NCBI RefSeq assembly: GCF_024300625.1
Contig: NZ_CP101322.1
Location: 1,315,992 to 1,379,991 of the forward strand
Reading direction: 5' to 3'
Length of the DNA stretch: 64,000 nt
From: Halovivax gelatinilyticus
GTDB lineage: Archaea; Halobacteriota; Halobacteria; Halobacteriales; Natrialbaceae
This document shows, piece by piece, positions 1-64,000 of the stretch. The first letter of the stretch is position 1. Each line of letters begins with the position of its first letter. The translations under genes were made by a program, and so were the position numbers. Below the pieces are notes generated by a model, which saw only the letters and a list, made by a program, of their open reading frames with translations, was not told the DNA's origin and did no database searches.

Positions 1-807
1 CGCAACAAGATCGGCAAACTCACCTGGCACGTCGACGAGGTGGACGACCTCCTCGGCGGCGGCATCGAGACCCAGTCGATTACCGAGGTGTACGGCGAGT
101 TCGGCTCCGGGAAGTCTCAGGTCACCCACCAGATGGCCGTCAACGTCCAGCTTCCGCAGGAAGTCGGCGGCCTCCACGGCAGCGCGATGTTCATCGACTC
201 CGAGGACACCTTCCGACCCGAGCGGATCGACGACATGGTTCGCGGACTGCCCGACGAGGCCATCGACGCCGCGCTCGAAGACCGCGAGATCGAAGGATCG
301 GCCGACGACGAGGAAGCCGTCGACGAACTCGTCGAGTCCATCTTAGAGAAGATCCACGTCGCGAAGGCGTTCAACTCCAACCACCAGATGCTGCTCGCCG
401 AGAAGGCGAAAGAACTCGCCAGCGACCTCGAAGACACCGAGTACCCCATCCGGCTGCTCTGCGTCGACTCGCTGACCGCCCACTTCCGCGCGGAGTACGT
501 CGGCCGTGGCGAACTCGCGCCCCGCCAGCAGAAGTTAAACAAGCACCTCCACGACATCGACAAGGTCGGCAACCTCTACAACGCAGCCGTCATCGTCACC
601 AACCAGGTCGCCTCGAACCCCGACTCGTTCTTCGGCGACCCGACCCAGCCGATCGGCGGCAACATCCTCGGCCACAAGTCCACCTTCCGCATCTACCTCC
701 GGAAGTCCAAGGGCACGAAGCGGATCGTCCGCCTCGTCGACGCGCCTAACCTCGCCGACGGCGAGGCCGTCATGCGCGTCGAGGACGAGGGACTCGTTCC
801 GGAATAA
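1..807 (+). CDS. radA: DNA repair and recombination protein RadA (3' part; 5' end outside window)
   Basis: The archaeal RecA/Rad51 recombinase forms filaments on single-stranded DNA and drives strand exchange. The reading frame is open from base 1, so the N-terminal helix-hairpin-helix part lies upstream of the window. The visible part starts with a linker ending in [16 protein letters not shown]. It then has Walker [10 protein letters not shown] near residue 28 of the visible part, Walker [16 protein letters not shown] near 150, and the L2/NQV region ([15 protein letters not shown]). The end matches the usual RadA C-terminus. A GTG at 40 lies inside the gene and is not the start. Identification is secure. 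Confidence 0.97.
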
Positions 808-1083
808 CAGCGAACTTTTTCCGCGGCGGGTTCGCCGAAGGCGAACCGCTTGCGCAAAAACTTCGATGAAAAAGCGCCGCGAGCGCTGACGGCGCTCGCG
901 GATGCATCATCTGGACGCTACCGCAACCGCTGCACCGTTTCCAATCGTCGACAGGCTATTTTCAAACTCTACTAGATATTCACAGAGATGAAACGTCCTA
1001 TAACGTGGCGGTGATTAGCGTGGATTCGACAGCCAACACGGTACCGGGCCCGTTTCCACGAGCGTCCAGTCTTTGGAGTTAAA
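808..1083. other. Intergenic region with two tandem GC hairpins downstream of radA
   Basis: No gene is visible. Two strong hairpins follow radA. The first pairs 829-836 with 840-847 around a GAA loop. The second pairs 878-886 with 892-900. They could act in transcript ending or mRNA stability; no clear T-tract follows the second. The rest (about 900-1080) is moderately AT-rich and contains nothing I recognise. Confidence 0.45.
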
Positions 1084-1488
1084 TTAGTCGGTCTCGGCCA
1101 CCAGTTCAGCGAGTGCGTCCTGACGCCGCTCCACGACGGCCTCGATTCGGTCTTTCTTGTCCTCGGGGTCTTCTAATCCGTCGAGCCAGCGGCAGTCGGC
1201 GTAGAACGCGACGAGAGCGGTGATTTCGTCGTCGGAGAGCCGACCGAGGCCGTCACCGACCGCTGCGTAGATTACCGGGTTCTCGACCCGTTCGGTGACG
1301 GATTCGTACTGGCCGTCGTCGATCATCTCGTCGAGATAGCTGTACGTCCGAACTTCGGCAGCCAGCGCACCACGGAGGCGGTCGGTCCGATCCTGTTCGC
1401 GCTTCCAGTAGAGGAGTCCGGAGCCAGCAGCGGTCGTGATCGACCCGACGACGCCCCCGAGGACGAACCCGAGTGCGGTCTCGAGCAT
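1084..1488 (-). CDS. Small membrane-anchored hypothetical protein
   Basis: 134 residues, acidic, with one N-terminal hydrophobic segment (about residues 3-24, rich in Gly/Val/Ile) ending at LLYWKREQD, followed by a charged helical domain. ATG at 1488 was chosen because AAGGTG lies upstream at Shine-Dalgarno distance; the frame stays open further upstream but the added residues look non-haloarchaeal. The layout suggests an N-in membrane anchor with a cytoplasmic helical region. I do not recognise the family and assign no function. It converges on radA. Confidence 0.7.
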   Translation of the reverse strand: MLETALGFVLGGVVGSITTAAGSGLLYWKREQDRTDRLRGALAAEVRTYSYLDEMIDDGQYESVTERVENPVIYAAVGDGLGRLSDDEITALVAFYADCRWLDGLEDPEDKKDRIEAVVERRQDALAELVAETD

Positions 1489-1926
1489 ACGCACCTTGAG
1501 GTGATTTCGACGGGTAGAACTGGGGCTTGCAGCGGTAGCACAGCAGGCGAGTTTCGGATTTGTTGCAAGCCGCCCAGACAATCACGGACGGTCTGATTCC
1601 CGACAACGTAGACGATAGACACGAGTGTTATTCCGGATCACTGGCATCGGTAAACCAAAGGTGGTGAGAGGGTTTGGGAATCGTGATGATCTGAAACGTG
1701 TGAAAGAACCAGAGAGTGAAACGGATAATGACTCGGGCGCATTCTACACGATAGCCGTCAGCCGCCGCCAGTACGAGCAACGATCGCAGCCGTTCAATTG
1801 GGCGAGGACCTATCGGTACTCGCCGGCCACACGGTCTGAAGCCGCGATCATGGGGCGCTCGGGAGAATTGCGCAAACGGCCCTCAGCCTGCACGATCGGT
1901 GTGCTGGCGGGCGTCCCGCCGATCGC
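1489..1926. other. Intergenic region without a convincing gene
   Basis: It contains the promoter side of the small membrane protein gene and the 3' flank of the large surface-protein gene. Open frames here are basic, Ser/Arg-rich and overlap real coding sequence, so I call no gene. Confidence 0.5.
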
Positions 1927-4900
1927 TCAGCTGACCCTCGCGGCCTCGGCGCACTCCACGCCAAGTTCGGGAAACGCCGCGAGCAGTTCCCGGCACGTGT
2001 CCTCGTCGGACCCCCCAGCGGCGAACACCCACTCGTCGACGACGACGGAAACCGCGACGTCGTACTCCGGGCCGCCGAACGGTTCCACGAACCGGAATAT
2101 CTCCTCGTCCGTGAGTTCCGGTGGCGATCGGTCGAATTCGATAACGTGGGCGGCGAACTCGTCTTCGTGGTCGGCGTCGTAGGTGTGACCCGCACTCCCG
2201 TATGCGAACTCCTCGAGGTCGTCATCTCGAGTTTCCTGTCGACTGATCATCCCGCTGAAATCGGGCGTCATCGACGATCCACTCCGAACCAGATCGTCGA
2301 TCGGTTGCTCATCCTGCGGAACGAGCGCCTCTCGATCGTCGGTGCTCGGTCGGTCGCAGTGGGCCGCCGGGTCACCGGATCCGGCGGTATCGCGACCGAC
2401 CTCGTCGCTCCCCGCATCGGACCGGCCGTCGTCACTCCCCGCATCGGACCGGCCGTCGTCGCTGTCGAGACAGCCCCCAACCGCGATAACGGAGCCACCG
2501 ATGAGTCCGAGAACGCCACGCCTTGTGGCCGTGTTCGCGGGAGGTCGACGCGAGAAGGCCCCCATCAACAACAGTGCAAGAATCGCGATCGCGATCCCGA
2601 ACCCAGGCGTCGCGTCGTCGCCCGCAGCGTCCGAGGTGTCATCAACCTCGCCGGCGTCATCACCGTCCGCCGCCACGTCATCAGTGTCGTCCGTCCTGTC
2701 GTCGACGGTCACCGTCTCGATCCGCTCGCCGTCGAGTTCGAGTTCGTACTCGCCCGCATCCTCGAATGTCGGTTCGAACTCGACGGTCGCGGTCTCGCCT
2801 TCGGTCAGCGACACCTCCTCGACCGCGGCGACCTCTCCACCCGCTTCGAGTGCCAGTTCGTGGGCCCCGTCCGCTCCGCCGGCGTTTTTCACCTCTGCGA
2901 CGACGACCGGTCCCTCACCGGTCGAGAACTCGGTTCCGGACACCGAGTGGTCGATGACGGAGATGTCGGGCTGCTCGCCGACGAGTGCGAACGACGAGAA
3001 GTGCGGCGTTTCCGCCGAGATGGTCGTTTCGTCCCAGGTCCCGCCCGGGAAGAGCTCTTCGGGAGACTCCGCTTCCTCCCAGGTGTCGCCCGGGAAGAGA
3101 TCCGCTGGAGAATCGGCCTCTTCCCAGGTCCCTCCGGGGAAGTGGTCCTCGATATCCTCCCAGGTTCCGCCTGGGAAGAGCTCTTCGGGAGACTCCGCTT
3201 CCTCCCAGGTGTCGCCCGGGAAGAGATCCGCTGGAGAGTCAGCCTCTTCCCAGGTGCCGCCCGGGAAAAGGTCGTCAGCATCCTCCCAGGTGCCGCCGGG
3301 GAAGTTGGCCTCGGCCTGCGTTTCGCGCTCGGTCCACTCGCCGCCCACGTGGTGGTAGAGCGTCAGATCCTCGGGGTCGAGGTCGTTGCCGTCCAGCTCG
3401 TCGACCGAGACCTGGAACTCGAGCGCGGCGCTCTCGATCTCCTCGGCGTCGAGCGATTGGTCGACGTCGAACAGCAACATCTCCACTCCGGCTGGCAGGA
3501 CGTCGGTGCCGTCCGGTCGCTCGTCCAAGTGTTCGACGGTCGCCTCGAAGTCGAGGTCCGCCGTCGACGAGATATCGAGTGCGGTGAGCCCGGCGGTCTC
3601 GTTCTCCCGTTCGTGACCGATCGGAATCGAGATCGCCTCGTTCGTCGTCGCGCCCGTGATCGAAATCGCCACGCGGTCCTGGGCTCCGTCGACGGTGACG
3701 TTCGTGACGGGTTCTGGTTCGGGCTCGGGATCGGGTGCTGGCGACGGCGACGACGGGTCGTCTTCTTCCACCGAAACCGTCCCAGCGTCGACGCCACCGA
3801 CCGACACCGCGAACTCACCCGCGTCGTCGAAGCGGTAGATGAACGCGATCGATTCGACCTCGTCCGGGCCGAGTTCGACGGTTTCAGTCTCTTCGACGCT
3901 TCCGTCGATCTCGAGTTCGGCGGTGTACTCCCCAGCGACTTCGCCGTCGTTCTCGACGTCGGCGGCGATCGTCACCTCCTCTCCCTCCTCGACGTCGGTC
4001 TCGTCGAGGGAGGCATCACTGACCGAGAATTTCGTCTCTGGCGTTAGTTCGACCGAGACGGAACTCTGCTCGGCCGCTTCGATCTCCACAGACTCGACTG
4101 TCTTCGTCTCGTACTCGCTTGCGGTAATGACGATGTCGTACGTGCCGACGTCAATCGATGGAACGAGAGATCCGCTATCAGCCTCTCCTTCGTAGACGGC
4201 TTCGTCGCCGTCCCAGATCGTAAACGCAGCGTCGACCCCGTCGCCAGTGAGTTCGTCTTCGACGGTCAAAACGAGGCTCCCAGTCGTCGCGTTGACAGAG
4301 ACCGTGCCGGCCTCGGCGCCACTGACGCTCACGTCGTACTCGCCGTCGGTGCCGAAGGTGTGGATGAACTCGATCTGTTCGGTTTCGTTCGCGCCGAGTT
4401 CGACGACCGCTTCGTCTTCGATGCTGCCGTCGATCTCGAGGACGATCGTCCGCTCGTCGGTTTCGTCCCCGACGTTTTCGACGGTGGCCTCGACCGTTAG
4501 ATTCTCACCAGTGTCGATCTCCTCGTCGCTGAGGGAGGCGTCGGTCACCTCGATATCTGGGTCAGGATCGACGACGTTGACGGTTCCCGCCTCGACGCCC
4601 TCGACCGCGAGTGCGTACTCGCCTTCCTCGTCGAACGCGTGCGTGAACGCGATCTCCGTTGTTTCGTTCGTCCCCAGTTCGACGGTTTCGTTTCCTTCGA
4701 CCTCGCCGTCGATCTCGAACTCGACGGCGAACTCTTCCGTTCCGTTTCCAGTGTTTTCGACCGTCGCCGTCACCGAAGCGTCTTCGCCGAGATCGATCTC
4801 GATTTCGTCGAGAGAGATATCCGTTACGTCCAGTCTTGGGTGGGGTGTTAACTCAGCCCGGACGTCGGTGTGCCCTGCGCCGTCGTGTTCGACCGACTCG

Positions 4901-7674
4901 ATTGTTTTCGATTCGTATCCGTCCGCGCTGAATACGAAGTCGTACGTACCGACCTCGACTCCCAGAATCAACGAGCCGCCATCGAACTCACCGTCGTAGA
5001 CGATCTCGTCACCGTCCCGAATCTCTACCGCGGCCTCGATGCCCTCCTCGGTGAACGCGTCGTCCGCGAACACACGGATATCGCCCATCGCCACCGTGAC
5101 GGAGACGGTTGCCACGTCGATCTCGTCGACGCTCACTCGATAGTCGCCTTCCTCGTCGAAGGTGTGCATGAACTGGATCTCCTTGGTTTCCCCCGGGGCG
5201 ATCTCAACGGGTTTTGTCTGTTCGACATCGCCTTCGATGCGGAACTCGACGGTGTGGTCGCCGGCCGCGTCGCCCTCGTTCTCGACGTCGGCTGTCACGA
5301 TCACCGTCTCGCCTTCCATCACCTCAGTGGTGTTGACGGAAGCGTCGACGACGGAGATGTCGGGTTCGGGCTCGCCCTCCTCGCCGAACGCACCAAGCGT
5401 CGAAAAGTCGGTGACGTTTGCGTTCACGGTCTGGGCGTCGGTGTCGACCGTCGACTCCTCGAGTTCGTTCCAGGAGTTGTCGTGGTTCCAGAGCGCGAGC
5501 GTCTCCTCGTCGACGCCCGTGACGTCGGCGTCCTCGTACTGCACAGCGACGTCGAGGAACGCCTCGTCGCCGTCACCGCTCGCCTCAAAGTACGCCCCAA
5601 TCCCGGTCGCCTGCTCGTTATCCGGCGGCGACGAGGCTTCGCTGATCACGGCGTCGCGGGTCTCGAACGAGAGCGTCGTCTCCGTCGGCGTCTCCGCGCC
5701 CACCGTGACGTCGTCGGCAGTGATTTCGCTGGAACCGACTTCGATCGCCCCTCCTTCGGTCTCGCTAACGCGCACGCCGTCGAACGAGACGTCGGTAAGA
5801 CTGTTCCCGAACTCGATCGCCGGTCCATCGGTGTGGCCGGTGTCGAGCACGTCTAGGTCGGTGAATTCGACCGTTTCTGCCGACAGAACCCAGAGCGCGG
5901 TTATCGACCCCTCGGTCGGATTGTCGGAGACGTTCAGCCCGTCGATCGTACTCTCTTCGAGTCCGTCTATTTTCACGAGCTGAATAGAGCTCCACTGTCC
6001 GCCCTCCGCATCGTGGCCAGTCACCGTGGCGTTTTCCAGGGTGAGTTCGCTACTCTCCTCGAGTTCCATCGCGCTGCCGTCGATTCCGTCGACGACGCTG
6101 AGGTCCTCCAGGACCACGTTTTCAGTGTTGGTGACGTGAACGGCCGGATCATCGTCGTCGTGGCCCGTGATGTCGACGTCTGTGATCGTCACGTTCTCGA
6201 GGTCCGGCCCGTAGCTTCCGGTCTCCAACCTGAGTTGTCCGTCTTCGATCTCGATATCCGAGAGCGTCAGGTCCGAGTAGGACTCGACGGTGAGACCGCC
6301 GTCCATCGAAAGGTCCGACAACCCGAGTGCGTCGAGTTCGACGTCACCGGAAGCTTCGAGCTTGAGACCGGAAAACCCGCCGCTAATGTCGTTGTTTTCG
6401 ACGTCGTCCGGAACGGCGTCGAGGACCCAAACGCCCCTCGACGCCGCGTCGATGGTGTTGTCGGCAACTACGGTGTCGGTCGTCGCATCCAGGTGGACAC
6501 CGTGTCCATTGCTCGTGATGTTGTTCCCGGAGACGGTATTGGTCGATCCATCTTCGATGTGGACGCCCGAGTTCGCGTTCAGAACGTCGGTCATCTCGTT
6601 GTCGGCGACTGACCCGTCGTTCGAATCCATTAGTGTGATGCCGCCCGACCAGCCGATCTCGTTCTCGGTCACGAGCGCATCGTCCGCCGAGTTCACTCGC
6701 ACGCTCTCGTCCACATCCGATATCGTGTTGTCGGTGACGTTCGCGCCATCGTTGGAATTTCCGTCCGTGAGGGAGTGATCCTGGAAGAAAATGCCGTATC
6801 CAGTACCACGATCCGGATTGATTCCGTCGGGATCGTCAGTCAGACCCTCGAGATCGTCTATCTCGTTACCCGACACGACGGCGTCCGTCGAGTTGACGAC
6901 CATGATGCCGTACGTGTCACTCACAGCAGCGTTCGGTGCAGAACTGGCGTCACTATCGTCGATTTCGTTGTTCGTGAGCTGTGCACCCGGCGAACTGCGG
7001 ACTTCGATCACCGCTGAATTCTGGTGTTTCACCTCTCGGCTGATGGTTGCACCGTCGACGGTGGGTCGTTCGATCTGGCTAGCGAGGATCACCGACGAAC
7101 CGACCCCCTCGGATGTCGTGACGTCGCGCATCTCGAGGTCGGCCCCGTACTGGGCGTACAGGTCCACACCACTGACCATGTTCGCGAGGTCGACACCGTC
7201 GACGGAGAGACCATCCGTCCCGGTCGCCCGCACCGCTCGACTCCAGTGCTCGAACGAGACGTTTTTGACCGTGACGTCGGAGAGCCACCCGTCGGGGTTC
7301 TCTCGATACAGTTCGGAGTGTGATTCGTTTCGGACGAGAACACCCTTTGTGTTCGGTACGTCTTCACCCGCTTCGGAGACGCTATAGCCGTCGATCGTCT
7401 GTCCCATCCCGTCGAGCGTCACGCTGCTCGCGTTGATCGTGAGACACGCATCGTAGTTCTCCCACTCTTCGGGGTTGTCAGGTTCGAGGTCACTTCCCAG
7501 CTGGTAGCTGCCGGACTCGTTTATCTGGGTACACGAGTTGATCTCCGTTGAGGTCGTCTCCGCCGCAACGGCCCCGCTGAACGCGAGGATGGCCACCGTT
7601 ACCAGCGCCAAGAGTAGGCTCGCCGAGAGTAGAACCGGTCGAGCGGAGCTCGCCGCGCCGTCGATCGACGTCAT
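1927..7674 (-). CDS. Giant surface glycoprotein: NosD-like beta-helix, CARDB repeats, PGF-CTERM, then fused Tat-lipoprotein module
   Basis: 1915 residues. In order: a signal peptide (hydrophobic core about 14-35, cleavage near AVAAET); a right-handed parallel beta-helix of short repeats such as VVSGNEIDDL and ALVTENEIG (about 45-650); several CARDB-type domains alternating with PEGA-like domains (about 740-1270); a Pro/Glu linker; a PGF-pre-PGF-like domain (about 1330-1470) interrupted by seven FPG(G/D)TW repeats; another CARDB-like domain; an Asp-rich spacer; and a PGF-CTERM anchor TPGFGIAIAILALLL plus SRR near 1690-1712. Normally the protein stops there. Here the frame continues without a stop into a twin-arginine/lipobox sequence (RRGVLG then VGGC) and about 180 further residues. 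That last module could instead be translated from the internal ATG at 2565 as a 212-residue lipoprotein. Archaeosortase-type processing at PGF is established for the family. Confidence 0.85.
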   Translation of the reverse strand: MTSIDGAASSARPVLLSASLLLALVTVAILAFSGAVAAETTSTEINSCTQINESGSYQLGSDLEPDNPEEWENYDACLTINASSVTLDGMGQTIDGYSVSEAGEDVPNTKGVLVRNESHSELYRENPDGWLSDVTVKNVSFEHWSRAVRATGTDGLSVDGVDLANMVSGVDLYAQYGADLEMRDVTTSEGVGSSVILASQIERPTVDGATISREVKHQNSAVIEVRSSPGAQLTNNEIDDSDASSAPNAAVSDTYGIMVVNSTDAVVSGNEIDDLEGLTDDPDGINPDRGTGYGIFFQDHSLTDGNSNDGANVTDNTISDVDESVRVNSADDALVTENEIGWSGGITLMDSNDGSVADNEMTDVLNANSGVHIEDGSTNTVSGNNITSNGHGVHLDATTDTVVADNTIDAASRGVWVLDAVPDDVENNDISGGFSGLKLEASGDVELDALGLSDLSMDGGLTVESYSDLTLSDIEIEDGQLRLETGSYGPDLENVTITDVDITGHDDDDPAVHVTNTENVVLEDLSVVDGIDGSAMELEESSELTLENATVTGHDAEGGQWSSIQLVKIDGLEESTIDGLNVSDNPTEGSITALWVLSAETVEFTDLDVLDTGHTDGPAIEFGNSLTDVSFDGVRVSETEGGAIEVGSSEITADDVTVGAETPTETTLSFETRDAVISEASSPPDNEQATGIGAYFEASGDGDEAFLDVAVQYEDADVTGVDEETLALWNHDNSWNELEESTVDTDAQTVNANVTDFSTLGAFGEEGEPEPDISVVDASVNTTEVMEGETVIVTADVENEGDAAGDHTVEFRIEGDVEQTKPVEIAPGETKEIQFMHTFDEEGDYRVSVDEIDVATVSVTVAMGDIRVFADDAFTEEGIEAAVEIRDGDEIVYDGEFDGGSLILGVEVGTYDFVFSADGYESKTIESVEHDGAGHTDVRAELTPHPRLDVTDISLDEIEIDLGEDASVTATVENTGNGTEEFAVEFEIDGEVEGNETVELGTNETTEIAFTHAFDEEGEYALAVEGVEAGTVNVVDPDPDIEVTDASLSDEEIDTGENLTVEATVENVGDETDERTIVLEIDGSIEDEAVVELGANETEQIEFIHTFGTDGEYDVSVSGAEAGTVSVNATTGSLVLTVEDELTGDGVDAAFTIWDGDEAVYEGEADSGSLVPSIDVGTYDIVITASEYETKTVESVEIEAAEQSSVSVELTPETKFSVSDASLDETDVEEGEEVTIAADVENDGEVAGEYTAELEIDGSVEETETVELGPDEVESIAFIYRFDDAGEFAVSVGGVDAGTVSVEEDDPSSPSPAPDPEPEPEPVTNVTVDGAQDRVAISITGATTNEAISIPIGHERENETAGLTALDISSTADLDFEATVEHLDERPDGTDVLPAGVEMLLFDVDQSLDAEEIESAALEFQVSVDELDGNDLDPEDLTLYHHVGGEWTERETQAEANFPGGTWEDADDLFPGGTWEEADSPADLFPGDTWEEAESPEELFPGGTWEDIEDHFPGGTWEEADSPADLFPGDTWEEAESPEELFPGGTWDETTISAETPHFSSFALVGEQPDISVIDHSVSGTEFSTGEGPVVVAEVKNAGGADGAHELALEAGGEVAAVEEVSLTEGETATVEFEPTFEDAGEYELELDGERIETVTVDDRTDDTDDVAADGDDAGEVDDTSDAAGDDATPGFGIAIAILALLLMGAFSRRPPANTATRRGVLGLIGGSVIAVGGCLDSDDGRSDAGSDDGRSDAGSDEVGRDTAGSGDPAAHCDRPSTDDREALVPQDEQPIDDLVRSGSSMTPDFSGMISRQETRDDDLEEFAYGSAGHTYDADHEDEFAAHVIEFDRSPPELTDEEIFRFVEPFGGPEYDVAVSVVVDEWVFAAGGSDEDTCRELLAAFPELGVECAEAARVS
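3032..3306 (-). repeat. Seven-copy FPG(G/D)TW tandem repeat within the surface protein
   Basis: Reading the minus strand, the hexapeptide FPGGTW or FPGDTW occurs seven times, separated by 6-9 acidic residues (such as EEADSPADL and EEAESPEEL). At DNA level a block of more than 80 bases is nearly identical at offsets of 123 nt (starting about 3050 and about 3173), which points to recent tandem duplication in frame. The array interrupts the region just before the sequence PHFSSFALV that normally closes the PGF-pre-PGF domain. Confidence 0.9.
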
Positions 7675-7922
7675 ACGGTCACCCGCCCGAAGACCGATCC
7701 GCCCCTCGCGGACGTACCATCGTCGGCGGTTCCCGCCGTTTCGGCCAGCCCCGCCGATGCTCGAAACACCAGCTCGCAGTCGACCGCGTTCGACTCAGGT
7801 CCGCACAAATCGTAGCCACCGCTCGGCGTGTTCACATCCGCCCGGACCGATACGCCACCCGAGTCGATCCCCAGGCCGTCGACGATCGCCGACGTTCCGA
7901 TTCCCGCTCCAGGATAATGCAC
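7671..7922 (-). CDS. Possible small protein upstream of and coupled to the surface glycoprotein gene
   Basis: An 83-residue frame from GTG at 7922 with G/C-rich third positions, as in real genes here. Its TGA overlaps the ATG of the surface-protein gene (ATGA), a usual sign of translational coupling. The sequence is rich in Gly/Ser/Asp (GIDSGGVSVRADVNTPSGG) with two Cys, and has no obvious signal peptide or membrane segment from this start. I do not recognise it. It could be a chance frame over the promoter region, so confidence is low. Confidence 0.3.
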   Translation of the reverse strand: MHYPGAGIGTSAIVDGLGIDSGGVSVRADVNTPSGGYDLCGPESNAVDCELVFRASAGLAETAGTADDGTSARGGSVFGRVTV

Positions 7923-8191
7923 TCCTTTCTCGGCCCGTCTACCGTCGGTTCGGTGTCGACGAACCCCGTTTCGTTGCTCCCCGATCGAACCGATTCGGTT
8001 CCATACCATTGCTGGCTCTGTTTCGGAGGGGGTGAGAATATTCCACGGTGTGGAACACTGTTTCACGATGTGACACCCCGAAGGAGACGACTCTATCGGC
8101 TTTCGCCGACGGTCGTGACGAAACCGACGAAAACCCACCGAATACCGCCTCAGAAAGTATAAGACGGTCCCCTCACGTTACCAATTGAGAG

Positions 8192-11100
8192 ATGCGACGA
8201 GCGGAGAGAACCGAAGAGACAGAGGCGCTCATCAAACGGATAGACGTGCTCGATCGCCTCTGTGAGTCGTCCGCGTACATCCGCGACCTCGTCGACGATA
8301 CGGGACAGTCCCGCTCGACGATCAACCGAGCGGTCGCCGAGTTAAAAGAAATCGATCTCGTCGACACCAGCGACGAGGGGATCGAAGCGACGATCGCGGG
8401 ACGGCTCGCTCGCGACCGCCTCGACTCGTTCCTCAGCGAATTCGACGACGTGCTCACCGCGGAAGCCGTCCTCGATCCGCTGGCGCCGTCGGTCGGCATC
8501 GAACCCGCGGTCGTCGCCGGCGGAGAGGCGATGCTAGCGACCGGCCCGACGCCGTACCGGCCGCTCGAACGGGTTCACGACGACCTGAACGACGCCGAGA
8601 GCTATCGAGCGCTCGTTCCGGCGCTCGAGGATCCGCGCACGGTTCGGCTCCTGTACGAGCACGTCATCACCGACGGAAACCCGGCCGAACTCGTGGTGTC
8701 ACCCGAGGTGTTCGAGTCGCTGCGCCAGGAGTTCCCGCGCCGGATGGCGGCGATGGCCGACACGAACGACTTCTCGGTGCTGGTCGGCCCCGTTCCGCCG
8801 TACGGCCTCGCAACACTCGTTCGCGAACCGTCGCTCGAGTCGAATCCGCCCTCGGACATCGCTCATCTCGTCGTGATGAACGAACACGGGGGCGTTCACG
8901 GCGCGCTCGTAAACGAGTCAACGGCCGCAGTGACCTGGGCCGAATCGCGGTACGCGGCAGTCCGCGAGGAAGCGATCGATCGAACGGACGCGTTGATCGA
9001 CGACGCGGACGACGTGCAGTGCACCCGCGCATCCGTCGGCCGCTCGCCGACCGGGTTGACGCTTCCGGTGTCGCTCGAACGCGAGGGATTCATCGAGGTG
9101 GACGAGTCGTACTTCCGCGAGGAACCCGTCGCCGACCCGGCGACGGCGTGGCGCACCGGCCTCTCGCTCGGGGAGGTCCACACCGGCTACGCCGTCGCGA
9201 GGACGTATCCGAACTCCGAGAGTGATGCCGGAATCGCCGATCGTTTCTTCGGCGACGACAACCCAACCGATGGCCGCTCGACCGACGGCCACCACCCAAC
9301 CGACCTCGCAACGGCCGTCTCGGATGGACTGGTAACCGGATCGAACAGCCTCGTCCTCGGCCCGCCGGGATCGGGCAAGAGTACGGTCTGCAAACAGGTC
9401 GCCTGCGAGTGGTACGCCGCCGACCGCGGCCCGGTCCTCTATCGCGAGTACGACCGCGGCCGATCTGTTTCGTCGATCGACGATCTCGCCGCGGCCGTCG
9501 CTGACAGCGGTGGGCACGCGCTCGTCATCGTCGAAGACGCCGTCCGCGCGGACGCCAACGCCATCTTCGGGGCGATCGAACGGCTCGAAGACTGCGACGA
9601 CGTCAGCGTCCTGCTCGACGCTCGTGAAAGCGAGTGGCGCGAGTACGCGAGTCGCTCGGCCGTCGCGAGCGAGCTGGCGGTGGCGCACGTCCCTCCGCTA
9701 CGAGCGTCGGACTGTGAGCGCCTCGTCGACCACTTCGAACGGACGGTCGGAAAAACCGTCGACGTGTCAGCCGACCGACTCTGGTCGACGGTACGCGGGG
9801 AGGCTTCCGGCGGCCATAGTAACGAACTGCTTCGATTGATCCACCGACTGGCACCATACGCCGATCCGCTAGCCCACGAACCGACCGCCCTCGAAGAAGC
9901 CGTCGGGTCCGTGTCAGATGCGCTCGATGGTGACGAGGTGACGCTGTCAGTCAGCATTCTCGCGAACGTACTCAACGCCGCTGGCGTCGACATCGATCGG
10001 GGGTTGTTCTACTCGATCGTCGAGGCCGATCGGTTCGACGCCGTCGACGCAGCCATCGACCGGCTGGAGGGTGTCGTCCTCTTCGCCCGCGAGGACGGTA
10101 GCTACCGAACCGTCCACGAGGAGTGGTCGACGGCGTTCTTAGCTCATCGCATCGACGCTGGCGGCGAGAAGGCGGCCGCTCAACGGTTCGGCGCCGCGGT
10201 GAGCGCGCTGCTGGCGCTCGCGGACGACCCAGACCACCGTCGCGAGATCGTCGAGCACCTCGACGGCCAGCGGACACTCGCTGCGGTCACCGACGATCCG
10301 GCGTCCTGGGTCGACGAAACCGTCGAAGCGGTGTACGCAATCGGGCGACGCCGGTCCCAGCTCGCGGCGCTGTTCGGCGACGGCTCCCGAGACGCTGTCG
10401 AACTCCCGGACGCGTGTTCGGACGCGCTGAGCGGTCAGCGACCGATCTGGCTCGGCCGGCTCTTCCTCTCGGGCGGGTACTACGATCGGGCCGAACGCGC
10501 GTTCGAACGGGTGAACGACGAATCGATCGATCGATCCGGCGAGCGCCTGCTGGGGCTCGCTCGGGTCTCGATCAACCGAGGCGAGTACGACGAAGCGCTC
10601 GCTCACTGCGAGGCGTGTCTGTCGCTGGTAGACGGCGAGGGTCGGGAGGTAATTCGCGCCCGGGCGCAGCTCCGTCTCGGGGAGGTGCTGACCGAACGCG
10701 GCGAGTACGACGACGCGAAAACGAACTACGACGCGGCCCTGGAGACATTCTGCGCCCGTGGACTCCGCGGGTGGGAGGCTAGCGCCCGGCACGGGCTTGG
10801 CACCGTCGCAGGGAAACGAAGCGAGTTCGACCGGGCCACCGAACAGTACGAAACGAGCCTCCGGCTCGAGCGCCAGATCGGCGACCGTCGCGGCGAAGCA
10901 GAGACCATCACTTGCCTTGGGAACGTCGCCTGGAAACGTGGGGGCGTCGACCGGGCGTCCGAGCTGTTCGAGCGAAGCCTCGAACTCAGGCGAGAACTCG
11001 GCGATCGTGCAGGGGTGGCAACGGCCCTCGGTCATCTCGGGGTGATCGAAGGCCAGCGAGGGAACCACGAGCGAGCCGCCGAGTTTCACGAGCGGAGTCT

Positions 11101-12121
11101 CGAACGTAAACGAGAACTCGGCGACCGCTCCGGTGAAGCGAAAACCCTGCACAATCTCGGACACCTCGAGAGTCAACGAGGGAACTTCGACCGCGCTGTC
11201 GAGTATTACGAACAGAGTCTAGAGCGTAAACAGGAACTCGGCGACCGCCCGCTGTTGGACTCGACGCTCAACAATCTCGGGACGATCGAGGGACGACGGG
11301 GCGAGTTCGACCGCGCGGCCGAACTACACGAACGAAGCCTCGCCCTCAAGCGAGAACTCGGCGACCGACACGGCGAGGCGTTCAGCCTCCACAATCTCGG
11401 TCAGGTCGAACACCGCCGAGGCAGCTTCGACAGGGCGAGCGAACTCCACGAACAGTGCGTCGCACTGATGGACGAGCTCGACAACCGTCCCGGGACGGCT
11501 CCGTCACTGGGCAATCTCGGGTTAATCGCCGCGCGGCGAGGTGAGTACGATCGGGCCCAGGAGTACGGCGAGCGATGTCTCGACGTCGCAACGGAGGCCG
11601 GCGATCCCGAACAGATCGCTGCGGGCCACCGGTGTCTGGGCGAAATCGCCCTCCGTACGGAAGCCTACGATCGAGCGCGAACCCACTTCGACGCCGCTCT
11701 CGATGCCCTCGATAGCGAGGACGGGCTGATCGCTCTTCAGGTCCGTCTGGCCAGCGCCAGGCTCTCGCTCGCCCTCGGCGAGATCGACCGGGCCCGATCG
11801 ATCGCACGCGCAGTCTACGGAGCGAGTGAAACGATGACAGCGGTATACTGGGTCGGCCGGAGTAGTCAGCTTTTAGGGCGAATCGAGTCCGACGCTGGGA
11901 CGATCGACACTGCTCGCGAACACCTTCTCGATGCCCTCGAAACGTTCGAGCGAATCGGTGCGCTTTACGACGCACTGCGGACGCTGGAGTGGCTCTTCGA
12001 GACGGGCGCCGATTGCAGTGAAACCGCCGATGCGTGGCGGGAACGGGCCCGGGTGTTACTGGCTGACGCACCCGAGTCGGTGCGCGAGTGTCATAGGGAG
12101 TTGGGCGAAGAGTGCTCCTAA
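8192..12121 (+). CDS. HTH-FilR1 regulator fused to a STAND-like P-loop NTPase and TPR array
   Basis: 1309 residues. Residues about 15-70 form a winged helix-turn-helix (IRDLVDDTGQSRSTINRAV). Residues about 85-260 resemble the FilR1/DUF1724 effector domain that follows such HTH domains in haloarchaeal regulators. A P-loop LVLGPPGSGKST lies near 386-397, and a Walker B-like HALVIVEDA near 440, followed by LLDARESEW. A helical stretch follows (about 500-740), then tetratricopeptide repeats to the C-terminus, the clearest with an exact 40-residue period and the signature NLG...RG.FDRA.E..E.SL. This is the architecture of STAND signal-transducing NTPases: sensor repeats, nucleotide switch and effector, with a DNA-binding effector here. 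A TATA-like AAGTATAAG lies about 35 nt upstream of the ATG. It stands alone and diverges from the surface-protein gene. Whether it controls that gene, or acts in stress response or defence, is unknown. Confidence 0.85.
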   Translation: MRRAERTEETEALIKRIDVLDRLCESSAYIRDLVDDTGQSRSTINRAVAELKEIDLVDTSDEGIEATIAGRLARDRLDSFLSEFDDVLTAEAVLDPLAPSVGIEPAVVAGGEAMLATGPTPYRPLERVHDDLNDAESYRALVPALEDPRTVRLLYEHVITDGNPAELVVSPEVFESLRQEFPRRMAAMADTNDFSVLVGPVPPYGLATLVREPSLESNPPSDIAHLVVMNEHGGVHGALVNESTAAVTWAESRYAAVREEAIDRTDALIDDADDVQCTRASVGRSPTGLTLPVSLEREGFIEVDESYFREEPVADPATAWRTGLSLGEVHTGYAVARTYPNSESDAGIADRFFGDDNPTDGRSTDGHHPTDLATAVSDGLVTGSNSLVLGPPGSGKSTVCKQVACEWYAADRGPVLYREYDRGRSVSSIDDLAAAVADSGGHALVIVEDAVRADANAIFGAIERLEDCDDVSVLLDARESEWREYASRSAVASELAVAHVPPLRASDCERLVDHFERTVGKTVDVSADRLWSTVRGEASGGHSNELLRLIHRLAPYADPLAHEPTALEEAVGSVSDALDGDEVTLSVSILANVLNAAGVDIDRGLFYSIVEADRFDAVDAAIDRLEGVVLFAREDGSYRTVHEEWSTAFLAHRIDAGGEKAAAQRFGAAVSALLALADDPDHRREIVEHLDGQRTLAAVTDDPASWVDETVEAVYAIGRRRSQLAALFGDGSRDAVELPDACSDALSGQRPIWLGRLFLSGGYYDRAERAFERVNDESIDRSGERLLGLARVSINRGEYDEALAHCEACLSLVDGEGREVIRARAQLRLGEVLTERGEYDDAKTNYDAALETFCARGLRGWEASARHGLGTVAGKRSEFDRATEQYETSLRLERQIGDRRGEAETITCLGNVAWKRGGVDRASELFERSLELRRELGDRAGVATALGHLGVIEGQRGNHERAAEFHERSLERKRELGDRSGEAKTLHNLGHLESQRGNFDRAVEYYEQSLERKQELGDRPLLDSTLNNLGTIEGRRGEFDRAAELHERSLALKRELGDRHGEAFSLHNLGQVEHRRGSFDRASELHEQCVALMDELDNRPGTAPSLGNLGLIAARRGEYDRAQEYGERCLDVATEAGDPEQIAAGHRCLGEIALRTEAYDRARTHFDAALDALDSEDGLIALQVRLASARLSLALGEIDRARSIARAVYGASETMTAVYWVGRSSQLLGRIESDAGTIDTAREHLLDALETFERIGALYDALRTLEWLFETGADCSETADAWRERARVLLADAPESVRECHRELGEECS
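10800..11530 (+). repeat. 120-nt periodic TPR-coding repeats
   Basis: The word CAATCTCGG recurs at exact 120-nt spacing (ending at about 11160, 11280, 11400 and 11520), and GAACTCGGCGACCG-type words recur at the same period upstream. The units encode 40-residue TPRs, longer than the canonical 34-residue TPR and like kinesin-light-chain-type repeats. The near-identity of some DNA blocks suggests fairly recent unit duplication. Confidence 0.85.
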
Positions 12122-12527
12122 CACGGAGGATTCGAGGGCGGCCGGCCCCGATCCTGGTGGAGTGCGCCCAGTGTGGTCTCGCGGTGGCGTAGATATCGTC
12201 GCCGACGAAGCGTGAAAGTGGAGCCAGGGGTTCACTTCGCTCAGCTCCCACCCGAATCGGAAATGCGCATCCGGCACCGGCGAGAAAGACTGGGGTGACG
12301 GTGCCGAGCCGTCGCCTCTCGTTCCAGAACGGCGCACGACACCCCCGCGGTGAGTATCGGACCCGACCGCTTCGGACGGTTCGTCGAATGCACCACGGGT
12401 GTACGCCCAGCAAGAGACAGCGAGCCCTCACCACCTTTTTCGAGCGAGACGGATCCCGGACGATCAGCAGAGTCCGTTGGTCGATTGAAACGAACTACTG
12501 CTCTACCAGGCCAGGAAAATTCGACCC
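12122..12527. other. Intergenic region, no gene seen
   Basis: About 400 bases between the converging NTPase-TPR and sufU genes. Short frames on both strands are Arg/Pro/Ser-rich and lack the acidic bias of real proteins in this genome. No tRNA or strong terminator was seen. Confidence 0.5.
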
Positions 12528-12953
12528 CTAGTCTTCAGTCGTCGTCTTCTCCGTGTCGAGTTCGCCGCGGTAGATCTCGGCGCCGTCCTGGGCGACCTTC
12601 TCGGCGAGGACGGCACACTTGATCCGCATCGGCGAGATGTCGACGCCGAGCAACTCGGTGACGTCGTCTCGGTCCATCTCGAGTAGTTCCTCGACGGTCA
12701 TCCCGGGCAGTTGTTCTGAGAGCAGACTGGCCGAGGCCTGGCTGATCGCACAGCCGTCTCCGCTGAAGGCGACGCGTTCGATCACCGGTTGGTCGCCGTC
12801 CTCGTCGAGAACGACGTCCATCTTGATCTCGTCGCCACACATCGGATTCTCGCCGACGTGGCTGAACGTTGGATCCTCGAGTTCCCCGTAATTACGCGGG
12901 TTCTTGTAGTGATCGAGGATCTGCTGTCGGTACATATCCGATCCGAGTCCCAT
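12528..12953 (-). CDS. sufU: Iron-sulfur cluster assembly scaffold, SufU/IscU family
   Basis: 141 residues. SufU receives persulfide sulfur from the cysteine desulfurase SufS and/or serves as scaffold for Fe-S cluster building. The three conserved ligand cysteines are C39 (NPMCGDE), C68 (GDGCAIS) and C113 (RIKCAVL), with D41 also conserved. The start ATG at 12953 gives MGLGSDMYRQQ, the usual haloarchaeal N-terminus; a TTG nine codons upstream is in frame but less likely. Its natural partner sufS lies about 17 kb away on the same strand (30033-31283), with the CRISPR island between them. Confidence 0.93.
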   Translation of the reverse strand: MGLGSDMYRQQILDHYKNPRNYGELEDPTFSHVGENPMCGDEIKMDVVLDEDGDQPVIERVAFSGDGCAISQASASLLSEQLPGMTVEELLEMDRDDVTELLGVDISPMRIKCAVLAEKVAQDGAEIYRGELDTEKTTTED

Positions 12954-13018
12954 TTGATAGCCCTTCGACTGGTCCGGCAAAAAGGATTGCGCTGTTCGCA
13001 GACGTTGTTGCGGGTAGC

Positions 13019-13228
13019 TTACAGTACGTACCGATCGTAGAGGGCGTTGATGACGAACAGAGCTGCTGTGACGACGACGAACGTGATCGCCGCTGCCGAG
13101 TAGGAGAGATCGCTAAAGACGAAGACGGTGAGCGTACAGACGAACACGATCGCCGCCGCACCGCCCGCCTGCGCGCCGTTGCCGAGCGCGGGTTTGGGGC
13201 CGTCGTCGCCGAGATAGTCTATCTCCAT
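13019..13228 (-). CDS. Small two-segment membrane protein
   Basis: 69 residues starting MEIDYLGDDGPKP, with two hydrophobic segments (about 24-40 and 45-62) and a short charged end. Acidic N-terminus and codon use fit the genome. An AT-rich stretch (TTATTATTTG, minus-strand promoter side) lies upstream of the ATG. Function unknown; small proteins of this shape are common in haloarchaea. Confidence 0.7.
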   Translation of the reverse strand: MEIDYLGDDGPKPALGNGAQAGGAAAIVFVCTLTVFVFSDLSYSAAAITFVVVTAALFVINALYDRYVL

Positions 13229-13482
13229 ACGAACGGTTCGATCGCGACCGCAATACTAGTTTATTATTTGTTAGTATTATTCCGATTAGATTCGCCACCT
13301 TCGATGGACCGTGCTCCCAAGTGAGCGGATAGTGATGACGAGACGGTTAGTTAATGACCATAAGCAATTGTCTTTTATGTCTGCAGTGCGTGGAGAGAGG
13401 TACCGATAGTATCGGGCACGAATCGACGGCCTGTCGATTGCCCCCATTGACACCAATTCAGTGTGCATGAAAACCCCCACCC

Positions 13483-13815
13483 ATGAACGCAGACACACCA
13501 CCAGCCACCGACCGGACGTCCCGAGTGATAACCGCCCTCTCGAACGAGTACTGTCGAGCCGTTATCGCGTGCTGTCGCGGGCGCACCGATCCGACGGTCT
13601 CCTTCGAGACGCTCGTCCACGACGTCGGGCGGCGGTCGACTCTCGATCCGTCGACGGTCGACGTCCACCTACACCACCACGCCCTGCCGAAACTGGCCGA
13701 TGCCGGTCTCATCGAATACGATCGGACCGACGGCACCGTCAGGTACAACGAACAGCACGAGTGTGAGTCGTTACTCGAAACCGTCCAGACGAGCCTCGCC
13801 ACGTCACCCGACTGA
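13483..13815 (+). CDS. DUF7344-like helix-turn-helix regulator
   Basis: 110 residues. The pattern ITALSNEYCRAVIACC near the start, then a VDVHLHHHALPKLADAGLIEYD segment with a wing, is the small winged-helix fold of the haloarchaeal DUF7344 group, usually presumed to be a DNA-binding regulator. The HHH.LP.L..AG.. core is shared with the gene at 33026-33379. The start ATG at 13483 follows a region with a weak TATA. The target is unknown. Confidence 0.75.
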   Translation: MNADTPPATDRTSRVITALSNEYCRAVIACCRGRTDPTVSFETLVHDVGRRSTLDPSTVDVHLHHHALPKLADAGLIEYDRTDGTVRYNEQHECESLLETVQTSLATSPD

Positions 13816-13879
13816 ACGAGTACACTGCCACGACAGTCGGCCCCGAGGAAACGCCCGGTAGTCGACTCGCTCACCCAGT

Positions 13880-14299
13880 TCAGTCCCGATTTGAGATGGA
13901 CCGGGACGGGTTCTGAACACGGGGCGTCCGCTCGGCGGTGGTCTCCGAGGGGGTTGCGACTTCGAATTTCGTGACCAGAAACTCACAGCGTGGGGCTCCA
14001 ACGTGCGTACACTGACGCTCTTCGACGTGAAACGGTTCCTCGTAGTGCTCGCCGATCCCGACCAGAATACCGCCAGCCAGGGCGCAGAACCCGCGGCCCG
14101 ACTCGTAGGCAACGAGCACTCGGCTTTCGTCTATCCAGGAACTCGAAAGACGGGGCGGCGTAAACGACGACAGTTTCTTCCCACGCAACGCCTCGTGGAC
14201 GTACGCTTCGGCGTTTGCAACGAGTTCGAGGCCCGCCCAATCCTGGTCGACGTGAACGCCGTACGTCGAGACGAGCTGTGGAACGAGAAACCTACGATA
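13880..14299 (-). pseudogene. Remnant of a heme NO-binding (HNOB/H-NOX-like) protein gene, N-terminus lost
   Basis: The frame reads continuously on the minus strand from about 14299 (YRRFLVPQLV) through DWAGLELVANAEAYVHEAL, a TPPRL segment, VLVAYESGRGFCALAGGIL and QCTHVGAPRCEF to a stop at 13880. This is the C-terminal two thirds of a haloarchaeal HNOB/V4R-like heme-NO-binding protein. The N-terminal portion, with the start codon and the proximal heme region, is absent: upstream the frame hits a stop at about 14336 inside globin-derived DNA. No ATG precedes the conserved part; only a TTG at 14188 could start a short product. I call it a truncated, probably inactive gene. Confidence 0.75.
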
Positions 14300-14469
14300 G
14301 CCGCTCGATGCGCGAGGCCCACGCGGACATGGGAATCACCGACGAGGACTTCGACGCGGTCGCCGACCACCTCGACGCGACCCTCCTCGACGCGGACGTG
14401 GCACCCGAGGACCGGCAAACCGTCCTCGAAACCGTCGATGGCTACCGGGACGAAGTGGTGGCCAGGTAG
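14287..14469 (+). pseudogene. Remnant of a group I truncated hemoglobin gene, C-terminus only
   Basis: The plus-strand frame from about 14287 reads ETYDSRSMREAHADMGI, then FDAVADHLDATL, and ends VDGYRDEVVAR with a stop at 14469. This matches the C-terminal half of truncated hemoglobins, with the typical SMREAHA...IT...FD.V motif. The preceding 70 bases belong, on the other strand, to the heme NO-binding remnant, so the globin N-terminus is gone. The two fragments meet head to head within about 15 bases, which a simple deletion cannot produce. Confidence 0.75.
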
Positions 14470-14587
14470 GTAACGAGCGGACTCGTCGGTAGCAGACTCG
14501 ACAGGACATTCGTCGAGTGTGCGTCGGAGAGCGATGTATCGCTACTCACCCATCAGATCCACTAATTACCTTTCTCGACAGTAAGCA

Positions 14588-14600
14588 GTAATTATATAGT
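14588..14600 (+). promoter_or_regulatory. TATA box of leader-RNA copy A
   Basis: The AT-rich word AATTATATAGT at about 14590-14600 places an archaeal start about 25 nt downstream, near 14620. That is exactly at the base of the conserved stem described in the next entry. Confidence 0.6.
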
Positions 14601-14619
14601 AATTCACACCAAACGGTCG

Positions 14620-14760
14620 AACGGAAGCCGCTCTCCACACCGTCGCGGGGGCTGCGCAGAAATGCCCCGGGTGGTTAGGACACCCGAGACGCGGCTTCCA
14701 AGCACGCGGCTTGGTCACCATGATTGCGTACACACCATCGAGACAAAAAGGTCTCGCACG
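14620..14760 (+). ncRNA. Structured leader RNA, copy A (paralogue of 28648-28800)
   Basis: An outer stem pairs 14623-14629 (GGAAGCC) with 14693-14699 (GGCTTCC). An inner hairpin pairs 14668-14673 (CGGGTG) with 14681-14686 (CACCCG). A downstream hairpin CGAGAC/GTCTCG spans about 14739-14756. The sequence aligns with copy B at 28.6 kb in blocks: GGAAGC, TCTCCAC, GAAATGYCCCGGGTGG, ACACCCGAGAC, GGCTTCCA, CGTAC, CTCGCACG. Loops differ while stems are kept, which supports an RNA fold. It leads into a micro-ORF and a zinc-ribbon gene. I do not recognise it as a known class; a regulatory 5' leader is my inference. Confidence 0.65.
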
Positions 14761-14848
14761 CCTGCGGTATCGACAGCTACAGCTGCGATCGACTTACGCT
14801 TTGGATTCTAGCGTTCGACTTGACCCGTTTCGGGATGGGGTGTGCTGA
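14720..14848 (+). CDS. Micro-ORF A (42 residues) coupled to the zinc-ribbon gene
   Basis: ATG at 14720 to TGA at 14846-14848, which overlaps the ATG of the next gene (TGATG). The product is basic, beginning MIAYTPSRQKGLAR. The matching frame in copy B begins MNPYRLPRHKPLAR, giving the shared pattern M..Y...R.K.LAR. Both micro-ORFs start at the same place in the leader and end exactly at the next start codon. It may be a translated regulatory peptide or the consequence of RNA conservation; the start of the frame overlaps the third hairpin. Confidence 0.5.
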   Translation: MIAYTPSRQKGLARLRYRQLQLRSTYALDSSVRLDPFRDGVC

Positions 14849-15096
14849 TGGCGAACGTCAAGTCGAACGAGAAATTGGATGTAGAAACCTGTTACCGTTG
14901 TGGCGATTCGCTTGACCGTGCGCACTGGGTTCGCCTCTCAACGGTGAACTGTGGTGAACTGGCCGCGGCGTATCGCGACAGTGACCGACAGTTCTGTCCC
15001 GACTGCATCGCGGCCATCGGGATGATGGAAATCGATATTTCCGTTCACAAAGACCTGGAGGGTAGGCGACGGGACCGGTTGTTACCGATTCGTTGA
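14848..15096 (+). CDS. Small CxxC zinc-ribbon protein A
   Basis: 82 residues with two CxxC pairs: CYRCGD near residue 15 and CPDC near 51, spaced like a zinc beta-ribbon, followed by a basic tail. No catalytic motif. The start ATG at 14848 overlaps the stop of the upstream micro-ORF. Such small zinc-finger proteins are frequent in haloarchaea and mostly of unknown function. It ends 16 bases before the last repeat of CRISPR array 1. It has the same length and context as the protein at 28869-29117, but the two sequences are not clearly homologous outside the Cys pattern. Confidence 0.75.
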   Translation: MANVKSNEKLDVETCYRCGDSLDRAHWVRLSTVNCGELAAAYRDSDRQFCPDCIAAIGMMEIDISVHKDLEGRRRDRLLPIR

Positions 15097-15111
15097 GCTC
15101 TGCCAACCATC

Positions 15112-16674
15112 GTTTCAATTCCGTTGTGGATTTTCTCCCTGCTGCGACCGATCAGCAACATCCTCGCCTCGTGAAACGCCATTGTTTCAATTCCGTTGTG
15201 GATTTTCTCCCTGCTGCGACCGTCGGAGGTGCCACGTTGCCACCAGCGATAGAACCGTTTCAATTCCGTTGTGGATTTTCTCCCTGCTGCGACCCGTTCG
15301 CGTACGAGTCGAGCACCAACGTCTCGACGTTTCAATTCCGTTGTGGATTTTCTCCCTGCTGCGACATGGTAGCGGTTCCAGGTCGCGGCGGCCGAAGCCC
15401 GGTTTCAATTCCGTTGTGGATTTTCTCCCTGCTGCGACACTCCTTCCTCGAGCTCTTGTCCTTCGAGACCGGAGTTTCAATTCCGTTGTGGATTTTCTCC
15501 CTGCTGCGACACGACCCTCACGGCAACGAATCTCACACGGAGGACTAGTTTCAATTCCGTTGTGGATTTTCTCCCTGCTGCGACTCGACGATAACCGCAA
15601 CCAGTTCACCGTTGATATCTTGTTTCAATTCCGTTGTGGATTTTCTCCCTGCTGCGACCGACGAGAAGGCGGTCGAACCGCATAGCATAGGCAGTTTCAA
15701 TTCCGTTGTGGATTTTCTCCCTGCTGCGACATGCTGGGTATGAAGTTCTCACCCTCCTCTAAAAGTTTCAATTCCGTTGTGGATTTTCTCCCTGCTGCGA
15801 CTCATCAGGCCGAGAATGAACAGCGCCACCAGCAGGAGTTTCAATTCCGTTGTGGATTTTCTCCCTGCTGCGACCGAATCGTCGAGACGGACTACCACGC
15901 GGACGACGAAGTTTCAATTCCGTTGTGGATTTTCTCCCTGCTGCGACGTTCCGGGTGGCCTTCCGGGTATACCTGATAGAGTTTCAATTCCGTTGTGGAT
16001 TTTCTCCCTGCTGCGACTCGAGCACGAAGCCATCCCGGTTATCTCGGGCAACGTTTCAATTCCGTTGTGGATTTTCTCCCTGCTGCGACGTGCCGTCAGA
16101 CGCACGGATCGACTGGCGCCAGATCGTGTTTCAATTCCGTTGTGGATTTTCTCCCTGCTGCGACATTCCGGATCGTGGCGCAACTCCTGTGCTACAACGT
16201 GTTTCAATTCCGTTGTGGATTTTCTCCCTGCTGCGACCCGCGCGCGAGGTGGGCCTGTCCGACCCTTACAGTAGTTTCAATTCCGTTGTGGATTTTCTCC
16301 CTGCTGCGACAACGCGAGAAATTTACAGACTTCCTCGTGTGGAACGTTTCAATTCCGTTGTGGATTTTCTCCCTGCTGCGACAGCACTCGGGGCAGCCAC
16401 GCGTTTCACAGTGTGTCGGTTTCAATTCCGTTGTGGATTTTCTCCCTGCTGCGACCTCAGCGTCCTGTTCATCGTTTCAGGGTTAATCGGGTTTCAATTC
16501 CGTTGTGGATTTTCTCCCTGCTGCGACCCGACACATCGCAAGGATGGTTGACAGTGGGAGATATTGTTTCAATTCCGTTGTGGATTTTCTCCCTGCTGCG
16601 ACGGTTCGCTGCCGGTTGGGCGGTCCACTGCTACCGCGTTTCAATTCCGTTGTGGATTTTCTCCCTGCTGCGAC
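15112..16674 (-). CRISPR. CRISPR array 1, subtype I-D: 22 repeats, 21 spacers
   Basis: A 37-nt repeat recurs every 71-75 nt from 15112 to 16638 with 34-38 nt unique spacers. In the transcribed direction (minus strand) it starts GTCGCAGCAGGGAG and ends ATTGAAAC, the usual 3' handle. This and the conserved leader at its high-coordinate end set the orientation: newest spacers near 16.6 kb, oldest near 15.1 kb. I saw no degenerate repeat. Because the repeat contains no stop in several frames, long open frames run through the array; they are not genes. Confidence 0.98.
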
Positions 16675-16789
16675 TGGGGGTGAATATGGGGCTATAGGCC
16701 CCATAATTGTTTCTCCTGGCTCGAAAATCGACCTGTGCTTCGTGGACTGGGGCTGTACAGCGACTTCATAAGGGTCCACGAAGAGTAGT
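16675..16789 (-). promoter_or_regulatory. Leader of CRISPR array 1 with promoter and inverted repeat
   Basis: It is closely similar to the leader of array 2 over about 105 nt, sharing GTACAGCCCC, CCACGAAGC, GGTCGATTTTCGAGCCAGG, AGAAACAATTATG and ATATTCACCCCC next to the first repeat. An inverted repeat CTTCGTGGAC/GTCCACGAAG (16738-16747 and 16774-16783) flanks the TATA-like CTTATGAAG with a 26-nt spacer. A second small palindrome, GGGGC-CTATA-GCCCC, lies nearer the repeat. These are likely sites for transcription start, a regulator and spacer integration. Confidence 0.85.
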
Positions 16790-17440
16790 TCAAGGGAACT
16801 GCGATGCGAGGTACAGTCGGCCACTGAGCGTGATTTCGACGAGCTTGGATCGATCTTCGGTGTGGCACGATACTAATCCCTCGGATTCGAGTTGGTTGAC
16901 GTGCCGAGTGATCGTACTCTTCGCACTTTCCCGTCGCTCTTCGAGTGATGAAATCGACACCGGTTGCCCTTGGTCCGCTACGGTGATCAGCGTCTGTTTC
17001 GCACCACGGGAAACGTTCGTCGGGAGCGTGGGTACTTCCCACTCCCGAACCTGTCCATCGATATCGCTGTAACCCAAGATGCCAGCGATATTTTGTCCAT
17101 GCGCAATTGTGGCAACGATCAGTGGAACGAGTACGTCACGGGCACCCCCTCCAAAATTGACTATCACCGAGCCGTCCGCAGCCGTCAAAAGGTCGCTGCA
17201 CTGAATTACGGCCGACGAAAAGTCATCGTGCGGAATCCGTTCGACGTCAACCGAGATTTCCGGTTCGATTTCGTGCAATAGTTTCTCGACATCTGCAATC
17301 GCATCCGCCGCGCGATCGGTATCGGTCTCCTCGCCGGGACGAACCAGCACAACAAGGTCTCCCGCCTCGATATCTTGTTTTAGAATCGCCCGCGTGACGC
17401 TGGTCGTGTTGAACCCGATCGGTGAAACGAACGTCCGCAT
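16790..17440 (-). CDS. csa3: Csa3: CARF-domain CRISPR regulator
   Basis: 216 residues. The N-terminal CARF domain begins MRTFVSPIGFNTTSVTRAIL and has a conserved NFGGGARD turn (about 95-102). The C-terminal winged helix (about 150-215) contains SSLEERRESAKSTITRHVNQL. Known Csa3 proteins bind DNA at CRISPR leaders or cas promoters, and the CARF domain can bind cyclic oligonucleotides. The gene is divergent from cas6 across a 124-bp shared promoter region, and its stop lies at the edge of the array 1 leader. The ATG at 17440 is very close to a TATA-like element, so the transcript may be leaderless. Confidence 0.9.
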   Translation of the reverse strand: MRTFVSPIGFNTTSVTRAILKQDIEAGDLVVLVRPGEETDTDRAADAIADVEKLLHEIEPEISVDVERIPHDDFSSAVIQCSDLLTAADGSVIVNFGGGARDVLVPLIVATIAHGQNIAGILGYSDIDGQVREWEVPTLPTNVSRGAKQTLITVADQGQPVSISSLEERRESAKSTITRHVNQLESEGLVSCHTEDRSKLVEITLSGRLYLASQFP

Positions 17441-17564
17441 TTGCCTGAATTTCGCGTCTTGGACTCATAATATTGCAGGATATTGCAACGGACCCGTTCC
17501 TGTTGCAGTACAAATAGGTCGGTGGCTTTATGACCATTGCACATCATTTTCTGCCATCCGTCGC
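17441..17564. promoter_or_regulatory. Divergent csa3/cas6 promoter region
   Basis: It contains a direct repeat ATATTGCAGG-ATATTGCAAC at about 17470-17490 and a further TTGCAGTAC, candidate operator words. A TATA-like TATTATGAG serves csa3, and GCTTTATGAC at about 17525 serves the cas operon about 40 bases before the cas6 ATG. It lacks the GTCCACGAAG arms found in both CRISPR leaders. Confidence 0.5.
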
Positions 17565-18428
17565 ATGGCAACACAGAAACCAAAGGGATCCCAGGTTCGC
17601 CGGGTCGAAATCTGCGTTCGACCCACAGCTCGATTTCCTGTCCCGAAGTCAGACGGGTATCCGCTCTACAGTGCACTTCTACACATACTCGAGCGAGCGA
17701 ACGAATCCGTGAGCCAGCAGGTTCACGACTCCCAACTCGGAAGCCTCCACTGCAGCGGCCTTCAAGGCCGATTCGGTGGAAGCGATCGAGCCCACCACAA
17801 GAGCCTCCTCCCGAACGAGGAGTACACCATCCGGCTCGGAATCGTCGATCCCGACGACGAGGCAGTGTTCCAGGCACTCGTGAAACAACTCGTGCTGGAA
17901 GGCGAGGAAATCGCGTTGACCGACGGCACGTTGCGGGTCGAATCCTTCGAAAGCCGGAACGTGAGTCACGAAGAACTACTCACACGCGCGGGGGAAATGG
18001 ATGATCCATCAGTGACGATCGATTTCCAGACCGCGACGTGTATCAAGGAAGCTGGAGAGGTTACCACGGCGTTTCCACACCGATGGGCCGTACTGAAGTC
18101 GTTGCTCGGAAAGTGGAATCGGTCGTGTCCGGACGATCTGGAGTTGGAACTGGATCGTGAGGCGGTGTTGGCGAATGTGATCGAAAAGCCGAACGTAGAC
18201 ACACTCGATACACATAGCGTCTTGGTGAACAGAGTTCGAAACGAGGACGGAGAGACACGGAATCTGTTTCTTCAGGGATTTACCGGTGAGGTCACGTTCG
18301 AGTTCAAAGACGCGAGTGAGAGTCTGGAGAATGCCGTTGTTGCGGTGGCGCAACTTGGGGAGTACAGTGGCGTAGGGAGTGCAGTGGCTAGAGGGTGTGG
18401 ATCAGTTAGTGTGAAGGTGTTAAATTAA
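17565..18428 (+). CDS. cas6: Cas6 pre-crRNA endoribonuclease
   Basis: 287 residues from ATG at 17565. Cas6 cuts the long CRISPR transcript within each repeat, leaving the ATTGAAAC handle. Seen here: a tandem ferredoxin-like layout, an early RRVEICVRPTARFPVP strand, and the C-terminal glycine-rich loop GEYSGVGSAVARGCGSVSV typical of Cas6. It is the first gene of the cas operon and its stop overlaps the cas10d ATG by one base. Most I-D loci place cas6 after cas5, so this order is a variant. Confidence 0.9.
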   Translation: MATQKPKGSQVRRVEICVRPTARFPVPKSDGYPLYSALLHILERANESVSQQVHDSQLGSLHCSGLQGRFGGSDRAHHKSLLPNEEYTIRLGIVDPDDEAVFQALVKQLVLEGEEIALTDGTLRVESFESRNVSHEELLTRAGEMDDPSVTIDFQTATCIKEAGEVTTAFPHRWAVLKSLLGKWNRSCPDDLELELDREAVLANVIEKPNVDTLDTHSVLVNRVRNEDGETRNLFLQGFTGEVTFEFKDASESLENAVVAVAQLGEYSGVGSAVARGCGSVSVKVLN

Positions 18429-21400
18429 TGAGTGATGGCTCAGACGAAGAGCAAAGTGGGCTCAATGACTTCAGCAGCGCTGATAGAGGTGAACCAAATG
18501 ATCCGAAGATAAGAGAAAAGGCAAAGTCTGGCGTCGCGTCCCTGTCAGGGGAAATATTCGAGAATCCTGACGAGGCATTCGCTCCCGACGAGACAGAGTC
18601 TGACGAGCAGGAAGCGCTCAACGAGGTGTTCAAGGAGTACCTCTCCGAGATAGACGGGAAGCTCATTGAGGCTGGTTGGCTATATCTCCCGAATAAGAGC
18701 ACCGAATACGGGAAAGTCGACCAATCAATGCTCAACCACACGCGGAACCTTGTATTCTTCCTCCACCGGCTGGCTACTCAAGCAAAACCAGCCGGTCTCA
18801 GACCGATTTCTCCGAAAGAGTTGCGCCACCTCATCGCTCTTGCGGTCATTCATGACTTCCACAAACTCCGTGATGAAGACGGGAATCGGTCAGAGCGATT
18901 CAACATTACAATTGATGAACTAGAACCTTTCGTTCAAGAACTCGGATTAAAGGAGTTCAGTGCAGACCCTTCGGAAGCAGATTCGGCCCTCGAGCTGCGA
19001 GATTTCCGTTCCTGTGCTGTTGATCACCACGCGACCGACAATGCTAAACCGACGAATGTGACGATTCGGTGGGAAGAATACCGACCGTTCATCCGATTAG
19101 CAGACGGGATGGCATCCTCGACGACACCAGAAAAAGCGGCGGATTCGAGGGCACAAAAGCAGTTTCGGGAATGTTTCCCAGGTGCAGACGTTGAACTGGC
19201 TCATCACCGAATTGATCACGTGAGTGGAATATTCACAAGCTTGATCAATACTGCTGTCAATGAGCACCTTGAAGAAGAATATGATCATACGCTTCTGACT
19301 ATCTATCAAGATGGGTGTGTATATCTTGCGCCACAAAATCGATTTCCTAAGCTCACTGACCAGTTTGTAAATGCGATTTACAACCAATTGAGCAAGAACA
19401 TCAGTGACTTTCATCCCACGTACAGTAATACAGATCTTCTTGCTGAAGACATCGGCACGGTAAATCTCGGGCATTATAGCCTAAACCCCTCTCAGTTCTT
19501 TTACGCTGGTGCACAACGAGTGACACAAGCAATTATAAAAAAAGGTGTTAATGATGGCTCTATTGATGAAGAGCCAACTGAATCGGCTCTTAAATCGATG
19601 GAATTGTTGGAGGATGATCTTGATAGTGAATTATACAAAACAAGCCAGTTGTATGGAATGGCACGATTTGTAAGTACCATCCGAAGAGGAATTCTTCCAG
19701 CATTCCTTAATGACTCAGGGATGTTATCTGATGAGGGACTTCGTGCGACCGGTAACGTGCTCAATCTTCCTGAGGACGTTGCAGAAGAACTAATCTCCCT
19801 ACCTTCGGATGTTAAAGATCGGCTTGTGAGCGGTAATAAGTGGGAATTTTCATACGCCTTTGGACAAGCTCTACTGGAAAAGCACGGTCAAGGAAAGAAA
19901 ATCAGTGAGGGTGAATCGAAGATCATTGAAAATATAGAGGATGGGCTCGATTCGATCGCAGACGAGACGTACTGGGTGGAGACTCTTCGAGAGAGCTATT
20001 CTGGTGGATACCGCTCAGAAGTGGTTTCCTTCATCCAAAAACATCTCCGAATTGGTGAAGAATCACAAGGGGAAGCAGGCGCACTTACAGACACTTACAA
20101 CCAGTATGCAGAAAGCTCTCGTCGTGGACGCATCTGCTCACTCTGTTCTGGTGGCCTAAGTGATACACACAACCTTGGTGATATGCAGCCATCTGACGAC
20201 ATCACCATGATTCGTGGAGGGTTCACAAACCGCGATCCGATTGGGAGTGGTAAACGAGATAACCGAGTGGTGTGTGTCCCTTGCCAAATCGAACTTTCGC
20301 TACGTGGTGCGGCTAGTAACAACCGCTACAATGGCCGACTATTCATTCACCTCTCACCAGATTACTTCTACACACCTTTTACATGGCGACTATTTAACCG
20401 GATCACCAACCAGTTTACCGGCGATAATCGTGTTCGAATTGGTCGACTTGCTGAGGCGGTTTCGGATATTGAAGAGCCGGAAAAATTCAATCAAGTGCTG
20501 ACTGAACTCACACGAGAGGATGGAGGTCGGCCAATGATTGACTCACTTTCCGGCGGTTTTGATCAAGAGGCGCAGTATGGAGCACAAGTTGTCGGGTATT
20601 TCAAAGAGTTGTATGATGAGGGCACAGGAAATGATACTGAGTTCCAGTTCTTCGGGACTTTCCTCGCCCTTGCAATCAGTTCCTACACGGGAATGCGAGT
20701 GTATCTCAGTGCATCTCCGATCCCGGAGATGCGATCGCGTGACTTCCCAGAGTTCGTAAAGATCGGAGGTAGCTTCACTCAAGTAACATCGTTCTATGGA
20801 GATAGCGTTCCACTCTCAGAATTGCAAGTACGACTTCAGTCAGCAGCTGCCCTGATCAAGCTAGGTCACGCACTTCAGGGAAAAACCCGTAAGGACTCGC
20901 TGTTCGCGAAGTACCTTCGGGTGACTCGAAACGAGCTGCTCCCGGGGTCGTATCTGCTCAAACGAGCAGCCCAATCCTCAGATGAGGGGCCGTACATTCC
21001 CGCCCTGATGAGGTACGCAGTCACGCTGGATGAGCAAGCCGGAATCAAGCAGTACGGTTCAAATATGAGTGATACACCACACAGCCGCATCACACAACTC
21101 GCCGATCTCGCCTACGATGCAATCCGTCCCGCAAGCGGACATGGGCGAAAGCCACATCGCGTCGAACGAGTCTTTCGCGAGAGTGTGAAGGCGGTCTCGA
21201 AAACAGGAGAACAGCTGAGCCGAGACGACTACGTGATGCTCGTCTCGGGTAGACTTCAAAAACGACTAGTTCCGGAGAAAGTGAAAGCTGTTTACCCAGT
21301 CAGTGCAGAAATGTCGAACGCTGGCACACCATTACAGGAACGCATTGAGGAGTATTCCGAATTCTTCGTCGACGAGATCCTCTATGGTATCGCCAACGGC

Positions 21401-21538
21401 CGTCCCTCGCAGCTGAAACGGCTCAAGAACAACCTTGCCGATGGATTCTTTGGTGCAACGCTCAGGGCAGAATCGAAGTTTTACGAAGAGCGTGACCAAC
21501 AGAACGAGACCACCGACACGAAAACGGAGGCGGAGTAA
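18428..21538 (+). CDS. cas10d: Cas10d (Csc3), large subunit of the subtype I-D complex with HD nuclease
   Basis: 1036 residues. In subtype I-D the HD nuclease is carried by Cas10d rather than Cas3. The N-terminal HD residues are visible: H104 (LNHTRN), H142-D143 (VIHDFHK), H200-H201 (AVDHHAT) and D226 (RLADGM). A zinc site follows near 570 (CSLCSGG) and 614 (CVPCQ). The remaining palm-like region has no GGDD motif, so no cyclic oligonucleotide synthesis is expected. Codon use is clearly more A/T-rich in the middle of the gene than in neighbouring chromosomal genes, consistent with horizontal transfer. It overlaps cas6 and is followed by csc2 after 3 bases. Confidence 0.92.
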   Translation: MSDGSDEEQSGLNDFSSADRGEPNDPKIREKAKSGVASLSGEIFENPDEAFAPDETESDEQEALNEVFKEYLSEIDGKLIEAGWLYLPNKSTEYGKVDQSMLNHTRNLVFFLHRLATQAKPAGLRPISPKELRHLIALAVIHDFHKLRDEDGNRSERFNITIDELEPFVQELGLKEFSADPSEADSALELRDFRSCAVDHHATDNAKPTNVTIRWEEYRPFIRLADGMASSTTPEKAADSRAQKQFRECFPGADVELAHHRIDHVSGIFTSLINTAVNEHLEEEYDHTLLTIYQDGCVYLAPQNRFPKLTDQFVNAIYNQLSKNISDFHPTYSNTDLLAEDIGTVNLGHYSLNPSQFFYAGAQRVTQAIIKKGVNDGSIDEEPTESALKSMELLEDDLDSELYKTSQLYGMARFVSTIRRGILPAFLNDSGMLSDEGLRATGNVLNLPEDVAEELISLPSDVKDRLVSGNKWEFSYAFGQALLEKHGQGKKISEGESKIIENIEDGLDSIADETYWVETLRESYSGGYRSEVVSFIQKHLRIGEESQGEAGALTDTYNQYAESSRRGRICSLCSGGLSDTHNLGDMQPSDDITMIRGGFTNRDPIGSGKRDNRVVCVPCQIELSLRGAASNNRYNGRLFIHLSPDYFYTPFTWRLFNRITNQFTGDNRVRIGRLAEAVSDIEEPEKFNQVLTELTREDGGRPMIDSLSGGFDQEAQYGAQVVGYFKELYDEGTGNDTEFQFFGTFLALAISSYTGMRVYLSASPIPEMRSRDFPEFVKIGGSFTQVTSFYGDSVPLSELQVRLQSAAALIKLGHALQGKTRKDSLFAKYLRVTRNELLPGSYLLKRAAQSSDEGPYIPALMRYAVTLDEQAGIKQYGSNMSDTPHSRITQLADLAYDAIRPASGHGRKPHRVERVFRESVKAVSKTGEQLSRDDYVMLVSGRLQKRLVPEKVKAVYPVSAEMSNAGTPLQERIEEYSEFFVDEILYGIANGRPSQLKRLKNNLADGFFGATLRAESKFYEERDQQNETTDTKTEAE

Positions 21539-21541
21539 CCA

Positions 21542-22531
21542 ATGCTACCAGAATCAGTCACTACGGCGCTAGAGAGCGGGACCGTTCCGATCGACGAAAT
21601 GACGAACACACCAGGAACCAACTACACGACGATCCTGGTTCTCAGAGAACTCGAAAGTCACGCAATCTTTACGACGAATGGCGAGGACGCTGACATCGCC
21701 TCGCTCTCGGTCGTTGGAGATGGCGCAAGTATCGAGTACTCGCCGGGAATCATGTTCATGCGTAAACAAACCGGTAGCGACCGCCGCATGGGCAAGGCCA
21801 TCCAGCGCGAGCTGCTGAATTACGAGGAAGACGACTCGATGGAGGTAAACAACATGAACCCCCGTTCAGTCGAGTCGGCCCTCTACGGGAGTGCAGCAAG
21901 CGGCGACGATGACGTCGATATTGGCGTTACCTCGCGAGTAATGTACGATACGGCGTTTAGCGTACGGGACGCAAGCGCATGCATCGACGAGAAGTTCCAG
22001 AACGCACCAGGTGAGGATTACGCGAAAGGCTCCCGTTCGACCATCCGTGAGCCGGACTTCTTCGAACCGGGTTCGCTCTTCCCGTGTGCAATTACGCTCC
22101 GAGACGCGACGCCTGCTGAAGTGGCGTTCGTCGTTGCAATCACGAAACGAAACAAGCGCTACGGTGCAGCAACGACTCGGCTTGGCCGCGTCAAAAACCA
22201 TATCCTCGGCGTGTACACCGGCGACGAGGAAGGCCCTTCGAACCGCGAACTTACGGCAAACGTCATCACGTCGTTCGCTGCAGAGAGCGATTATACGTTA
22301 AGTGACGTCGTTCAGTCCCCAGCGCTCGATATTGCGGAGGCGAGTGAATACGTCCAAGATGCGTACGACGCTGCTTGCACGGAAGGGGTTGCACAGGATC
22401 CTGTCGATCAGGCAGTTGTGAACGAACTTGTCGAAATGGCTGCAGATGACGAACTTGGGGCTATTATGGAAGCCCAGCAACCGCATTCCGCGGAATTCAT
22501 CGATAACGCGATAAAAACTGACGGGGACTGA
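21542..22531 (+). CDS. csc2: Csc2 (Cas7 of subtype I-D), crRNA-backbone subunit
   Basis: 329 residues. Csc2 polymerises along the crRNA spacer. Family signatures: LRELESHAIFTTNGE near residue 36-50, a GSDRRMGKAIQREL segment near 78-91, and a mid-protein RNA-binding region. It follows cas10d with no promoter space, so it is read as part of the operon. Length fits the family. Confidence 0.92.
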   Translation: MLPESVTTALESGTVPIDEMTNTPGTNYTTILVLRELESHAIFTTNGEDADIASLSVVGDGASIEYSPGIMFMRKQTGSDRRMGKAIQRELLNYEEDDSMEVNNMNPRSVESALYGSAASGDDDVDIGVTSRVMYDTAFSVRDASACIDEKFQNAPGEDYAKGSRSTIREPDFFEPGSLFPCAITLRDATPAEVAFVVAITKRNKRYGAATTRLGRVKNHILGVYTGDEEGPSNRELTANVITSFAAESDYTLSDVVQSPALDIAEASEYVQDAYDAACTEGVAQDPVDQAVVNELVEMAADDELGAIMEAQQPHSAEFIDNAIKTDGD

Positions 22532-22541
22532 CGGGGTTGCC

Positions 22542-23288
22542 ATGCAGGTCATCGAAGCAACGCTCACGACGCACGGAAAAGTTGGATTCGCCTCACGAGA
22601 GGTGGGTCGAATGACCGATACAGATCCGTGTATCCTGAACACAGCGTTGCACTACGCCCTCGGCCTCGCGAGTGGACGGTACGTGGACGTGATTCACCAG
22701 CCAACCTACATCGAAGACACCGCCGATGTAGTCGACGATGTCTATGTCACCCCCGCGGCCCCCGCTCGTATCGAACGGCAAGGGACGGCTCGGACGGAAT
22801 ATCTGACCACGAATCGAAACGCTCGAAGCGACACCTACGCGACGCCCAACTACCCGGCCACTGACGATCCAACAGGTCGAGCTGACAAGAATCTCCCGAC
22901 GTTCGAGCGGGAACGGGCGTTAGCACCCGAGAATGCGTTCCGTTTCTACGTCTTTCCGTACGGGCAAGAAGCGAGCGAAGTATCTACACGACTTCCATCG
23001 TATATCCGACTTGGGAAGAAGCGAGGGAAGGGACATGTCAGTTATCGAATTGTCGACGCCGAGCGCCGATCGGGAACGTTCAATCTCGGACATCCACTGA
23101 GCGTATACGATCACGACGCTATGCCGACAGGTGGCGTCGTGATGAAGCAGATGCAGCCGACACCGGTCTGGTTCGAAGGGGAGTTCGACACTGACCACTA
23201 CGCTATTGAGTCCCCATTTCCGAACGAGTCGAGGATCCGTTATCCGGCCGGGGCGAAGTTTCTCGCAACAAAACGGGACGATGTCTAA
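22542..23288 (+). CDS. csc1: Csc1 (Cas5 of subtype I-D), 5'-handle-binding subunit
   Basis: 248 residues. Csc1 caps the crRNA 5' handle in the I-D complex. Seen: an N-terminal VIEATLTTHGKVGFASREVG strand-turn, YALGLA, and a C-terminal RLGKKRGKGHVSYR segment typical of the family. Its last codons overlap the start of cas3 by 8 bases (ATGTCTAA), indicating coupled translation. Confidence 0.9.
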   Translation: MQVIEATLTTHGKVGFASREVGRMTDTDPCILNTALHYALGLASGRYVDVIHQPTYIEDTADVVDDVYVTPAAPARIERQGTARTEYLTTNRNARSDTYATPNYPATDDPTGRADKNLPTFERERALAPENAFRFYVFPYGQEASEVSTRLPSYIRLGKKRGKGHVSYRIVDAERRSGTFNLGHPLSVYDHDAMPTGGVVMKQMQPTPVWFEGEFDTDHYAIESPFPNESRIRYPAGAKFLATKRDDV

Positions 23289-25434
23289 CCACGATTCAGT
23301 CTCGTTCCAGCTTGCTGGGCTTGGACTTCGGACGTATCCGGGTGAGTATCCGGTGGAAGGTATCACACCGTATCGACACCAGTGGGCCCTCCACGATGCG
23401 CTTACATCCCGTGAACCCGGGATATTCGTGAACGATGCCCCCACCGGCGGGGGAAAAACGCTCTCCTGGTTGGCACCGGTAATTTCAGCAGGGCTCTCGA
23501 CAGTCGCTATCTATCCAACAAACGCACTAATCGAAGACCAACAGAGAAATATTTCTGAGTTATTGAGTGATGTCGATGGTGGGGACGACTGTCAGCTACT
23601 GGCCGTCACTAGTGAAACGCTCCAGAACGAATATGCAGAGCAGTTTCCCGATGCCAGTTCTAACGGCGAACGGCTTTCATCCCTACTGAGACAGGCATTT
23701 TCAGGCCGGAAGCCCGTCGTTCTCCTCACAAACCCAGACATATTCGTATTGCTTCGTCGAGAAATGTACCATGAGCGAATTGGGCAGATCAAACAATTTG
23801 AAGTGGCCGTCGTTGACGAATTTCACCGAGCAACACGAAAAGAGCGGAATACGATACTGTTCCTCCTCGACGAGATGTACGATACCGACGAGTCTATATG
23901 TCGATTGAACCACCTCGTTTTCCTGAGTGCAACATCAGACGTGCGCCTCGAACGCCAGTTCGAAGAGGCGATGGTTGCGCCATATTATCGAGTCGACGAC
24001 GTTGGGTGGCGAACGGATCCGCATCCCGCAATCACAGAAGAAACGCCATCAACGATATCATTTGGACCGGGTGAATTACCCGCAGCATACCGCGCGGTCT
24101 TACCACCTGTAGATTTGGTAATCGAGCCAGCACCGACGTTCGGGACCGCGGCAGAAGTGCTTGACAACGTCGAAGTGGTGCTGGAGCGATTGGCCACCGG
24201 TCGGACGGTTATCATGCTCGATGGGGTTCACGAAATCGACCGCGTGTATGATCTCTTACACGGTTCGGATCTCACTCGCGTTGAACGGATTGACGGATTT
24301 CACCGCGAGGACGTGCGGGAGAAAATCGACACGTTCGACACCTTAGTGAGTAACTCTGCCGTTGAGGTCGGTGTCGACTTCGATGCGGACCAGATCGTAT
24401 TCTCGGGCCACGATGCTGCAAGCTTCTTCCAGCGACTTGGACGGCTTCGCACCCGTCCTGACCGGTCTGATGCGTTTGCATACGCCCCTCCCTATCTCTT
24501 TCACGATCTTGAACCCCTTTCAGACTCTCTCGACGGACAATGGGTTGATCGCTCAGAATTCGAAAAACGGGTCAAATCGGCCTATGTCGATTCGTCCACA
24601 CCCGCTTCGTTTGACTGGCGGTACTCCGCTGTAGAGGCCTACGATCACGTCGAAGAGCGAGTAGAAGGTGCACCAGCGGATGACCAACTGGCCATTCGAA
24701 AGGCTGGCTGGTATCGAATTGAAAGTCACTTTTTCAACGAGGACAAGGGCGGCCTCTCCGAAAACGACCTCCAACGTATCTACGAGGTGGCTGATTCAGC
24801 ACTTCTCAATACGCTGAAAACGTATCGGGGGGAAAGCGTCCAGACACTCGTTTACGATCAGCGTTCACAGAGCGTTCAAACGTACAATCTCCCGTACCTT
24901 CTCCGCCATTCTGACGTTTCATTCTATACCCGAGATACCTTTTTAACTCATCTACCAGATGGGCTTGTTGATAAAGTGTCAAGATTGGAACCGTACAGTA
25001 GCGGTTACTGCATTTACAGAGGTGAATACGACGGGCAATCAGCCGGTGGAGATGCTGATCAGACCGCTGGAAGGCTTTTCACGTATAAAGCAACGGGGGA
25101 ACTCTATAGCCTTCTGAGCGATTGTTCTCGAGATATCCGTACCCCAAAGGTTTGCACTGGTCTAGAGGTCGAAGTGACGCCGAGCGTCAGGGGTGTTGAT
25201 GTACTAAAGGATGAACTCTCTACCGACCAGATCCTTTGTTATCCGGTCGAAGGGCATGTCTCACAAATTCAGAACCAGTACTCACTCGGTTCATTTGGGT
25301 TCATTTATCCACTTCTCTATTCCGAAGGCGACGCAGCAGTGGCATTCGGCCACGACGCCCTGTATCTCCATTGTCGCGTTCAAGACAGAATACAAGCAGA
25401 ATCTAACACGTTCGACGAGGTGCTCGATTTTTGA
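23281..25434 (+). CDS. cas3: Cas3' helicase of subtype I-D (no HD domain)
   Basis: 717 residues from ATG at 23281, preferred over an in-frame codon 75 bases upstream that would lie inside csc1. Superfamily 2 motifs: motif I APTGGGKT near 50-58, motif II DEFH near 179-182 (DEFH in place of DEAD/DEAH), motif III SATSD, and motif VI FQRLGRLRTRPDR near 380-393. There is no HD nuclease domain, as expected in I-D where Cas10d carries it. It unwinds target DNA after recognition by the crRNA complex. Confidence 0.9.
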   Translation: MSNHDSVSFQLAGLGLRTYPGEYPVEGITPYRHQWALHDALTSREPGIFVNDAPTGGGKTLSWLAPVISAGLSTVAIYPTNALIEDQQRNISELLSDVDGGDDCQLLAVTSETLQNEYAEQFPDASSNGERLSSLLRQAFSGRKPVVLLTNPDIFVLLRREMYHERIGQIKQFEVAVVDEFHRATRKERNTILFLLDEMYDTDESICRLNHLVFLSATSDVRLERQFEEAMVAPYYRVDDVGWRTDPHPAITEETPSTISFGPGELPAAYRAVLPPVDLVIEPAPTFGTAAEVLDNVEVVLERLATGRTVIMLDGVHEIDRVYDLLHGSDLTRVERIDGFHREDVREKIDTFDTLVSNSAVEVGVDFDADQIVFSGHDAASFFQRLGRLRTRPDRSDAFAYAPPYLFHDLEPLSDSLDGQWVDRSEFEKRVKSAYVDSSTPASFDWRYSAVEAYDHVEERVEGAPADDQLAIRKAGWYRIESHFFNEDKGGLSENDLQRIYEVADSALLNTLKTYRGESVQTLVYDQRSQSVQTYNLPYLLRHSDVSFYTRDTFLTHLPDGLVDKVSRLEPYSSGYCIYRGEYDGQSAGGDADQTAGRLFTYKATGELYSLLSDCSRDIRTPKVCTGLEVEVTPSVRGVDVLKDELSTDQILCYPVEGHVSQIQNQYSLGSFGFIYPLLYSEGDAAVAFGHDALYLHCRVQDRIQAESNTFDEVLDF

Positions 25435-26048
25435 GTTCGCCAACAACCGTCGGACAACGAGACGAACTCGTTCACGTTAGCGCGTTGAATGAATACGTGT
25501 ACTGTCCACGTCGGTTCTACTATCAGCGATATCACGACGAAATCGGTACTCCGTACGAACTCATTGACGGTCGATCGAAACACCAGAACCAATCAAACAG
25601 AGGGGGATGGGTGACTGAACGTTACTTCAGATCCGACGAGCTCAAACTACACGGGAAAATTGACCTGATTGAATCTGACAGTGAGGTTCTTACCCCAGTC
25701 GAGCGGAAGCGTTCCGAAAGTGGGCAATACTATCCGAGCGACGAGGTGCAACTCACAGGATACTGCATGTTACTCGAGGATGCACTCGACGAACCGGTGA
25801 ATGTTGGCTACATTTACCTTTATTCGACCGATACCCGACACGCGATTAGGATCAAAGAACGGCATAGAGAAACAGTTCGTAAGATCGTGTCGAGAATTAC
25901 AGAGATGACTGTTAATTCCCTTCCCCCATTCACCGACAATCCAAAAAAGTGCGAAGCCTGCTCAGCACGCCAGTACTGCATGCCATACGAAACAGCGCTA
26001 CTCGAACCCGAGAAAGCCCAAGGGACTGGCTGGGAGGACCGCGTATGA
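25431..26048 (+). CDS. cas4: Cas4 Fe-S RecB-like exonuclease (spacer acquisition)
   Basis: 205 residues from TTG at 25431, overlapping the cas3 stop. Cas4 trims and orients prespacers with Cas1-Cas2. The four Fe-S cysteines are C25 (YCPRRFYY) and C174, C177 and C183 (CEACSARQYC). RecB nuclease residues: D78 (GKID), E91 and K93 (VERKR), Q107 and Y111 (QLTGY). Its TGA overlaps the cas1 ATG (ATGA). Confidence 0.93.
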   Translation: MSSPTTVGQRDELVHVSALNEYVYCPRRFYYQRYHDEIGTPYELIDGRSKHQNQSNRGGWVTERYFRSDELKLHGKIDLIESDSEVLTPVERKRSESGQYYPSDEVQLTGYCMLLEDALDEPVNVGYIYLYSTDTRHAIRIKERHRETVRKIVSRITEMTVNSLPPFTDNPKKCEACSARQYCMPYETALLEPEKAQGTGWEDRV

Positions 26049-27055
26049 AGTCTGCGGAGGGAATGTTCGATGAATCGATCGTCTACGTGACGAGGCAGGG
26101 TGCTCAGATCCGGACCGGCGAGGGACGAATCATAGTCTTCGACGTCACGCTAGACGAAGACGACGATAGTGATCCGGAGTTGGCCTCCTACCCAATCGAG
26201 AAGGTGGATACGATAAACGTCTTCGGCGGAGTCAACTTCACGACGCCTTTCATCAAGACGGCGAACGAGTCGGGGATCGTCCTCAACTACTTCAGCACGA
26301 ACGGGAAGTATCGCGGAAGCTATCGTCCAACGAAGAACACGATCGCCGAAATTCGACGGGCACAGTACGGATTGTCGAGACAGGAGGAACTCGAAATCGC
26401 GAAGTCGATGATTTCCGGAAAGATCCGGAATGCTCGCACTCTCCTCTCTCGAAAGGGTGTTCACGGGACGGATGTTCTCAGAGATCTCGGAGTGCGCGCG
26501 ACGAAAGCTATGACAAAAGACGCTCTCCGCGGGACGGAAGGCGAAGCTGCAGAGCGCTACTTCTCCCGACTGGACGAGACCCTTATTGACGGCTGGACGT
26601 TCGAAAAGCGGACGACACGCCCGCCGGAAGACCACATCAATTCGCTACTGTCACTTACCTACGTCTTCGTCAAGAACGAGGTGCTTGGCGCGCTCTATCA
26701 GTACAATCTTGATCCGTTCCTCGGCGTGTTACACGCCGATCGGCATGGCCGGCCCTCGCTCGCGCTCGACCTGCAAGAGGAGTTCCGGCCGATATTCTGT
26801 GATGCGTTCGTTACGCGGCTGATCAACCGCGGTGTGATAACACACGATGACTTCAACAAGGACAATCGATTGGCCGATGACGCGTTCAAGACGTACCTTG
26901 GAAAATTCGACGAGTACATGCAAGAGGAGTTCACACACCCATATTTCGAGTACAACGTCTCGAGGCGGAAGGCAATTCGTCAGCAGGCGATCTTACTTCG
27001 AAAAGCAATCACTGGTGAACTCGATGGATACCATCCTTTGACATTCGATCGATAA
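26045..27055 (+). CDS. cas1: Cas1 integrase
   Basis: 336 residues from ATG at 26045, overlapping the cas4 stop. Cas1 inserts new spacers at the leader-repeat junction. Metal-binding catalytic residues visible: E165 (LRGTEGEAAERYF), H230 (GVLHADRHG) and E245 (DLQEEFRP). Length and motifs match the family. Confidence 0.97.
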   Translation: MKSAEGMFDESIVYVTRQGAQIRTGEGRIIVFDVTLDEDDDSDPELASYPIEKVDTINVFGGVNFTTPFIKTANESGIVLNYFSTNGKYRGSYRPTKNTIAEIRRAQYGLSRQEELEIAKSMISGKIRNARTLLSRKGVHGTDVLRDLGVRATKAMTKDALRGTEGEAAERYFSRLDETLIDGWTFEKRTTRPPEDHINSLLSLTYVFVKNEVLGALYQYNLDPFLGVLHADRHGRPSLALDLQEEFRPIFCDAFVTRLINRGVITHDDFNKDNRLADDAFKTYLGKFDEYMQEEFTHPYFEYNVSRRKAIRQQAILLRKAITGELDGYHPLTFDR

Positions 27056-27057
27056 CA

Positions 27058-27330
27058 ATGCGTCTCGTCATTACGTACGACATCAGCGACGACAAGAATC
27101 GGCGTCGAATCTATCGAACACTCCAGCGATACGGGGCCTGGCGACAGTACAGCGTATTCGAGGTCAACGTCTCGAAAACGGAACGCGTCGAACTGGAAGA
27201 TGAGTTGAAAAAACACGTCGAAGAATCCGATGACGATCGAATCAGAATCTACCGTCTTTGTCAGTCGTGCCAGGGTGACGTGACCGATATCGGTGCAGGA
27301 CCACCAGACGAACAGTCCAACATTGTGTAG
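27058..27330 (+). CDS. cas2: Cas2, spacer-acquisition partner of Cas1
   Basis: 90 residues with a ferredoxin-like fold start MRLVITYDISDDKNRRRIY; D8 is the conserved acidic residue. It follows cas1 after 2 bases and ends the operon, directly before the array 2 leader. Confidence 0.96.
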   Translation: MRLVITYDISDDKNRRRIYRTLQRYGAWRQYSVFEVNVSKTERVELEDELKKHVEESDDDRIRIYRLCQSCQGDVTDIGAGPPDEQSNIV

Positions 27331-27444
27331 CTGGTCTTCGTAGACCATTATAAAGGAGGTGTACAGCCCCGGTCCACGAAGCGCGGGTCGATTTTCGAGC
27401 CAGGAGAAACAATTATGAGGCCTATAGCCCGATATTCACCCCCG
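27331..27444 (+). promoter_or_regulatory. Leader of CRISPR array 2 with promoter and inverted repeat
   Basis: TATA-like ATTATAAAGG at about 27347-27356 lies between the arms CTTCGTAGAC (27336-27345) and GTCCACGAAG (27372-27381), again with a 26-nt spacer; one arm has a single change from perfect symmetry. Downstream, the conserved leader words GGTCGATTTTCGAGCCAGG and AGAAACAATTATG run to ATATTCACCCCC at the first repeat. The GGGGC palindrome of leader 1 is partly broken here. Confidence 0.85.
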
Positions 27445-28424
27445 GTCGCAGAAGGGAGAAAACCCAGAACGGGATTGAAACACCATCCTCATCTTGTGGG
27501 TGTATATGGTCGAACCGTCGCAGAAGGGAGAAAACCCAGAACGGGATTGAAACTTATGGATCACCCCCTCAATATCACCTTCCGAGTGTCGCAGAAGGGA
27601 GAAAACCCAGAACGGGATTGAAACAATCATCGGTCCTGTCAAACCTACCCTCACCATGATGTCGCAGAAGGGAGAAAACCCAGAACGGGATTGAAACCGG
27701 GAGATTCTGGCCGTTCGAACCGCATTCGGGGCGTCGCAGAAGGGAGAAAACCCAGAACGGGATTGAAACTTGGTGACGCCACGGACAATATCAGTGCGGT
27801 CGTCGTGTCGCAGAAGGGAGAAAACCCAGAACGGGATTGAAACATTGCCTTCGGCTGATCGCCACGATCGCGCAAGGCGGTCGCAGAAGGGAGAAAACCC
27901 AGAACGGGATTGAAACACCAGTGCCCGGTCTGTGGATGGGCCGTTATCCGCTCGTCGCAGAAGGGAGAAAACCCAGAACGGGATTGAAACTATTAACGCA
28001 CTCATTGGCGATACGGTAGTGCAGGTCGCAGAAGGGAGAAAACCCAGAACGGGATTGAAACCCCTCGGTGATCCACAGGTCGTATTCGTCGGATCCGTCG
28101 CAGAAGGGAGAAAACCCAGAACGGGATTGAAACCGTTAACTCCAGAGGGAAGAGCGCCACCTCGTCGAGCGTCGCAGAAGGGAGAAAACCCAGAACGGGA
28201 TTGAAACAAGTAGAGTTTTCATTAAACCATGTAACTGGGTCAGTCGCAGAAGGGAGAAAACCCAGAACGGGATTGAAACTCTAAGAGCATGGCTGTTGCA
28301 TCGATGGGTTCGTGTCGCAGAAGGGAGAAAACCCAGAACGGGATTGAAACACGTCAGGGAACGATCGAAAGGACTCGTCTACCGGACGTCGCAGAAGGGA
28401 GAAAACCCAGAACGGGACAAAACG
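27445..28424 (+). CRISPR. CRISPR array 2, subtype I-D: 14 repeats, 13 spacers
   Basis: The 37-nt repeat starts GTCGCAGAAGGGAG and ends ATTGAAAC. Repeat starts run from 27445 to 28388 with 34-37 nt spacers. The last copy (28388) matches only the first 30 bases and then diverges (GGGACAAAAC instead of GGGATTGAAAC), which marks the leader-distal end and confirms the direction. The repeat differs from array 1 at positions 8, 19, 23 and 29. Confidence 0.98.
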
Positions 28425-28614
28425 CGATGAATACCTCTCGGCGTTGCGGCAAATATTGAATGGGGCTCAGCCGTCAGGCAATACCCTCGTTTCCACGAAA
28501 AACGACCAAAATTGTCGTTCTATACTGGTTTCTTCGACGAGATTCGCCTGCAATTTGCCTTCATAAAGACGGACAGCCCGTCCCACGATAAAAATTTTAA
28601 TTTCCAACTAGTTG
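28425..28614. other. Array 2 downstream flank, possible gene fragment
   Basis: A plus-strand frame through the degenerate last repeat reads GTKRDEYLSALRQILNGAQP before losing character and ending at a TAA. It could be the remnant of a gene cut by array formation, or chance. The rest is AT-rich promoter sequence for the next element. Confidence 0.3.
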
Positions 28615-28629
28615 GTTAGATATAAGTAA
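28610..28629 (+). promoter_or_regulatory. TATA box of leader-RNA copy B
   Basis: GATATAAGTAA at about 28619-28629, preceded by an AT-rich stretch, predicts a start near 28648-28651, at the first base of the conserved stem. This is the same geometry as copy A. Confidence 0.6.
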
Positions 28630-28647
28630 CACTAATACGTACAGTCG

Positions 28648-28800
28648 GTCGGAAGCACCAGTCTCCACTCGCCAGGGGACAGGCACGAGAAATGTCCCGG
28701 GTGGGCAAACACCCGAGACTGTGGCTTCCAGTCGCGGCCGACCGAAGCCATGAATCCGTACCGCCTACCGAGACATAAACCTCTCGCACGACGCTCGAAT
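28648..28800 (+). ncRNA. Structured leader RNA, copy B (paralogue of 14620-14760)
   Basis: An outer stem pairs 28651-28656 (GGAAGC) with 28724-28729 (GCTTCC). An inner hairpin pairs CGGGTG (28698-28703) with CACCCG (28710-28715). A downstream hairpin CGAGA/TCTCG spans about 28769-28786. Blocks shared with copy A are in the same order and spacing, although intervening sequence has diverged. It leads directly into a 40-codon micro-ORF and a zinc-ribbon gene. Confidence 0.65.
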
Positions 28801-28872
28801 CGCCCGATATCACCAGCTACGCGGCCGGCGTTACAGCCGGTACCGTCACCGACGATGGGGGTCGTGGGGTGA
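28750..28872 (+). CDS. Micro-ORF B (40 residues) coupled to the zinc-ribbon gene
   Basis: ATG at 28750 to TGA at 28870-28872, overlapping the GTG start of the next gene (GTGA). Basic and Pro-rich, starting MNPYRLPRHKPLAR. It shares M..Y...R.K.LAR and genomic position with micro-ORF A; the remaining 25 residues are not conserved. It may be a regulatory peptide whose translation sets expression of the next gene. Confidence 0.5.
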   Translation: MNPYRLPRHKPLARRSNRPISPATRPALQPVPSPTMGVVG

Positions 28873-29117
28873 CCGATCGATCGCCGAGTCGCGACGCAGA
28901 TCGGGACGCGGCGTCGGGGACCGACGAGACGTCGGCCCGCGACGCGTGCGAGCGAGGCGAGCCGGATGCGGAGGCTTCGGAGCTGTCGCGATGTCCGCGG
29001 TGTGGCACGCCAGTCGCGATGCTCACGATCTGCGGGCCGATGGACGCGCGGGTCGCCCCGTGTGGCTGTCGGCTCGCCGTCGCGGACGTGAACGAGCTGA
29101 CGGATTCGTCCTCGTAG
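28869..29117 (+). CDS. Small CPxCG zinc-ribbon protein B
   Basis: 82 residues from GTG at 28869. An acidic, Asp/Ala/Glu-rich N-terminal half is followed by a zinc-ribbon CPRCG (near 42) and CGC (near 66), the pattern of haloarchaeal small CPxCG-related zinc-finger proteins. Its start overlaps the micro-ORF stop. It has the same gene order as at 14.7-15.1 kb. Confidence 0.75.
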   Translation: MTDRSPSRDADRDAASGTDETSARDACERGEPDAEASELSRCPRCGTPVAMLTICGPMDARVAPCGCRLAVADVNELTDSSS

Positions 29118-29753
29118 CCTGCGCGAACGCGGCCGGACCGCTAACGGCCGGGAAGATTGAGACGCGACAACCGCCGACCGTCGCACCGTTCGCCCGTTCG
29201 AACGGTGGCGTCTGTGGCCTGTCCTGCGTCGCGCTCGTACGTGCTCGTCGACTGGAGCATGACCGTCGTCGTGTGAGAGTCGTCAGCACAGCGGAGAACA
29301 CACCCCGGAGACGGGTGATAGCACCCTGGAGACGATCATCACCGATGGAGTGGCCAGATCGAACGAATCCCACCGCAGTGACGGGCACCCGACAAATGAC
29401 AGATATGCGCTAATTTTGTGCTCGAAATCGTATGTCGCTATACGAAATCGATCGATGTCGGCACGTGGCGAGAACGAACCGAGACGGTAGATAGGACGCC
29501 CCCAGTGGCCGAATTCGTGAAAATCCACCCCGATACAAAGATATACGTTCGGGATATTTTAATAATTTAAGCGACACCAAGTGGGCAAACGGCAGCCCAC
29601 AGCGCCGACGGTCGCCAGCGCGACGCCGATCCGATACGTGGGTATCCGACGGCTGGGCTGGCCGGGACAACCGACCAGGGACTATCGCGGCGAAAAAGGG
29701 TTCGTTCGAGCGAACCAGTCGTCGTGTCGTCCCGATCGATCGAGACGAACGAT
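29118..29753. other. Intergenic region without a convincing gene
   Basis: About 630 bases. Frames are basic and Arg/Ser-rich on both strands. An AT-rich stretch at about 29550-29575 (TTTTAATAATTTAAG) could be a promoter, but I see no gene that it would serve. Confidence 0.45.
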
Positions 29754-29939
29754 CTACCGGCTCGGCAGGTCCGGTCGGTCCGCGTCGTGTTCTTCGATAC
29801 ACCCTCTCCACTGGGCGAGTTCGTTCGCGACCCAGGTGGCGGTGCCGAGGATGCCGCTGCTAAAGAGGAATCCGAGCCCGCACGGATTCCCGAGCAGGCC
29901 GAGGACGAGCGCGATGATCGCGCTCAGGGCCGTCAGCAA
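29754..29939 (-). CDS. Small hydrophobic protein downstream of sufS (start uncertain)
   Basis: 61 residues from TTG at 29939: two hydrophobic segments (LTALSAIIALVLGLLG and LGFLFSSGILGTATWVA), then an acidic tail. The frame continues upstream with coherent sequence (GPDGCRILNTLRRVLG) as far as the sufS stop codon and is in the same frame as sufS, with no ATG or GTG between. It may therefore start further upstream in a way I cannot see, or be a decayed gene. Confidence 0.4.
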   Translation of the reverse strand: MLTALSAIIALVLGLLGNPCGLGFLFSSGILGTATWVANELAQWRGCIEEHDADRPDLPSR

Positions 29940-30032
29940 GCCGAGGACGCGACGCAGCGTGTTCAGGATGCGACAGCCGTCGGGCCCGCGAGCGCAGATC
30001 GCCGCAATCGATCCTCGATTCGGCCGAGTCAG

Positions 30033-31283
30033 TCACCCGAACAGCGTTTTCGCGTCCTCGATCGCGGAGACGAGCGGCTCAATCTCGTCCTCGCGATTGT
30101 AGACGTAGAACGAGGCGCGCGCCGACGCCGCGACCCCGAGCTTGTCGTGAAGCGGCTGGGTGCAGTGGTCGCCGGCCCTGATCGCCACGGCGTGGTCGTT
30201 ACAGATCGACGCGAGGTCGTGAGCGTGGACGCCGTCGACGTTGAAGCTCACCAGACCGCCGCGGTCGGGGCCGGGTTCCGGGCCGTAGATTTCGACGCCG
30301 CCGAGATCAGTGAGCGTCTCGTAGAGCGCCGCAGCCAGGCGTTCTTCGTGCTCGCGGACGCGCTCCATCCCGAGGTCGTCGAGGTAGTCGACGGCCGCGT
30401 GGAGGCCGACGGCCTCGGCGATCGGCGGCGTTCCCGGTTCGAACTTCCAGGGCAACTCGCCCCAGGTCGATTCCTCGAAGGTGACCTTGCGGATCATGCC
30501 GCCGCCGTAGAGGTACGGGTCCATCTTCGAGAGCAGTTCTTTCTTGCCGTAGAGACAGCCGATACCCGTCGGGCCGGCCATCTTGTGGGCCGAGAATGCG
30601 TAGAAGTCGGCGTCTAGCGCCTCGACGTCGACCGGGCGGGTGGGAACCGCCTGCGCGCCGTCGATGAACGCGAGCGCGTCGTTCGCGTGGGCGAGGTCGA
30701 TCAGATCGTCGACGGGGTTGACCGTCCCCAGCGTGTTCGAAACGTGGACGGCCGAGACCAGCGCGGTGTCGTCGGTGATGATCTCCCGGGCGTGGTCCAT
30801 GTCGAGCCGGCCGTCGTCGGGATCGACGGCGATGTAGCGTACGTCCGCGCCGGTTCGCTTTGCGACCTGCTGCCAGGTGACCAGCGAGGCGTGGTGTTCC
30901 ATCTCCGTGAGGACGACCTCGTCGCCCGGTCCGAGTTCGCGCAGCCCCCAGGCCTGGGCGATCAGATTCTCGCTCTCGGTCGTGTTCTTCGTGAAGATAA
31001 TCTCCTCGCGACCGCCGCTGGCGCCGACGAACTCGGCGACGCGGTCGTGGGCCTCCTCGTAGGCGATGGATGCCTCCTGACTCAGGTGGTGGATGCCGCG
31101 GTGGACGTTGGCGTTGGTCTCCCGGTAGTAGTCGCTCATCGCGTCGACGACCGGATCGGGCGTCTGGGTCGTCGCCGCGTTATCGAGGTAGACGAGTGGG
31201 CTGCCGTCGAACTCCCGGTCGAGGATGGGATACTCGGCGCGAACGGAGTCGACGTCGAGCGGCTCGACGCGCTGGTGGCTCAT
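30033..31283 (-). CDS. sufS: Cysteine desulfurase SufS
   Basis: 416 residues. A PLP enzyme that takes sulfur from cysteine for Fe-S cluster assembly. Seen: NAATTQTP near the start, EMEHHASL with the PLP-stacking His, the Schiff-base lysine in SAHKMAGPTG (about 230), and the persulfide cysteine in RAGDHCTQPLH (about 373). Class II (SufS) length and loop. The scaffold sufU is on the same strand but 17 kb downstream. Confidence 0.96.
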   Translation of the reverse strand: MSHQRVEPLDVDSVRAEYPILDREFDGSPLVYLDNAATTQTPDPVVDAMSDYYRETNANVHRGIHHLSQEASIAYEEAHDRVAEFVGASGGREEIIFTKNTTESENLIAQAWGLRELGPGDEVVLTEMEHHASLVTWQQVAKRTGADVRYIAVDPDDGRLDMDHAREIITDDTALVSAVHVSNTLGTVNPVDDLIDLAHANDALAFIDGAQAVPTRPVDVEALDADFYAFSAHKMAGPTGIGCLYGKKELLSKMDPYLYGGGMIRKVTFEESTWGELPWKFEPGTPPIAEAVGLHAAVDYLDDLGMERVREHEERLAAALYETLTDLGGVEIYGPEPGPDRGGLVSFNVDGVHAHDLASICNDHAVAIRAGDHCTQPLHDKLGVAASARASFYVYNREDEIEPLVSAIEDAKTLFG

Positions 31284-31377
31284 TGAGGGCTAGTGGGCGC
31301 TCCAGTCAAAACACTCCTTCGGTCGCGGCTCGATTCGACGATATCGGCGACGAAAAACGGGCGCTCGGACAGGAACC

Positions 31378-32241
31378 TCACGCGGAGATTTCGAGCAGGC
31401 GCGCCTCGCAGTCGTTACAGGTGACGGCGTACACCTCGTAGGAGCGACAGCACGACTCGACGGTCTCGTTGTCGATCTCGATCTCACCGTCACAGCTGGG
31501 GCAGGTTTCGAGAAATGCCCGGAGTCCGCCGACGATCTGACCGCGGGCGGCCAACGGCAGGTCCGTCCAGCCGGATAGTTCTTCGTCGAGCAACCGGGCC
31601 CCCGCGAGATCCGCGATCAGCGCGGATTCGGACTCCCAGTGGGCGACGGTGCCCGCCTCCGCCGTGACGACGATCCGATCCTGGCCCTCGCGGTCGTCGA
31701 GTTCGACGGTTTCGGGGTCGAGTTCGACGAAGGCGGCGACCTGAGCGGTTCGGTCGCCCGATCGGACCGACTCGACGTGTTCGCGCCAGCGCTCGCGCAG
31801 GCCGTCGGCGAGACAGAGGTCGTCAACCTCAGCACAGGGGACGAGGACGCCTCCGTCGACGAGCGTCTCCTCGGGATCGACCGGCTCCGGGTCACCTTCG
31901 TCGAACTCCTCGACCTGGGAGAGCGAGCCGTCGGCGTCGAGGCCCGGTCCCTTATCGTACTTCGCGAGCAGCCAATCTGGGAAGTAACGCTTCGTCAGCG
32001 TCGGCGTCCCGGGGACGAGGTACCCACGAAAGTAGATCGCCCCGAGGGCGGGGACGAAGACGGTCACGGAGACGGCGCCACCGACACCGGCGTCGGCCGC
32101 CACCCAGGCGCCGACTCCGAGTCCGCTGGCGAGAACGCCAGCGAGGACGACGTTTACGATCGTACACGGAATGCATCGGTTGTCGCCGGTGTACTCCGGC
32201 TGGCGAAGCCGCGCGGCGACCCGAGTGATGCCGTACGTCAT
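31378..32241 (-). CDS. Membrane protein with C-terminal zinc-binding domain
   Basis: 287 residues. Two N-terminal membrane segments (about 25-48 and 56-75) follow a CIPCTIVN motif. A long acidic cytoplasmic region follows, then a C-terminal Cys cluster CPSCDGEI...ESCC...CNDCEARLLE suggesting a zinc ribbon. Conserved haloarchaeal protein of unknown function. It is upstream of sufS on the same strand, with a gap of about 95 bases. Confidence 0.8.
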   Translation of the reverse strand: MTYGITRVAARLRQPEYTGDNRCIPCTIVNVVLAGVLASGLGVGAWVAADAGVGGAVSVTVFVPALGAIYFRGYLVPGTPTLTKRYFPDWLLAKYDKGPGLDADGSLSQVEEFDEGDPEPVDPEETLVDGGVLVPCAEVDDLCLADGLRERWREHVESVRSGDRTAQVAAFVELDPETVELDDREGQDRIVVTAEAGTVAHWESESALIADLAGARLLDEELSGWTDLPLAARGQIVGGLRAFLETCPSCDGEIEIDNETVESCCRSYEVYAVTCNDCEARLLEISA

Positions 32242-32373
32242 ACCACCACCGTCGGGTAGGGAGATAAAAAATTCACCGGTCGTTGCGGGATGAACGAGGC
32301 GAACTGGTGTAAATATCGGCGAAGGGCGAATCGTCGGTGTTCGACGAGGACGTCGGGAATCCGGCGTGACAGT

Positions 32374-32901
32374 TCAGGGATGGTCGCGGCCGGTCCGATC
32401 CGGCGGACTCGGAGTCGGGGCGGGTCTCGCGTATCGACGGGAGATGGCAACTGAGACGGCCCGTCCGCGACGGATCGCTCGTCCGAGGAGCCACCGGGCG
32501 AGCGTCGGCGCGGCAGCGATTCCGAGAAGCATCGTCGCGATGACGATGAACCACCCTGAAGCGACGGTCGTGATCGGTTCCAGCACGGTCATGCTGAGGA
32601 GGACCCAGCCCGCCATCAGAACGAGCAGGATCGCGACGTAGCAGGCGATCACGCAGACCGCCCAGAGCCGTGACCGCGTGGTCTCGGCGGGCAGTTGCGA
32701 TCCGGGGGCGAATCGTGCGGACGGTCGTGGTTCGATGCGGCTGGATAGTTTTCGTGGAGCGATTCGGTTCGACAGGCCGTGTGGAACCTTCCGGGTCGAC
32801 GGGTCGCGTAAAACGGCCGGGGTGGACGATCCAGCCGGGGTGGACGATCCAGCCGGGTCGGATCCTTCGGCCGAACGGTGGTTTGTGGTGGTACTCGTCA
32901 T
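32374..32901 (-). CDS. Two-segment membrane protein with Ser/Pro-rich N-terminus
   Basis: 175 residues from ATG at 32901 (a GTG six codons upstream is possible). The N-terminal 70 residues contain a short repeat (AGSSTPAGSSTPA) encoded by tandem copies at about 32820-32860. Two hydrophobic helices follow (about 82-104 and 113-135), then a basic tail. A TATA-like ACATATTATCC lies upstream. No recognised family. Confidence 0.6.
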   Translation of the reverse strand: MTSTTTNHRSAEGSDPAGSSTPAGSSTPAVLRDPSTRKVPHGLSNRIAPRKLSSRIEPRPSARFAPGSQLPAETTRSRLWAVCVIACYVAILLVLMAGWVLLSMTVLEPITTVASGWFIVIATMLLGIAAAPTLARWLLGRAIRRGRAVSVAISRRYARPAPTPSPPDRTGRDHP

Positions 32902-33025
32902 CGAGTATACACAGGTCACACCGGATAATATGTGTTAGCAGAATATCATTTCAGTTGCATCGCTAACCGAAGTGAGCTTCTGATAGGAAACTGGCGTAAA
33001 TCGTATTTACAAGGTGGTTTGTGAC

Positions 33026-33379
33026 TCACTCGTCGTCAGAAACGATACTGAGGTACGGCCGAAGGGAGGCGGCGTCTACCGCTAATTCGACCGTTTCGGC
33101 GGTTGCGTCGTACCGCGCGAGTCCGGCGTCGACGAGCTGGGGTAGGTGGCGGTGGTGTAGGTCGACGAGAATGCGTTGGTACCAGTCGTAGGACGCTTGA
33201 TCTTCCGCGATGGCGATGTACTCGGCGAGGTCACCGAGGCTGATCGCGGCGGGTTTGCTCGCGAGGTAGACGAGCGTGTGCTGTCGGCGCGTGTCGGCGA
33301 GTGCGCCGAATATCGCCGTCGGTGAGGGGGTTCTGTGTTCGGGCCCGACTGTCCGTGGATTTCGGGTTTCTGGCTTCAT
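33026..33379 (-). CDS. DUF7344-like helix-turn-helix regulator
   Basis: 117 residues. IFGALADTRRQHTLVYLA begins the winged helix, and the segment from DLHHRHLPQLVDAGLARYD continues it, with a C-terminal LSIVSDDE tail. It resembles the product of 13483-13815 in layout. Probable DNA-binding regulator; target unknown. Confidence 0.75.
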   Translation of the reverse strand: MKPETRNPRTVGPEHRTPSPTAIFGALADTRRQHTLVYLASKPAAISLGDLAEYIAIAEDQASYDWYQRILVDLHHRHLPQLVDAGLARYDATAETVELAVDAASLRPYLSIVSDDE

Positions 33380-33528
33380 AGTGACTCTGTACCATACCTA
33401 CGCGCTGACACCAACGACTCGTCACGACCGACTTCAGCAGAGTACGTCTCCACGTGAGGGGGCCACCCACATAAACATTATTGAGTAAAAAATGAACTAG
33501 AAACAAAATGGTACAGACGGATTACCGG

Positions 33529-33735
33529 TCACTCTTCGAGGAACTCGGGTTCGTACGCCAGCGTTATCGGGTCGGTGCGCTCGATCGTTACCGTCCAGTC
33601 GGGTGCGTCAGAGACGGGAACCGCGAGTTCCCAGGTTCCTTCGACGGAAACACCACGACCGAAGGCGTCCATCACGAGCGCGTGTAAGTCTCGCTCGAAA
33701 GCGGCGATCGATTCGGTGGAGGGGGACTGGGTCAT
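33529..33735 (-). CDS. Small acidic hypothetical protein
   Basis: 68 residues from ATG at 33735 (MTQSPSTESIAAFERDLHAL); an in-frame upstream ATG would add nine residues. It has an N-terminal helix, then strands around VEGTWELAVPV and WTVTIERTD. Acidic, with haloarchaeal codon use. The small conserved family is not named with confidence. Confidence 0.65.
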   Translation of the reverse strand: MTQSPSTESIAAFERDLHALVMDAFGRGVSVEGTWELAVPVSDAPDWTVTIERTDPITLAYEPEFLEE

Positions 33736-34071
33736 GATACAGAGCGTTGTCAGAACACTCACAGTGTTCAGGTATCGAGCCGAGATAAGGATGTCCCTCG
33801 ATCCCCGTTTGTGAGAGCGTTGACCCCGTTTCCGTGCAAAAACGGAACCGCAGTCTGTCGTATCCGAGCGCTACGTGAGCGGATCGGATCCGAACAGTGA
33901 CACAGTCTGTGCTTACCCGAACAGTGACTCAGAGTATCGGCTCGAACACAGTGAGGCGGATCGAACGTTCGATTCCGACACTGATAGACCGACTGAGAGG
34001 CGTCGGTCGGCGCCAGCACGACGGTCGGTTCAGGTCGAAAGATTTAGTTCCCGACGGCCGTATGGGCAGGT
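33736..34071. other. Intergenic region with short direct repeats; Sec61beta promoter
   Basis: The word CGAACAGTGAC(A/T)CAG occurs twice (about 33891 and 33918), with a related CGAACACAGTGAGG at about 33943. AGATTTAGTTC at about 34040-34050 is a plausible TATA region for the next gene. No gene called. Confidence 0.45.
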
Positions 34072-34233
34072 ATGGATAAAGGTCAGAACACTGGCGGGCT
34101 GATGTCCAGTGCCGGACTCGTCCGGTACTTCGACGCGGAGGACTCGAACGCCATTCGAATCGATCCCAAGACGGTCATCGTCTTCGGACTCCTCCTCGGT
34201 GTCTTCGTTCAGCTACTGACGTTCATCTCCTGA
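34072..34233 (+). CDS. Sec61beta/SecG preprotein translocase subunit
   Basis: 53 residues. Small subunit of the Sec translocon in the membrane. [20 protein letters not shown] followed by one C-terminal transmembrane helix ([19 protein letters not shown]) is the archaeal Sec61beta signature. ATG at 34072 with a TATA region about 25-30 bases upstream. Confidence 0.93.
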
Positions 34234-34370
34234 ACGGAGACGCCGGCTCGAGCCATTTTGGCGAGCGGATAGCTGCTTCTGTATTGCGCGTCGTGTGCGA
34301 ATCACACCGAAACCGCCGCGGGTACCGCCGATGACGCGGCGCTTTTATCGAAGAATCACCTATCGACCCC

Positions 34371-34982
34371 ATGTCACTGACCGCGGGTGTCGTCGCCGTC
34401 CAGGGCGACGTCGCCGAACACGCCGGGGCGATCGAACGCGCTTGCGCCCGACGCGACCGCGACGTCGAAGTGATCGAAATACGTGACTCCGGGCTGGTTC
34501 CCGACTGCGACCTGCTGGCGATGCCCGGTGGGGAGTCGACGACGATCTCCCGGCTGATTCACGCCGACGGAATCGCCCCGGAGATCCGCGAGCACGTCGA
34601 CGCGGGAAAGCCGCTCTTTGCCACGTGCGCCGGGTTGATCGTCGCGTCGCGCGACGCCGCCGACGATCGCGTCGACGAACTCGGCCTCCTCGACGTGACC
34701 GTCGAGCGCAACGCGTTCGGCCGCCAGCGGGACAGCTTCGAGGCGCCGCTCGACGTCGACGGCCTCGACGAGCCGTTCCCCGCCGTCTTCATTCGCGCAC
34801 CCGCCATCGACGAGGTCGGTTCTGCCGACGTCCTCGCGAGCTGGGACGGCCGACCGGTCGCCGTCCGACAGGGGCCCGTCCTCGCGACGGCGTTTCACCC
34901 GGAACTCACCCCGGACGATCGGCTGCACGATCTGGCGTTCTTCGGGAACGATCGGGCGACGATCGAATCCCAGACCGACTGA
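34371..34982 (+). CDS. pdxT: PdxT, glutaminase subunit of pyridoxal 5'-phosphate synthase
   Basis: 203 residues. It releases ammonia from glutamine for the PdxS synthase. Class I glutaminase features: MPGGEST (oxyanion turn, about 46), the nucleophile Cys in LFATCAGLI (about 84), and the catalytic His-Glu in AFHPELT (about 181). No pdxS is adjacent; in haloarchaea the two are often apart. Confidence 0.95.
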   Translation: MSLTAGVVAVQGDVAEHAGAIERACARRDRDVEVIEIRDSGLVPDCDLLAMPGGESTTISRLIHADGIAPEIREHVDAGKPLFATCAGLIVASRDAADDRVDELGLLDVTVERNAFGRQRDSFEAPLDVDGLDEPFPAVFIRAPAIDEVGSADVLASWDGRPVAVRQGPVLATAFHPELTPDDRLHDLAFFGNDRATIESQTD

Positions 34983-35099
34983 GACGGCGCCGACGTCTCC
35001 GACCGCAACGCCGGCACGCTCGTGGGCCGACAACTCCGCGCGGTCGGAGACCGTCTCGACGGCGCAGGGCTTTTTCTCCACCGGCCCCGTCGATCGGGT

Positions 35100-35567
35100 A
35101 TGAACGCGACCATCGAAGGGGTCCGTCTCGCAGGGACGCCCGAGGGAGCGGTGCCGGTGTTGATCCTCGGCGTCGAAGACGAAGACGACGTCGTGCCGAT
35201 CTTCGTCGGGATGCAGGAGGCGACCAGCATCGCTCGCGGCCTCGAGGCGGCCGACATCGGCCGACCGCTCACGCACGACCTCCTGCTCGACGTGATGGAA
35301 GAACTCGGCGGACGCGTCGAGCGGGTCGTGGTCAGCGACGTCGAAGAGGACGGGCTCGACGGTGGGACGTACATCGCCGACCTGCACGTGACGACGCCGC
35401 GTGATAGCGTCGTCGTCGACGCCCGACCGAGCGACTCGCTCGCCCTGGCCGCCCGCACGAACGTCCCGATCGAGATCACCGAGGGCGTCTTCGAGCGCGG
35501 TCGAGAGGACCCGGCGAAGTTCGACCAGCTAACGGACATTCGCGACGTCGGAGGGGAACTCGAATGA
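35100..35567 (+). CDS. Bifunctional nuclease (BFN/DUF151) domain protein
   Basis: 155 residues from ATG at 35100. The BFN fold signature is visible: LILGVEDEDDVVPIFVGMQEA, then RPLTHDLLLDVMEELGG, then a VVDARPSDSLALAART motif. The family has reported nuclease activity, but its role in archaea is unclear. It overlaps hisE by 4 bases (ATGA). Confidence 0.88.
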   Translation: MNATIEGVRLAGTPEGAVPVLILGVEDEDDVVPIFVGMQEATSIARGLEAADIGRPLTHDLLLDVMEELGGRVERVVVSDVEEDGLDGGTYIADLHVTTPRDSVVVDARPSDSLALAARTNVPIEITEGVFERGREDPAKFDQLTDIRDVGGELE

Positions 35568-35911
35568 GCGGCGACGAGCGCGTCCGAAGCGACGAGTTCG
35601 CCGAGCCACCGGAGGCGGACGCCCCTGACGCCGCGATCCTCGCCGAACTCTTCTCGATCATCGAATCACGCAAGGAAAGCCGCCCGGAGGGATCGTACAC
35701 GGCGTCGCTGTTCGTCCACGAGAAGGGCGAAAACGCCGTCCTCGAGAAACTCGGCGAAGAGACGACCGAGGTGATCCTCGCCGCGAAGGACGACGATCAC
35801 GAGGAACTCGCCTACGAGTCGGCCGACCTGGTCTACCACCTGCTGGTCTTGCTCTCGATGAAGGAGATGGATCTCTCGGATCTGCTCGAAGAACTGGAAT
35901 CGCGGCTGTGA
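35564..35911 (+). CDS. hisE: Phosphoribosyl-ATP pyrophosphatase
   Basis: 115 residues. Second step of histidine synthesis: PR-ATP to PR-AMP. The all-alpha MazG-like fold shows ENAVLEKLGEETTEVILAA followed by EELAYESADLVYHLLVLL, with the metal-binding acidic residues. Coupled to the preceding BFN gene by an ATGA overlap. Confidence 0.95.
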   Translation: MSGDERVRSDEFAEPPEADAPDAAILAELFSIIESRKESRPEGSYTASLFVHEKGENAVLEKLGEETTEVILAAKDDDHEELAYESADLVYHLLVLLSMKEMDLSDLLEELESRL

Positions 35912-35959
35912 ACTCACGCTTCGGAGTTGGTCCACGGCAGCTACCTGTCCGCTCGGACG

Positions 35960-38269
<2,310 letters not shown>

Positions 38270-38271
38270 CG

Positions 38272-38598
38272 TCACTCTTCCCGACGAAGCCGCTCGCGAC
38301 GGCGTTCGAACTCCTCGTCCGAGAGGTCGCCGCGGGCGTAGGCGATTCGTAACTCTTCGAGGGCCGCATCGGTCGACTCGCCGCGTCGAAACGCGCTGAT
38401 AAGTAGGTAGCCGACGCCGACGACGAGGGCGATCAGTACGAGCCACGAGAAGAGTGGCCACCAGCCCGTTCCGTTCCACATTCCGCCGTGACCGGCGCCC
38501 ATCAACGGCCACATGAGGACCATGCCGATCAGGGGAACGAGCAAGAAGAGCGCCACGATCACCAGTATCACCCGGAGGATAGCATCATCGGAAGTCAT
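38272..38598 (-). CDS. SHOCT-domain membrane protein
   Basis: 108 residues from ATG at 38598. Two membrane segments (about 8-30 and 44-66) separated by a Gly/Trp-rich loop ([14 protein letters not shown]), then a C-terminal SHOCT motif ([21 protein letters not shown]). First gene of the operon with the copper ATPase. SHOCT domains usually accompany other functions; here metal handling is inferred from context. Confidence 0.88.
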
Positions 38599-38728
38599 CG
38601 TATGAACGTATGCGATGTGGGATAAAGAACCCGGAGACCGTTCGCACGGATCGTCGCGTCTCACAGGGTCCGTCGGTCGGGAAACGTAACACGTAGGGAC
38701 ACCTGCCGACAATGACGACGTAACTCCC

Positions 38729-39295
38729 GTGACTCGAACCAGACTCGACGTCGCCGTCAGCGTCCTCGTCGGGGTTATCGTCCTCATCGGTATCGGTGCC
38801 GCATGGCAAACCTACCGCCAGGCCCAGGCGCACGGCCAGATGATGGGCCACAGCACGGTTGTCCACGGACCCCATCCGGTCTGGATTCTCTTCGGAACGC
38901 TCCTCGTCGCCGGAGCCATCGGCGGAATCTACTGGTTGGTTCGCGATCAGGTTCGCGACGACGGCGACCGCACGACGCCGCGTGCAGATCCCGCGAACCG
39001 ACACGACGAAAACGACGCCGCAGCGAGTCAACCCGACGACGAACCGTCGGCGGCTTCCGCCGCCGGGGTTCGATCATCCGTCCTGGACGTCCTTCCGGAG
39101 GACGAACGGCGCATCCTCGAACCGGTGATCGATTCACCAGGGTTGACCCAGATCGCCCTGCGCGACCGCGCGGACTTCTCGAAGAGCAAGGTCAGTCAGA
39201 CGGTAACCGACCTCGAAAAACGCGGATTGCTCTACCGCGAGCCCCAGGGGCGGACCTACCGCGTCTATCCAGCCGACGACCTCGACGAGCGGTGA
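38729..39295 (+). CDS. Membrane-bound winged-helix (MarR-like) regulator
   Basis: 188 residues from GTG at 38729. Two N-terminal membrane helices (about 8-27 and 48-68) enclose a His/Met-rich exterior loop (AHGQMMGHSTVVHGPH), a possible metal-sensing loop. An acidic linker and a C-terminal winged helix follow (about 118-185; LTQIALRDRADFSKSKVSQT). It diverges from the SHOCT-ATPase operon, so it likely regulates that operon. Confidence 0.85.
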   Translation: MTRTRLDVAVSVLVGVIVLIGIGAAWQTYRQAQAHGQMMGHSTVVHGPHPVWILFGTLLVAGAIGGIYWLVRDQVRDDGDRTTPRADPANRHDENDAAASQPDDEPSAASAAGVRSSVLDVLPEDERRILEPVIDSPGLTQIALRDRADFSKSKVSQTVTDLEKRGLLYREPQGRTYRVYPADDLDER

Positions 39296-39467
39296 GTGCG
39301 AATCGAACTGTCGAGGCCGTAGGCGAGCCCGTCGTCGAGCGGGTGCACGAACGATCTCGTCCGCCAGAGACGGTTAGAAGCGAGTAGAAACGTTCTCGAA
39401 CGGTCTACTCGGCGAGTTCACGACGACGAGTCCTACTACGACCGCGCCGTACGATCGACCGAGTACC

Positions 39468-39770
39468 ATGACAGCACTACGACTCTCGATCGCCGCGATC
39501 GTCATCCTCGGCTTGCTCGGCGGGATCGCACTGGTAAGTGCAGACGGCCAATCAGATGCAACCGTGATCGACTGGATGCACGACGGCATCGCCGATCACG
39601 TCCCGGGTGATCACCACAGTGGCGATCACACAACCCACCACGACGGTTCGCACGCCCAATATCACGAGAAACACCACGACGGTTCACACGCCCAATATCA
39701 CGATGAACACCACGACGGAACGCACGTCCCGGGCGAACATCACCAGGACGGCGGAGAGTGCGTGACCTGA
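39468..39770 (+). CDS. His-rich exported protein, likely metal-binding
   Basis: 100 residues. Signal peptide (about 1-25, LSIAAIVILGLLGGIALV) followed by a mature part with tandem HHDG(S/T)HAQYH-type repeats and many His pairs. Probably binds copper or zinc outside the cell. It belongs to the metal cluster at 36-40.3 kb. Confidence 0.8.
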   Translation: MTALRLSIAAIVILGLLGGIALVSADGQSDATVIDWMHDGIADHVPGDHHSGDHTTHHDGSHAQYHEKHHDGSHAQYHDEHHDGTHVPGEHHQDGGECVT

Positions 39771-39818
39771 TCCAGCATCTGTGTAGCGGGGGTCGAGTCG
39801 ATGCGTAACTCGCTCGCG

Positions 39819-40322
39819 TCAAATCTCGTCGAAGACGTCGGTCTCGCCGTCGGCGTAGAACTCGTAGATCGTCCAGGTTTCGTCCTTCGAGCCGCCCATC
39901 CCCGGCGATCCCGCCGGCATGCCGGGAAGGGCGATGCCGACCGAATCGGTCTCGGTTTCCAGGTACTCCTGGATCGGTTCGACCGGTAGGTGACCCTCGA
40001 AAACAGAGCCGTCGAGGACGAGCGTGTGACAGCTTCGAAGCGTCGACGGAACGCCGAGGTCCGCTTTTCGTTCGAGTAACGCCGGTTGATCGTCGAGCAC
40101 CTCGACCGCGAGATCCGCGTCGAGGTGATCTTCGAGGTAGGGCTGGTACTCGTCGCAACAAGCGCAGGTTGGTCCCTGGTACTGCGTTGCGGTGTCGGCG
40201 GCGAGATTCCCGTCGAGGTCGGACGAGGGTGGGTCCGAACCGTCGCCGATACAGCCCGCGACGCCGAGTCCGACCGTCGACGCGCCGAGTGCGAGGAGCG
40301 TCCGTCTGGTGGTATTAATCAT
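39819..40322 (-). CDS. DUF411-family Tat lipoprotein (copper/metal-binding)
   Basis: 167 residues from ATG at 40322. Twin-arginine signal (TTRRTLLALG) with a lipobox ending in AGC near residue 25. The mature part has the DUF411 pattern: CACCDEYQPYLEDHL near 50, a conserved LRSCHTLVLDG near 97, and GLPGMPAGSPGM-like glycine turns near the end (here IALPGMPAGSPGMGG). DUF411 proteins accompany copper resistance genes. Confidence 0.9.
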   Translation of the reverse strand: MINTTRRTLLALGASTVGLGVAGCIGDGSDPPSSDLDGNLAADTATQYQGPTCACCDEYQPYLEDHLDADLAVEVLDDQPALLERKADLGVPSTLRSCHTLVLDGSVFEGHLPVEPIQEYLETETDSVGIALPGMPAGSPGMGGSKDETWTIYEFYADGETDVFDEI

Positions 40323-40533
40323 GGGTGAGTGGCCGTTGAATCGATCGATAACGGTAAGATACCGTTCCTCGTGTATGAGTGGCCCGTCCCGTTCCTGCAT
40401 GGTGGGAACGTCGCGAGACGGACCCGACCGATTCGATGGGAAAGTCGGGTTCCGGAACGCGGAAGTAGATAAGTTCTAGTTGTATTAGAACAAGTTAGAT
40501 GGTGTTATGTGATCCGTCCGTCGAGTGGAGTCT

Positions 40534-41040
40534 ATGTCCACTGAGGACCCATCGCGTCGATCAGCGACGCTCGCGGACTCGTACACGGAGATGAGCGAGA
40601 TTCTGATGCCGAACCACACGAACAACCTCGGGCGAGCCCTCGGCGGGTCGATCCTCCACTGGATGGATATCTGCGGAGCCATCGCCGCCCGGCGGTTTGC
40701 CAACCGCCAGGTCGTCACCGCCGCCATGGATCACGTCGACTTCATCGCCCCGATCGACCTCGGCGATGTCGTGACGATCACGGCCTACGTCTTCGACACC
40801 GGCCGGACGAGCATGGACGTCACCGTCGATGTCCGAGCCGAGCGGCCGAATCGTCGGGAGCGAATCGACGCGGCGACCTCGTTCTTCAGCTTCGTCGCGC
40901 TCGATTCGGACGAACTGCCGACCGCCGTACCGGCGCTTCGCTGTCCGACCGAAGACCAGCGAGCGAAGCGAGAGGCCGCCCGTTCGGCGCGACTCGAGCG
41001 CAGGCAGGCGCTCGCCGAGCGGGGAGACCGTCACGAGTGA
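40534..41040 (+). CDS. Acyl-CoA thioesterase (hotdog fold)
   Basis: 168 residues from ATG at 40534 (a GTG three codons upstream is possible). It hydrolyses acyl-CoA esters. MPNHTNNLGRALGGSILHWM followed by a DHVDFIAPI strand is the HotDog/BFIT-type signature. A charged C-terminal helix (RARSARLERRQAL-like) follows. Substrate unknown. Confidence 0.9.
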   Translation: MSTEDPSRRSATLADSYTEMSEILMPNHTNNLGRALGGSILHWMDICGAIAARRFANRQVVTAAMDHVDFIAPIDLGDVVTITAYVFDTGRTSMDVTVDVRAERPNRRERIDAATSFFSFVALDSDELPTAVPALRCPTEDQRAKREAARSARLERRQALAERGDRHE

Positions 41041-41247
41041 TGGTACAACCGACCCATGAAGACAATTTAATTTGTCGTAGTACAATTTGACTTGGTAAAC
41101 TTTATGTGGTGGGCCCCGGCACCGAGTACTGCGGCACGTAGATACCCTCGTCCGAGACGAGCCGAACCGACGCGGCCAGTGACGACGCTGTCGCTCGCCG
41201 CGACGGTGCGAAACCCGTCTCCCTCGAACTCCGAATCAGACACGACC
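41041..41247 (+). promoter_or_regulatory. Promoter and leader of the nrdAB genes
   Basis: AAACTTTATG at about 41097-41106 is a good TATA region. If so, the mRNA leader is over 100 nt, unusually long for a haloarchaeon, and contains an early in-frame ATG (41104) followed by low-complexity codons. ATG at 41248 gives the expected protein start. No known riboswitch recognised. Confidence 0.45.
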
Positions 41248-43701
41248 ATGACTCAGCACCCAACGCAGACGATCCCATCGATCGAATCGATACTCGATCG
41301 CGCGAAGACCGGCGTCGAGACGGTCCTACCGTGCGAGCGGCGCGACGAACTCGTCGCCGAGATCGAACGCACCAGCTACGACGGCGCTTCGACCGAAGAA
41401 GTGTACGACAGCGTCCTTCAGGCGCTCTCTGCGCGCGTCGAACGCGACCCCGAATATGGGCAACTCGCGGCAGCGGTCGCTCGCGAGCGACACTACCGCG
41501 AAGTACTCGGGATGGTGGCCGACGGATCCGATCTCGATCGGCGCTACCGCGATACGTTCGTATCGAACCTGGAGCACGGCGTCGAACGCGGGCGGCTCGA
41601 CGATCGGCTCCTGACGCGCTTCGATCTCGACGAGCTGGCGTCGGCGCTCGCGATCGAGCGCGACGAGTCGCTCGACTACCTGGCCCTCGAGACGCTCACC
41701 CAGCGGTACTTCCTTCGGATCGACGCCGACGAACCGCCGCTCGAACTCCCGCAGGCGTTCTGGATGCGCGTCGCGATGGGCCTCGCGATCGACGAAGACG
41801 AGCCGACGCGGCGCGCCCGGTCGTTCTACGACGTGCTCTCGAAGCTGGAGTTCGTTCCCTCGACACCGACCCTCTTTCACAGTGGGACAGTTCACCCGCA
41901 ACTCTCGTCGTGTTACCTGACGACCGTTCCCGACGACCTCGAAGAGATCTTCGAGGCGTACAAACACCACGCGCTGCTCTCGAAGTGGAGCGGCGGCCTC
42001 GGCAACGACTGGACGAACCTCAGGGCGGCCGGGGCGATGATCGAGTCGACCGGCGTCGAATCGACCGGCGTCGTCCCGTTTCTCCGGATCAGCAACGACG
42101 TAACGTCGGCGATCAACCGGTCGGGAAAACGACGCGGTGCCGCCTGCGCCTACCTGGCGTGCTGGCACCTCGACTTCCCGGCCTTCCTCGACCTCAAGCG
42201 AAACACGGGCGACGAACGTCGCCGGACACCGGACATGAACACGGCCGCGTGGGTCCCGGACCTGTTCGTCAAACGGGTTCGACGCGACGAGGAGTGGACG
42301 CTCTTTAGCCCCGACGAGGTTCCGGACCTACACGAGCTGTCGGGCGAGGCGTTCGAAACGCGATACCGCGAGTACGAACGTCTGGCCGACGCGGACGAAC
42401 TCAGGCGATACGAGCGCGTCGAGGCGCGGTCGCTCTGGCGGACGATGCTCACCCGTCTCTTCGAGACCGGCCATCCCTGGATCACCTTCAAGGACCCCTG
42501 CGTCGTTCGCTCGCCACAGGACCACGTCGGAACGGTCCACTCGTCGAACCTCTGTACGGAGATCACGCTCAACACGAGCGCGGACGAACACGCCGTCTGC
42601 AACCTCGGGAGCGTCAACTACGCCGCTCACGTCCGAAACGGCGAACTCGACCGCACACACCTCGCTGAGACGGTCGAGACGGCGATGCGAATGCTCGACA
42701 ACGTCGTCGACCTGTGTTTCTACCCGACCGAGGAAGCCGCCCGCTCGAACGAGCGCCACCGGCCGGTCGGGCTCGGGACGATGGGCTTTCACGACGCGTT
42801 GATGCAACTGGATATTCCACTGGCCTCAGAGCGAGCGCTCGAAACGGCCAACCGCTGGCAGGAGTTCGTCTCCTACCACGCGATCAAAAACTCCGCGACG
42901 CTCGCCAAAGAGCGCGGGACCTACCCCTCCTACGAGGGATCAAAGTGGGATCGGGGGCTTCTCCCCCAGGATACGGTCGACCGACTCGAAGCCGAGCGCG
43001 GTCACGAGATTCCCACCGACCGCGAGGAGACCCTGCCGTGGGACGACGTCCGCGACCGCGTCGACGAGTTCGGGGTTCGAAACTCGAACACGATGGCGAT
43101 CGCGCCGACGGCAACGATTTCGACCATCGCCGGCACCACACCCTCGATCGAGCCGATCTACTCGAACCTTCACGTGAAGTCGAATATGAGCGGCGACTTC
43201 ACGATCGTCAACGAGCACCTCGTCTCCGACCTGGACGAGCGCGGCCTCTGGGACGACGAGATGGTCGACCGGCTCACTTACTACGACGGCTCGGTCCAGG
43301 AGATCGACGCCGTCCCGGACGCGCTCAAAGAACGGTATCGCGGCGCGTTCGAGATCGACCCGCGTCACTTGCTCCGCCTGACCGCCCACCGCCAGACCTG
43401 GATCGACCAGTCCGTCTCGCACACCGTCTTCTTCCCCTCGACCGACGGCTCACTGCTCGCCGACGTCTACGAGAGGGCCTGGGAACTCGGCCTCAAGACG
43501 ACCTACTACCTCCGGACGCTCGGCGCCACCCAGATCGAGAAGTCGACGCTCGATCCGACGGAGTACGAGAAGACTCAGCACCGAGACGAGTTCGATTCCA
43601 ACCATCGAGACGTGTTCAGTTCCGACGAACGCGACGCGTGCGACCGACAGAGCGGAGAACTGCACACCGTCGACGATCCGACCTGCGAATCCTGTCAGTA
43701 A
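41248..43701 (+). CDS. nrdA: Ribonucleotide reductase large (alpha) subunit, class I
   Basis: 817 residues. Reduces ribonucleotides to deoxyribonucleotides. Seen: an N-terminal ATP-cone-like region; the first redox cysteine in SSCYLTTV; the catalytic site NLCTEITL with thiyl Cys and Glu; the partner cysteine in AVCNLGSVN; PTATISTIAGTTPS near 620; and C-terminal shuttle cysteines (CESCQ). The small subunit follows after 10 bases. Confidence 0.95.
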   Translation: MTQHPTQTIPSIESILDRAKTGVETVLPCERRDELVAEIERTSYDGASTEEVYDSVLQALSARVERDPEYGQLAAAVARERHYREVLGMVADGSDLDRRYRDTFVSNLEHGVERGRLDDRLLTRFDLDELASALAIERDESLDYLALETLTQRYFLRIDADEPPLELPQAFWMRVAMGLAIDEDEPTRRARSFYDVLSKLEFVPSTPTLFHSGTVHPQLSSCYLTTVPDDLEEIFEAYKHHALLSKWSGGLGNDWTNLRAAGAMIESTGVESTGVVPFLRISNDVTSAINRSGKRRGAACAYLACWHLDFPAFLDLKRNTGDERRRTPDMNTAAWVPDLFVKRVRRDEEWTLFSPDEVPDLHELSGEAFETRYREYERLADADELRRYERVEARSLWRTMLTRLFETGHPWITFKDPCVVRSPQDHVGTVHSSNLCTEITLNTSADEHAVCNLGSVNYAAHVRNGELDRTHLAETVETAMRMLDNVVDLCFYPTEEAARSNERHRPVGLGTMGFHDALMQLDIPLASERALETANRWQEFVSYHAIKNSATLAKERGTYPSYEGSKWDRGLLPQDTVDRLEAERGHEIPTDREETLPWDDVRDRVDEFGVRNSNTMAIAPTATISTIAGTTPSIEPIYSNLHVKSNMSGDFTIVNEHLVSDLDERGLWDDEMVDRLTYYDGSVQEIDAVPDALKERYRGAFEIDPRHLLRLTAHRQTWIDQSVSHTVFFPSTDGSLLADVYERAWELGLKTTYYLRTLGATQIEKSTLDPTEYEKTQHRDEFDSNHRDVFSSDERDACDRQSGELHTVDDPTCESCQ

Positions 43702-43711
43702 CTTACGAACC

Positions 43712-44704
43712 ATGCCACTGCTAGACACCGACGCCGAACACGACCCGAACAAGATACTGCCGATCGAGTACGACTGGGCCCGCGAGTACTACGTCGCCGG
43801 CGTGGCCAACAACTGGACCCCGGAAGAGATTCCGATGGGAGACGACGTCACCCAGTGGCGAGGGGACGCCCTCACCGACGCCGAGCGCCAGCTCGTCGAG
43901 TGGAACCTCGGGTTCTTCTCGACGGCCGAATCGCTCACCGCGAACAACCTCGTCCTCGCCGTCTACGACCACGTCACGGCCCCGGAGTGTCGCCAGTACC
44001 TCCTCCGGCAGGCCTACGAGGAGGCGATCCACACGGACACGTTCATTTACTGCTGTGACTCGCTCGGCTTCGAGCCGGAGTACCTCTACGGGATGTACGA
44101 CCGAATCCCGTCGATCGCCGAGAAAGACGAATTCGTCGTCGACATGACGCGCGTTGTCGACTCCCCGGACTTTTCCATACAGACGGACGAGGACGTTCTG
44201 GACTTCCTGCGCGATCTCGTCGGCTTCTACGTCGTCATGGAGGGGATCTTCTTCTACGCCGGATTCGCGATGATGCTCGGACTGAAGCGCCGGAACAGGA
44301 TGGTCGGCATCGGCCAGCAGTTCGAGTACATCCTCCGAGACGAGTCTCTCCACGTGGGGTTCGGCGTCGAACTCATCGACGGGATCCGGGTCGAGCACCC
44401 CGATGCCTGGACGGACGCGTTCGAAAGGGAGGTGATCGACCTGCTCACCGAAGCCGTCGAACTGGAGAAGATTTACGCCCGCGAGGCGTGCCCCGAGGAC
44501 GTTCTCGGGATGAGTAGCGAACAGTTCTGTGAGTACGTCGAACACGTCGCAGACCGCCGGCTCCGACAGCTCGGCCTGCCGACCCAGTACGGGACCGACA
44601 ATCCGTTCCCGTGGATGACAGAGCAGGTGGATCTGAACAAGGAGAAGAACTTCTTCGAAACGCAGGTGACCGAGTACCAGAGCGGCGGCCGACTCGACTG
44701 GTAG
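43712..44704 (+). CDS. nrdB: Ribonucleotide reductase small (beta) subunit, class Ic-like
   Basis: 330 residues. Di-metal ferritin-fold subunit. Ligands visible: E73 (TAESLTANN), E104 and H107 (EEAIHTDTF), the MEGIFFYAGF helix, and RDESLHVGF. The residue corresponding to the radical Tyr (four after H107) is F111, and the first ligand is Glu rather than Asp. This is the combination that defines class Ic R2 proteins with a Mn/Fe cofactor, as first described in Chlamydia. It is the second gene of the nrd operon. Confidence 0.95.
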   Translation: MPLLDTDAEHDPNKILPIEYDWAREYYVAGVANNWTPEEIPMGDDVTQWRGDALTDAERQLVEWNLGFFSTAESLTANNLVLAVYDHVTAPECRQYLLRQAYEEAIHTDTFIYCCDSLGFEPEYLYGMYDRIPSIAEKDEFVVDMTRVVDSPDFSIQTDEDVLDFLRDLVGFYVVMEGIFFYAGFAMMLGLKRRNRMVGIGQQFEYILRDESLHVGFGVELIDGIRVEHPDAWTDAFEREVIDLLTEAVELEKIYAREACPEDVLGMSSEQFCEYVEHVADRRLRQLGLPTQYGTDNPFPWMTEQVDLNKEKNFFETQVTEYQSGGRLDW

Positions 44705-44705
44705 C

Positions 44706-45077
44706 TCACCCGTTCATCGCCCCGCCGACCGCCCCCGCGATCGCGCTCTCGATGGCCATGACGAACGCGACGAAGAACGCGACCAGCAGGATGCCGAGCC
44801 CCGCCAGCCCGCCGACGATCGCGCCGACCGGGCCCAGGGCGAGACTCCCGATACCGACCGCGAGCGCCAGCACGACCCCCGCGACGATCGCACCGAGGCC
44901 ACCGGCGAGCAATCCGTGCCAGGCGCCCCGTCCCAGCCCGCCGCCGGCCATGTAACCGGCGACGAATCCGCCGAGCAGTCCCGCGACGAGCTGGCCGAAG
45001 ACCGGAACCGAGAGCCCGAGGATCGAGGCGACGGTGATGACGAGAAAGCCGACGATCACGGCGCGCCAGTCAGTCAT
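44706..45077 (-). CDS. DUF5518-like membrane protein
   Basis: 123 residues from ATG at 45077: four Gly/Ala-rich hydrophobic segments with the GGFVAGYMAGGG pattern common in haloarchaeal DUF5518 proteins. Function unknown. It converges on nrdB with a 1-base gap. Confidence 0.82.
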   Translation of the reverse strand: MTDWRAVIVGFLVITVASILGLSVPVFGQLVAGLLGGFVAGYMAGGGLGRGAWHGLLAGGLGAIVAGVVLALAVGIGSLALGPVGAIVGGLAGLGILLVAFFVAFVMAIESAIAGAVGGAMNG

Positions 45078-45223
45078 GGTGAGAGTGAGGGCTGGTGCTG
45101 GCAAAAGGCCGTCGTTGATCCTCGCGTACGCGAGTCGGTTATCGTCCAGTCAGGACCTTTCGTCCAGTCTGGACCGCCGGCGCCAACGGACGCGCTTTTA
45201 TGAGCGCCGCCCGTAGCGACGGT

Positions 45224-46267
45224 ATGATTTTCGAGGACCTTCCGACGACGCCGACGTCGGAAGAGCTGATCGACAAGGCGTTCTCACGGGCGTCACGAGC
45301 CGGTCGGGCCCAGCAGGGCCTGGACGCCCAGCAGTCGATGCTGCAGACGGCGGGCAACATCATCTCCGATAACCTAGAAAACGTCGTGACCGCCTGGCCC
45401 GACTTCGAGTACGACGTCGACCCGTTCTACACGGAACTGGCCGAGGCTATTCTCGCCTCGATCACGCTCGGACCCGAAGCGGACGACCCCGAGGACGAAC
45501 GAACCGGCGTCGACGGACTCCGGCAGGCGCTCTCGCGGGTGACCTGGGCGTCGAGACAGACCGCGGAGATCCAGCGCGAGTACCAGTCGAAGCTCCGGAA
45601 GACGGACGTCGACACCGCCAGAAAGCACAGAAAGCAGGCGTTCGCGCGACTGGCCGACGTCGTCGAGCAGGTCGACCCGGACCTCCGGGCGATCAACGAC
45701 GCCCGAAACGCCCTCCGGGACCTCCCGGAGATCAACCCGGACGAGCCGACGATCGTCGTCGCCGGCTATCCGAACGTCGGCAAGTCGTCGTTCGTCAACG
45801 ACGTGACCAACGCCCGCGGCGAGACCGCGAGCTACCCGTTCACGACGAAGGGAGTCGGCCTCGGCCACCTCGAACGCGATCACATCCGCTATCAGCTGGT
45901 TGACACGCCCGGCCTGCTCGATCGACCGGCCGAAGAGCGAAACGAGATCGAATCCCAGGCGGTCAGCGCCATCGAGCACCTCGCCGACTGCGTGCTGGTG
46001 TTTCTGGACCCGAGCGGCTCCTGTGGCTACCCGATCGACAGCCAGCTCGAACTGCGCGACTCGGTCGTCCGACAGTTCGACGCCCTCGACGTTCCCGTCC
46101 TGACGATCGCGAACAAAGCGGATCGGTTCGATCCCGACGACGCCTCGATCCCCGACCTCGACGCCGACTACCACATGAGCGTCGAGACCGGCGAGCACGT
46201 CGAGGCGGTGCTCGAGGCGGCCATCGAGGCGATCGGCTACGAGCCGGAGCTGCCGTTCGAGAGCTAA
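45224..46267 (+). CDS. NOG1-like GTPase
   Basis: 347 residues from ATG at 45224. A helical N-terminal domain (about 1-165) precedes a G domain: G1 GYPNVGKSS (about 179-187), G3 DTPG, G4 NKAD. The family acts in ribosome assembly (large subunit) in eukaryotes; archaeal members are assumed to be similar. Confidence 0.93.
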   Translation: MIFEDLPTTPTSEELIDKAFSRASRAGRAQQGLDAQQSMLQTAGNIISDNLENVVTAWPDFEYDVDPFYTELAEAILASITLGPEADDPEDERTGVDGLRQALSRVTWASRQTAEIQREYQSKLRKTDVDTARKHRKQAFARLADVVEQVDPDLRAINDARNALRDLPEINPDEPTIVVAGYPNVGKSSFVNDVTNARGETASYPFTTKGVGLGHLERDHIRYQLVDTPGLLDRPAEERNEIESQAVSAIEHLADCVLVFLDPSGSCGYPIDSQLELRDSVVRQFDALDVPVLTIANKADRFDPDDASIPDLDADYHMSVETGEHVEAVLEAAIEAIGYEPELPFES

Positions 46268-46349
46268 CGCCAATCACGGAGCGCCGTCGAAGTAGCCGCG
46301 TCGGTCGGAGAAGACGGGACAGGCGAGAAACGAGTGGTACACCGAGTGC

Positions 46350-46850
46350 TTACACCGGCCAACCAGGGAGCGAGGGAGTCTCACCCTCCCAACGAATCGA
46401 ATCGATTGCCGACGGGAGCTGCTGCAGTCGCTCATCGAGCACGGAAAGCGGGTGCGAATCGAGAAACGACGCGCTGTAGCGATCGACGGCTGCGTCTTCG
46501 AAATTGAGCTGAACGTGACACGGTCCGAGATCGGCGTGGTCGGCATCTCGATGGAAGCCGAGCATAACGTTGCGCTCCGGTTCGATCCAGTTGATGCGGT
46601 AGTATTCGTGGTCGACACCGGTCGGGTACCAGAACCGAAGTTCCAGTCGTGCGCGGTCCGCGTCGGCGGGGTCGCCAAGAAACGTTGTCGGCGCGACATC
46701 CGCGATCACGTACCGCGGCCGTCGGCGAGACGGGCGAAAGCGCACGTTCTCGCAGCCGGCCTGTTTCGTTACTCGGGCGTGGACGTCTCGGAGGAGAGTG
46801 CGCTGTGTATATCGGTCGCGACCAGCAAGAAAAATCATCGGGAGAGTCAC
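46350..46850 (-). CDS. TumE-like (DUF6516-clan) protein, possible toxin of a two-gene module
   Basis: 166 residues from GTG at 46850, directly after the TAG of the HTH gene. An N-terminal basic stretch is followed by a compact domain: ELRFWYPTGVDHEYYRINW, then GFHRDADHADLGPCHVQL. The ending is near SIRWEGETPSLPGW. Small proteins of this shape follow DUF7342-like HTH genes in haloarchaea, and the layout recalls antitoxin-toxin TumA/TumE pairs. The family call and toxin role are inference. Confidence 0.55.
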   Translation of the reverse strand: MTLPMIFLAGRDRYTQRTLLRDVHARVTKQAGCENVRFRPSRRRPRYVIADVAPTTFLGDPADADRARLELRFWYPTGVDHEYYRINWIEPERNVMLGFHRDADHADLGPCHVQLNFEDAAVDRYSASFLDSHPLSVLDERLQQLPSAIDSIRWEGETPSLPGWPV

Positions 46851-47402
46851 CTAGCTCGTGGCGCGGTCTGTCGCGTCGGTCGTTCGCTCGCGAGCAGACT
46901 CGACATCCGAGTAGAGTTCCAGGGCGTGTTTGATGAGACGGCGGTCCGCCTCGTTTTCACGCCAGAACGCGATCACGTCACGACGCTTACGGAGCTGTTC
47001 GCTCGAGAGGGTACAGTCGGCGAGCGTCTGTTCGAGATCTTCCCACGTCTCGACGTCGTACGTTTCCTGCCACTCCTCGATCTCCCTGGTAATCGCCGCT
47101 AATTCGTCACGAAGGTCCTCGCGCGCGTTCTTTTCTATGAGCATGCGGATTTCGTCGAAGAGTAACTGCGTGTGATCGGGCTGGTAGAGCGTCCTCTCGC
47201 CGGCCTCGACGCGGCACAAGACGCCCTCCTCGACGAGATCCTGTACTTCGTCGTTCGTCGTACTCCAGGCCGCATCCGCCCGGTCGCTGATCCAGTTGAT
47301 CGATCGGGGTTCGCGGAGCGTGGTAGCGATCGCTCGAATGCGTTCGCGGGCGCTCATCGACTCGGTCCACGACTGTACCCCATTTTGGGAGGACTCGGAC
47401 AT
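46851..47402 (-). CDS. DUF7342-like HTH regulator, upstream partner of the TumE-like gene
   Basis: 183 residues from ATG at 47402 with AGAGGTG at Shine-Dalgarno distance. Winged helix at about 15-75 (REPRSINWISDRADAAWSTT, then QDLVEEGVLCRVEAGERTLY), followed by a long coiled-coil-rich region (about 85-170). A TATA-like ACATATATG lies upstream. It forms a two-gene unit with the next gene. Confidence 0.8.
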   Translation of the reverse strand: MSESSQNGVQSWTESMSARERIRAIATTLREPRSINWISDRADAAWSTTNDEVQDLVEEGVLCRVEAGERTLYQPDHTQLLFDEIRMLIEKNAREDLRDELAAITREIEEWQETYDVETWEDLEQTLADCTLSSEQLRKRRDVIAFWRENEADRRLIKHALELYSDVESARERTTDATDRATS

Positions 47403-47767
47403 CCGTGCCACCTCTACCGGCAGTGTTCGCACTATATTCGCATATATGTTTGTATTCTCTTGAATAGTCAAGAGTGTTTGCGAGCACGGCCACGCTTCTG
47501 GTGACACGCCGGATCGGAGGAATCTGCAGACGGAACAGGCCACGTGCATAGAGTCGTTCGGAAGACGACGTCCCATGACTGAGCAGAGCGAAGCTAAGCG
47601 GGAACGAAGTTCCCGCGAGGTCAGCGGGACGTACGCCCCGCCAGACTCCGCGAGGGCCGCGAGACCGTCGGTCTCGCCTGATGACGAGAGGGTCTGTTTT
47701 TCGAATTACATGACCCCAGTCGGTTCACCGAAACAGCACCACCCTTTTTGCGCTCGACACCGTCTCT
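47403..47767. other. Intergenic region with two perfect GC hairpins
   Basis: Two perfect 8-bp hairpins with 3-nt loops: GCGGGAAC-GAA-GTTCCCGC (47598-47616) and GCGAGACC-GTC-GGTCTCGC (47659-47677), the second followed by a T-tract (GGTCTGTTTTTC). They may end transcription or shape a leader for the next gene. No protein gene called. Confidence 0.5.
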
Positions 47768-48829
47768 ATGTGCGGCATGGACGAACTCCGAACGGGACTG
47801 TCCTACGGCGACGTACTCGTCGTCCCCCAGCGCTCGGGCGTCGACAGTCGCCAGCAGGTCGATCTGTCGACGCGCCTCACAGATGATATCGAACTCGCGA
47901 CGCCGTTGCTCTCCGCACCGATGGACACCGTCACCGAGGCCGAGACGGCCATCGCGATGACCGAAGCCGGCGGGATGGGAACGATCCACCGCTTCCTCTC
48001 GATCGACGAACAGGCCGACGAGGTACGCCAGGCGGCCGAAGCCGGCGCGACGGTCGGCGCCGCCGTGGGCATCGCCGGTGAGCCACTCGCTCGTGTCGAA
48101 GCCGTTCTCGACGCCGGCGCCGACAGCGTGATGGTCGACGTCGCCCACGGCCACCTGCAGCGGTGTCTCGACGTGGTGGGCGACCTTCGCCGGGCCTTCC
48201 CCGACGTTTCGCTCGTCGCCGGAAACGTCGCGACGCCGACGGGCGTCGCCGACCTGGCCGACGCCGGCGCAGACTGCGTCAAAGTCGGGATCGGGCCCGG
48301 CTCACACTGTACGACCCGCCGCGTCGCAGGCGCCGGCGTCCCGCAGCTCACCGCCGTCAGCGACTGCGCCGAGGCGGCTCGAGAGTACGACGTCAGAATC
48401 GTCGCCGACGGCGGCATCCGGTGTTCCGGCGACGCCGTGAAAGCGCTACTCGCCGGCGCGGACGCGGTTATGATGGGGAGTCTCTTCGCCGGAACGACCC
48501 AAGCGCCGACGGAGGTGATCGAGATCGACGGCACCCGCTATAAACGCTCGCGCGGGATGGCGACGACCGCCGCCAACGAGGCCCGAACCGATTCGGACGA
48601 CGTTCCGGACGCCGACGAAGGAGTCGAAGGATTGACCGAGTACAAGGGCTCGCTCGTCGACGTCGCCGCCGAGTTCGCCGCCGGCATCCGCTCCGGACTG
48701 AGCTACGCGGGTGGCCACACCATCGGCGACGCTCGCGAGAACGCCGAGTTCATCCGCGTCGCCGAGAGCGCCCGCGATCTCGAGGGAGCACACGGCGATC
48801 ACGACTGGGAGAACGTCATCGTCGAGTGA
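47768..48829 (+). CDS. IMP dehydrogenase/GMP reductase family enzyme without CBS domains
   Basis: 353 residues (the start could also be the ATG at 47777). TIM-barrel oxidoreductase of purine nucleotide metabolism. The active-site loop [11 protein letters not shown] contains the catalytic Cys; [12 protein letters not shown] binds phosphate. The CBS pair of bacterial IMPDH is missing, as in GMP reductases and GuaB1-type enzymes. The sequence alone does not decide between IMP and GMP. Confidence 0.85.
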
Positions 48830-48859
48830 GTTGGACGAACCCGTTTCGAACGATTCCGC

Positions 48860-49237
48860 CTACCGGTCGTCGAGAATCGCGAGGACGACGGCGGCCAGCA
48901 GGACGATCGAGAAGAGGATCGTCAGCCCCTGCGACACCGTCGCGATCTGACTGTCGACGTCGCCGCCGGTGAGTAACTCGACAATATCGCCGGCCGCCCG
49001 CATCGAGCCGCCGACGCCGGCGAGCGCGAGTAATCCGAGCCCGTAGGTCGCCACGTCGTTCCGATCGGTCGACAGCCCGAGGCGTCCGAGAAAGACGCAG
49101 GCGACCCCGAGCGCCGCCGGAATGAGCGCCGTGAAGTGAGGGTCATCCGGCGCGACGTAGCCGACGACGCCGACGGTTGCCAGCGCGACGCCGACAGCGA
49201 TGGCGATCCGATACGGATCTCGCGTAGATTGTGCCAT
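48860..49237 (-). CDS. Four-segment membrane protein
   Basis: 125 residues with four hydrophobic helices (about 10-28, 36-52, 64-80, 104-121) and short loops. Family unknown. It converges on the IMPDH-family gene. Confidence 0.75.
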   Translation of the reverse strand: MAQSTRDPYRIAIAVGVALATVGVVGYVAPDDPHFTALIPAALGVACVFLGRLGLSTDRNDVATYGLGLLALAGVGGSMRAAGDIVELLTGGDVDSQIATVSQGLTILFSIVLLAAVVLAILDDR

Positions 49238-49358
49238 GGGGGCGAATGTCGGAGCGAGAAAAAACTACTTTCGGTACGATCGACGAAACGTGTGAGAAGA
49301 TCGCACGGACCGAACGCAGAGCGTGTCGTTTTCGTACCCTCGGCCCGGAGAGGCGTAC

Positions 49359-50486
49359 ATGAGAACACGGGGGACGCTACGACTGGCGACGCGAGGGTCG
49401 CTGCTCGCCAGGCGGCAGGCTTCGATCGTCAGCGAGCGGCTCGAAGAACGACGGTACGAGGTCGAACTCGTCCCCGTCGAGACGACCGGCGACCAGATCC
49501 GAGACGAGTTGATCCACCGCCTCGGCAAGACCGGCGCGTTCGTCCGCGAACTCGACGAGCGCGTGCTCGACGGCGAGTGCGACGCGGCGATCCACTCGCT
49601 GAAAGACGTCCCCACCGAACAGCCGTCGGATCTGGTGACGGCCGCGGTTCCCGAGCGCGGGCCGGCCGGGGACGTCCTCGTCACCCCGGACGGGGCGTCG
49701 TTCGACGAGCTTCCAACGGAGGCGACCGTCGGCACCGCCAGCCTGCGCCGACGCGCGGAGTTACTCACACAGCGACCGGACCTCACGGTCGAGCCGATTC
49801 GCGGTAACGTCGACACCCGACTCGAAAAACTGCTCGCCCCCAGCCTCCAGGCCGAACACCAACGACGAAGCGAGGCCGACAGCGAGCGAAAGGGCAACGT
49901 CGGAAACGACGATTTCGAGCCGACGTTCGATCGGACCGTCGAGGAGTGGTTCGACGACCGCCCCGAACTCGAAAAGCAAGCCCTCGGCCGCGAGGTCGAG
50001 ACCGAGTACGACGCGATCGTCCTGGCCAGAGCCGGCCTCGAACGGAGCGGGCTCAGCCACGCCGTTTCGTTCCGGGACCTGCCGACGACGACGTTCGTCC
50101 CCGCTCCCGGACAGGGCGCGCTCGCCGTGACGGCGACCGACGGCGAAACCGCCCGCGAGATCCAGGCCGCGATCGACCACCCGCGAAGCCGCGTCGAGGT
50201 GACGGTCGAACGGACGATTCTCGCGACGCTCGGCGGCGGCTGTATCGCTCCGCTCGGCATTCACGCGACGGTCCAGGGCGAGTACGTCCACACCGCCGTG
50301 GCCGTCTTCGATCGAGACGGCGACGAGTCGATCACCGCCACCCGAGACCTGCCGATCGAGACGCACGCGACCGCCGCCCGCGAATTCGCCGAGGATCTGG
50401 CCGACCGAGGCGCGGCCGACCTGATCGAATCCGCCCGCCGGGACGCCGATGAGGCGGACGCAGACGACCTGCCGGAGGGGAAGTAG
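49359..50486 (+). CDS. hemC: Hydroxymethylbilane synthase (porphobilinogen deaminase)
   Basis: 375 residues from ATG at 49359. Makes hydroxymethylbilane from four porphobilinogens. LATRGSLLARRQASIV start, HSLKDVPTE motif, GNVDTRL, and the dipyrromethane-cofactor Cys in GGGCIAPLG. An acidic insertion (about 165-215) lengthens it relative to bacterial HemC. First gene of hemC-cobA-hemD. Confidence 0.95.
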   Translation: MRTRGTLRLATRGSLLARRQASIVSERLEERRYEVELVPVETTGDQIRDELIHRLGKTGAFVRELDERVLDGECDAAIHSLKDVPTEQPSDLVTAAVPERGPAGDVLVTPDGASFDELPTEATVGTASLRRRAELLTQRPDLTVEPIRGNVDTRLEKLLAPSLQAEHQRRSEADSERKGNVGNDDFEPTFDRTVEEWFDDRPELEKQALGREVETEYDAIVLARAGLERSGLSHAVSFRDLPTTTFVPAPGQGALAVTATDGETAREIQAAIDHPRSRVEVTVERTILATLGGGCIAPLGIHATVQGEYVHTAVAVFDRDGDESITATRDLPIETHATAAREFAEDLADRGAADLIESARRDADEADADDLPEGK

Positions 50487-51305
50487 ATGCCGGGCGAATC
50501 CGACGAGGAGGCGACAGCACCTGGCGACGGCGCCGCTACCGAGATCGGATTCGTCTCGCTCGTCGGGAGCGGCCCCGGCGATCCCGAACTCCTGACCGTG
50601 AAGGCGACGCGCCGACTCGAGGAGGCGGACGTCGTCTTGCACGACAAGCTTCCCGGCCCCGAGATCATCGAGCAACTCCCGGACGACGCCCGGGAAGACG
50701 TCGGCAAGCGCGCCGGGGGCGAGCGAACCGCACAATCTGCGATCAACGAGCGGCTGGTCGAACTCGCCCGCGAGGGAAAGCGCGTCGTCCGGCTCAAAGG
50801 CGGCGATCCGTTCGTCTTCGGGCGGGGCGGCGAGGAGGCCGAGTACCTCGCCGATCACGGGATTCCGTTCGAGGTGGTCCCCGGCGTCACCTCGGCCGTG
50901 GCGGCCCCCGCGGTCGCGGGGATCCCGGTCACCCACCGCGATCACGCCTCGTCCGTTTCGTTCGTCACCGGCCACGAGGACCCGACGAAGCCGGAATCGG
51001 CGATCGACTGGGAGGCGCTCGCCGCGACCGGAGGGACGATCGTCGTCCTGATGGGCGTCGGCAAGCTTCCGGCGTACACCGCGGCCCTGCGCGAGGCCGG
51101 AATGGACCCCGAGACGCCGGTCGCCCTGATCGAACGCGGAACGCGTCCGGGCCAGCGCGTCGCGACCGGGACCCTCGACACCATCGTCGACGAACGCGAC
51201 GCGGCGGGGATCGAACCGCCCGCCGTGACCGTCATCGGCGACGTCGCGGCGACGCGCGAGTCCGTCCGAGAACGGCTCGGGAACGGGGTGAGCGACGATG
51301 CGTGA
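50487..51305 (+). CDS. cobA: Uroporphyrinogen-III C-methyltransferase
   Basis: 272 residues. SAM-dependent methylation of uroporphyrinogen III towards siroheme and cobalamin. VGSGPGDPELLTVKA, then HDKL, RLKGGDPFVFGRGGEEAE, and a PGVTSAVAAPAVAGIPVTHR motif. It starts on the base after the hemC stop and overlaps hemD by 8 bases. Confidence 0.95.
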   Translation: MPGESDEEATAPGDGAATEIGFVSLVGSGPGDPELLTVKATRRLEEADVVLHDKLPGPEIIEQLPDDAREDVGKRAGGERTAQSAINERLVELAREGKRVVRLKGGDPFVFGRGGEEAEYLADHGIPFEVVPGVTSAVAAPAVAGIPVTHRDHASSVSFVTGHEDPTKPESAIDWEALAATGGTIVVLMGVGKLPAYTAALREAGMDPETPVALIERGTRPGQRVATGTLDTIVDERDAAGIEPPAVTVIGDVAATRESVRERLGNGVSDDA

Positions 51306-52089
51306 GGATATGGCGTCGCGTTCCGACGCGGAGGCCGCCGCGAACGCGGCGACGGGCCGACCGCGCGTCGCCGTCTTTAGACCCGACGACGAGCGGCTCG
51401 AGTCGGCCGTCTCGCTTCTTTCCGACCTGGGCGTCGAACCCGTCCCCGATCCGATGCTCGCAGTCGAGCCGACCGGCGAGACACCCCGCGAGAACGCCGA
51501 CTACGTCGTGTTGACGAGCAAGACCGGCGCCGAACTCGCCGCCGAGGCCGGCTGGGAGCCGGGTGCGTCGACGGTCTGTGCGATCGGACCGGCGACCAGC
51601 GCGTCGATGGAAGCCGTCGGGTACGCGGTCGATCTGGTCCCCGACGAGTACACCTCGAGCGGACTCGTCGAGACGCTCGAAAGTGAGGCGGACCTCGACG
51701 GAGCGAGCGTCGAAGTCGCCCGCAGCGACCACGGCAGTCCGGTGCTCCTCGATGGCCTGTCCGCGGCGGGAGCGGACGTCCACGAGACGGTACTCTATCG
51801 CCTCGTCAGACCGCCAGAAAGCGGTGACGCCGTCGACCTCGCTGCGAGCGGCGACCTCGACGCCGCCTGCTTTACCTCGTCGCTGACGGTCGAGCACTTC
51901 TTCGAAGCCGCGACGGAGCGCGGGACGACCGACGCCGTCGCTGTCGGACTCGACCGAGCCGTGGTCGGCGCGATCGGCGAACCGACGAGAGAGACGCTGA
52001 CCGCGTTCGGTATCGACGCCGACGTCGTGGCCAGCGAGGCGACGTTCGATGCGCTCGCTCGCGAGACGGTCGCAGCGGTCGATCGCTAG
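51298..52089 (+). CDS. hemD: Uroporphyrinogen-III synthase
   Basis: 263 residues. Closes and inverts the D ring of hydroxymethylbilane. Two-domain HemD layout: VAVFRPDDERLESAV..., Y(V)VLTSKTGA, then the second-domain segments AIGPATSASMEAVGY and ACFTSSLTVEHFFE. Third gene of the hem cluster, overlapping cobA. Confidence 0.92.
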   Translation: MREDMASRSDAEAAANAATGRPRVAVFRPDDERLESAVSLLSDLGVEPVPDPMLAVEPTGETPRENADYVVLTSKTGAELAAEAGWEPGASTVCAIGPATSASMEAVGYAVDLVPDEYTSSGLVETLESEADLDGASVEVARSDHGSPVLLDGLSAAGADVHETVLYRLVRPPESGDAVDLAASGDLDAACFTSSLTVEHFFEAATERGTTDAVAVGLDRAVVGAIGEPTRETLTAFGIDADVVASEATFDALARETVAAVDR

Positions 52090-52107
52090 GCCGGCGGGAA
52101 CAGGAGA

Positions 52108-52746
52108 TCAACGGGTCCGCGTCGGCTCCGACGCATCGCCCGAAATGTGCGTCGAGACGTACGACGCGGCAGGATCGATCGCGTACCATAGCTCTCGGGC
52201 GATCAACGCTACCGGTCCGATCGCCGCCAGTAGAAACAGGACGTCGTAGAACCACATCGTCCCGCCGAGCAACTCGATCAGCGGGGCGAAACCGCGGTGG
52301 GCGACGAGAATTGCCCCGAGAATCATCGTCCAGAACGTAACGGAGGCAACGTGCTCGCGGAGGGTTGTGGGACCGCCGGACAGCGCGTGGACGAACGACG
52401 GGAGCACGATGGCGAGGTACCCGAAGACGGCCACGAAGGAGACGGTGAGGACGGCGCTCCCGACGGCGGCGAAGGTCGGTCCCGCGACGTCGATGCCGGG
52501 CAATAGGCCGATCAGAACGAGGACGATCGCGACGGCGAGACCGCCGAAGACCAATCGGCAAACGGCCTCGGTGGCGTCGGTCTCGTCCGCCGTCTGTGAC
52601 CACCGGGTCGGGTCGAAGGACCCGCCGGACCGGAGTGCGTCGACGAAGTCACGCGCGGCGGTCGAATCAACGCCGTCAGCCGCTCGCTCGTCGGTCGATT
52701 CCGTGTCAGACGTCGGTTCAGTGGAACGCATAGTGGAGCGGTTCAT
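52108..52746 (-). CDS. Multi-pass membrane protein
   Basis: 212 residues (an in-frame ATG at 52731 is an alternative start). The N-terminal 60 residues are acidic and Ser/Thr-rich; then four hydrophobic segments (about 68-90, 98-122, 132-150, 165-190). Function unknown. Confidence 0.75.
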   Translation of the reverse strand: MNRSTMRSTEPTSDTESTDERAADGVDSTAARDFVDALRSGGSFDPTRWSQTADETDATEAVCRLVFGGLAVAIVLVLIGLLPGIDVAGPTFAAVGSAVLTVSFVAVFGYLAIVLPSFVHALSGGPTTLREHVASVTFWTMILGAILVAHRGFAPLIELLGGTMWFYDVLFLLAAIGPVALIARELWYAIDPAASYVSTHISGDASEPTRTR

Positions 52747-52835
52747 CGATCGGCCTGTAAAAGTCGGCTACCGTTCGCCGTCGTTCAGCGAATTCGAACG
52801 GTCACAAACGATGTGAACGGTGGGCGGGCGACACC

Positions 52836-52848
52836 CGCAGCTTTATCC
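52836..52848 (+). promoter_or_regulatory. Probable TATA box of the DHH phosphoesterase gene
   Basis: CTTTATCC at about 52840-52847 lies about 28 bases before the GTG at 52873. That fits a leaderless transcript and supports the GTG over earlier in-frame starts (52813, 52852). Confidence 0.5.
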
Positions 52849-52872
52849 CGGATGGGGCGGCTACCGGCGACT

Positions 52873-54381
52873 GTGACCGAGCCCGTCCCCGCGCTGGCCG
52901 AGCGAGCGACCCGCTGTGCAACGCGGCTGCTCGCCGCCGAGCGCGTCCTGCTCGCCTCTCACATCGACGCAGACGGGCTCACGAGTGCGGCGGTCGCCGC
53001 GAGCGCGCTCGAACGAGCCGGGAAATCATTCGAAGTCGTCTTCGAGAAGCAACTCGACGAGGAGGCGATCGACAGGATTGCGGCGACGGACTACGAGACG
53101 GTCTGGTTCACGGACTTCGGAAGCGGGCAGCTCGACGTCATCTCGACGTACGAAACGAATGGAGCGTTCACGCCGGTGATCGCGGACCACCACCAGCCCG
53201 CCGACGCCGACACCGAGTATCACTGTAACCCCCTACTCGAAGGGATCGACGGGGCGAGCGAACTCTCGGGTGCGGGGACCGCGTACGTCGTCGCACGGGC
53301 GATGGCAACGCTACAAGAAAAACGCGGCGACTCCCCCACCAAGCGGATGTCGGCACGTTCGACCGCCGAGGACGGAGCCACCGTCGCGACGACCGCCAGA
53401 TCGGACAACCGCGATCTGGCGGCGCTGGCGGTCGTCGGCGCGGTCGGCGACATGCAAGCCTCGAGCGGCCAGTTACACGGCGCGAACGCCGCGATCGTCG
53501 AGGAGGGCGTCGACGCCGGCGTCGTCGAGACGGGGACGGACCTCGCACTCTACGGCACGCAGACCCGTCCGCTCCCGAAGCTGCTGGAGTACGCGACCGA
53601 CGTCTACATTCCCGGTATCTCGAACGATCAGGGCGGCGCCATGCGCTTTCTCGACGGCCTTGACCTCGATCTCAGAGACGAAGAAAACGAGTGGCGTCGA
53701 TGGGCAGATCTCACCGCCGACGAGAAACAGACCGTCGCGAGTTCGCTGGTCCAGCGGGCCATCTCACGGGGCGTTCCCGCCTCGAAGATCGACGGCCTCG
53801 TCGGCACGAGTTACCGACTCGCCGCCGAACCGCCAGGGACCGAGCTCCGCGACGCGAGCGAGTTCTCAACGCTTCTCAACGCCACCGCTCGCTACGATCG
53901 GGCGGACGTCGGTCTGGCCGTCTGCCTCGGCGATCGCGACGGAGCACTGGAGCGAGCACGGACGCTCCTCCAATCACATCGACGGAACCTCTCGAACGGG
54001 ATCGACCTCGTCACAAACGAGGGAGTCACGGTCGAAGAACACCTGCAGTGGTTCCACGCTGGCGACCGCATCCGCGAGACAATCGTCGGAATCGTCGCCG
54101 GAATGGCGCTCGGCAACGAGGGGATCGACCGCAACCGACCGATCCTGGCGTTCGCCGAGAAAGACGACGAAGCGGAGGTGAAGGTCTCCGGCCGAGGCAC
54201 GCACGCGCTGGTTCGTCAGGGTCTCGATCTCTCTGTCGTCCTCGGCGAGGCCGCGAGAGCCGTCGGCGGCGACGGCGGCGGACACGACGTGGCCGCCGGG
54301 GCGACGGTGCCAGCCGGCCGAGAACCGGAGTTTCTCGAACGCGCCGACGAGCTAGTGGGCGAACAGATCGAATCCGAGTGA
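52873..54381 (+). CDS. DHH-family phosphoesterase (RecJ/GAN-like nuclease)
   Basis: 502 residues. Single-strand exonuclease or phosphoesterase acting on nucleic acids. DHH motifs: SHIDADGLTSAAV (about 30), FTDFGSG, IADHHQP (about 107), and GAVGDMQ. A DHHA1-like domain (GRGTHALVRQGLDLS, near the end; GGDGGGHDVAAGATV) completes the fold. A Ser/Thr-rich insertion (about 160-185) sits after the DHH motif. Related archaeal proteins associate with the CMG replisome; that role is inference here. Confidence 0.9.
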   Translation: MTEPVPALAERATRCATRLLAAERVLLASHIDADGLTSAAVAASALERAGKSFEVVFEKQLDEEAIDRIAATDYETVWFTDFGSGQLDVISTYETNGAFTPVIADHHQPADADTEYHCNPLLEGIDGASELSGAGTAYVVARAMATLQEKRGDSPTKRMSARSTAEDGATVATTARSDNRDLAALAVVGAVGDMQASSGQLHGANAAIVEEGVDAGVVETGTDLALYGTQTRPLPKLLEYATDVYIPGISNDQGGAMRFLDGLDLDLRDEENEWRRWADLTADEKQTVASSLVQRAISRGVPASKIDGLVGTSYRLAAEPPGTELRDASEFSTLLNATARYDRADVGLAVCLGDRDGALERARTLLQSHRRNLSNGIDLVTNEGVTVEEHLQWFHAGDRIRETIVGIVAGMALGNEGIDRNRPILAFAEKDDEAEVKVSGRGTHALVRQGLDLSVVLGEAARAVGGDGGGHDVAAGATVPAGREPEFLERADELVGEQIESE

Positions 54382-54546
54382 CTGGCTCGCGACGTGCGAG
54401 CGCGGCCGCGCACAGTTTCAATTTCTGGTAGCGACCGCTCGGTTCGTCACCGGTATCCGATCGAACGAGCGCTAACACGAGTGTGCGAATCGCAGAATCC
54501 CGACGTTCCGAGATTCTATATATCGTTATGCGATGTACTATTTAAG

Positions 54547-54703
54547 TGGACAGTCCTTCTACGCTCTCGAATTGGAACCAATCCCGATCATGGCACACGC
54601 CAGACCCAATCCGCGGAAATGCTCGAGAGCAGGTGCGGACTCACCACTGTGACCCCAGCCAAAATTTGTGACCCCTTGAGTAGGAGATATCGAACTGTCC
54701 ACC
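54547..54703. repeat. Nested inverted repeats in the gene desert
   Basis: Outer arms GTGGACAGT (from 54547) and ACTGTCCAC (ending about 54703). Inner perfect arms GCTCTCGA (54563-54570) and TCGAGAGC (54623-54630). The layout could be a small MITE-like element or an RNA fold; I see no transposase. Confidence 0.35.
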
Positions 54704-55180
54704 AGACACTGATCGGGGCCGGTGGCCGATTTCATCGGATAACAGCCGACCACCACCCCACCACGACCACAAACTCAACAATTCCACCGCAGGACCACAC
54801 CGCCAGTACCCAATCTGCGTGCACCGATTGTGAAGGTTCCATCCGCCACCCTGTACGCGTAACGTGACGATCCGCCCCCGGCACGAGCGAAGTGAACGAC
54901 TTACCCCTGGAGTCGCAGCCGAAAACCGCCCCCGCACGATGTGCGAACCGATACCGAAATATCGGATGGTCCAACCCATCGGGCCGCCACTATCGCACAA
55001 AAGTAGATCAGGAACGCGAGCCTACGACATGAGCTGATGACGGTGGCGACTCGATAACGCAAATTCGATCCGATTGTCCGATGCCCGCGACCGGCTGACT
55101 CGTCCGTTCGAACGCACCCTCGTCGACGCCAACTAATCGAGACCGACCGACATCACGGCCACTTCTTTAAGTGATGAATC

Positions 55181-55200
55181 CCATAGTGCGATATCGAATT
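55181..55200 (+). repeat. Dispersed 20-nt motif, copy 1
   Basis: A word starting CCATAG and ending ATCGAATT. It recurs at 56767-56786 with one mismatch. Both follow an AT-rich tract by 10-20 bases. Confidence 0.6.
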
Positions 55201-56766
55201 TGGCGAAGCGGTCGATTCGACGCGCTCAGAGAACAGTATTCCGACACGCGTACGAGGCCAGACCGACGTCACGAATAAACCCGGACGAATGGTCCGACCA
55301 CTGACGAGCGGTTTCCCAACTGAACAACACATGGACGCGACGTAGCGAATCGACCGAAAAGCCCCGACATGCAATCGGGAAACCCATCATGGCCTAGCTG
55401 ATTCGGTTCGAGTTACCAGCCGACCCATCGCGCGATACGCATCGAAAAGTGAGTAGTAGTCGCCCCCGGTAGAGCGATCGATCGCCAGTTTTCGGACGTG
55501 GAGTGAATTCGCGAGGACGTCAACAACCGACCCCGTCTGTCGATCGTATCGAACGAATCGGACGAAGGAGATCTCGACGCGATATCGCACGACCACAACA
55601 GCGAACCCACACTGAATAATGCTGATTTTCGACCATCACCGATCGACCGATCGAGAATCGGCTGGCCATTGAACCGCTGACGTGAGACCGACCCGGTTTC
55701 GCTGTTGAGAACTCCGACCCAGGACCGAATCAGGCTACACCCCGGCAACTGGGCCAGGAAGACGTAATCACAGAGGTGACGAACGACTGGCGGCCCTTCG
55801 AACGGTCGGGCCGGAAGTCCATCGATAGACGCCATACCCCTGGGGTGAGCCAGTCGAAGACCAACATCCAAGCCCGTCTTCGAATAGGGTGGAACGACCA
55901 TCCGTTGTCGATAACCCCAGATAATGGTTGGCCCGGCTCTGTTACCCGACCCATCGTTCGCGATCCGGCATACCAACCCCGCATGACCGGAATCGACACG
56001 TCCGGAGAACATCTCCAACAACCCCACATTTCGACGAAGTAGCCTGCATTGCTGCAATTCCATATCGCAATATACGGTGTATTACTTCAATCGAACCCGA
56101 ATCAGTCTACTCGATACCCGTACGACTAGGCCCAGACCCGAGAACCCGTCGTAGCTATCCGAATCGCAACTCGTGAACGGTCCCGAGACCGGTGAATGAT
56201 TATCCGAAGCACAACGAGCGAACGACCAGATCTGCGAACCGCTTTCACCCCACGTATCGCGTGGCGCGACCGACATCGATTCGCCCACACCGGACGAACT
56301 GTTCGATAACACACCCAGTCCGCAATTGAAGTCAAGAGAGTTTGGATACCACCGCTAGACCGAGGCGGTCCAGGACAGCTCGAATCAACCCCACCGTATC
56401 GAACGATTCGACCGAAACCTGTTCTGCAGAATATCCTCCGGAGTACGCAAACGCGACGTACGACTTCTTCGAACACCCCACTGCGAAACACCGACTTCTC
56501 GGCCTCACCCCTACACGTTACACCTGCGAATATGAGTTGCACCACGTTCGGCAGTTTCGCCACACCGGAAGCGTGAAATGCTAACTCACCACGACACACC
56601 CGAGCGTATCACCGTCCGATACTCGGCCAATCTATTGAACGACCAGACCGAAGACCGAGTGTAGCCTGGTGACGAGGAGACCACGTGAGCGCCCGATCAA
56701 CGGTTTGCAACTGGCCGAAGACGTACCGAAAGCGCCCACCAGCCGAGCCCATTCATATAATAAACA

Positions 56767-56786
56767 CCATAGCGCGATATCGAATT
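56767..56786 (+). repeat. Dispersed 20-nt motif, copy 2
   Basis: Nineteen of 20 bases match copy 1, 1586 bp away, preceded by ATATAATAAACAC. Confidence 0.6.
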
Positions 56787-56874
56787 ACGGCACCAGAGTG
56801 AATTCGGTCCTAACAGGAACGGATTCACCGCGTCGAAACGGACGATCTAGCGAATTCGGACGGCGGAAAGGCTA

Positions 56875-57216
56875 TCAGTCGCGAATCGAGCGGACGATCG
56901 AGATCGGGTCGGTAATGGACGCCCGTCGACCGACCGTTTCGAGAATCGACTCGAGTTCCGCTCTGAGTTCCTGTCGCGAGGAGACGCGAGTGAGCCGATC
57001 CGAGCCGGTACACTCACCGATCGAGTAGCCGAGTCTGAGTTCCCAGCACCGAGTGACGCCGAGCGTCGGGTGAATGTGGTCGGCAGCCGTTCGGACCGCC
57101 TCCAGCGTGAGTCCTGACTCACCGCAGCGATAGACGAGTCTCTCGGGTGTTCGACTGGCCAAACACCAGCCGGGGGGCAGCGACTCCGCGGGTAACGGAT
57201 CCCACTCGATCGACAT
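56875..57216 (-). CDS. Conserved small hypothetical protein
   Basis: 113 residues from ATG at 57216 (MSIEWDPLPAESLPPGW). Mixed alpha/beta: strands around ERLVYRC and TLEAVRT, a CWELRLGYSIGEC segment, then a C-terminal helix. Codon use fits the genome. Family not recognised. Confidence 0.7.
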   Translation of the reverse strand: MSIEWDPLPAESLPPGWCLASRTPERLVYRCGESGLTLEAVRTAADHIHPTLGVTRCWELRLGYSIGECTGSDRLTRVSSRQELRAELESILETVGRRASITDPISIVRSIRD

Positions 57217-57364
57217 GGCTGAGGGGTCGCCACCGTTGACAATCCCGATTCGGCTTGCACATGCGCCGGGTGCCCCGAAAGGATCGATATTCGACCGAAC
57301 AGCGAGACGATCGCGCGGCCGACCGATCGTCCGACTTTTGACGATCCCCCGCGGAGGATCGACT

Positions 57365-57682
57365 ATGGCGGACTTCGACCCGGACCTGTTCGAGGACAAG
57401 TACGCGAACTACTTCCCGGAGCTACAGCAGGCGTACAAGAACGCATTCAATCGGATGAACGACCGGTACGACTCCGGACTCGTCCACGCGATCGACCAGC
57501 AGGTGTTGAACGAGAGCGAGCCGTTCTACGAGGGAGACGGCGAGTTTCGTATCGACCTTCCGGACGATCCCTACGACCGACTCTCGGGCGTCGTGGTCGA
57601 GGAAGATCAGTTCGAGGAAGTCCTCGAGATCCATGTCGATGAGATCGAAAGCGAACTCGAGCGAGTGTTCGGATTCGCGTGA
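57365..57682 (+). CDS. DUF5783-like small acidic protein
   Basis: 105 residues from ATG at 57365, starting MADFDPDLFEDKYANYF. Very acidic, helical, with a central FRIDLPDDPYDRLSG segment. A conserved haloarchaeal family of unknown function; the family name is from memory. Confidence 0.78.
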   Translation: MADFDPDLFEDKYANYFPELQQAYKNAFNRMNDRYDSGLVHAIDQQVLNESEPFYEGDGEFRIDLPDDPYDRLSGVVVEEDQFEEVLEIHVDEIESELERVFGFA

Positions 57683-57744
57683 CGCTGTGCCGTCTACACG
57701 GTTGCAGTCGATAGCGGGTGTGAAAATTGTGAATGTAGTTACAT

Positions 57745-59061
57745 TCACGAGCGATCCCGAGCCGAGAACCGACGCCCCAACGTGTACGCCGCACCACTGA
57801 GAGCCACGGCGGTTCCGGTAACGACGCCCGCCACCGTGCGGCGTGACGGTGACGAGCCGTCGGCCGACCGTTCGACGGGCTGATCGAACGCTCCCGCTGT
57901 GCTCGCCCAATCGTGATGGTGTCCGAGGGTCCCCAGGCGGACGCGTGAGTCCTCACTGGATCCGTCAAGTCCCGTATCGATCGCGTAGAGGTATCCATCG
58001 TGGCTCCCGACGAATGCCCGCCCCTCGACGACTGTCGGCGACGAGACGACAGCACCGCCGGTCTCGACCGTCCACCGTTTCTCGCCAGAGCTCGAATCGA
58101 TCGCGTAGACAGTTCCATCGGTGCTTCCGACGATCACCGTCCCCGCGACGACCGTCGGCGAAGAGGCCACGTCACCATCGGTTTCGACGTGCCAGTGCAT
58201 TGCGCCCGAGTCTGGATCGATCGCGTAGACGTTCCCGTCAACACCGCCGACGAACACCGCCTCGGCCGTCACCGTCGGTGACGACACGAACCCCTCAGAC
58301 GGGCGGTCAATCCACATTTCGTCACCGGTTTTCGCGTCGAGACCGACGACGGTGCCATCGCTGTCGCCGAGGTAGACGACGCCGTCGAACAGCGTCGGTG
58401 ACGCCGCGATCGATGCCGTCAGCTCGTACGTCCACTCATCGTCGCCCGATGTCGCGTCCAGTGCGTAGCACGTTCCGTCCGCGCCTCCGACGTAGACCGT
58501 CCCGTCGACGACCGTCGGTGACGAGCGTACGACGTCGCCGGTGTCGACCGTCCACTGCTCAGTGCCCGTCCTCGCGTCGATCGCGTGTACCGCGTGATCG
58601 TAGCCGCCGACGAACAGAGATCCGTCCGCTGCCGTCACCGACGAGCGCATCCACGGTTCGTCGATCGCGTACCGCCAGTACTCCTCGCCGGTCTCGGCGT
58701 TCAGCGCGAAGACGCCTGCGTCCAGGTCCCCGCCGGTCGGCGCTTCGATGCTGACGTAGACCGTCCCGTCGATGACGGTCGGGGCCGTCTCGATCCAATT
58801 GTCGACGTTCAGTGCGGGCCGAAATCGCCATCGCCTCTCGCCGCTTCCCGCGTCGAGGGCGTACACGTGTCCGTCGTCGCTACCCACGTAGACCGTCCCG
58901 TCGACGACCGTCGGTGACGAGTCGACGGCGTCGTTGGTTCGATAGCGCCAAGCACGACGGGGGATGGACTGCTCCTCGACTGCGGACGTGACGCTGCTCA
59001 GACCGGTGAGTGTCGTCGCAGCGGCGATTTGGAGAACGTTCCGACGTGTTTGAGTACCCAT
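57745..59061 (-). CDS. Tat-exported PQQ-like beta-propeller protein with C-terminal anchor
   Basis: 438 residues. Tat signal (TQTRRNVLQIAAA) near the start; seven or eight PQQ-enzyme-type repeats of about 40 residues with SSPTVVDGTVYVGS...YALDA.SG...W (about 38-375); a low-complexity linker and a C-terminal hydrophobic helix (about 410-428) before a basic tail. Extracellular, membrane-anchored. No catalytic residues for a dehydrogenase seen; a scaffold or BamB-like role is possible. Confidence 0.9.
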   Translation of the reverse strand: MGTQTRRNVLQIAAATTLTGLSSVTSAVEEQSIPRRAWRYRTNDAVDSSPTVVDGTVYVGSDDGHVYALDAGSGERRWRFRPALNVDNWIETAPTVIDGTVYVSIEAPTGGDLDAGVFALNAETGEEYWRYAIDEPWMRSSVTAADGSLFVGGYDHAVHAIDARTGTEQWTVDTGDVVRSSPTVVDGTVYVGGADGTCYALDATSGDDEWTYELTASIAASPTLFDGVVYLGDSDGTVVGLDAKTGDEMWIDRPSEGFVSSPTVTAEAVFVGGVDGNVYAIDPDSGAMHWHVETDGDVASSPTVVAGTVIVGSTDGTVYAIDSSSGEKRWTVETGGAVVSSPTVVEGRAFVGSHDGYLYAIDTGLDGSSEDSRVRLGTLGHHHDWASTAGAFDQPVERSADGSSPSRRTVAGVVTGTAVALSGAAYTLGRRFSARDRS

Positions 59062-59472
59062 CCACTGTACCTTTTATTTGATTTTAGATGCCAGTCAATA
59101 ACTATTTCCATGCAAGTCTTCTTTACTCTGTTAGTTGGTGGTATTTCTCCCCTCACTAATTCGATGCTCGACCGAGTCGTCGTGCCTGACGACGCCGTAC
59201 GTGGGTCCGGGCGCGTTGTCTATCCTTCTTCTCTCGGCTAGGTGATGCTGGATCCTCGACCACATTTCGCTTGTAACTGCTGTTTCTGTCGTTCGGGCTG
59301 AACCTCCCCGATCAGGATTCAGCATCGCCAGGTTCAAAATTACAAGCCGTTCGTACACCACCATATCGTGCAAAACCCTTGTAGCGTCAAATCAGTCCAC
59401 AGATTCTAGTTCGCTTCGAAACCGAACACCAGCGACGGAAGGCCTAAGGAGCGTCGCACCCAACCACGTCGT
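59062..59472. other. Intergenic region with an inverted repeat
   Basis: Lower GC than the flanks. A 12-bp inverted repeat with one mismatch (59244-59255 GATGCTGGATCC and 59315-59326 GGATTCAGCATC) encloses about 60 bases, perhaps a small element or hairpin. No convincing gene. Confidence 0.45.
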
Positions 59473-59826
59473 ATGAGCACGGAGACACAGGACGCAGACG
59501 ACTTAGAAGAACGCGTCGCCAACTTCCTGCGGCGAAACTTCCCGCAGATTCAGATGCACGGCGGCAGCGCCGCGATCCAGGAGATCGACCGCGAGACCGG
59601 AGAGGTCACGATCGCGCTCGGCGGCGCCTGCAGCGGCTGTGGCATCTCCCCGATGACGATCCAGGCGATCAAGAGCCGGATGGTAAAGGAGATTCCCGAG
59701 ATTACGCAGGTCCACGCTCACACCGGTATGGAGGGCGGAATGGGTGGCGGCGGTACGAGCCCATCGTTCCCCGGCGAAACCGTCGACGACGACGGCGAAG
59801 ATGAAGGTCCGCAGGCGCCGTTCTGA
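59473..59826 (+). CDS. NifU C-terminal-domain (Nfu-type) Fe-S carrier
   Basis: 117 residues. Fe-S cluster carrier. LRRNFPQIQMHGGSAAIQEI, then the cluster-binding GACSGCGISPMT with the CxxC pair (about 58-61), as in Nfu domains. An acidic Gly-rich tail follows. Works with the Suf proteins; not adjacent to them. Confidence 0.93.
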   Translation: MSTETQDADDLEERVANFLRRNFPQIQMHGGSAAIQEIDRETGEVTIALGGACSGCGISPMTIQAIKSRMVKEIPEITQVHAHTGMEGGMGGGGTSPSFPGETVDDDGEDEGPQAPF

Positions 59827-59844
59827 GCCCGACGGAGTCGAAAT

Positions 59845-60753
59845 TCAGGAGGACGGTCGGAGATTTCGTTCTCGTTCCCACGTACGCAGTAGCCCGGCCA
59901 GCGTCCGGTTCGTCGGGACGTCGAGGCTGACCTCGTCCGCCCGGTCGACGACGAACCCGGAGATGGCGTCGACCTCCGTTCGGCGGTCGGCGCGGACGTC
60001 CTGGAGCATCGACGACTCGTTCTTCGCGGTTGCGCTCGCGACGCGTTCGACGGCGGTCAGCGTCGACGATTCGTCCAGTTCGACGCCGTGAGCCCGAGCG
60101 ACGCGAACGGTTTCGCGGGCGGCCTCCAGCGCGAGTTCGCGGGCCGGCGATTCGAGTACGGCGCCGTTCTCGACGCGGACCAGTGCCGTGACCGGGTTGA
60201 TGGCAGCGTTGATCGCGAGCTTCTCCCAGAGCCGTCTCGGCATATCGTCGGCGACGGTGGTTTCGATACCCGCCACAGAAAACGCGCGTCCGATCCGCTC
60301 GGCGAGGGAGGACGTCCCGCCGTCGTGCGGTCCGAGAACGACCTCCCCGAGACCGGTACACCGAACGAGGCCGGGGCGCTCGAGGCGGGCACCGTAGGTC
60401 GCCGTTCCGGCGAGGACGGGACAGGCCAGCGCGTCGGCCAGAATCTCCTCGTTTCCCATCCCGTTCTGTAGCGAGAGGACGGCGTCGAACGACCCCGTTG
60501 CAAGGGTTTCGGCCGCCGTCTGGGTGTCGAACGCTTTGACCGTCACGACGGCCAGCTCGGCAGCGATGTCGGATCCGTCGGTCGTCGCAGAGGGGCAAAC
60601 GTGTGCGTCTATTTCGCCTTCGATGGCCAGGCCATCGCGCTCGATTCGATCGGCGTGGGCGGCGCGACCGACGAGAGTGACGTCGTGTTCGCGAGCGAGG
60701 AGGCCGCCGATCAGGCTCCCGAGACTCCCGGCCCCGAAGACGACGGTTTCCAT
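59845..60753 (-). CDS. panE: 2-dehydropantoate 2-reductase
   Basis: 302 residues from ATG at 60753. Reduces ketopantoate in pantothenate/CoA synthesis. Rossmann VVFGAGSLGSLIGG at the start, LQNGMGNEE, then the C-terminal LWEKLAINAAINPVTAL with the conserved catalytic Lys. Converges on the Nfu gene. Confidence 0.92.
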   Translation of the reverse strand: METVVFGAGSLGSLIGGLLAREHDVTLVGRAAHADRIERDGLAIEGEIDAHVCPSATTDGSDIAAELAVVTVKAFDTQTAAETLATGSFDAVLSLQNGMGNEEILADALACPVLAGTATYGARLERPGLVRCTGLGEVVLGPHDGGTSSLAERIGRAFSVAGIETTVADDMPRRLWEKLAINAAINPVTALVRVENGAVLESPARELALEAARETVRVARAHGVELDESSTLTAVERVASATAKNESSMLQDVRADRRTEVDAISGFVVDRADEVSLDVPTNRTLAGLLRTWERERNLRPSS

Positions 60754-60914
60754 ATCCACCACTCAGAGTCCCGGGTCAAAGGTGATTTGGATCGAATCGC
60801 GGAGGCTACCGGATGGTAGGTCTACCCGCCTCCAGCATTCGGTCAGAAGACGAACCACCGTCGAGAGCGGTCAAGGTTGTCAATAGTTACTACAGTACGG
60901 TCACGAGATAGGAC

Positions 60915-61670
60915 ATGACCGAAACGACGAGTAGACGGCGGGTACTACGGGCAGTCTCAGCGGGCGGCGTGACGGCAGCCTTCGCAGGGTGTATCGGGCT
61001 GCTGGACGACGAAGAGACGGGGCCGTGCGAGGTCGCCGAGCGAACCCTTGAGGCGATAGCCAATCGAGAGTACGAGGCCGCCGTCGAGTGGTTACCGGTC
61101 GCGTACATGGCCGACGCGTCCGAGTCGGACGTGCTCGCAGTACTGGAGCGGGAGGATCCAGGTGCCGAGGTTGAGCTGCACGAGGCGAACTGCGTCTGCG
61201 AGGAGTCGATCGAGCCCGACGAGGTGGGGTGGCTCGACGATCTGGACGCGAAACCGACCGGCGTCGAGACGCTCCGCGTCGACATCTCGGCCGATGGGTC
61301 GGGCGAACTGACCGACGGAAACGCGTACTTTCTGGCTCTCGATATCGACGGCGAGTGGTACGTCGGGGAAATCGGCCCCCGTCAGGCGGGAGACTGCCGA
61401 GCGGACGAGGACAGCCCGGTCACCGGCGCCGTCGATATCGTCGCAGGATCCGACGAGACGGTCGAAGTGGCGGTCACGTCGCTCGGAGCGGTCGACCGCC
61501 TCCTGGCCGAGTGCGACGGCGAGGTCGTCGCCGAATGGACCTCGCCGGAGGTGGGCGCCGTATACGAGGTCGACGTTTCAGCCGCTCCCTGTTCGGATTC
61601 AGAGTTGCAAGTCGTCGCCACGGGCGAGGGCCGTGAAATCGTTATTGGAACGTACGATAACAGCCAGTAG
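60915..61670 (+). CDS. Tat lipoprotein of unknown function
   Basis: 251 residues. Twin-arginine signal (TSRRRVLRAVSAGG) with lipobox AGC near residue 26; then an acidic N-terminal domain (EAIANREYEAAVEWLPVAY) and a C-terminal beta domain. Attached to the outer face of the membrane. Ligand unknown. Confidence 0.85.
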   Translation: MTETTSRRRVLRAVSAGGVTAAFAGCIGLLDDEETGPCEVAERTLEAIANREYEAAVEWLPVAYMADASESDVLAVLEREDPGAEVELHEANCVCEESIEPDEVGWLDDLDAKPTGVETLRVDISADGSGELTDGNAYFLALDIDGEWYVGEIGPRQAGDCRADEDSPVTGAVDIVAGSDETVEVAVTSLGAVDRLLAECDGEVVAEWTSPEVGAVYEVDVSAAPCSDSELQVVATGEGREIVIGTYDNSQ

Positions 61671-61711
61671 CTCACTCGCCGACGGTCACAAGAGGGTCGG
61701 TTACCGCATCC

Positions 61712-61786
61712 ATCCTCGGTCCAGTACATCAGATACTCCGTTTCAGTTCCCCACTCCGGGCAGGTGTCCGGGAGCCCGCCCGAAAT
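61712..61786 (-). pseudogene. 3' fragment duplicate of the DUF7130-like zinc-ribbon gene
   Basis: The minus strand encodes ISGGLPDTCPEWGTETEYLM followed by YWTED, closely matching the last 25 residues of the intact protein encoded at 62181-62519 (IAGGLPDICPECG...YWTED). A zinc Cys is lost (CPEWG for CPECG), an in-frame stop lies just upstream, and the frame runs on past the normal end. It is a decayed copy of a duplicated 3' end, about 470 bp from the intact gene. Confidence 0.8.
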
Positions 61787-61865
61787 CTACACCTCTTGAA
61801 TCCGGTCGTCGTTATAGCGCAACCCGGTCATCGGAGCGGATTATGTCATTACTCACAGCCCGTAG

Positions 61866-61877
61866 AAAATTTAAATA
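61866..61877 (+). promoter_or_regulatory. TATA box of the 48-residue membrane protein gene
   Basis: AAATTTAAATATTAG at about 61866-61880 lies about 25-30 bases before the ATG at 61901, predicting a nearly leaderless transcript. Confidence 0.6.
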
Positions 61878-61900
61878 TTAGAAAAAACAATATACCGTGG

Positions 61901-62047
61901 ATGGACGGCGCGTCGTTACAGCGGTTGAGCATTCTCCTCGTTCTCCTGTGGCTCATCCTGGTGGACATGGAAACGTTATCCTGGCTACTCCTTCCGTTGC
62001 TCATTTTCGCGGTCATTATTGGGATCGTGGGATTCGTCACCGAATGA
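61901..62047 (+). CDS. 48-residue membrane protein
   Basis: MDGASLQRLSILLVLLWLIL begins the first of two hydrophobic helices; the second (WLLLPLLIFAVIIGIVGFV) ends the protein near VTE. Supported by a good TATA box at the right distance. Function unknown. Confidence 0.7.
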   Translation: MDGASLQRLSILLVLLWLILVDMETLSWLLLPLLIFAVIIGIVGFVTE

Positions 62048-62180
62048 GTGGTGTCGACGGCCGTTGACGAGGACGGTCACGTTCTCGAAGCAAACGAGAG
62101 CGGACGGGGTTGATCCCCACGTCGACGGCGAACATCTCCCAGCGGCACCGACCATTAGCAGATCCGGTCCGGCGGCGCGG

Positions 62181-62519
62181 TCAATCCTCCGTCCAGTACA
62201 TCAGGTTCTCCTTTTCGGTTCCACACTCGGGGCAGATATCCGGGAGGCCGCCTGCGATCTCACCCATCTCGCCGCACTCCATACAGCGCCACATCAGTTC
62301 GGCTTCACCCCAGGATTGGCCCGACTTGACGTGCTCGACCGAGAGCGATTCGATCCCTTCCCGCGTCGTGACGAAAAAGCCGTCCGTGTCGAAGCCGCGA
62401 ACGGTTCCGAGCGGGATTCCGTCCGCGTCGTAGACCGTCTGCCCGGACCCGACGCGCCTGACGTCTTCGTCCGCGTTCCCCTGCGGATCGGTCGCCGACT
62501 GGTCGCTGGTGTTGCTCAT
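62181..62519 (-). CDS. DUF7130-like zinc-ribbon protein
   Basis: 112 residues from ATG at 62519. An acidic Ser-rich N-terminus leads to a PRC-barrel-like part (YDADGIPLGTVRGFDTDGFF), then a zinc ribbon with CMECG and CPECG (about 80-102), ending YWTED. Function unknown; a partial duplicate lies at 61712-61786. Confidence 0.85.
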   Translation of the reverse strand: MSNTSDQSATDPQGNADEDVRRVGSGQTVYDADGIPLGTVRGFDTDGFFVTTREGIESLSVEHVKSGQSWGEAELMWRCMECGEMGEIAGGLPDICPECGTEKENLMYWTED

Positions 62520-62612
62520 GAATGCGTTCACGCCGAGGGACACGGTAAAGCCAGGGCGCCAACAGTGCAAGCGTTCGCGTGCGCGAGAGCCGACCGAAGC
62601 GAATCGAACGGT

Positions 62613-64000
62613 CTACATGAAGTCCGCAATTCCGCTCTGTTTGTTCTTGTCGTTCTCGAAGATACTCTCTAGGGATTTCTCGAGGACTTCGAGGCGCTGT
62701 TTGGTGTAGTCGCGACAGCCGAACTCGTCTGCGACCTGGATGGCCGTGTCCATGTACTTGTTCACCGAGCCCTGGTGGACGGTGAGATTGACGTTGCCGC
62801 CACACTCCCGGCAGACTTCCGACAGCGGCATCCGGCGGAACTTCTCCCCGCAGTCGAGACAGCGCGTCTCCTGTCGCGAAAACGCCCGCAGGTTGCCGAT
62901 CAGGTCCGGCAGGAAGTGATACTCGATGACGCGCTCTGCGACGTCGGTTTCGTCGACGGCCCGCAGCTTGCGCGAGATCTCGAGCTGGGCGTCCATCTTG
63001 TCCATCATGGAGCCGAGCGTCTTGTACGCCGAGAGGTCCGGCCCCATCGCGATGTCGGTCGTGTCGTGGGTGTGGCGAAAGCCGGTGTACTCGTCGTCGG
63101 TGCCGAGCGTGTCCTCACCGATTTTGATGTCGACCTCGCCAGGATCCGCCTGTTCGAGCGTCGCCTCGTAGAACTCGTGAGGGTACTGCGAGACGATGTC
63201 CATGTTGTGCGCCTCGTCGTCGATCTCCGAAGGGTCGATTCGAGAGGACATGACGAGGGGGGCGTCCATCCGACCGCCACGTTTGTCGGGGAGGAAGGAC
63301 TTACTGAAGTTGAGGAGACCGTCCAAGAGGAGCATCACGCAATCTTCGTCGCCGTCACACTGACCGGTGTGTAGTCCGTTCGCGACGAGCGTGTGCGTGC
63401 CCGAAACGGTGAGACAGTAGGTGTACTCGGCATCGGATGGGACGATGTCGGTTCGTTCTACTCTATCAACCCCCGGACGACCGCCATCTGCGATGGCTTC
63501 CGAACGCGTCCTCGTATTCGATCCAGCCGTCGAGTCGGCTCGAGACGGCGTTGGAATTTCGTCGCCGATCTCGAGTTCGCTCGCAGGGATCCGGTCGAGT
63601 CCATCGTTCCAGACGACCATCGTGTGGTCGGGCGTAACGGTTAGCGAGCGTCCGTCTCGGGTTTCGATTCGCACGAGATGGTCCGGTGCCGGGTGTTTTG
63701 AAACGGTCTCGACCGGACGGGTCACGGGGACTCCCTCGGCGTTGATCGATGGAACCAGAACGGATGATTCGAGGTCCTGAATCAGCGTTCCGAAGTCGTC
63801 CTCGCGTGGATCGGTCAACCGAGACTCGACGAATCGTTCGATCGGTTCTTCGCGGACGGTTCCCGCCTCGGCTTCGTACTGGATCTTCGTCTCCGGATGA
63901 AAACAGTTGCGCCGTTTCGCCGCGTGGAAGTACGGGTGGGCGTAGCCCACGGCGGCGCTCGTAAAGCCGATCACGCGCCCGACCGTCGCGGCGCTGGTGT
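62613..64000 (-). CDS. polC: DNA polymerase II (family D) large subunit DP2, 3' part with mini-intein
   Basis: The frame is open to the window end, so the N-terminus is outside. DP2 is the catalytic subunit of archaeal replicative polymerase D. Extein landmarks: [27 protein letters not shown] around the insertion, then [15 protein letters not shown], and a C-terminal zinc module (CLDCGEKF...CRECGG). The last residues end near SGIADFM. An intein sits between Asn and Cys of the RRNC motif at the active-site DGDED loop. Confidence 0.95.
63360..63905 (-). other. Mini-intein (182 residues) in polC
   Basis: Block A starts with Cys (CFHPETKIQ) and block B holds [11 protein letters not shown]. Blocks F/G are in [22 protein letters not shown]-type order, ending LHTGQ before the +1 Cys. 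No LAGLIDADG endonuclease motif lies between, so it is a splicing-only mini-intein. The last residue is Gln, not the usual Asn; inteins at this PolII site are known with C-terminal Gln (as in Pyrococcus abyssi). Confidence 0.9.

Follow-up and report, generated by a model that had tools for sequence, protein, structure and literature searches.

A conserved inverted repeat in haloarchaeal type I-D and I-B CRISPR leaders, a candidate recognition element for spacer integration

In bacterial type I-E and I-F CRISPR systems, IHF recognises a leader site situated away from the leader–repeat junction and makes integration site-specific, but archaea are said to lack an IHF-like bender (PMC5815122, PMC10212523). 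Integration at the leader end in Sulfolobus is reported to require unidentified host factors (PMC5815122). The Csa3a protein of S. islandicus binds to a motif in the distal part of the leader (-143 to -94) whose mutation lowers acquisition (PMC9456107); at the cas1 promoter, Csa3a is described as requiring two sites and the stretch between them (PMC4333418). With regard to type I-D, leader motifs I–III raise acquisition in Synechocystis (Kieper 2019, as related in the review PMC10212523). Among haloarchaea, Haloarcula hispanica acquires spacers in the laboratory (PMC3936756), and in Hfx. volcanii locus C acquired no spacers while P1 and P2 did, the leader of C being different (PMC7521656). Leader-distal elements as a kind, and Csa3a sites in Sulfolobus, are therefore already known. 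In what follows, we describe a leader element of haloarchaeal type I-D arrays and compare it with these cases.

The haloarchaeal DNA analysed here, a stretch of 64,000 nt that we call the window, carries a complete type I-D CRISPR locus, its minus strand bearing array 1 and csa3, its plus strand the other cas genes and array 2 (Table 1). The cas6 and cas1d genes score under their NCBIfam cut-offs, and the start of cas6 is uncertain because its frame overlaps csa3. Two large proteins are also encoded in the window. One (8192-12121, plus strand; 1309 residues) combines an HVO_A0261-type HTH, a FilR1 middle domain, a STAND-type NTPase and TPR repeats, and is possibly an archaeal STAND sensor near the CRISPR locus. 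The other (1927-7674, minus strand; 1915 residues) has beta-helix/NosD and CARDB domains and is probably a secreted surface protein.

Table 1. Features of the type I-D locus in the window
Feature	Position	Strand	Remarks
Array 1 (CRISPR)	15112..16674	-	22 repeats, 37 nt each
Leader 1, ACCCCC block adjoining the repeat, at the leader–repeat junction	16675..16681	-	
Leader 1, putative BRE/TATA-like block GGAGAAAC..TTAT (likelier promoter of the array)	16703..16716	-	consensus as given in PMC4983044
Leader 1, repeat-proximal arm	16738..16747	-	GTCCACGAAG in array-ward reading
Leader 1, interior	16748..16773	-	TATA-like TTAT and TGTACAGCCCC
Leader 1, repeat-distal arm	16774..16783	-	CTTCGTGGAC in array-ward reading
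csa3 (CARF-wHTH regulator)	16790..17440	-	TIGR01884, 81.9 bits; stop 6 nt from the dyad
cas6-csc3(cas10d)-csc2-csc1-cas3'-cas4-cas1-cas2	17394..27330	+	open reading frames
Leader 2, repeat-distal arm	27336..27345	+	CTTCGTAGAC, one change
Leader 2, interior	27346..27371	+	TTAT 27348-27351; TGTACAG 27360-27366
Leader 2, repeat-proximal arm	27372..27381	+	GTCCACGAAG
Leader 2, BRE/TATA-like block	27403..27416	+	GGAGAAAC-AATTAT
Leader 2, ACCCCC block adjoining the repeat	27438..27444	+	
Array 2 (CRISPR)	27445..28424	+	14 repeats, 37 nt each

A first-pass annotation of the window had noticed an inverted repeat with a 26-nt gap in both leaders, and its 10-nt arms are present exactly where they had been placed. 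In forward reading, leader 1 carries CTTCGTGGAC at 16738-16747 and GTCCACGAAG at 16774-16783, and leader 2 carries CTTCGTAGAC followed by GTCCACGAAG. The exact dyad, with gaps of 20-32 nt allowed, occurs once in the window and in none of 100 shuffles. Single arms with at most one mismatch show no clear enrichment in the window (14 seen against 9.4 expected, with at least 14 in 6 of 100 shuffles). The two leaders, which lie on opposite strands when read array-ward (leader 1 going with the minus-strand array), are homologous across all 109 nt, clear homology beginning at the outer arm. Since they are paralogous, the dyad that they have in common counts as one piece of evidence, and other genomes provide the real test.

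To this end, 391 haloarchaeal genomes were screened for csc2, and the csc2 regions of the 40 genomes with a match were taken. Arrays were found on both sides in 29 of 41 csc2 loci, the window counted in, by an array finder that is blind to some divergent repeats, as in Halocatena. The I-D leader alignment started from 70 array-start rows. It leaves out one row of locus L059, three of L090 (one of them a secondary array) and two of L068, which is a second locus copy in the genome of L067, and includes nine added rows. Rows were moved to the true first repeat by one unit in L080 and by one base in L060, and L075 was re-anchored; six arrays without a leader of their own, or of another kind, were excluded from the I-D set. 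The resulting 73 leaders, 64 cut at the repeat and nine cut from the dyad, align gap-free over 112 columns, with a conservation that is biased upwards because leaders with lost or changed arms (one from genome G323, two from G129) are omitted. The alignment shows three prominent blocks. The dyad itself forms block A, with CTTTWTNAA and TGTACAG between its arms; block B is a BRE/TATA-like GAGAAA..TTTAT, whose TTWT begins 32 nt before the repeat in 55 of the 73 leaders; and block C, ACCCCCT, abuts the repeat.

A covariance model of the 112-nt leader gave 103 matches in 46 of the 391 genomes, namely 37 of the 40 csc2 genomes and nine others. Ninety of these matches are exactly 112 nt long, the others being of 109-115 nt or partial. 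Beyond the training set, 18 of 19 inspected matches adjoin at least one repeat-like unit (two adjoin one unit only, and two a decayed or unusual repeat), the exception scoring 27 bits. The three csc2 genomes without a match are G323, with a leader degenerate throughout, G365, with its locus on a 9-kb contig, and G129, in which repeat and leader are divergent and the arms changed. The dyad is thus strongly conserved upstream of other I-D arrays. Its arms are kept in leaders of csa3-bearing I-D loci, so that the outcome named by the first-pass annotation as refuting, a lack of such conservation, was not observed: 37 of the 40 csc2 genomes have a match and 39 of the 40 carry csa3. A loose pattern of 46 bp with up to three mismatches had been tried as well; it matched 219 of the 391 genomes and, among the matches listed, many had no other leader feature, so the covariance model was used instead. 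No exact copy of the I-D or I-B pattern was found in viral contigs, and blastn of leader 2 against phage records returned nothing.

Three Halocatena-like genomes (G183, G338 and G361; loci L093-L100, L147 and L148) hold up to nine leader copies each. Several copies precede dispersed arrays of small size whose repeat, CTTTCAACTGTGCCAGC..GGCATTGAAAC, is unusual, the leader being the same. Nine model matches each were obtained in the presumed Halocatena salina and in a congeneric genome, several of them at such small dispersed arrays with a different repeat. G183 has Halocatena-type leaders and cas1, but neither csc2 nor csa3 above the cut-off.

The symmetry of the arms was assessed over the 73 I-D leaders. 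Complementarity holds in 85.5% of cells, compared with 82.2 (sd 0.7) after shuffling; cells changed on both arms number 31 against 17.0 (sd 3.1); and the covariation score is 0.120 against 0.076, none of 500 shuffles reaching any of the three values. When the partner arm is slid by one to three columns, pairing drops to at most 46.2%. Two further measures, which are those least inflated by relatedness, show no excess: pairs in which both partners have changed (4, compared with 3.8 shuffled, reached by 328 of 500 shuffles) and further pair types (13 against 12.3, reached by 218 of 500). Because two of the five measures do not exceed the shuffles, the covariation is only suggestive, and our confidence in the leader-recognition reading developed below is slightly lowered.

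The departures from complementarity also bear on whether the arms act in RNA, as a hairpin or terminator ending, for instance, the upstream cas2 or csa3 message. In the window, the arms lie 5 nt past the cas2 stop and 6 nt past the csa3 stop, a position that would suit such a role. The non-complementary cells are, however, mostly not G-U (17 non-standard against 2 G-U at pair 8-45, 26 against 2 at pair 10-43), so an RNA stem suits the arms less well than do protein half-sites in which some letters are degenerate. Furthermore, the window leaders have no T run directly after the arms, and the dyad is also met at the dispersed small Halocatena arrays away from the csc2 locus. We regard an RNA role as very improbable. 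In general terms, the first-pass annotation is supported here, the dyad being linked to the leader and resembling paired protein half-sites.

With regard to type I-B, leaders were gathered around csh2 in 20 genomes, 26 contigs and four plasmid records, amounting to 50 loci, some records being of the same organism. Forty loci yielded 48 leaders (46 unique over 110 nt), the other ten having no usable array, and 43 of the 48 were aligned after three poor or shifted ones and duplicates had been left out. A two-arm profile trained only on I-D leaders scored 42 of these 48 classical I-B leaders above 99.9% of 2400 shuffled scores, and 24 of them above every shuffled score; six were missed. The placement was at -98 or -99 in 40 of the 42, and in the I-B alignment the arm columns are among the best conserved. 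The half-sites read TTCRTSGACC in I-D and TCCRTCGACC in I-B. In H. hispanica and in one of two Haloferax mediterranei I-B leaders, the arms are perfect over 11 bp (TTCCGTCGACC..GGTCGACGGAA); in the other Hfx. mediterranei leader, one of nine positions is mismatched. These leaders have the same core and spacing class as I-D, but differ by a GC-rich interior without TGTACAG, an outer arm one base longer and an arm 2 lying 10 bp nearer the repeat.

The geometry is almost fixed within each subtype. The cores are 32 bp apart in 66 matched I-D leaders, and 32 (18 leaders), 33 (26) or 34 bp (one) apart in 45 I-B leaders. A separation of 32-33 bp is about three helical turns, so that both arms would lie on one side of the DNA. 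The core of arm 2 begins at -73 in all 66 matched I-D leaders (the other seven have variant letters), and at -63 in 44 of 45 I-B leaders. Arm 2 is therefore 10 bp farther from the repeat in I-D than in I-B, or about one helical turn, a single coincidence to which we give modest weight. The arms are common to both subtypes but the junctions are not (ACCCCCT in I-D against GGGCATG in I-B), a combination that fits a common docking factor. In G014 and G065, which possess both systems, the I-B and I-D arms differ at one outer position, and this weakens the version in which a single host factor reads both. Cst2-type I-B genes are rare in haloarchaea (2 of 194 genomes) and were seen near arrays with I-D-like leaders in loci L133 (G130) and L145 (G174). 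In G130, the system beside the dyads is the Cst2-type I-B locus, its genes lying between two outward arrays with no adaptation gene in between.

The first-pass annotation had also placed a TATA region between the arms. The haloarchaeal promoter consensus is given as TTWT with CGAAA (PMC4983044). The TTAT between the window arms fits TTWT, which is found there in 66 of the 73 I-D leaders, but in none of the 73 does arm 1 contain the BRE core GAAA. Outside the dyad, GGAGAAAC-AATTAT makes a better BRE/TATA-like pair, with a TTAT that begins 32 nt before the repeat, and TTWT is kept in this block in 63 of the 73 leaders. The I-D array promoter is thus more likely block B, as judged from these sequence features. 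In an alternative reading, the dyad would be a transcriptional operator, with a regulator other than Csa3 sitting on both arms and controlling pre-crRNA synthesis. The promoter would then be either inside the dyad, with the TTWT of the interior as its TATA box and transcription starting close to arm 2, or the downstream BRE/TATA-like block. The inside version agrees with the TTWT frequency in I-D (where the inter-arm stretch has 45% GC) and disagrees with I-B, where the arms are kept, yet the interior has 64% GC and TTWT in only 10 of 46 leaders. Moreover, transcription does not obviously require a near-invariant distance to the repeat. On the other side, four genomes in which no cas1 matched have retained the arms, though not, as judged by eye, the downstream block. 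On balance, we consider an operator of this kind somewhat unlikely.

Which protein reads the arms is a related question, for which the first-pass annotation had named Csa3 as the obvious candidate. A Csa3 dimer, or a pair of dimers, would occupy the arms and regulate either transcription of the array or acquisition, with cyclic oligoadenylate as a possible signal. The csa3 gene adjoins leader 1 and was found in 39 of the 40 csc2 genomes, truncated in one of them; the recognition helix of Csa3 looks well conserved; and the Sulfolobus findings on the leader-distal motif and on the paired sites at the cas1 promoter point the same way. The comparison across genomes nevertheless speaks against Csa3, most strongly through the classical I-B leaders. 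Among the 20 csh2 genomes, 18 have no csa3 above the cut-off, G014 has csa3 in its I-D locus and that of G065 is truncated; 15 of 18 I-B leaders from genomes without csa3 above the cut-off carry the dyad according to the I-D two-arm profile. In the 50 csh2 loci, tblastn found no csa3 match at E 1e-3, cas1 being matched in 45. In addition, the dyad is present in five genomes (G130, G209, G317, G346 and G362) that lack csc2 and have no csa3 scoring above the curated cut-off; a tblastn search of contigs taken from them did not detect csa3 either. Absence of csa3 here means that it was not recognised, the TIGR01884 family search having missed the divergent csa3 of G323.

Other observations point in the same direction. 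On pHLAC01 of Halorubrum lacusprofundi (L058, L172), the csa3 match breaks off after residue 118 at the start of a transposase gene of ISH6 type (ISHla10), so that the DNA-binding wHTH half is gone; the arms nevertheless persist, complementary over 9 bp. Sequences upstream of csa3 show no enrichment of the arm (3 copies in 39 sequences against 9.6 expected), and, by eye, no link was seen between the arm variant T6A/A47T and the Csa3 recognition helix. Around 29 Csa3-like genes that are not part of I-D loci (L101-L119, L121-L130), neither the dyad nor, by a finder that can miss divergent arrays, a CRISPR array was detected over a distance of about 10 kb. The dyad is present at L120, a thirtieth such gene, which proved to be part of an I-D locus divided among contigs. 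G323 was dropped as a csa3-less I-D control after direct search had found its divergent csa3; its leader is degenerate throughout. Csa3 may bind the I-D version of the dyad, but seems not to be generally required for it, and we judge that the dyad is quite unlikely to be a Csa3 operator.

The reading that we prefer is that the dyad is a leader-recognition element common to haloarchaeal I-D and I-B arrays, bound by protein and aiding spacer acquisition. We hold it tentatively, its chances being near even; the dyad would be general to haloarchaeal leaders and would most likely serve spacer integration as a site of docking or bending. Each arm would be a half-site held by one half of a two-fold symmetric protein assembly, either the adaptation complex or a factor that I-B and I-D have in common. 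The bound protein would bend or bridge the leader and present the leader–repeat junction to Cas4-Cas1-Cas2, so that new spacers would be inserted at repeat 1; IHF, or the distal motif of Sulfolobus Csa3a, would be comparable in role. We infer binding, bending and a part in acquisition from a dyad that is conserved, lies at a near-constant distance from the repeat with a common spacing, and is present in I-B leaders without recognisable csa3. An acquisition role is favoured because the dyad is phased to the repeat, because it is shared across subtypes with differing junctions, and because of the Sulfolobus precedent. Being confined to leaders and phased to the junction is what the adjoining repeats and the 112-nt length of most model matches indicate, and I-B and I-D of the same lineage share the dyad in spite of their junctions.

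The distribution of cas1 does not fit as well. No cas1 match was found in G130, G209, G317 and G362, three of them drafts and G317 a single contig, 98% complete, and the arms are kept in all four; in G346, the fifth dyad genome with neither csc2 nor csa3, cas1 was found. Arms kept without a cas1 match are the main evidence against an acquisition role and fit transcription better, unless cas1 was lost recently. A narrower version of the recognition reading, in which one dedicated factor, neither IHF nor Csa3, would mark I-B and I-D leaders through a three-turn dyad on a face of the DNA that is constant with respect to the integration junction, and be the missing archaeal counterpart of IHF in acquisition, appears unlikely.

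The closest described case, the Csa3a motif of the S. islandicus type I-A system, resembles the haloarchaeal dyad in being leader-distal (-143 to -94 in S. islandicus, about -109 to -64 in the window type) and apart from a repeat-proximal element, in having a Csa3 family protein in the locus, and in its link to acquisition, which is proposed for the haloarchaeal dyad. The haloarchaeal dyad differs in occurring also in I-B leaders without recognisable csa3, and its arms differ in sequence from the Csa3a consensus reported in PMC4333418, save for a short TTCnT resemblance. Like the IHF site, it lies away from the junction, but it is a long-spaced dyad of two half-sites. The Synechocystis system is of the same subtype, but the leader examined has no such arms, and its locus has a WYL-domain protein and no annotated csa3. 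Of four I-D loci taken from outside the class, two had a detected array (G459 and G437). In G459, from the same phylum and with csa3 (L204), the 112-nt geometry, the TATA-like run and TGTAC of the interior, and block B are kept, and the arms are altered (TTTCCTGAAT/GTTCAAGATT, complementary at 6 of 10 positions); the leader of G437 has no such arms. G459 counts in favour of the recognition reading and G437 against it.

In the literature searched, no title or abstract opening described a dyad that haloarchaeal I-B and I-D leaders share, and it may be described in papers on leader motifs or Csa3a regulation beyond these. Mirror-image leader signals of this kind probably help to mark the insertion site of new viral memories. 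A dyad so well conserved across two subtypes supplies an exact DNA bait and a limited number of mutations with which to look for the factor that would steer new spacers to the leader end in archaea lacking IHF, and H. hispanica, which acquires spacers and carries a perfect dyad, is a tractable host.

Follow-up and report, generated by a model that had tools for sequence, protein, structure and literature searches.

A riboswitch-like leader RNA that appears widespread before small zinc-finger genes of Halobacteria

Translational riboswitches with start-site sequestration, e.g., preQ1, SAM-II, and the synthetic theophylline switches of Haloferax volcanii, consist of a 5′ leader with a conserved junction in which a closing stem and the start region exchange strands, and the leader family analyzed here has these features in common with them. 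In contrast to preQ1 and SAM-II, the region predicted to be sequestered here is that of the AUG rather than the Shine-Dalgarno sequence; moreover, the leader family differs from translational riboswitches in that it is limited to Halobacteria, occurs in tens of copies per genome, and precedes mostly small zinc-finger genes. As of 2021, the fluoride switch was the sole natural archaeal riboswitch determined experimentally, and synthetic switches with the AUG hidden in the OFF state function in H. volcanii (PMC8241225). Structured leaders have been described as atypical for haloarchaea (PMC4983044). The leader family would share with the natural archaeal translational switch that it is a native archaeal translational switch, but it differs in structure, genes, and lineage. 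Ribosomal-protein leaders of Halobacteria, e.g., the S15 r-leader (PMC7247131), are likewise structured cis leaders in the same class; however, no unit that we read precedes a ribosomal protein gene and no unit matches Rfam, and a ribosomal-protein leader was ruled out on the first of these grounds. Type III toxin-antitoxin systems, in which tandem RNA repeats lie upstream of an endoribonuclease gene, were rejected given the single leader and the small zinc-finger products. Overall, the leader family looks riboswitch-like, which denotes a likeness to translational riboswitches in structure and folds alone and not a classification as a riboswitch.

The DNA analyzed was a window of 64,000 nt (C1:1315992-1379991) from a single-contig genome of 3.70 Mb; positions below are those of the window and all features lie on the forward strand. 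A preliminary description had proposed an ordered set of blocks for one leader (copy B), which we recovered as GATATAAGTAA (28619-28629), GGAAGC (28651), TCTCCAC (28662), CCCGGGTGG (28696), ACACCCGAGAC (28709), GGCTTCCA (28723), and CTCGCACG (28783). The first block, read in the sequence as a TATA box of its own as had been claimed, has its center about 27 nt upstream of the leader, which spans 28651-28749 with the AUG at 28750. The 5′ strand of stem P1 (GGAAGC...AGTCTC; 28651-28665), which lies at the predicted transcript start, forms an inverted repeat with the P1 3′ strand GAGACTGTGGCTTCC (28715-28729) and this pairing is supported by covariation. Two hairpins lie between these strands: P2 (GGGACA...AGAAA...TGTCCC; 28676-28698), supported by the fold and by compensatory changes, and P3 (GGGTG-GGCAAA-CACCC; 28699-28714), which is invariant in Natrialbaceae and co-varies in other families. 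The inverted repeat, a duplex test, and ON/OFF energies indicate that the P1 3′ strand is shared, i.e., that it pairs with either the P1 5′ strand or the start-codon region. In the latter case, the start-codon context GAAGCCATG (28744-28752) is the partner of TGTGGCTTC (28720-28728) in a helix termed anti-P1 that defines the OFF fold, as supported by the register-free duplex test and the ON/OFF energies.

Downstream of the leader, the micro-ORF ORF1 (40 aa, MNPYRLPRHKPLARRS...; 28750-28872) is kept in frame in nearly all units. It contains the hairpin P5 (CGAGA ... TCTCG; 28769-28786), recognized by coupled changes at codons 8 and 12, and its stop codon is the end point (28872) that had previously been given for the structured RNA. 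ORF2 (28869-29117) has a GTG start at 28869 that overlaps the ORF1 stop and encodes a zinc-ribbon protein (CPRCGTPV..APCGC), as supported by orthologues, pN/pS, and predicted structure. The reported succession of structured leader, micro-ORF, and zinc-ribbon gene therefore stands, in copy B as in homologous units. Two features had been missed: the start codon is involved in one of two mutually exclusive folds, and the CTCGCACG block contributes to an RNA hairpin within the micro-ORF.

Copy A has an identical plan and matched copy B block by block when the two were aligned. Its leader (14623-14719) and AUG (14720) together occupy 14623-14722, with P1 formed by GGAAGCCGC and GCGGCTTCC at 14623-14631 and 14691-14699; ORF1 (42 aa, MIAYTPSRQKGLARLRYRQ...; 14720-14848) is followed by ORF2 (14842-15096), which encodes a zinc ribbon (CYRCGDSL..CPDCIAAIGMMEI) starting with GTG at 14842 or ATG at 14848. 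The folds of the two copies were more stable than those of shuffled sequences (z values of -2.8 and -3.1), though the decisive support for the structure, above fold stability, is covariation in homologues. Used as queries, the two copies retrieved many others dispersed over the genome, with matches reaching E 4e-12 for B alone and 3e-48 for A, which puts the resemblance of A and B far beyond chance, as had been argued. A genome-wide search with a covariance model (R1) yielded 25 copies, of which 24 had E <= 1e-10; the matches that ranked after these were antisense, at E >= 0.17. The repeated small gene unit proposed in the preliminary description is thus real, but its scale was set too low, given 25 units in this genome and hundreds in the class. 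Within the family as a whole, some copies are apparently decaying, with ATA (L016) or AAG (L125) as the start codon or a frame change within the zinc ribbon (L033).

Outside Natrialbaceae, R1 gave weak matches in other families of the order, in which the sequence differs and the architecture is the same. A second covariance model (R2) matched 197 of 391 sampled Halobacteria genomes from 68 of 86 genera (E <= 0.001), and a phylum-level sample gave no matches outside the order. Up to 33 copies per genome are present in Natrialbaceae, and most other genera have 1-3. Two genera outside Natrialbaceae have 10-15; the one with SWIM genes is probably Haladaptatus. The Natrialbaceae form is present on contigs of Halovivax, Natrinema, Natrialba, Halopiger, Halostagnicola, Natrarchaeobius, and Natronorubrum, and the leader also occurs on plasmids. 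Among viral contigs and phage records, neither the leader nor relatives of the products tried were matched. Searches of the 64-kb window against Rfam 15 at the curated threshold gave no match at or above the gathering threshold, and at a permissive threshold no relevant family overlapped the leaders. The literature searched, which mostly did not extend to subscription journals, held no description of the leader family. Judged from sequence, the family appears to be a control element that resembles a riboswitch, is widespread, and has gone unreported.

Promoter position and RNA structure were analyzed across homologous leaders. A TATA-like box was observed in the interval -38..-20 for 166 of 189 leaders, compared to 31 and 17 in the flanking windows, and peaked at -30/-31. 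This position places the RNA at the 5′ end of an mRNA and the start of P1 at the 5′ end of the transcript. The leader folds into a three-way junction of P1-P3 closed by P1. In a set of 97 leaders from Natrialbaceae, double changes affected 10 of 24 pairs, with 45 doubly changed cells compared to 8 in shuffles; for 31 diverse leaders, the covariation score was 0.423 compared to 0.160 when shuffled. The values for 99 diverse leaders were 93.1% paired compared to 71.4% shuffled, 478 doubly changed cells compared to 146, and compensatory change in 21 of 24 pairs. Their score of 0.573 compared to 0.181 for shuffled sequences and at most 0.118 with partners slid; all of these alignments were fitted to the structure, which biases them in its favor, but the slid controls nonetheless collapse. 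The A-rich end of the P2 loop (mostly GAAA), the GG/CC base of P2, and GUG/CAC of P3 are near-invariant, and P3 as a whole (GGGUG/CACCC), fixed in Natrialbaceae, shows compensated changes elsewhere. RNAalifold missed P2 on the raw MAFFT alignment because the variable loops are misaligned there. The leader hence contains a conserved structured domain that is supported by covariation, as is expected of the 5′ leader of a riboswitch.

Two segments are complementary to the P1 3′ strand, namely the P1 5′ strand and the stretch that runs up to and across the AUG (GAAGCC-AUG in copy B). Across leaders, P1 and the start context change together: GGUUUCC occurs with GAAACCAUG, CGCUUCC with GAAGCAUG, GGUCUUCC with GAAGACC(A)AUG, GGGUUCCC with GAACCCAUG, and GGGUCG with CGACCCAUG. 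In a register-free duplex test of 96 leaders, the P1 3′ strand bound its own context at -9.78 kcal/mol compared to -6.43 +/- 0.23 for permuted contexts (0/1000), permutations that remove the relatedness of the leaders only partly; the shuffled-base control gave -4.98 kcal/mol. Similar values were obtained for 77 leaders outside Natrialbaceae (own duplex -9.88 kcal/mol; permuted -6.53 kcal/mol). Full 7/7 anti-P1 helices were present in 46 of the 96 leaders, compared to 11 expected. At 213 positions, the context and the P1 5′ strand carry different bases; the context base nevertheless pairs with the 3′ strand at 156 of these, including 66 at which the 5′ base does not. The context therefore follows the 3′ strand and is not a copy of the 5′ strand. 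A fixed-column test for anti-P1 on the diverse alignment was not significant. A one-base shift in register makes this test blind to anti-P1, and the case for the helix thus rests on the register-free tests.

We compared predicted energies of an ON fold, in which the AUG region is held open, and an OFF fold, in which the P1 5′ strand is held open. For copy B these were nearly equal, at -43.9 (ON) and -44.3 kcal/mol (OFF), i.e., a gap of 0.4, for 37 °C and standard salt rather than molar KCl. Under the same conditions (37 °C, standard salt, not molar KCl), the values for copy A were -45.3 (ON) and -36.3 kcal/mol (OFF) and the difference across leaders had a median of -3.3 kcal/mol (quartiles -6.2 to -0.9). 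The OFF fold is weak in some copies, among them copy A and many copies from Halovivax whose anti-P1 spans just 6 bp. On these energies copy A looks locked ON, its OFF fold apparently lost, and with copy B nearly isoenergetic the paralogues may differ, some being constitutive and others switchable. At the computational level, the family thus has the mutually exclusive fold hiding an expression signal that characterizes riboswitches.

These folding models suggest that leader B is probably a translational on/off switch at the mRNA 5′ end, with the AUG exposed when P1 is formed. Transcription would start at or next to GGAAG and the first ~80 nt would fold into the P1-closed three-way junction, P1 forming first during transcription. 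The ORF1 AUG would then be free (ON), a state that stabilization or binding of P1 would favor. Upon loss of P1, its 3′ strand would capture the bases before and over the AUG as anti-P1 and block initiation (OFF), such that pairing controls translation. The P2 and P3 hairpins are the probable recognition domain, to be read by a ligand or protein. In Natrialbaceae, the ORF1 stop overlaps the zinc-ribbon start, and so gating of ORF1 would gate the zinc-ribbon gene via coupled translation.

The genes behind the leader vary between lineages. In nearly every Natrialbaceae unit, the TATA box, leader, ORF1, and ORF2 follow in the same order, and ORF2, which mostly starts in an ATGA overlap, codes for a zinc ribbon (CPxCG..PCGC or CYRC..CPDC). 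Some Halovivax units have an ORF1 of ~115 aa that itself bears a ribbon, in most cases with another ribbon ORF behind it. In other haloarchaeal families, the leader stands directly before SWIM genes or other, mostly small, zinc-finger genes. Products behind the same P2/P3 core include zinc ribbons, SWIM proteins, 45-aa CxxC..HxxxC proteins, and a 101-aa protein without CxxC. The uncharacterized 45-aa proteins follow about 13 copies in a genus of another family (f4/g87; L203, L212, L215, L218, L221, L223, L226). In the ORF2 product of Halostagnicola, the zinc ribbon is preceded by a HalOD1-like output domain (matched weakly in Pfam at E 0.02; L084, L086, L092, L104, L107, L109, L119). A subgroup including Halopiger djelfimassiliensis, Natrinema pallidum, and others retains the leader and ORF1 (MIAYPLPRHKRLARQS...) with no zinc-ribbon ORF immediately downstream (L046, L064, L087, L110, L124, L129, L132). 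The leader was rejected as an obligate part of SWIM genes, being present at one of 10 annotated plasmid SWIM genes. The downstream genes share no common pathway that would point to a ligand. ORF1 and zinc-ribbon products gave nothing above cut-offs in Pfam, PHROGs, and NCBIfam, and Pfam detects SWIM in some distant products. The ribbon of unit B ORF2 was predicted with a pLDDT of about 90; the best Foldseek matches of the zinc ribbon were ribosomal and polymerase zinc ribbons from archaea and eukaryotes, all at E >= 1 and none confident.

Both ORFs are under purifying selection. Unit B has orthologues in four other Halovivax genomes, among which pN/pS is 0.56 over the first 28 codons of ORF1 and 0.49 over the ribbon of ORF2. 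The orthologues are similar from the promoter to the ORF2 stop and their flanks are partly conserved in two congeners, which argues for vertical inheritance. In Natrialbaceae, P5 corresponds to ORF1 codons 7-12 and is conserved as RNA: AGA at codon 8 goes with CTC at codon 12, and GGA with CCC (61/0/3/34; Fisher 3e-23). Amino acids change along with the P5 base pairs, indicating that part of the conservation of ORF1 is at the RNA level; this coupling rules out purely peptide-level conservation of the ORF1 N-terminus in Natrialbaceae. P5 as a class-wide feature is unsupported outside this family (mean z -0.24).

CreTA are RNA toxin-antitoxin units of haloarchaeal CRISPR loci in which a crRNA-like antitoxin RNA, partly resembling CRISPR repeats, accompanies a toxin RNA within the cas locus. 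Like CreTA, units A and B are small RNA units near haloarchaeal CRISPR-Cas, bracketing a type I-D locus with two arrays (15116-28420) and genes for Cas6, Cas10d/Csc3, Csc2, Csc1, Cas3′, Cas4, and Cas1d. By repeat orientation, the array end at which each unit lies is the distal one; near B, the terminal repeat (28383-28420) is degenerate. A third unit (L012; C1 about 1,475,000) has a CRISPR array with a different repeat within about 1.1 kb, and unit B orthologues in two other Halovivax genomes (L314, L315) have arrays within 1.5 kb. No unit read from other genera is near a CRISPR array in the manner of the Halovivax units. In contrast to CreTA, the leader units contain protein genes, mostly lie at a distance from CRISPR loci, and showed no crRNA-like antitoxin. 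CreTA was rejected on the grounds that the leaders have no repeat-like sequence, repeats being confined to the neighboring arrays, and that most copies are far from arrays.

A broader reading, which we put forward tentatively, is that the leaders form a native, Halobacteria-confined class of riboswitches or riboregulators, present in most genera and at about 30 copies per genome in Natrialbaceae. The closing stem and the start codon would compete for one strand, and an entire regulon made up of small zinc-finger proteins would be switched at translation by one shared signal. Given that the same core precedes products of unrelated fold, a signal shared by all leaders is more probable than the binding of each leader by its own product. 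The main rival, a serious if doubtful one, is a protein-bound autoregulatory leader, in which a zinc-finger product or a shared RNA-binding protein on the P2/P3 junction would shift the balance of P1 and anti-P1. Ribosomal proteins bind their own mRNAs in such an autoregulatory manner, and zinc fingers, to which most of the products belong in several unrelated types, often bind RNA. The invariant sequence of P3 in Natrialbaceae is as expected for a protein site, and each genome has many paralogous pairs of leader and protein. However, the occurrence of one P2/P3 core before unrelated proteins favors a common trans factor or ligand, and Foldseek gave no confident ribosomal or other match.

It is unlikely that the leader is instead a ligand-free physical sensor, i.e., a bistable RNA thermometer or osmosensor. 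Such a sensor of temperature or salt would suit ON and OFF folds that lie within a few kcal/mol, in organisms that confront large salt changes, and the switching range of a synthetic Haloferax switch does shift with salt (PMC8241225). Yet the conserved GAAA/P3 core would be superfluous in a pure thermometer, and P3 and the base of P2 are almost invariant. We consider it very unlikely that the leader is a non-coding RNA in its own right, or a small mobile element, whose position before small genes is incidental. The AUG belongs to the conserved, co-varying structure; ORF1 is kept open, overlaps the next start codon, and has P5 inside it; and unit B, with selection acting on both of its ORFs, is kept in four congeners. 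A mobile element would account for the high copy number, scattered loci, and presence on plasmids, as well as for unit B orthologues being similar from promoter to ORF2 stop, but no phage or viral contig was matched.

A class-wide, many-copy leader with a putative, co-varying start-codon switch contradicts the picture of structured leaders as rare in haloarchaea and of riboswitches as rare in archaea. The leader family also offers a common entry point to a large group of uncharacterized small zinc-finger proteins.
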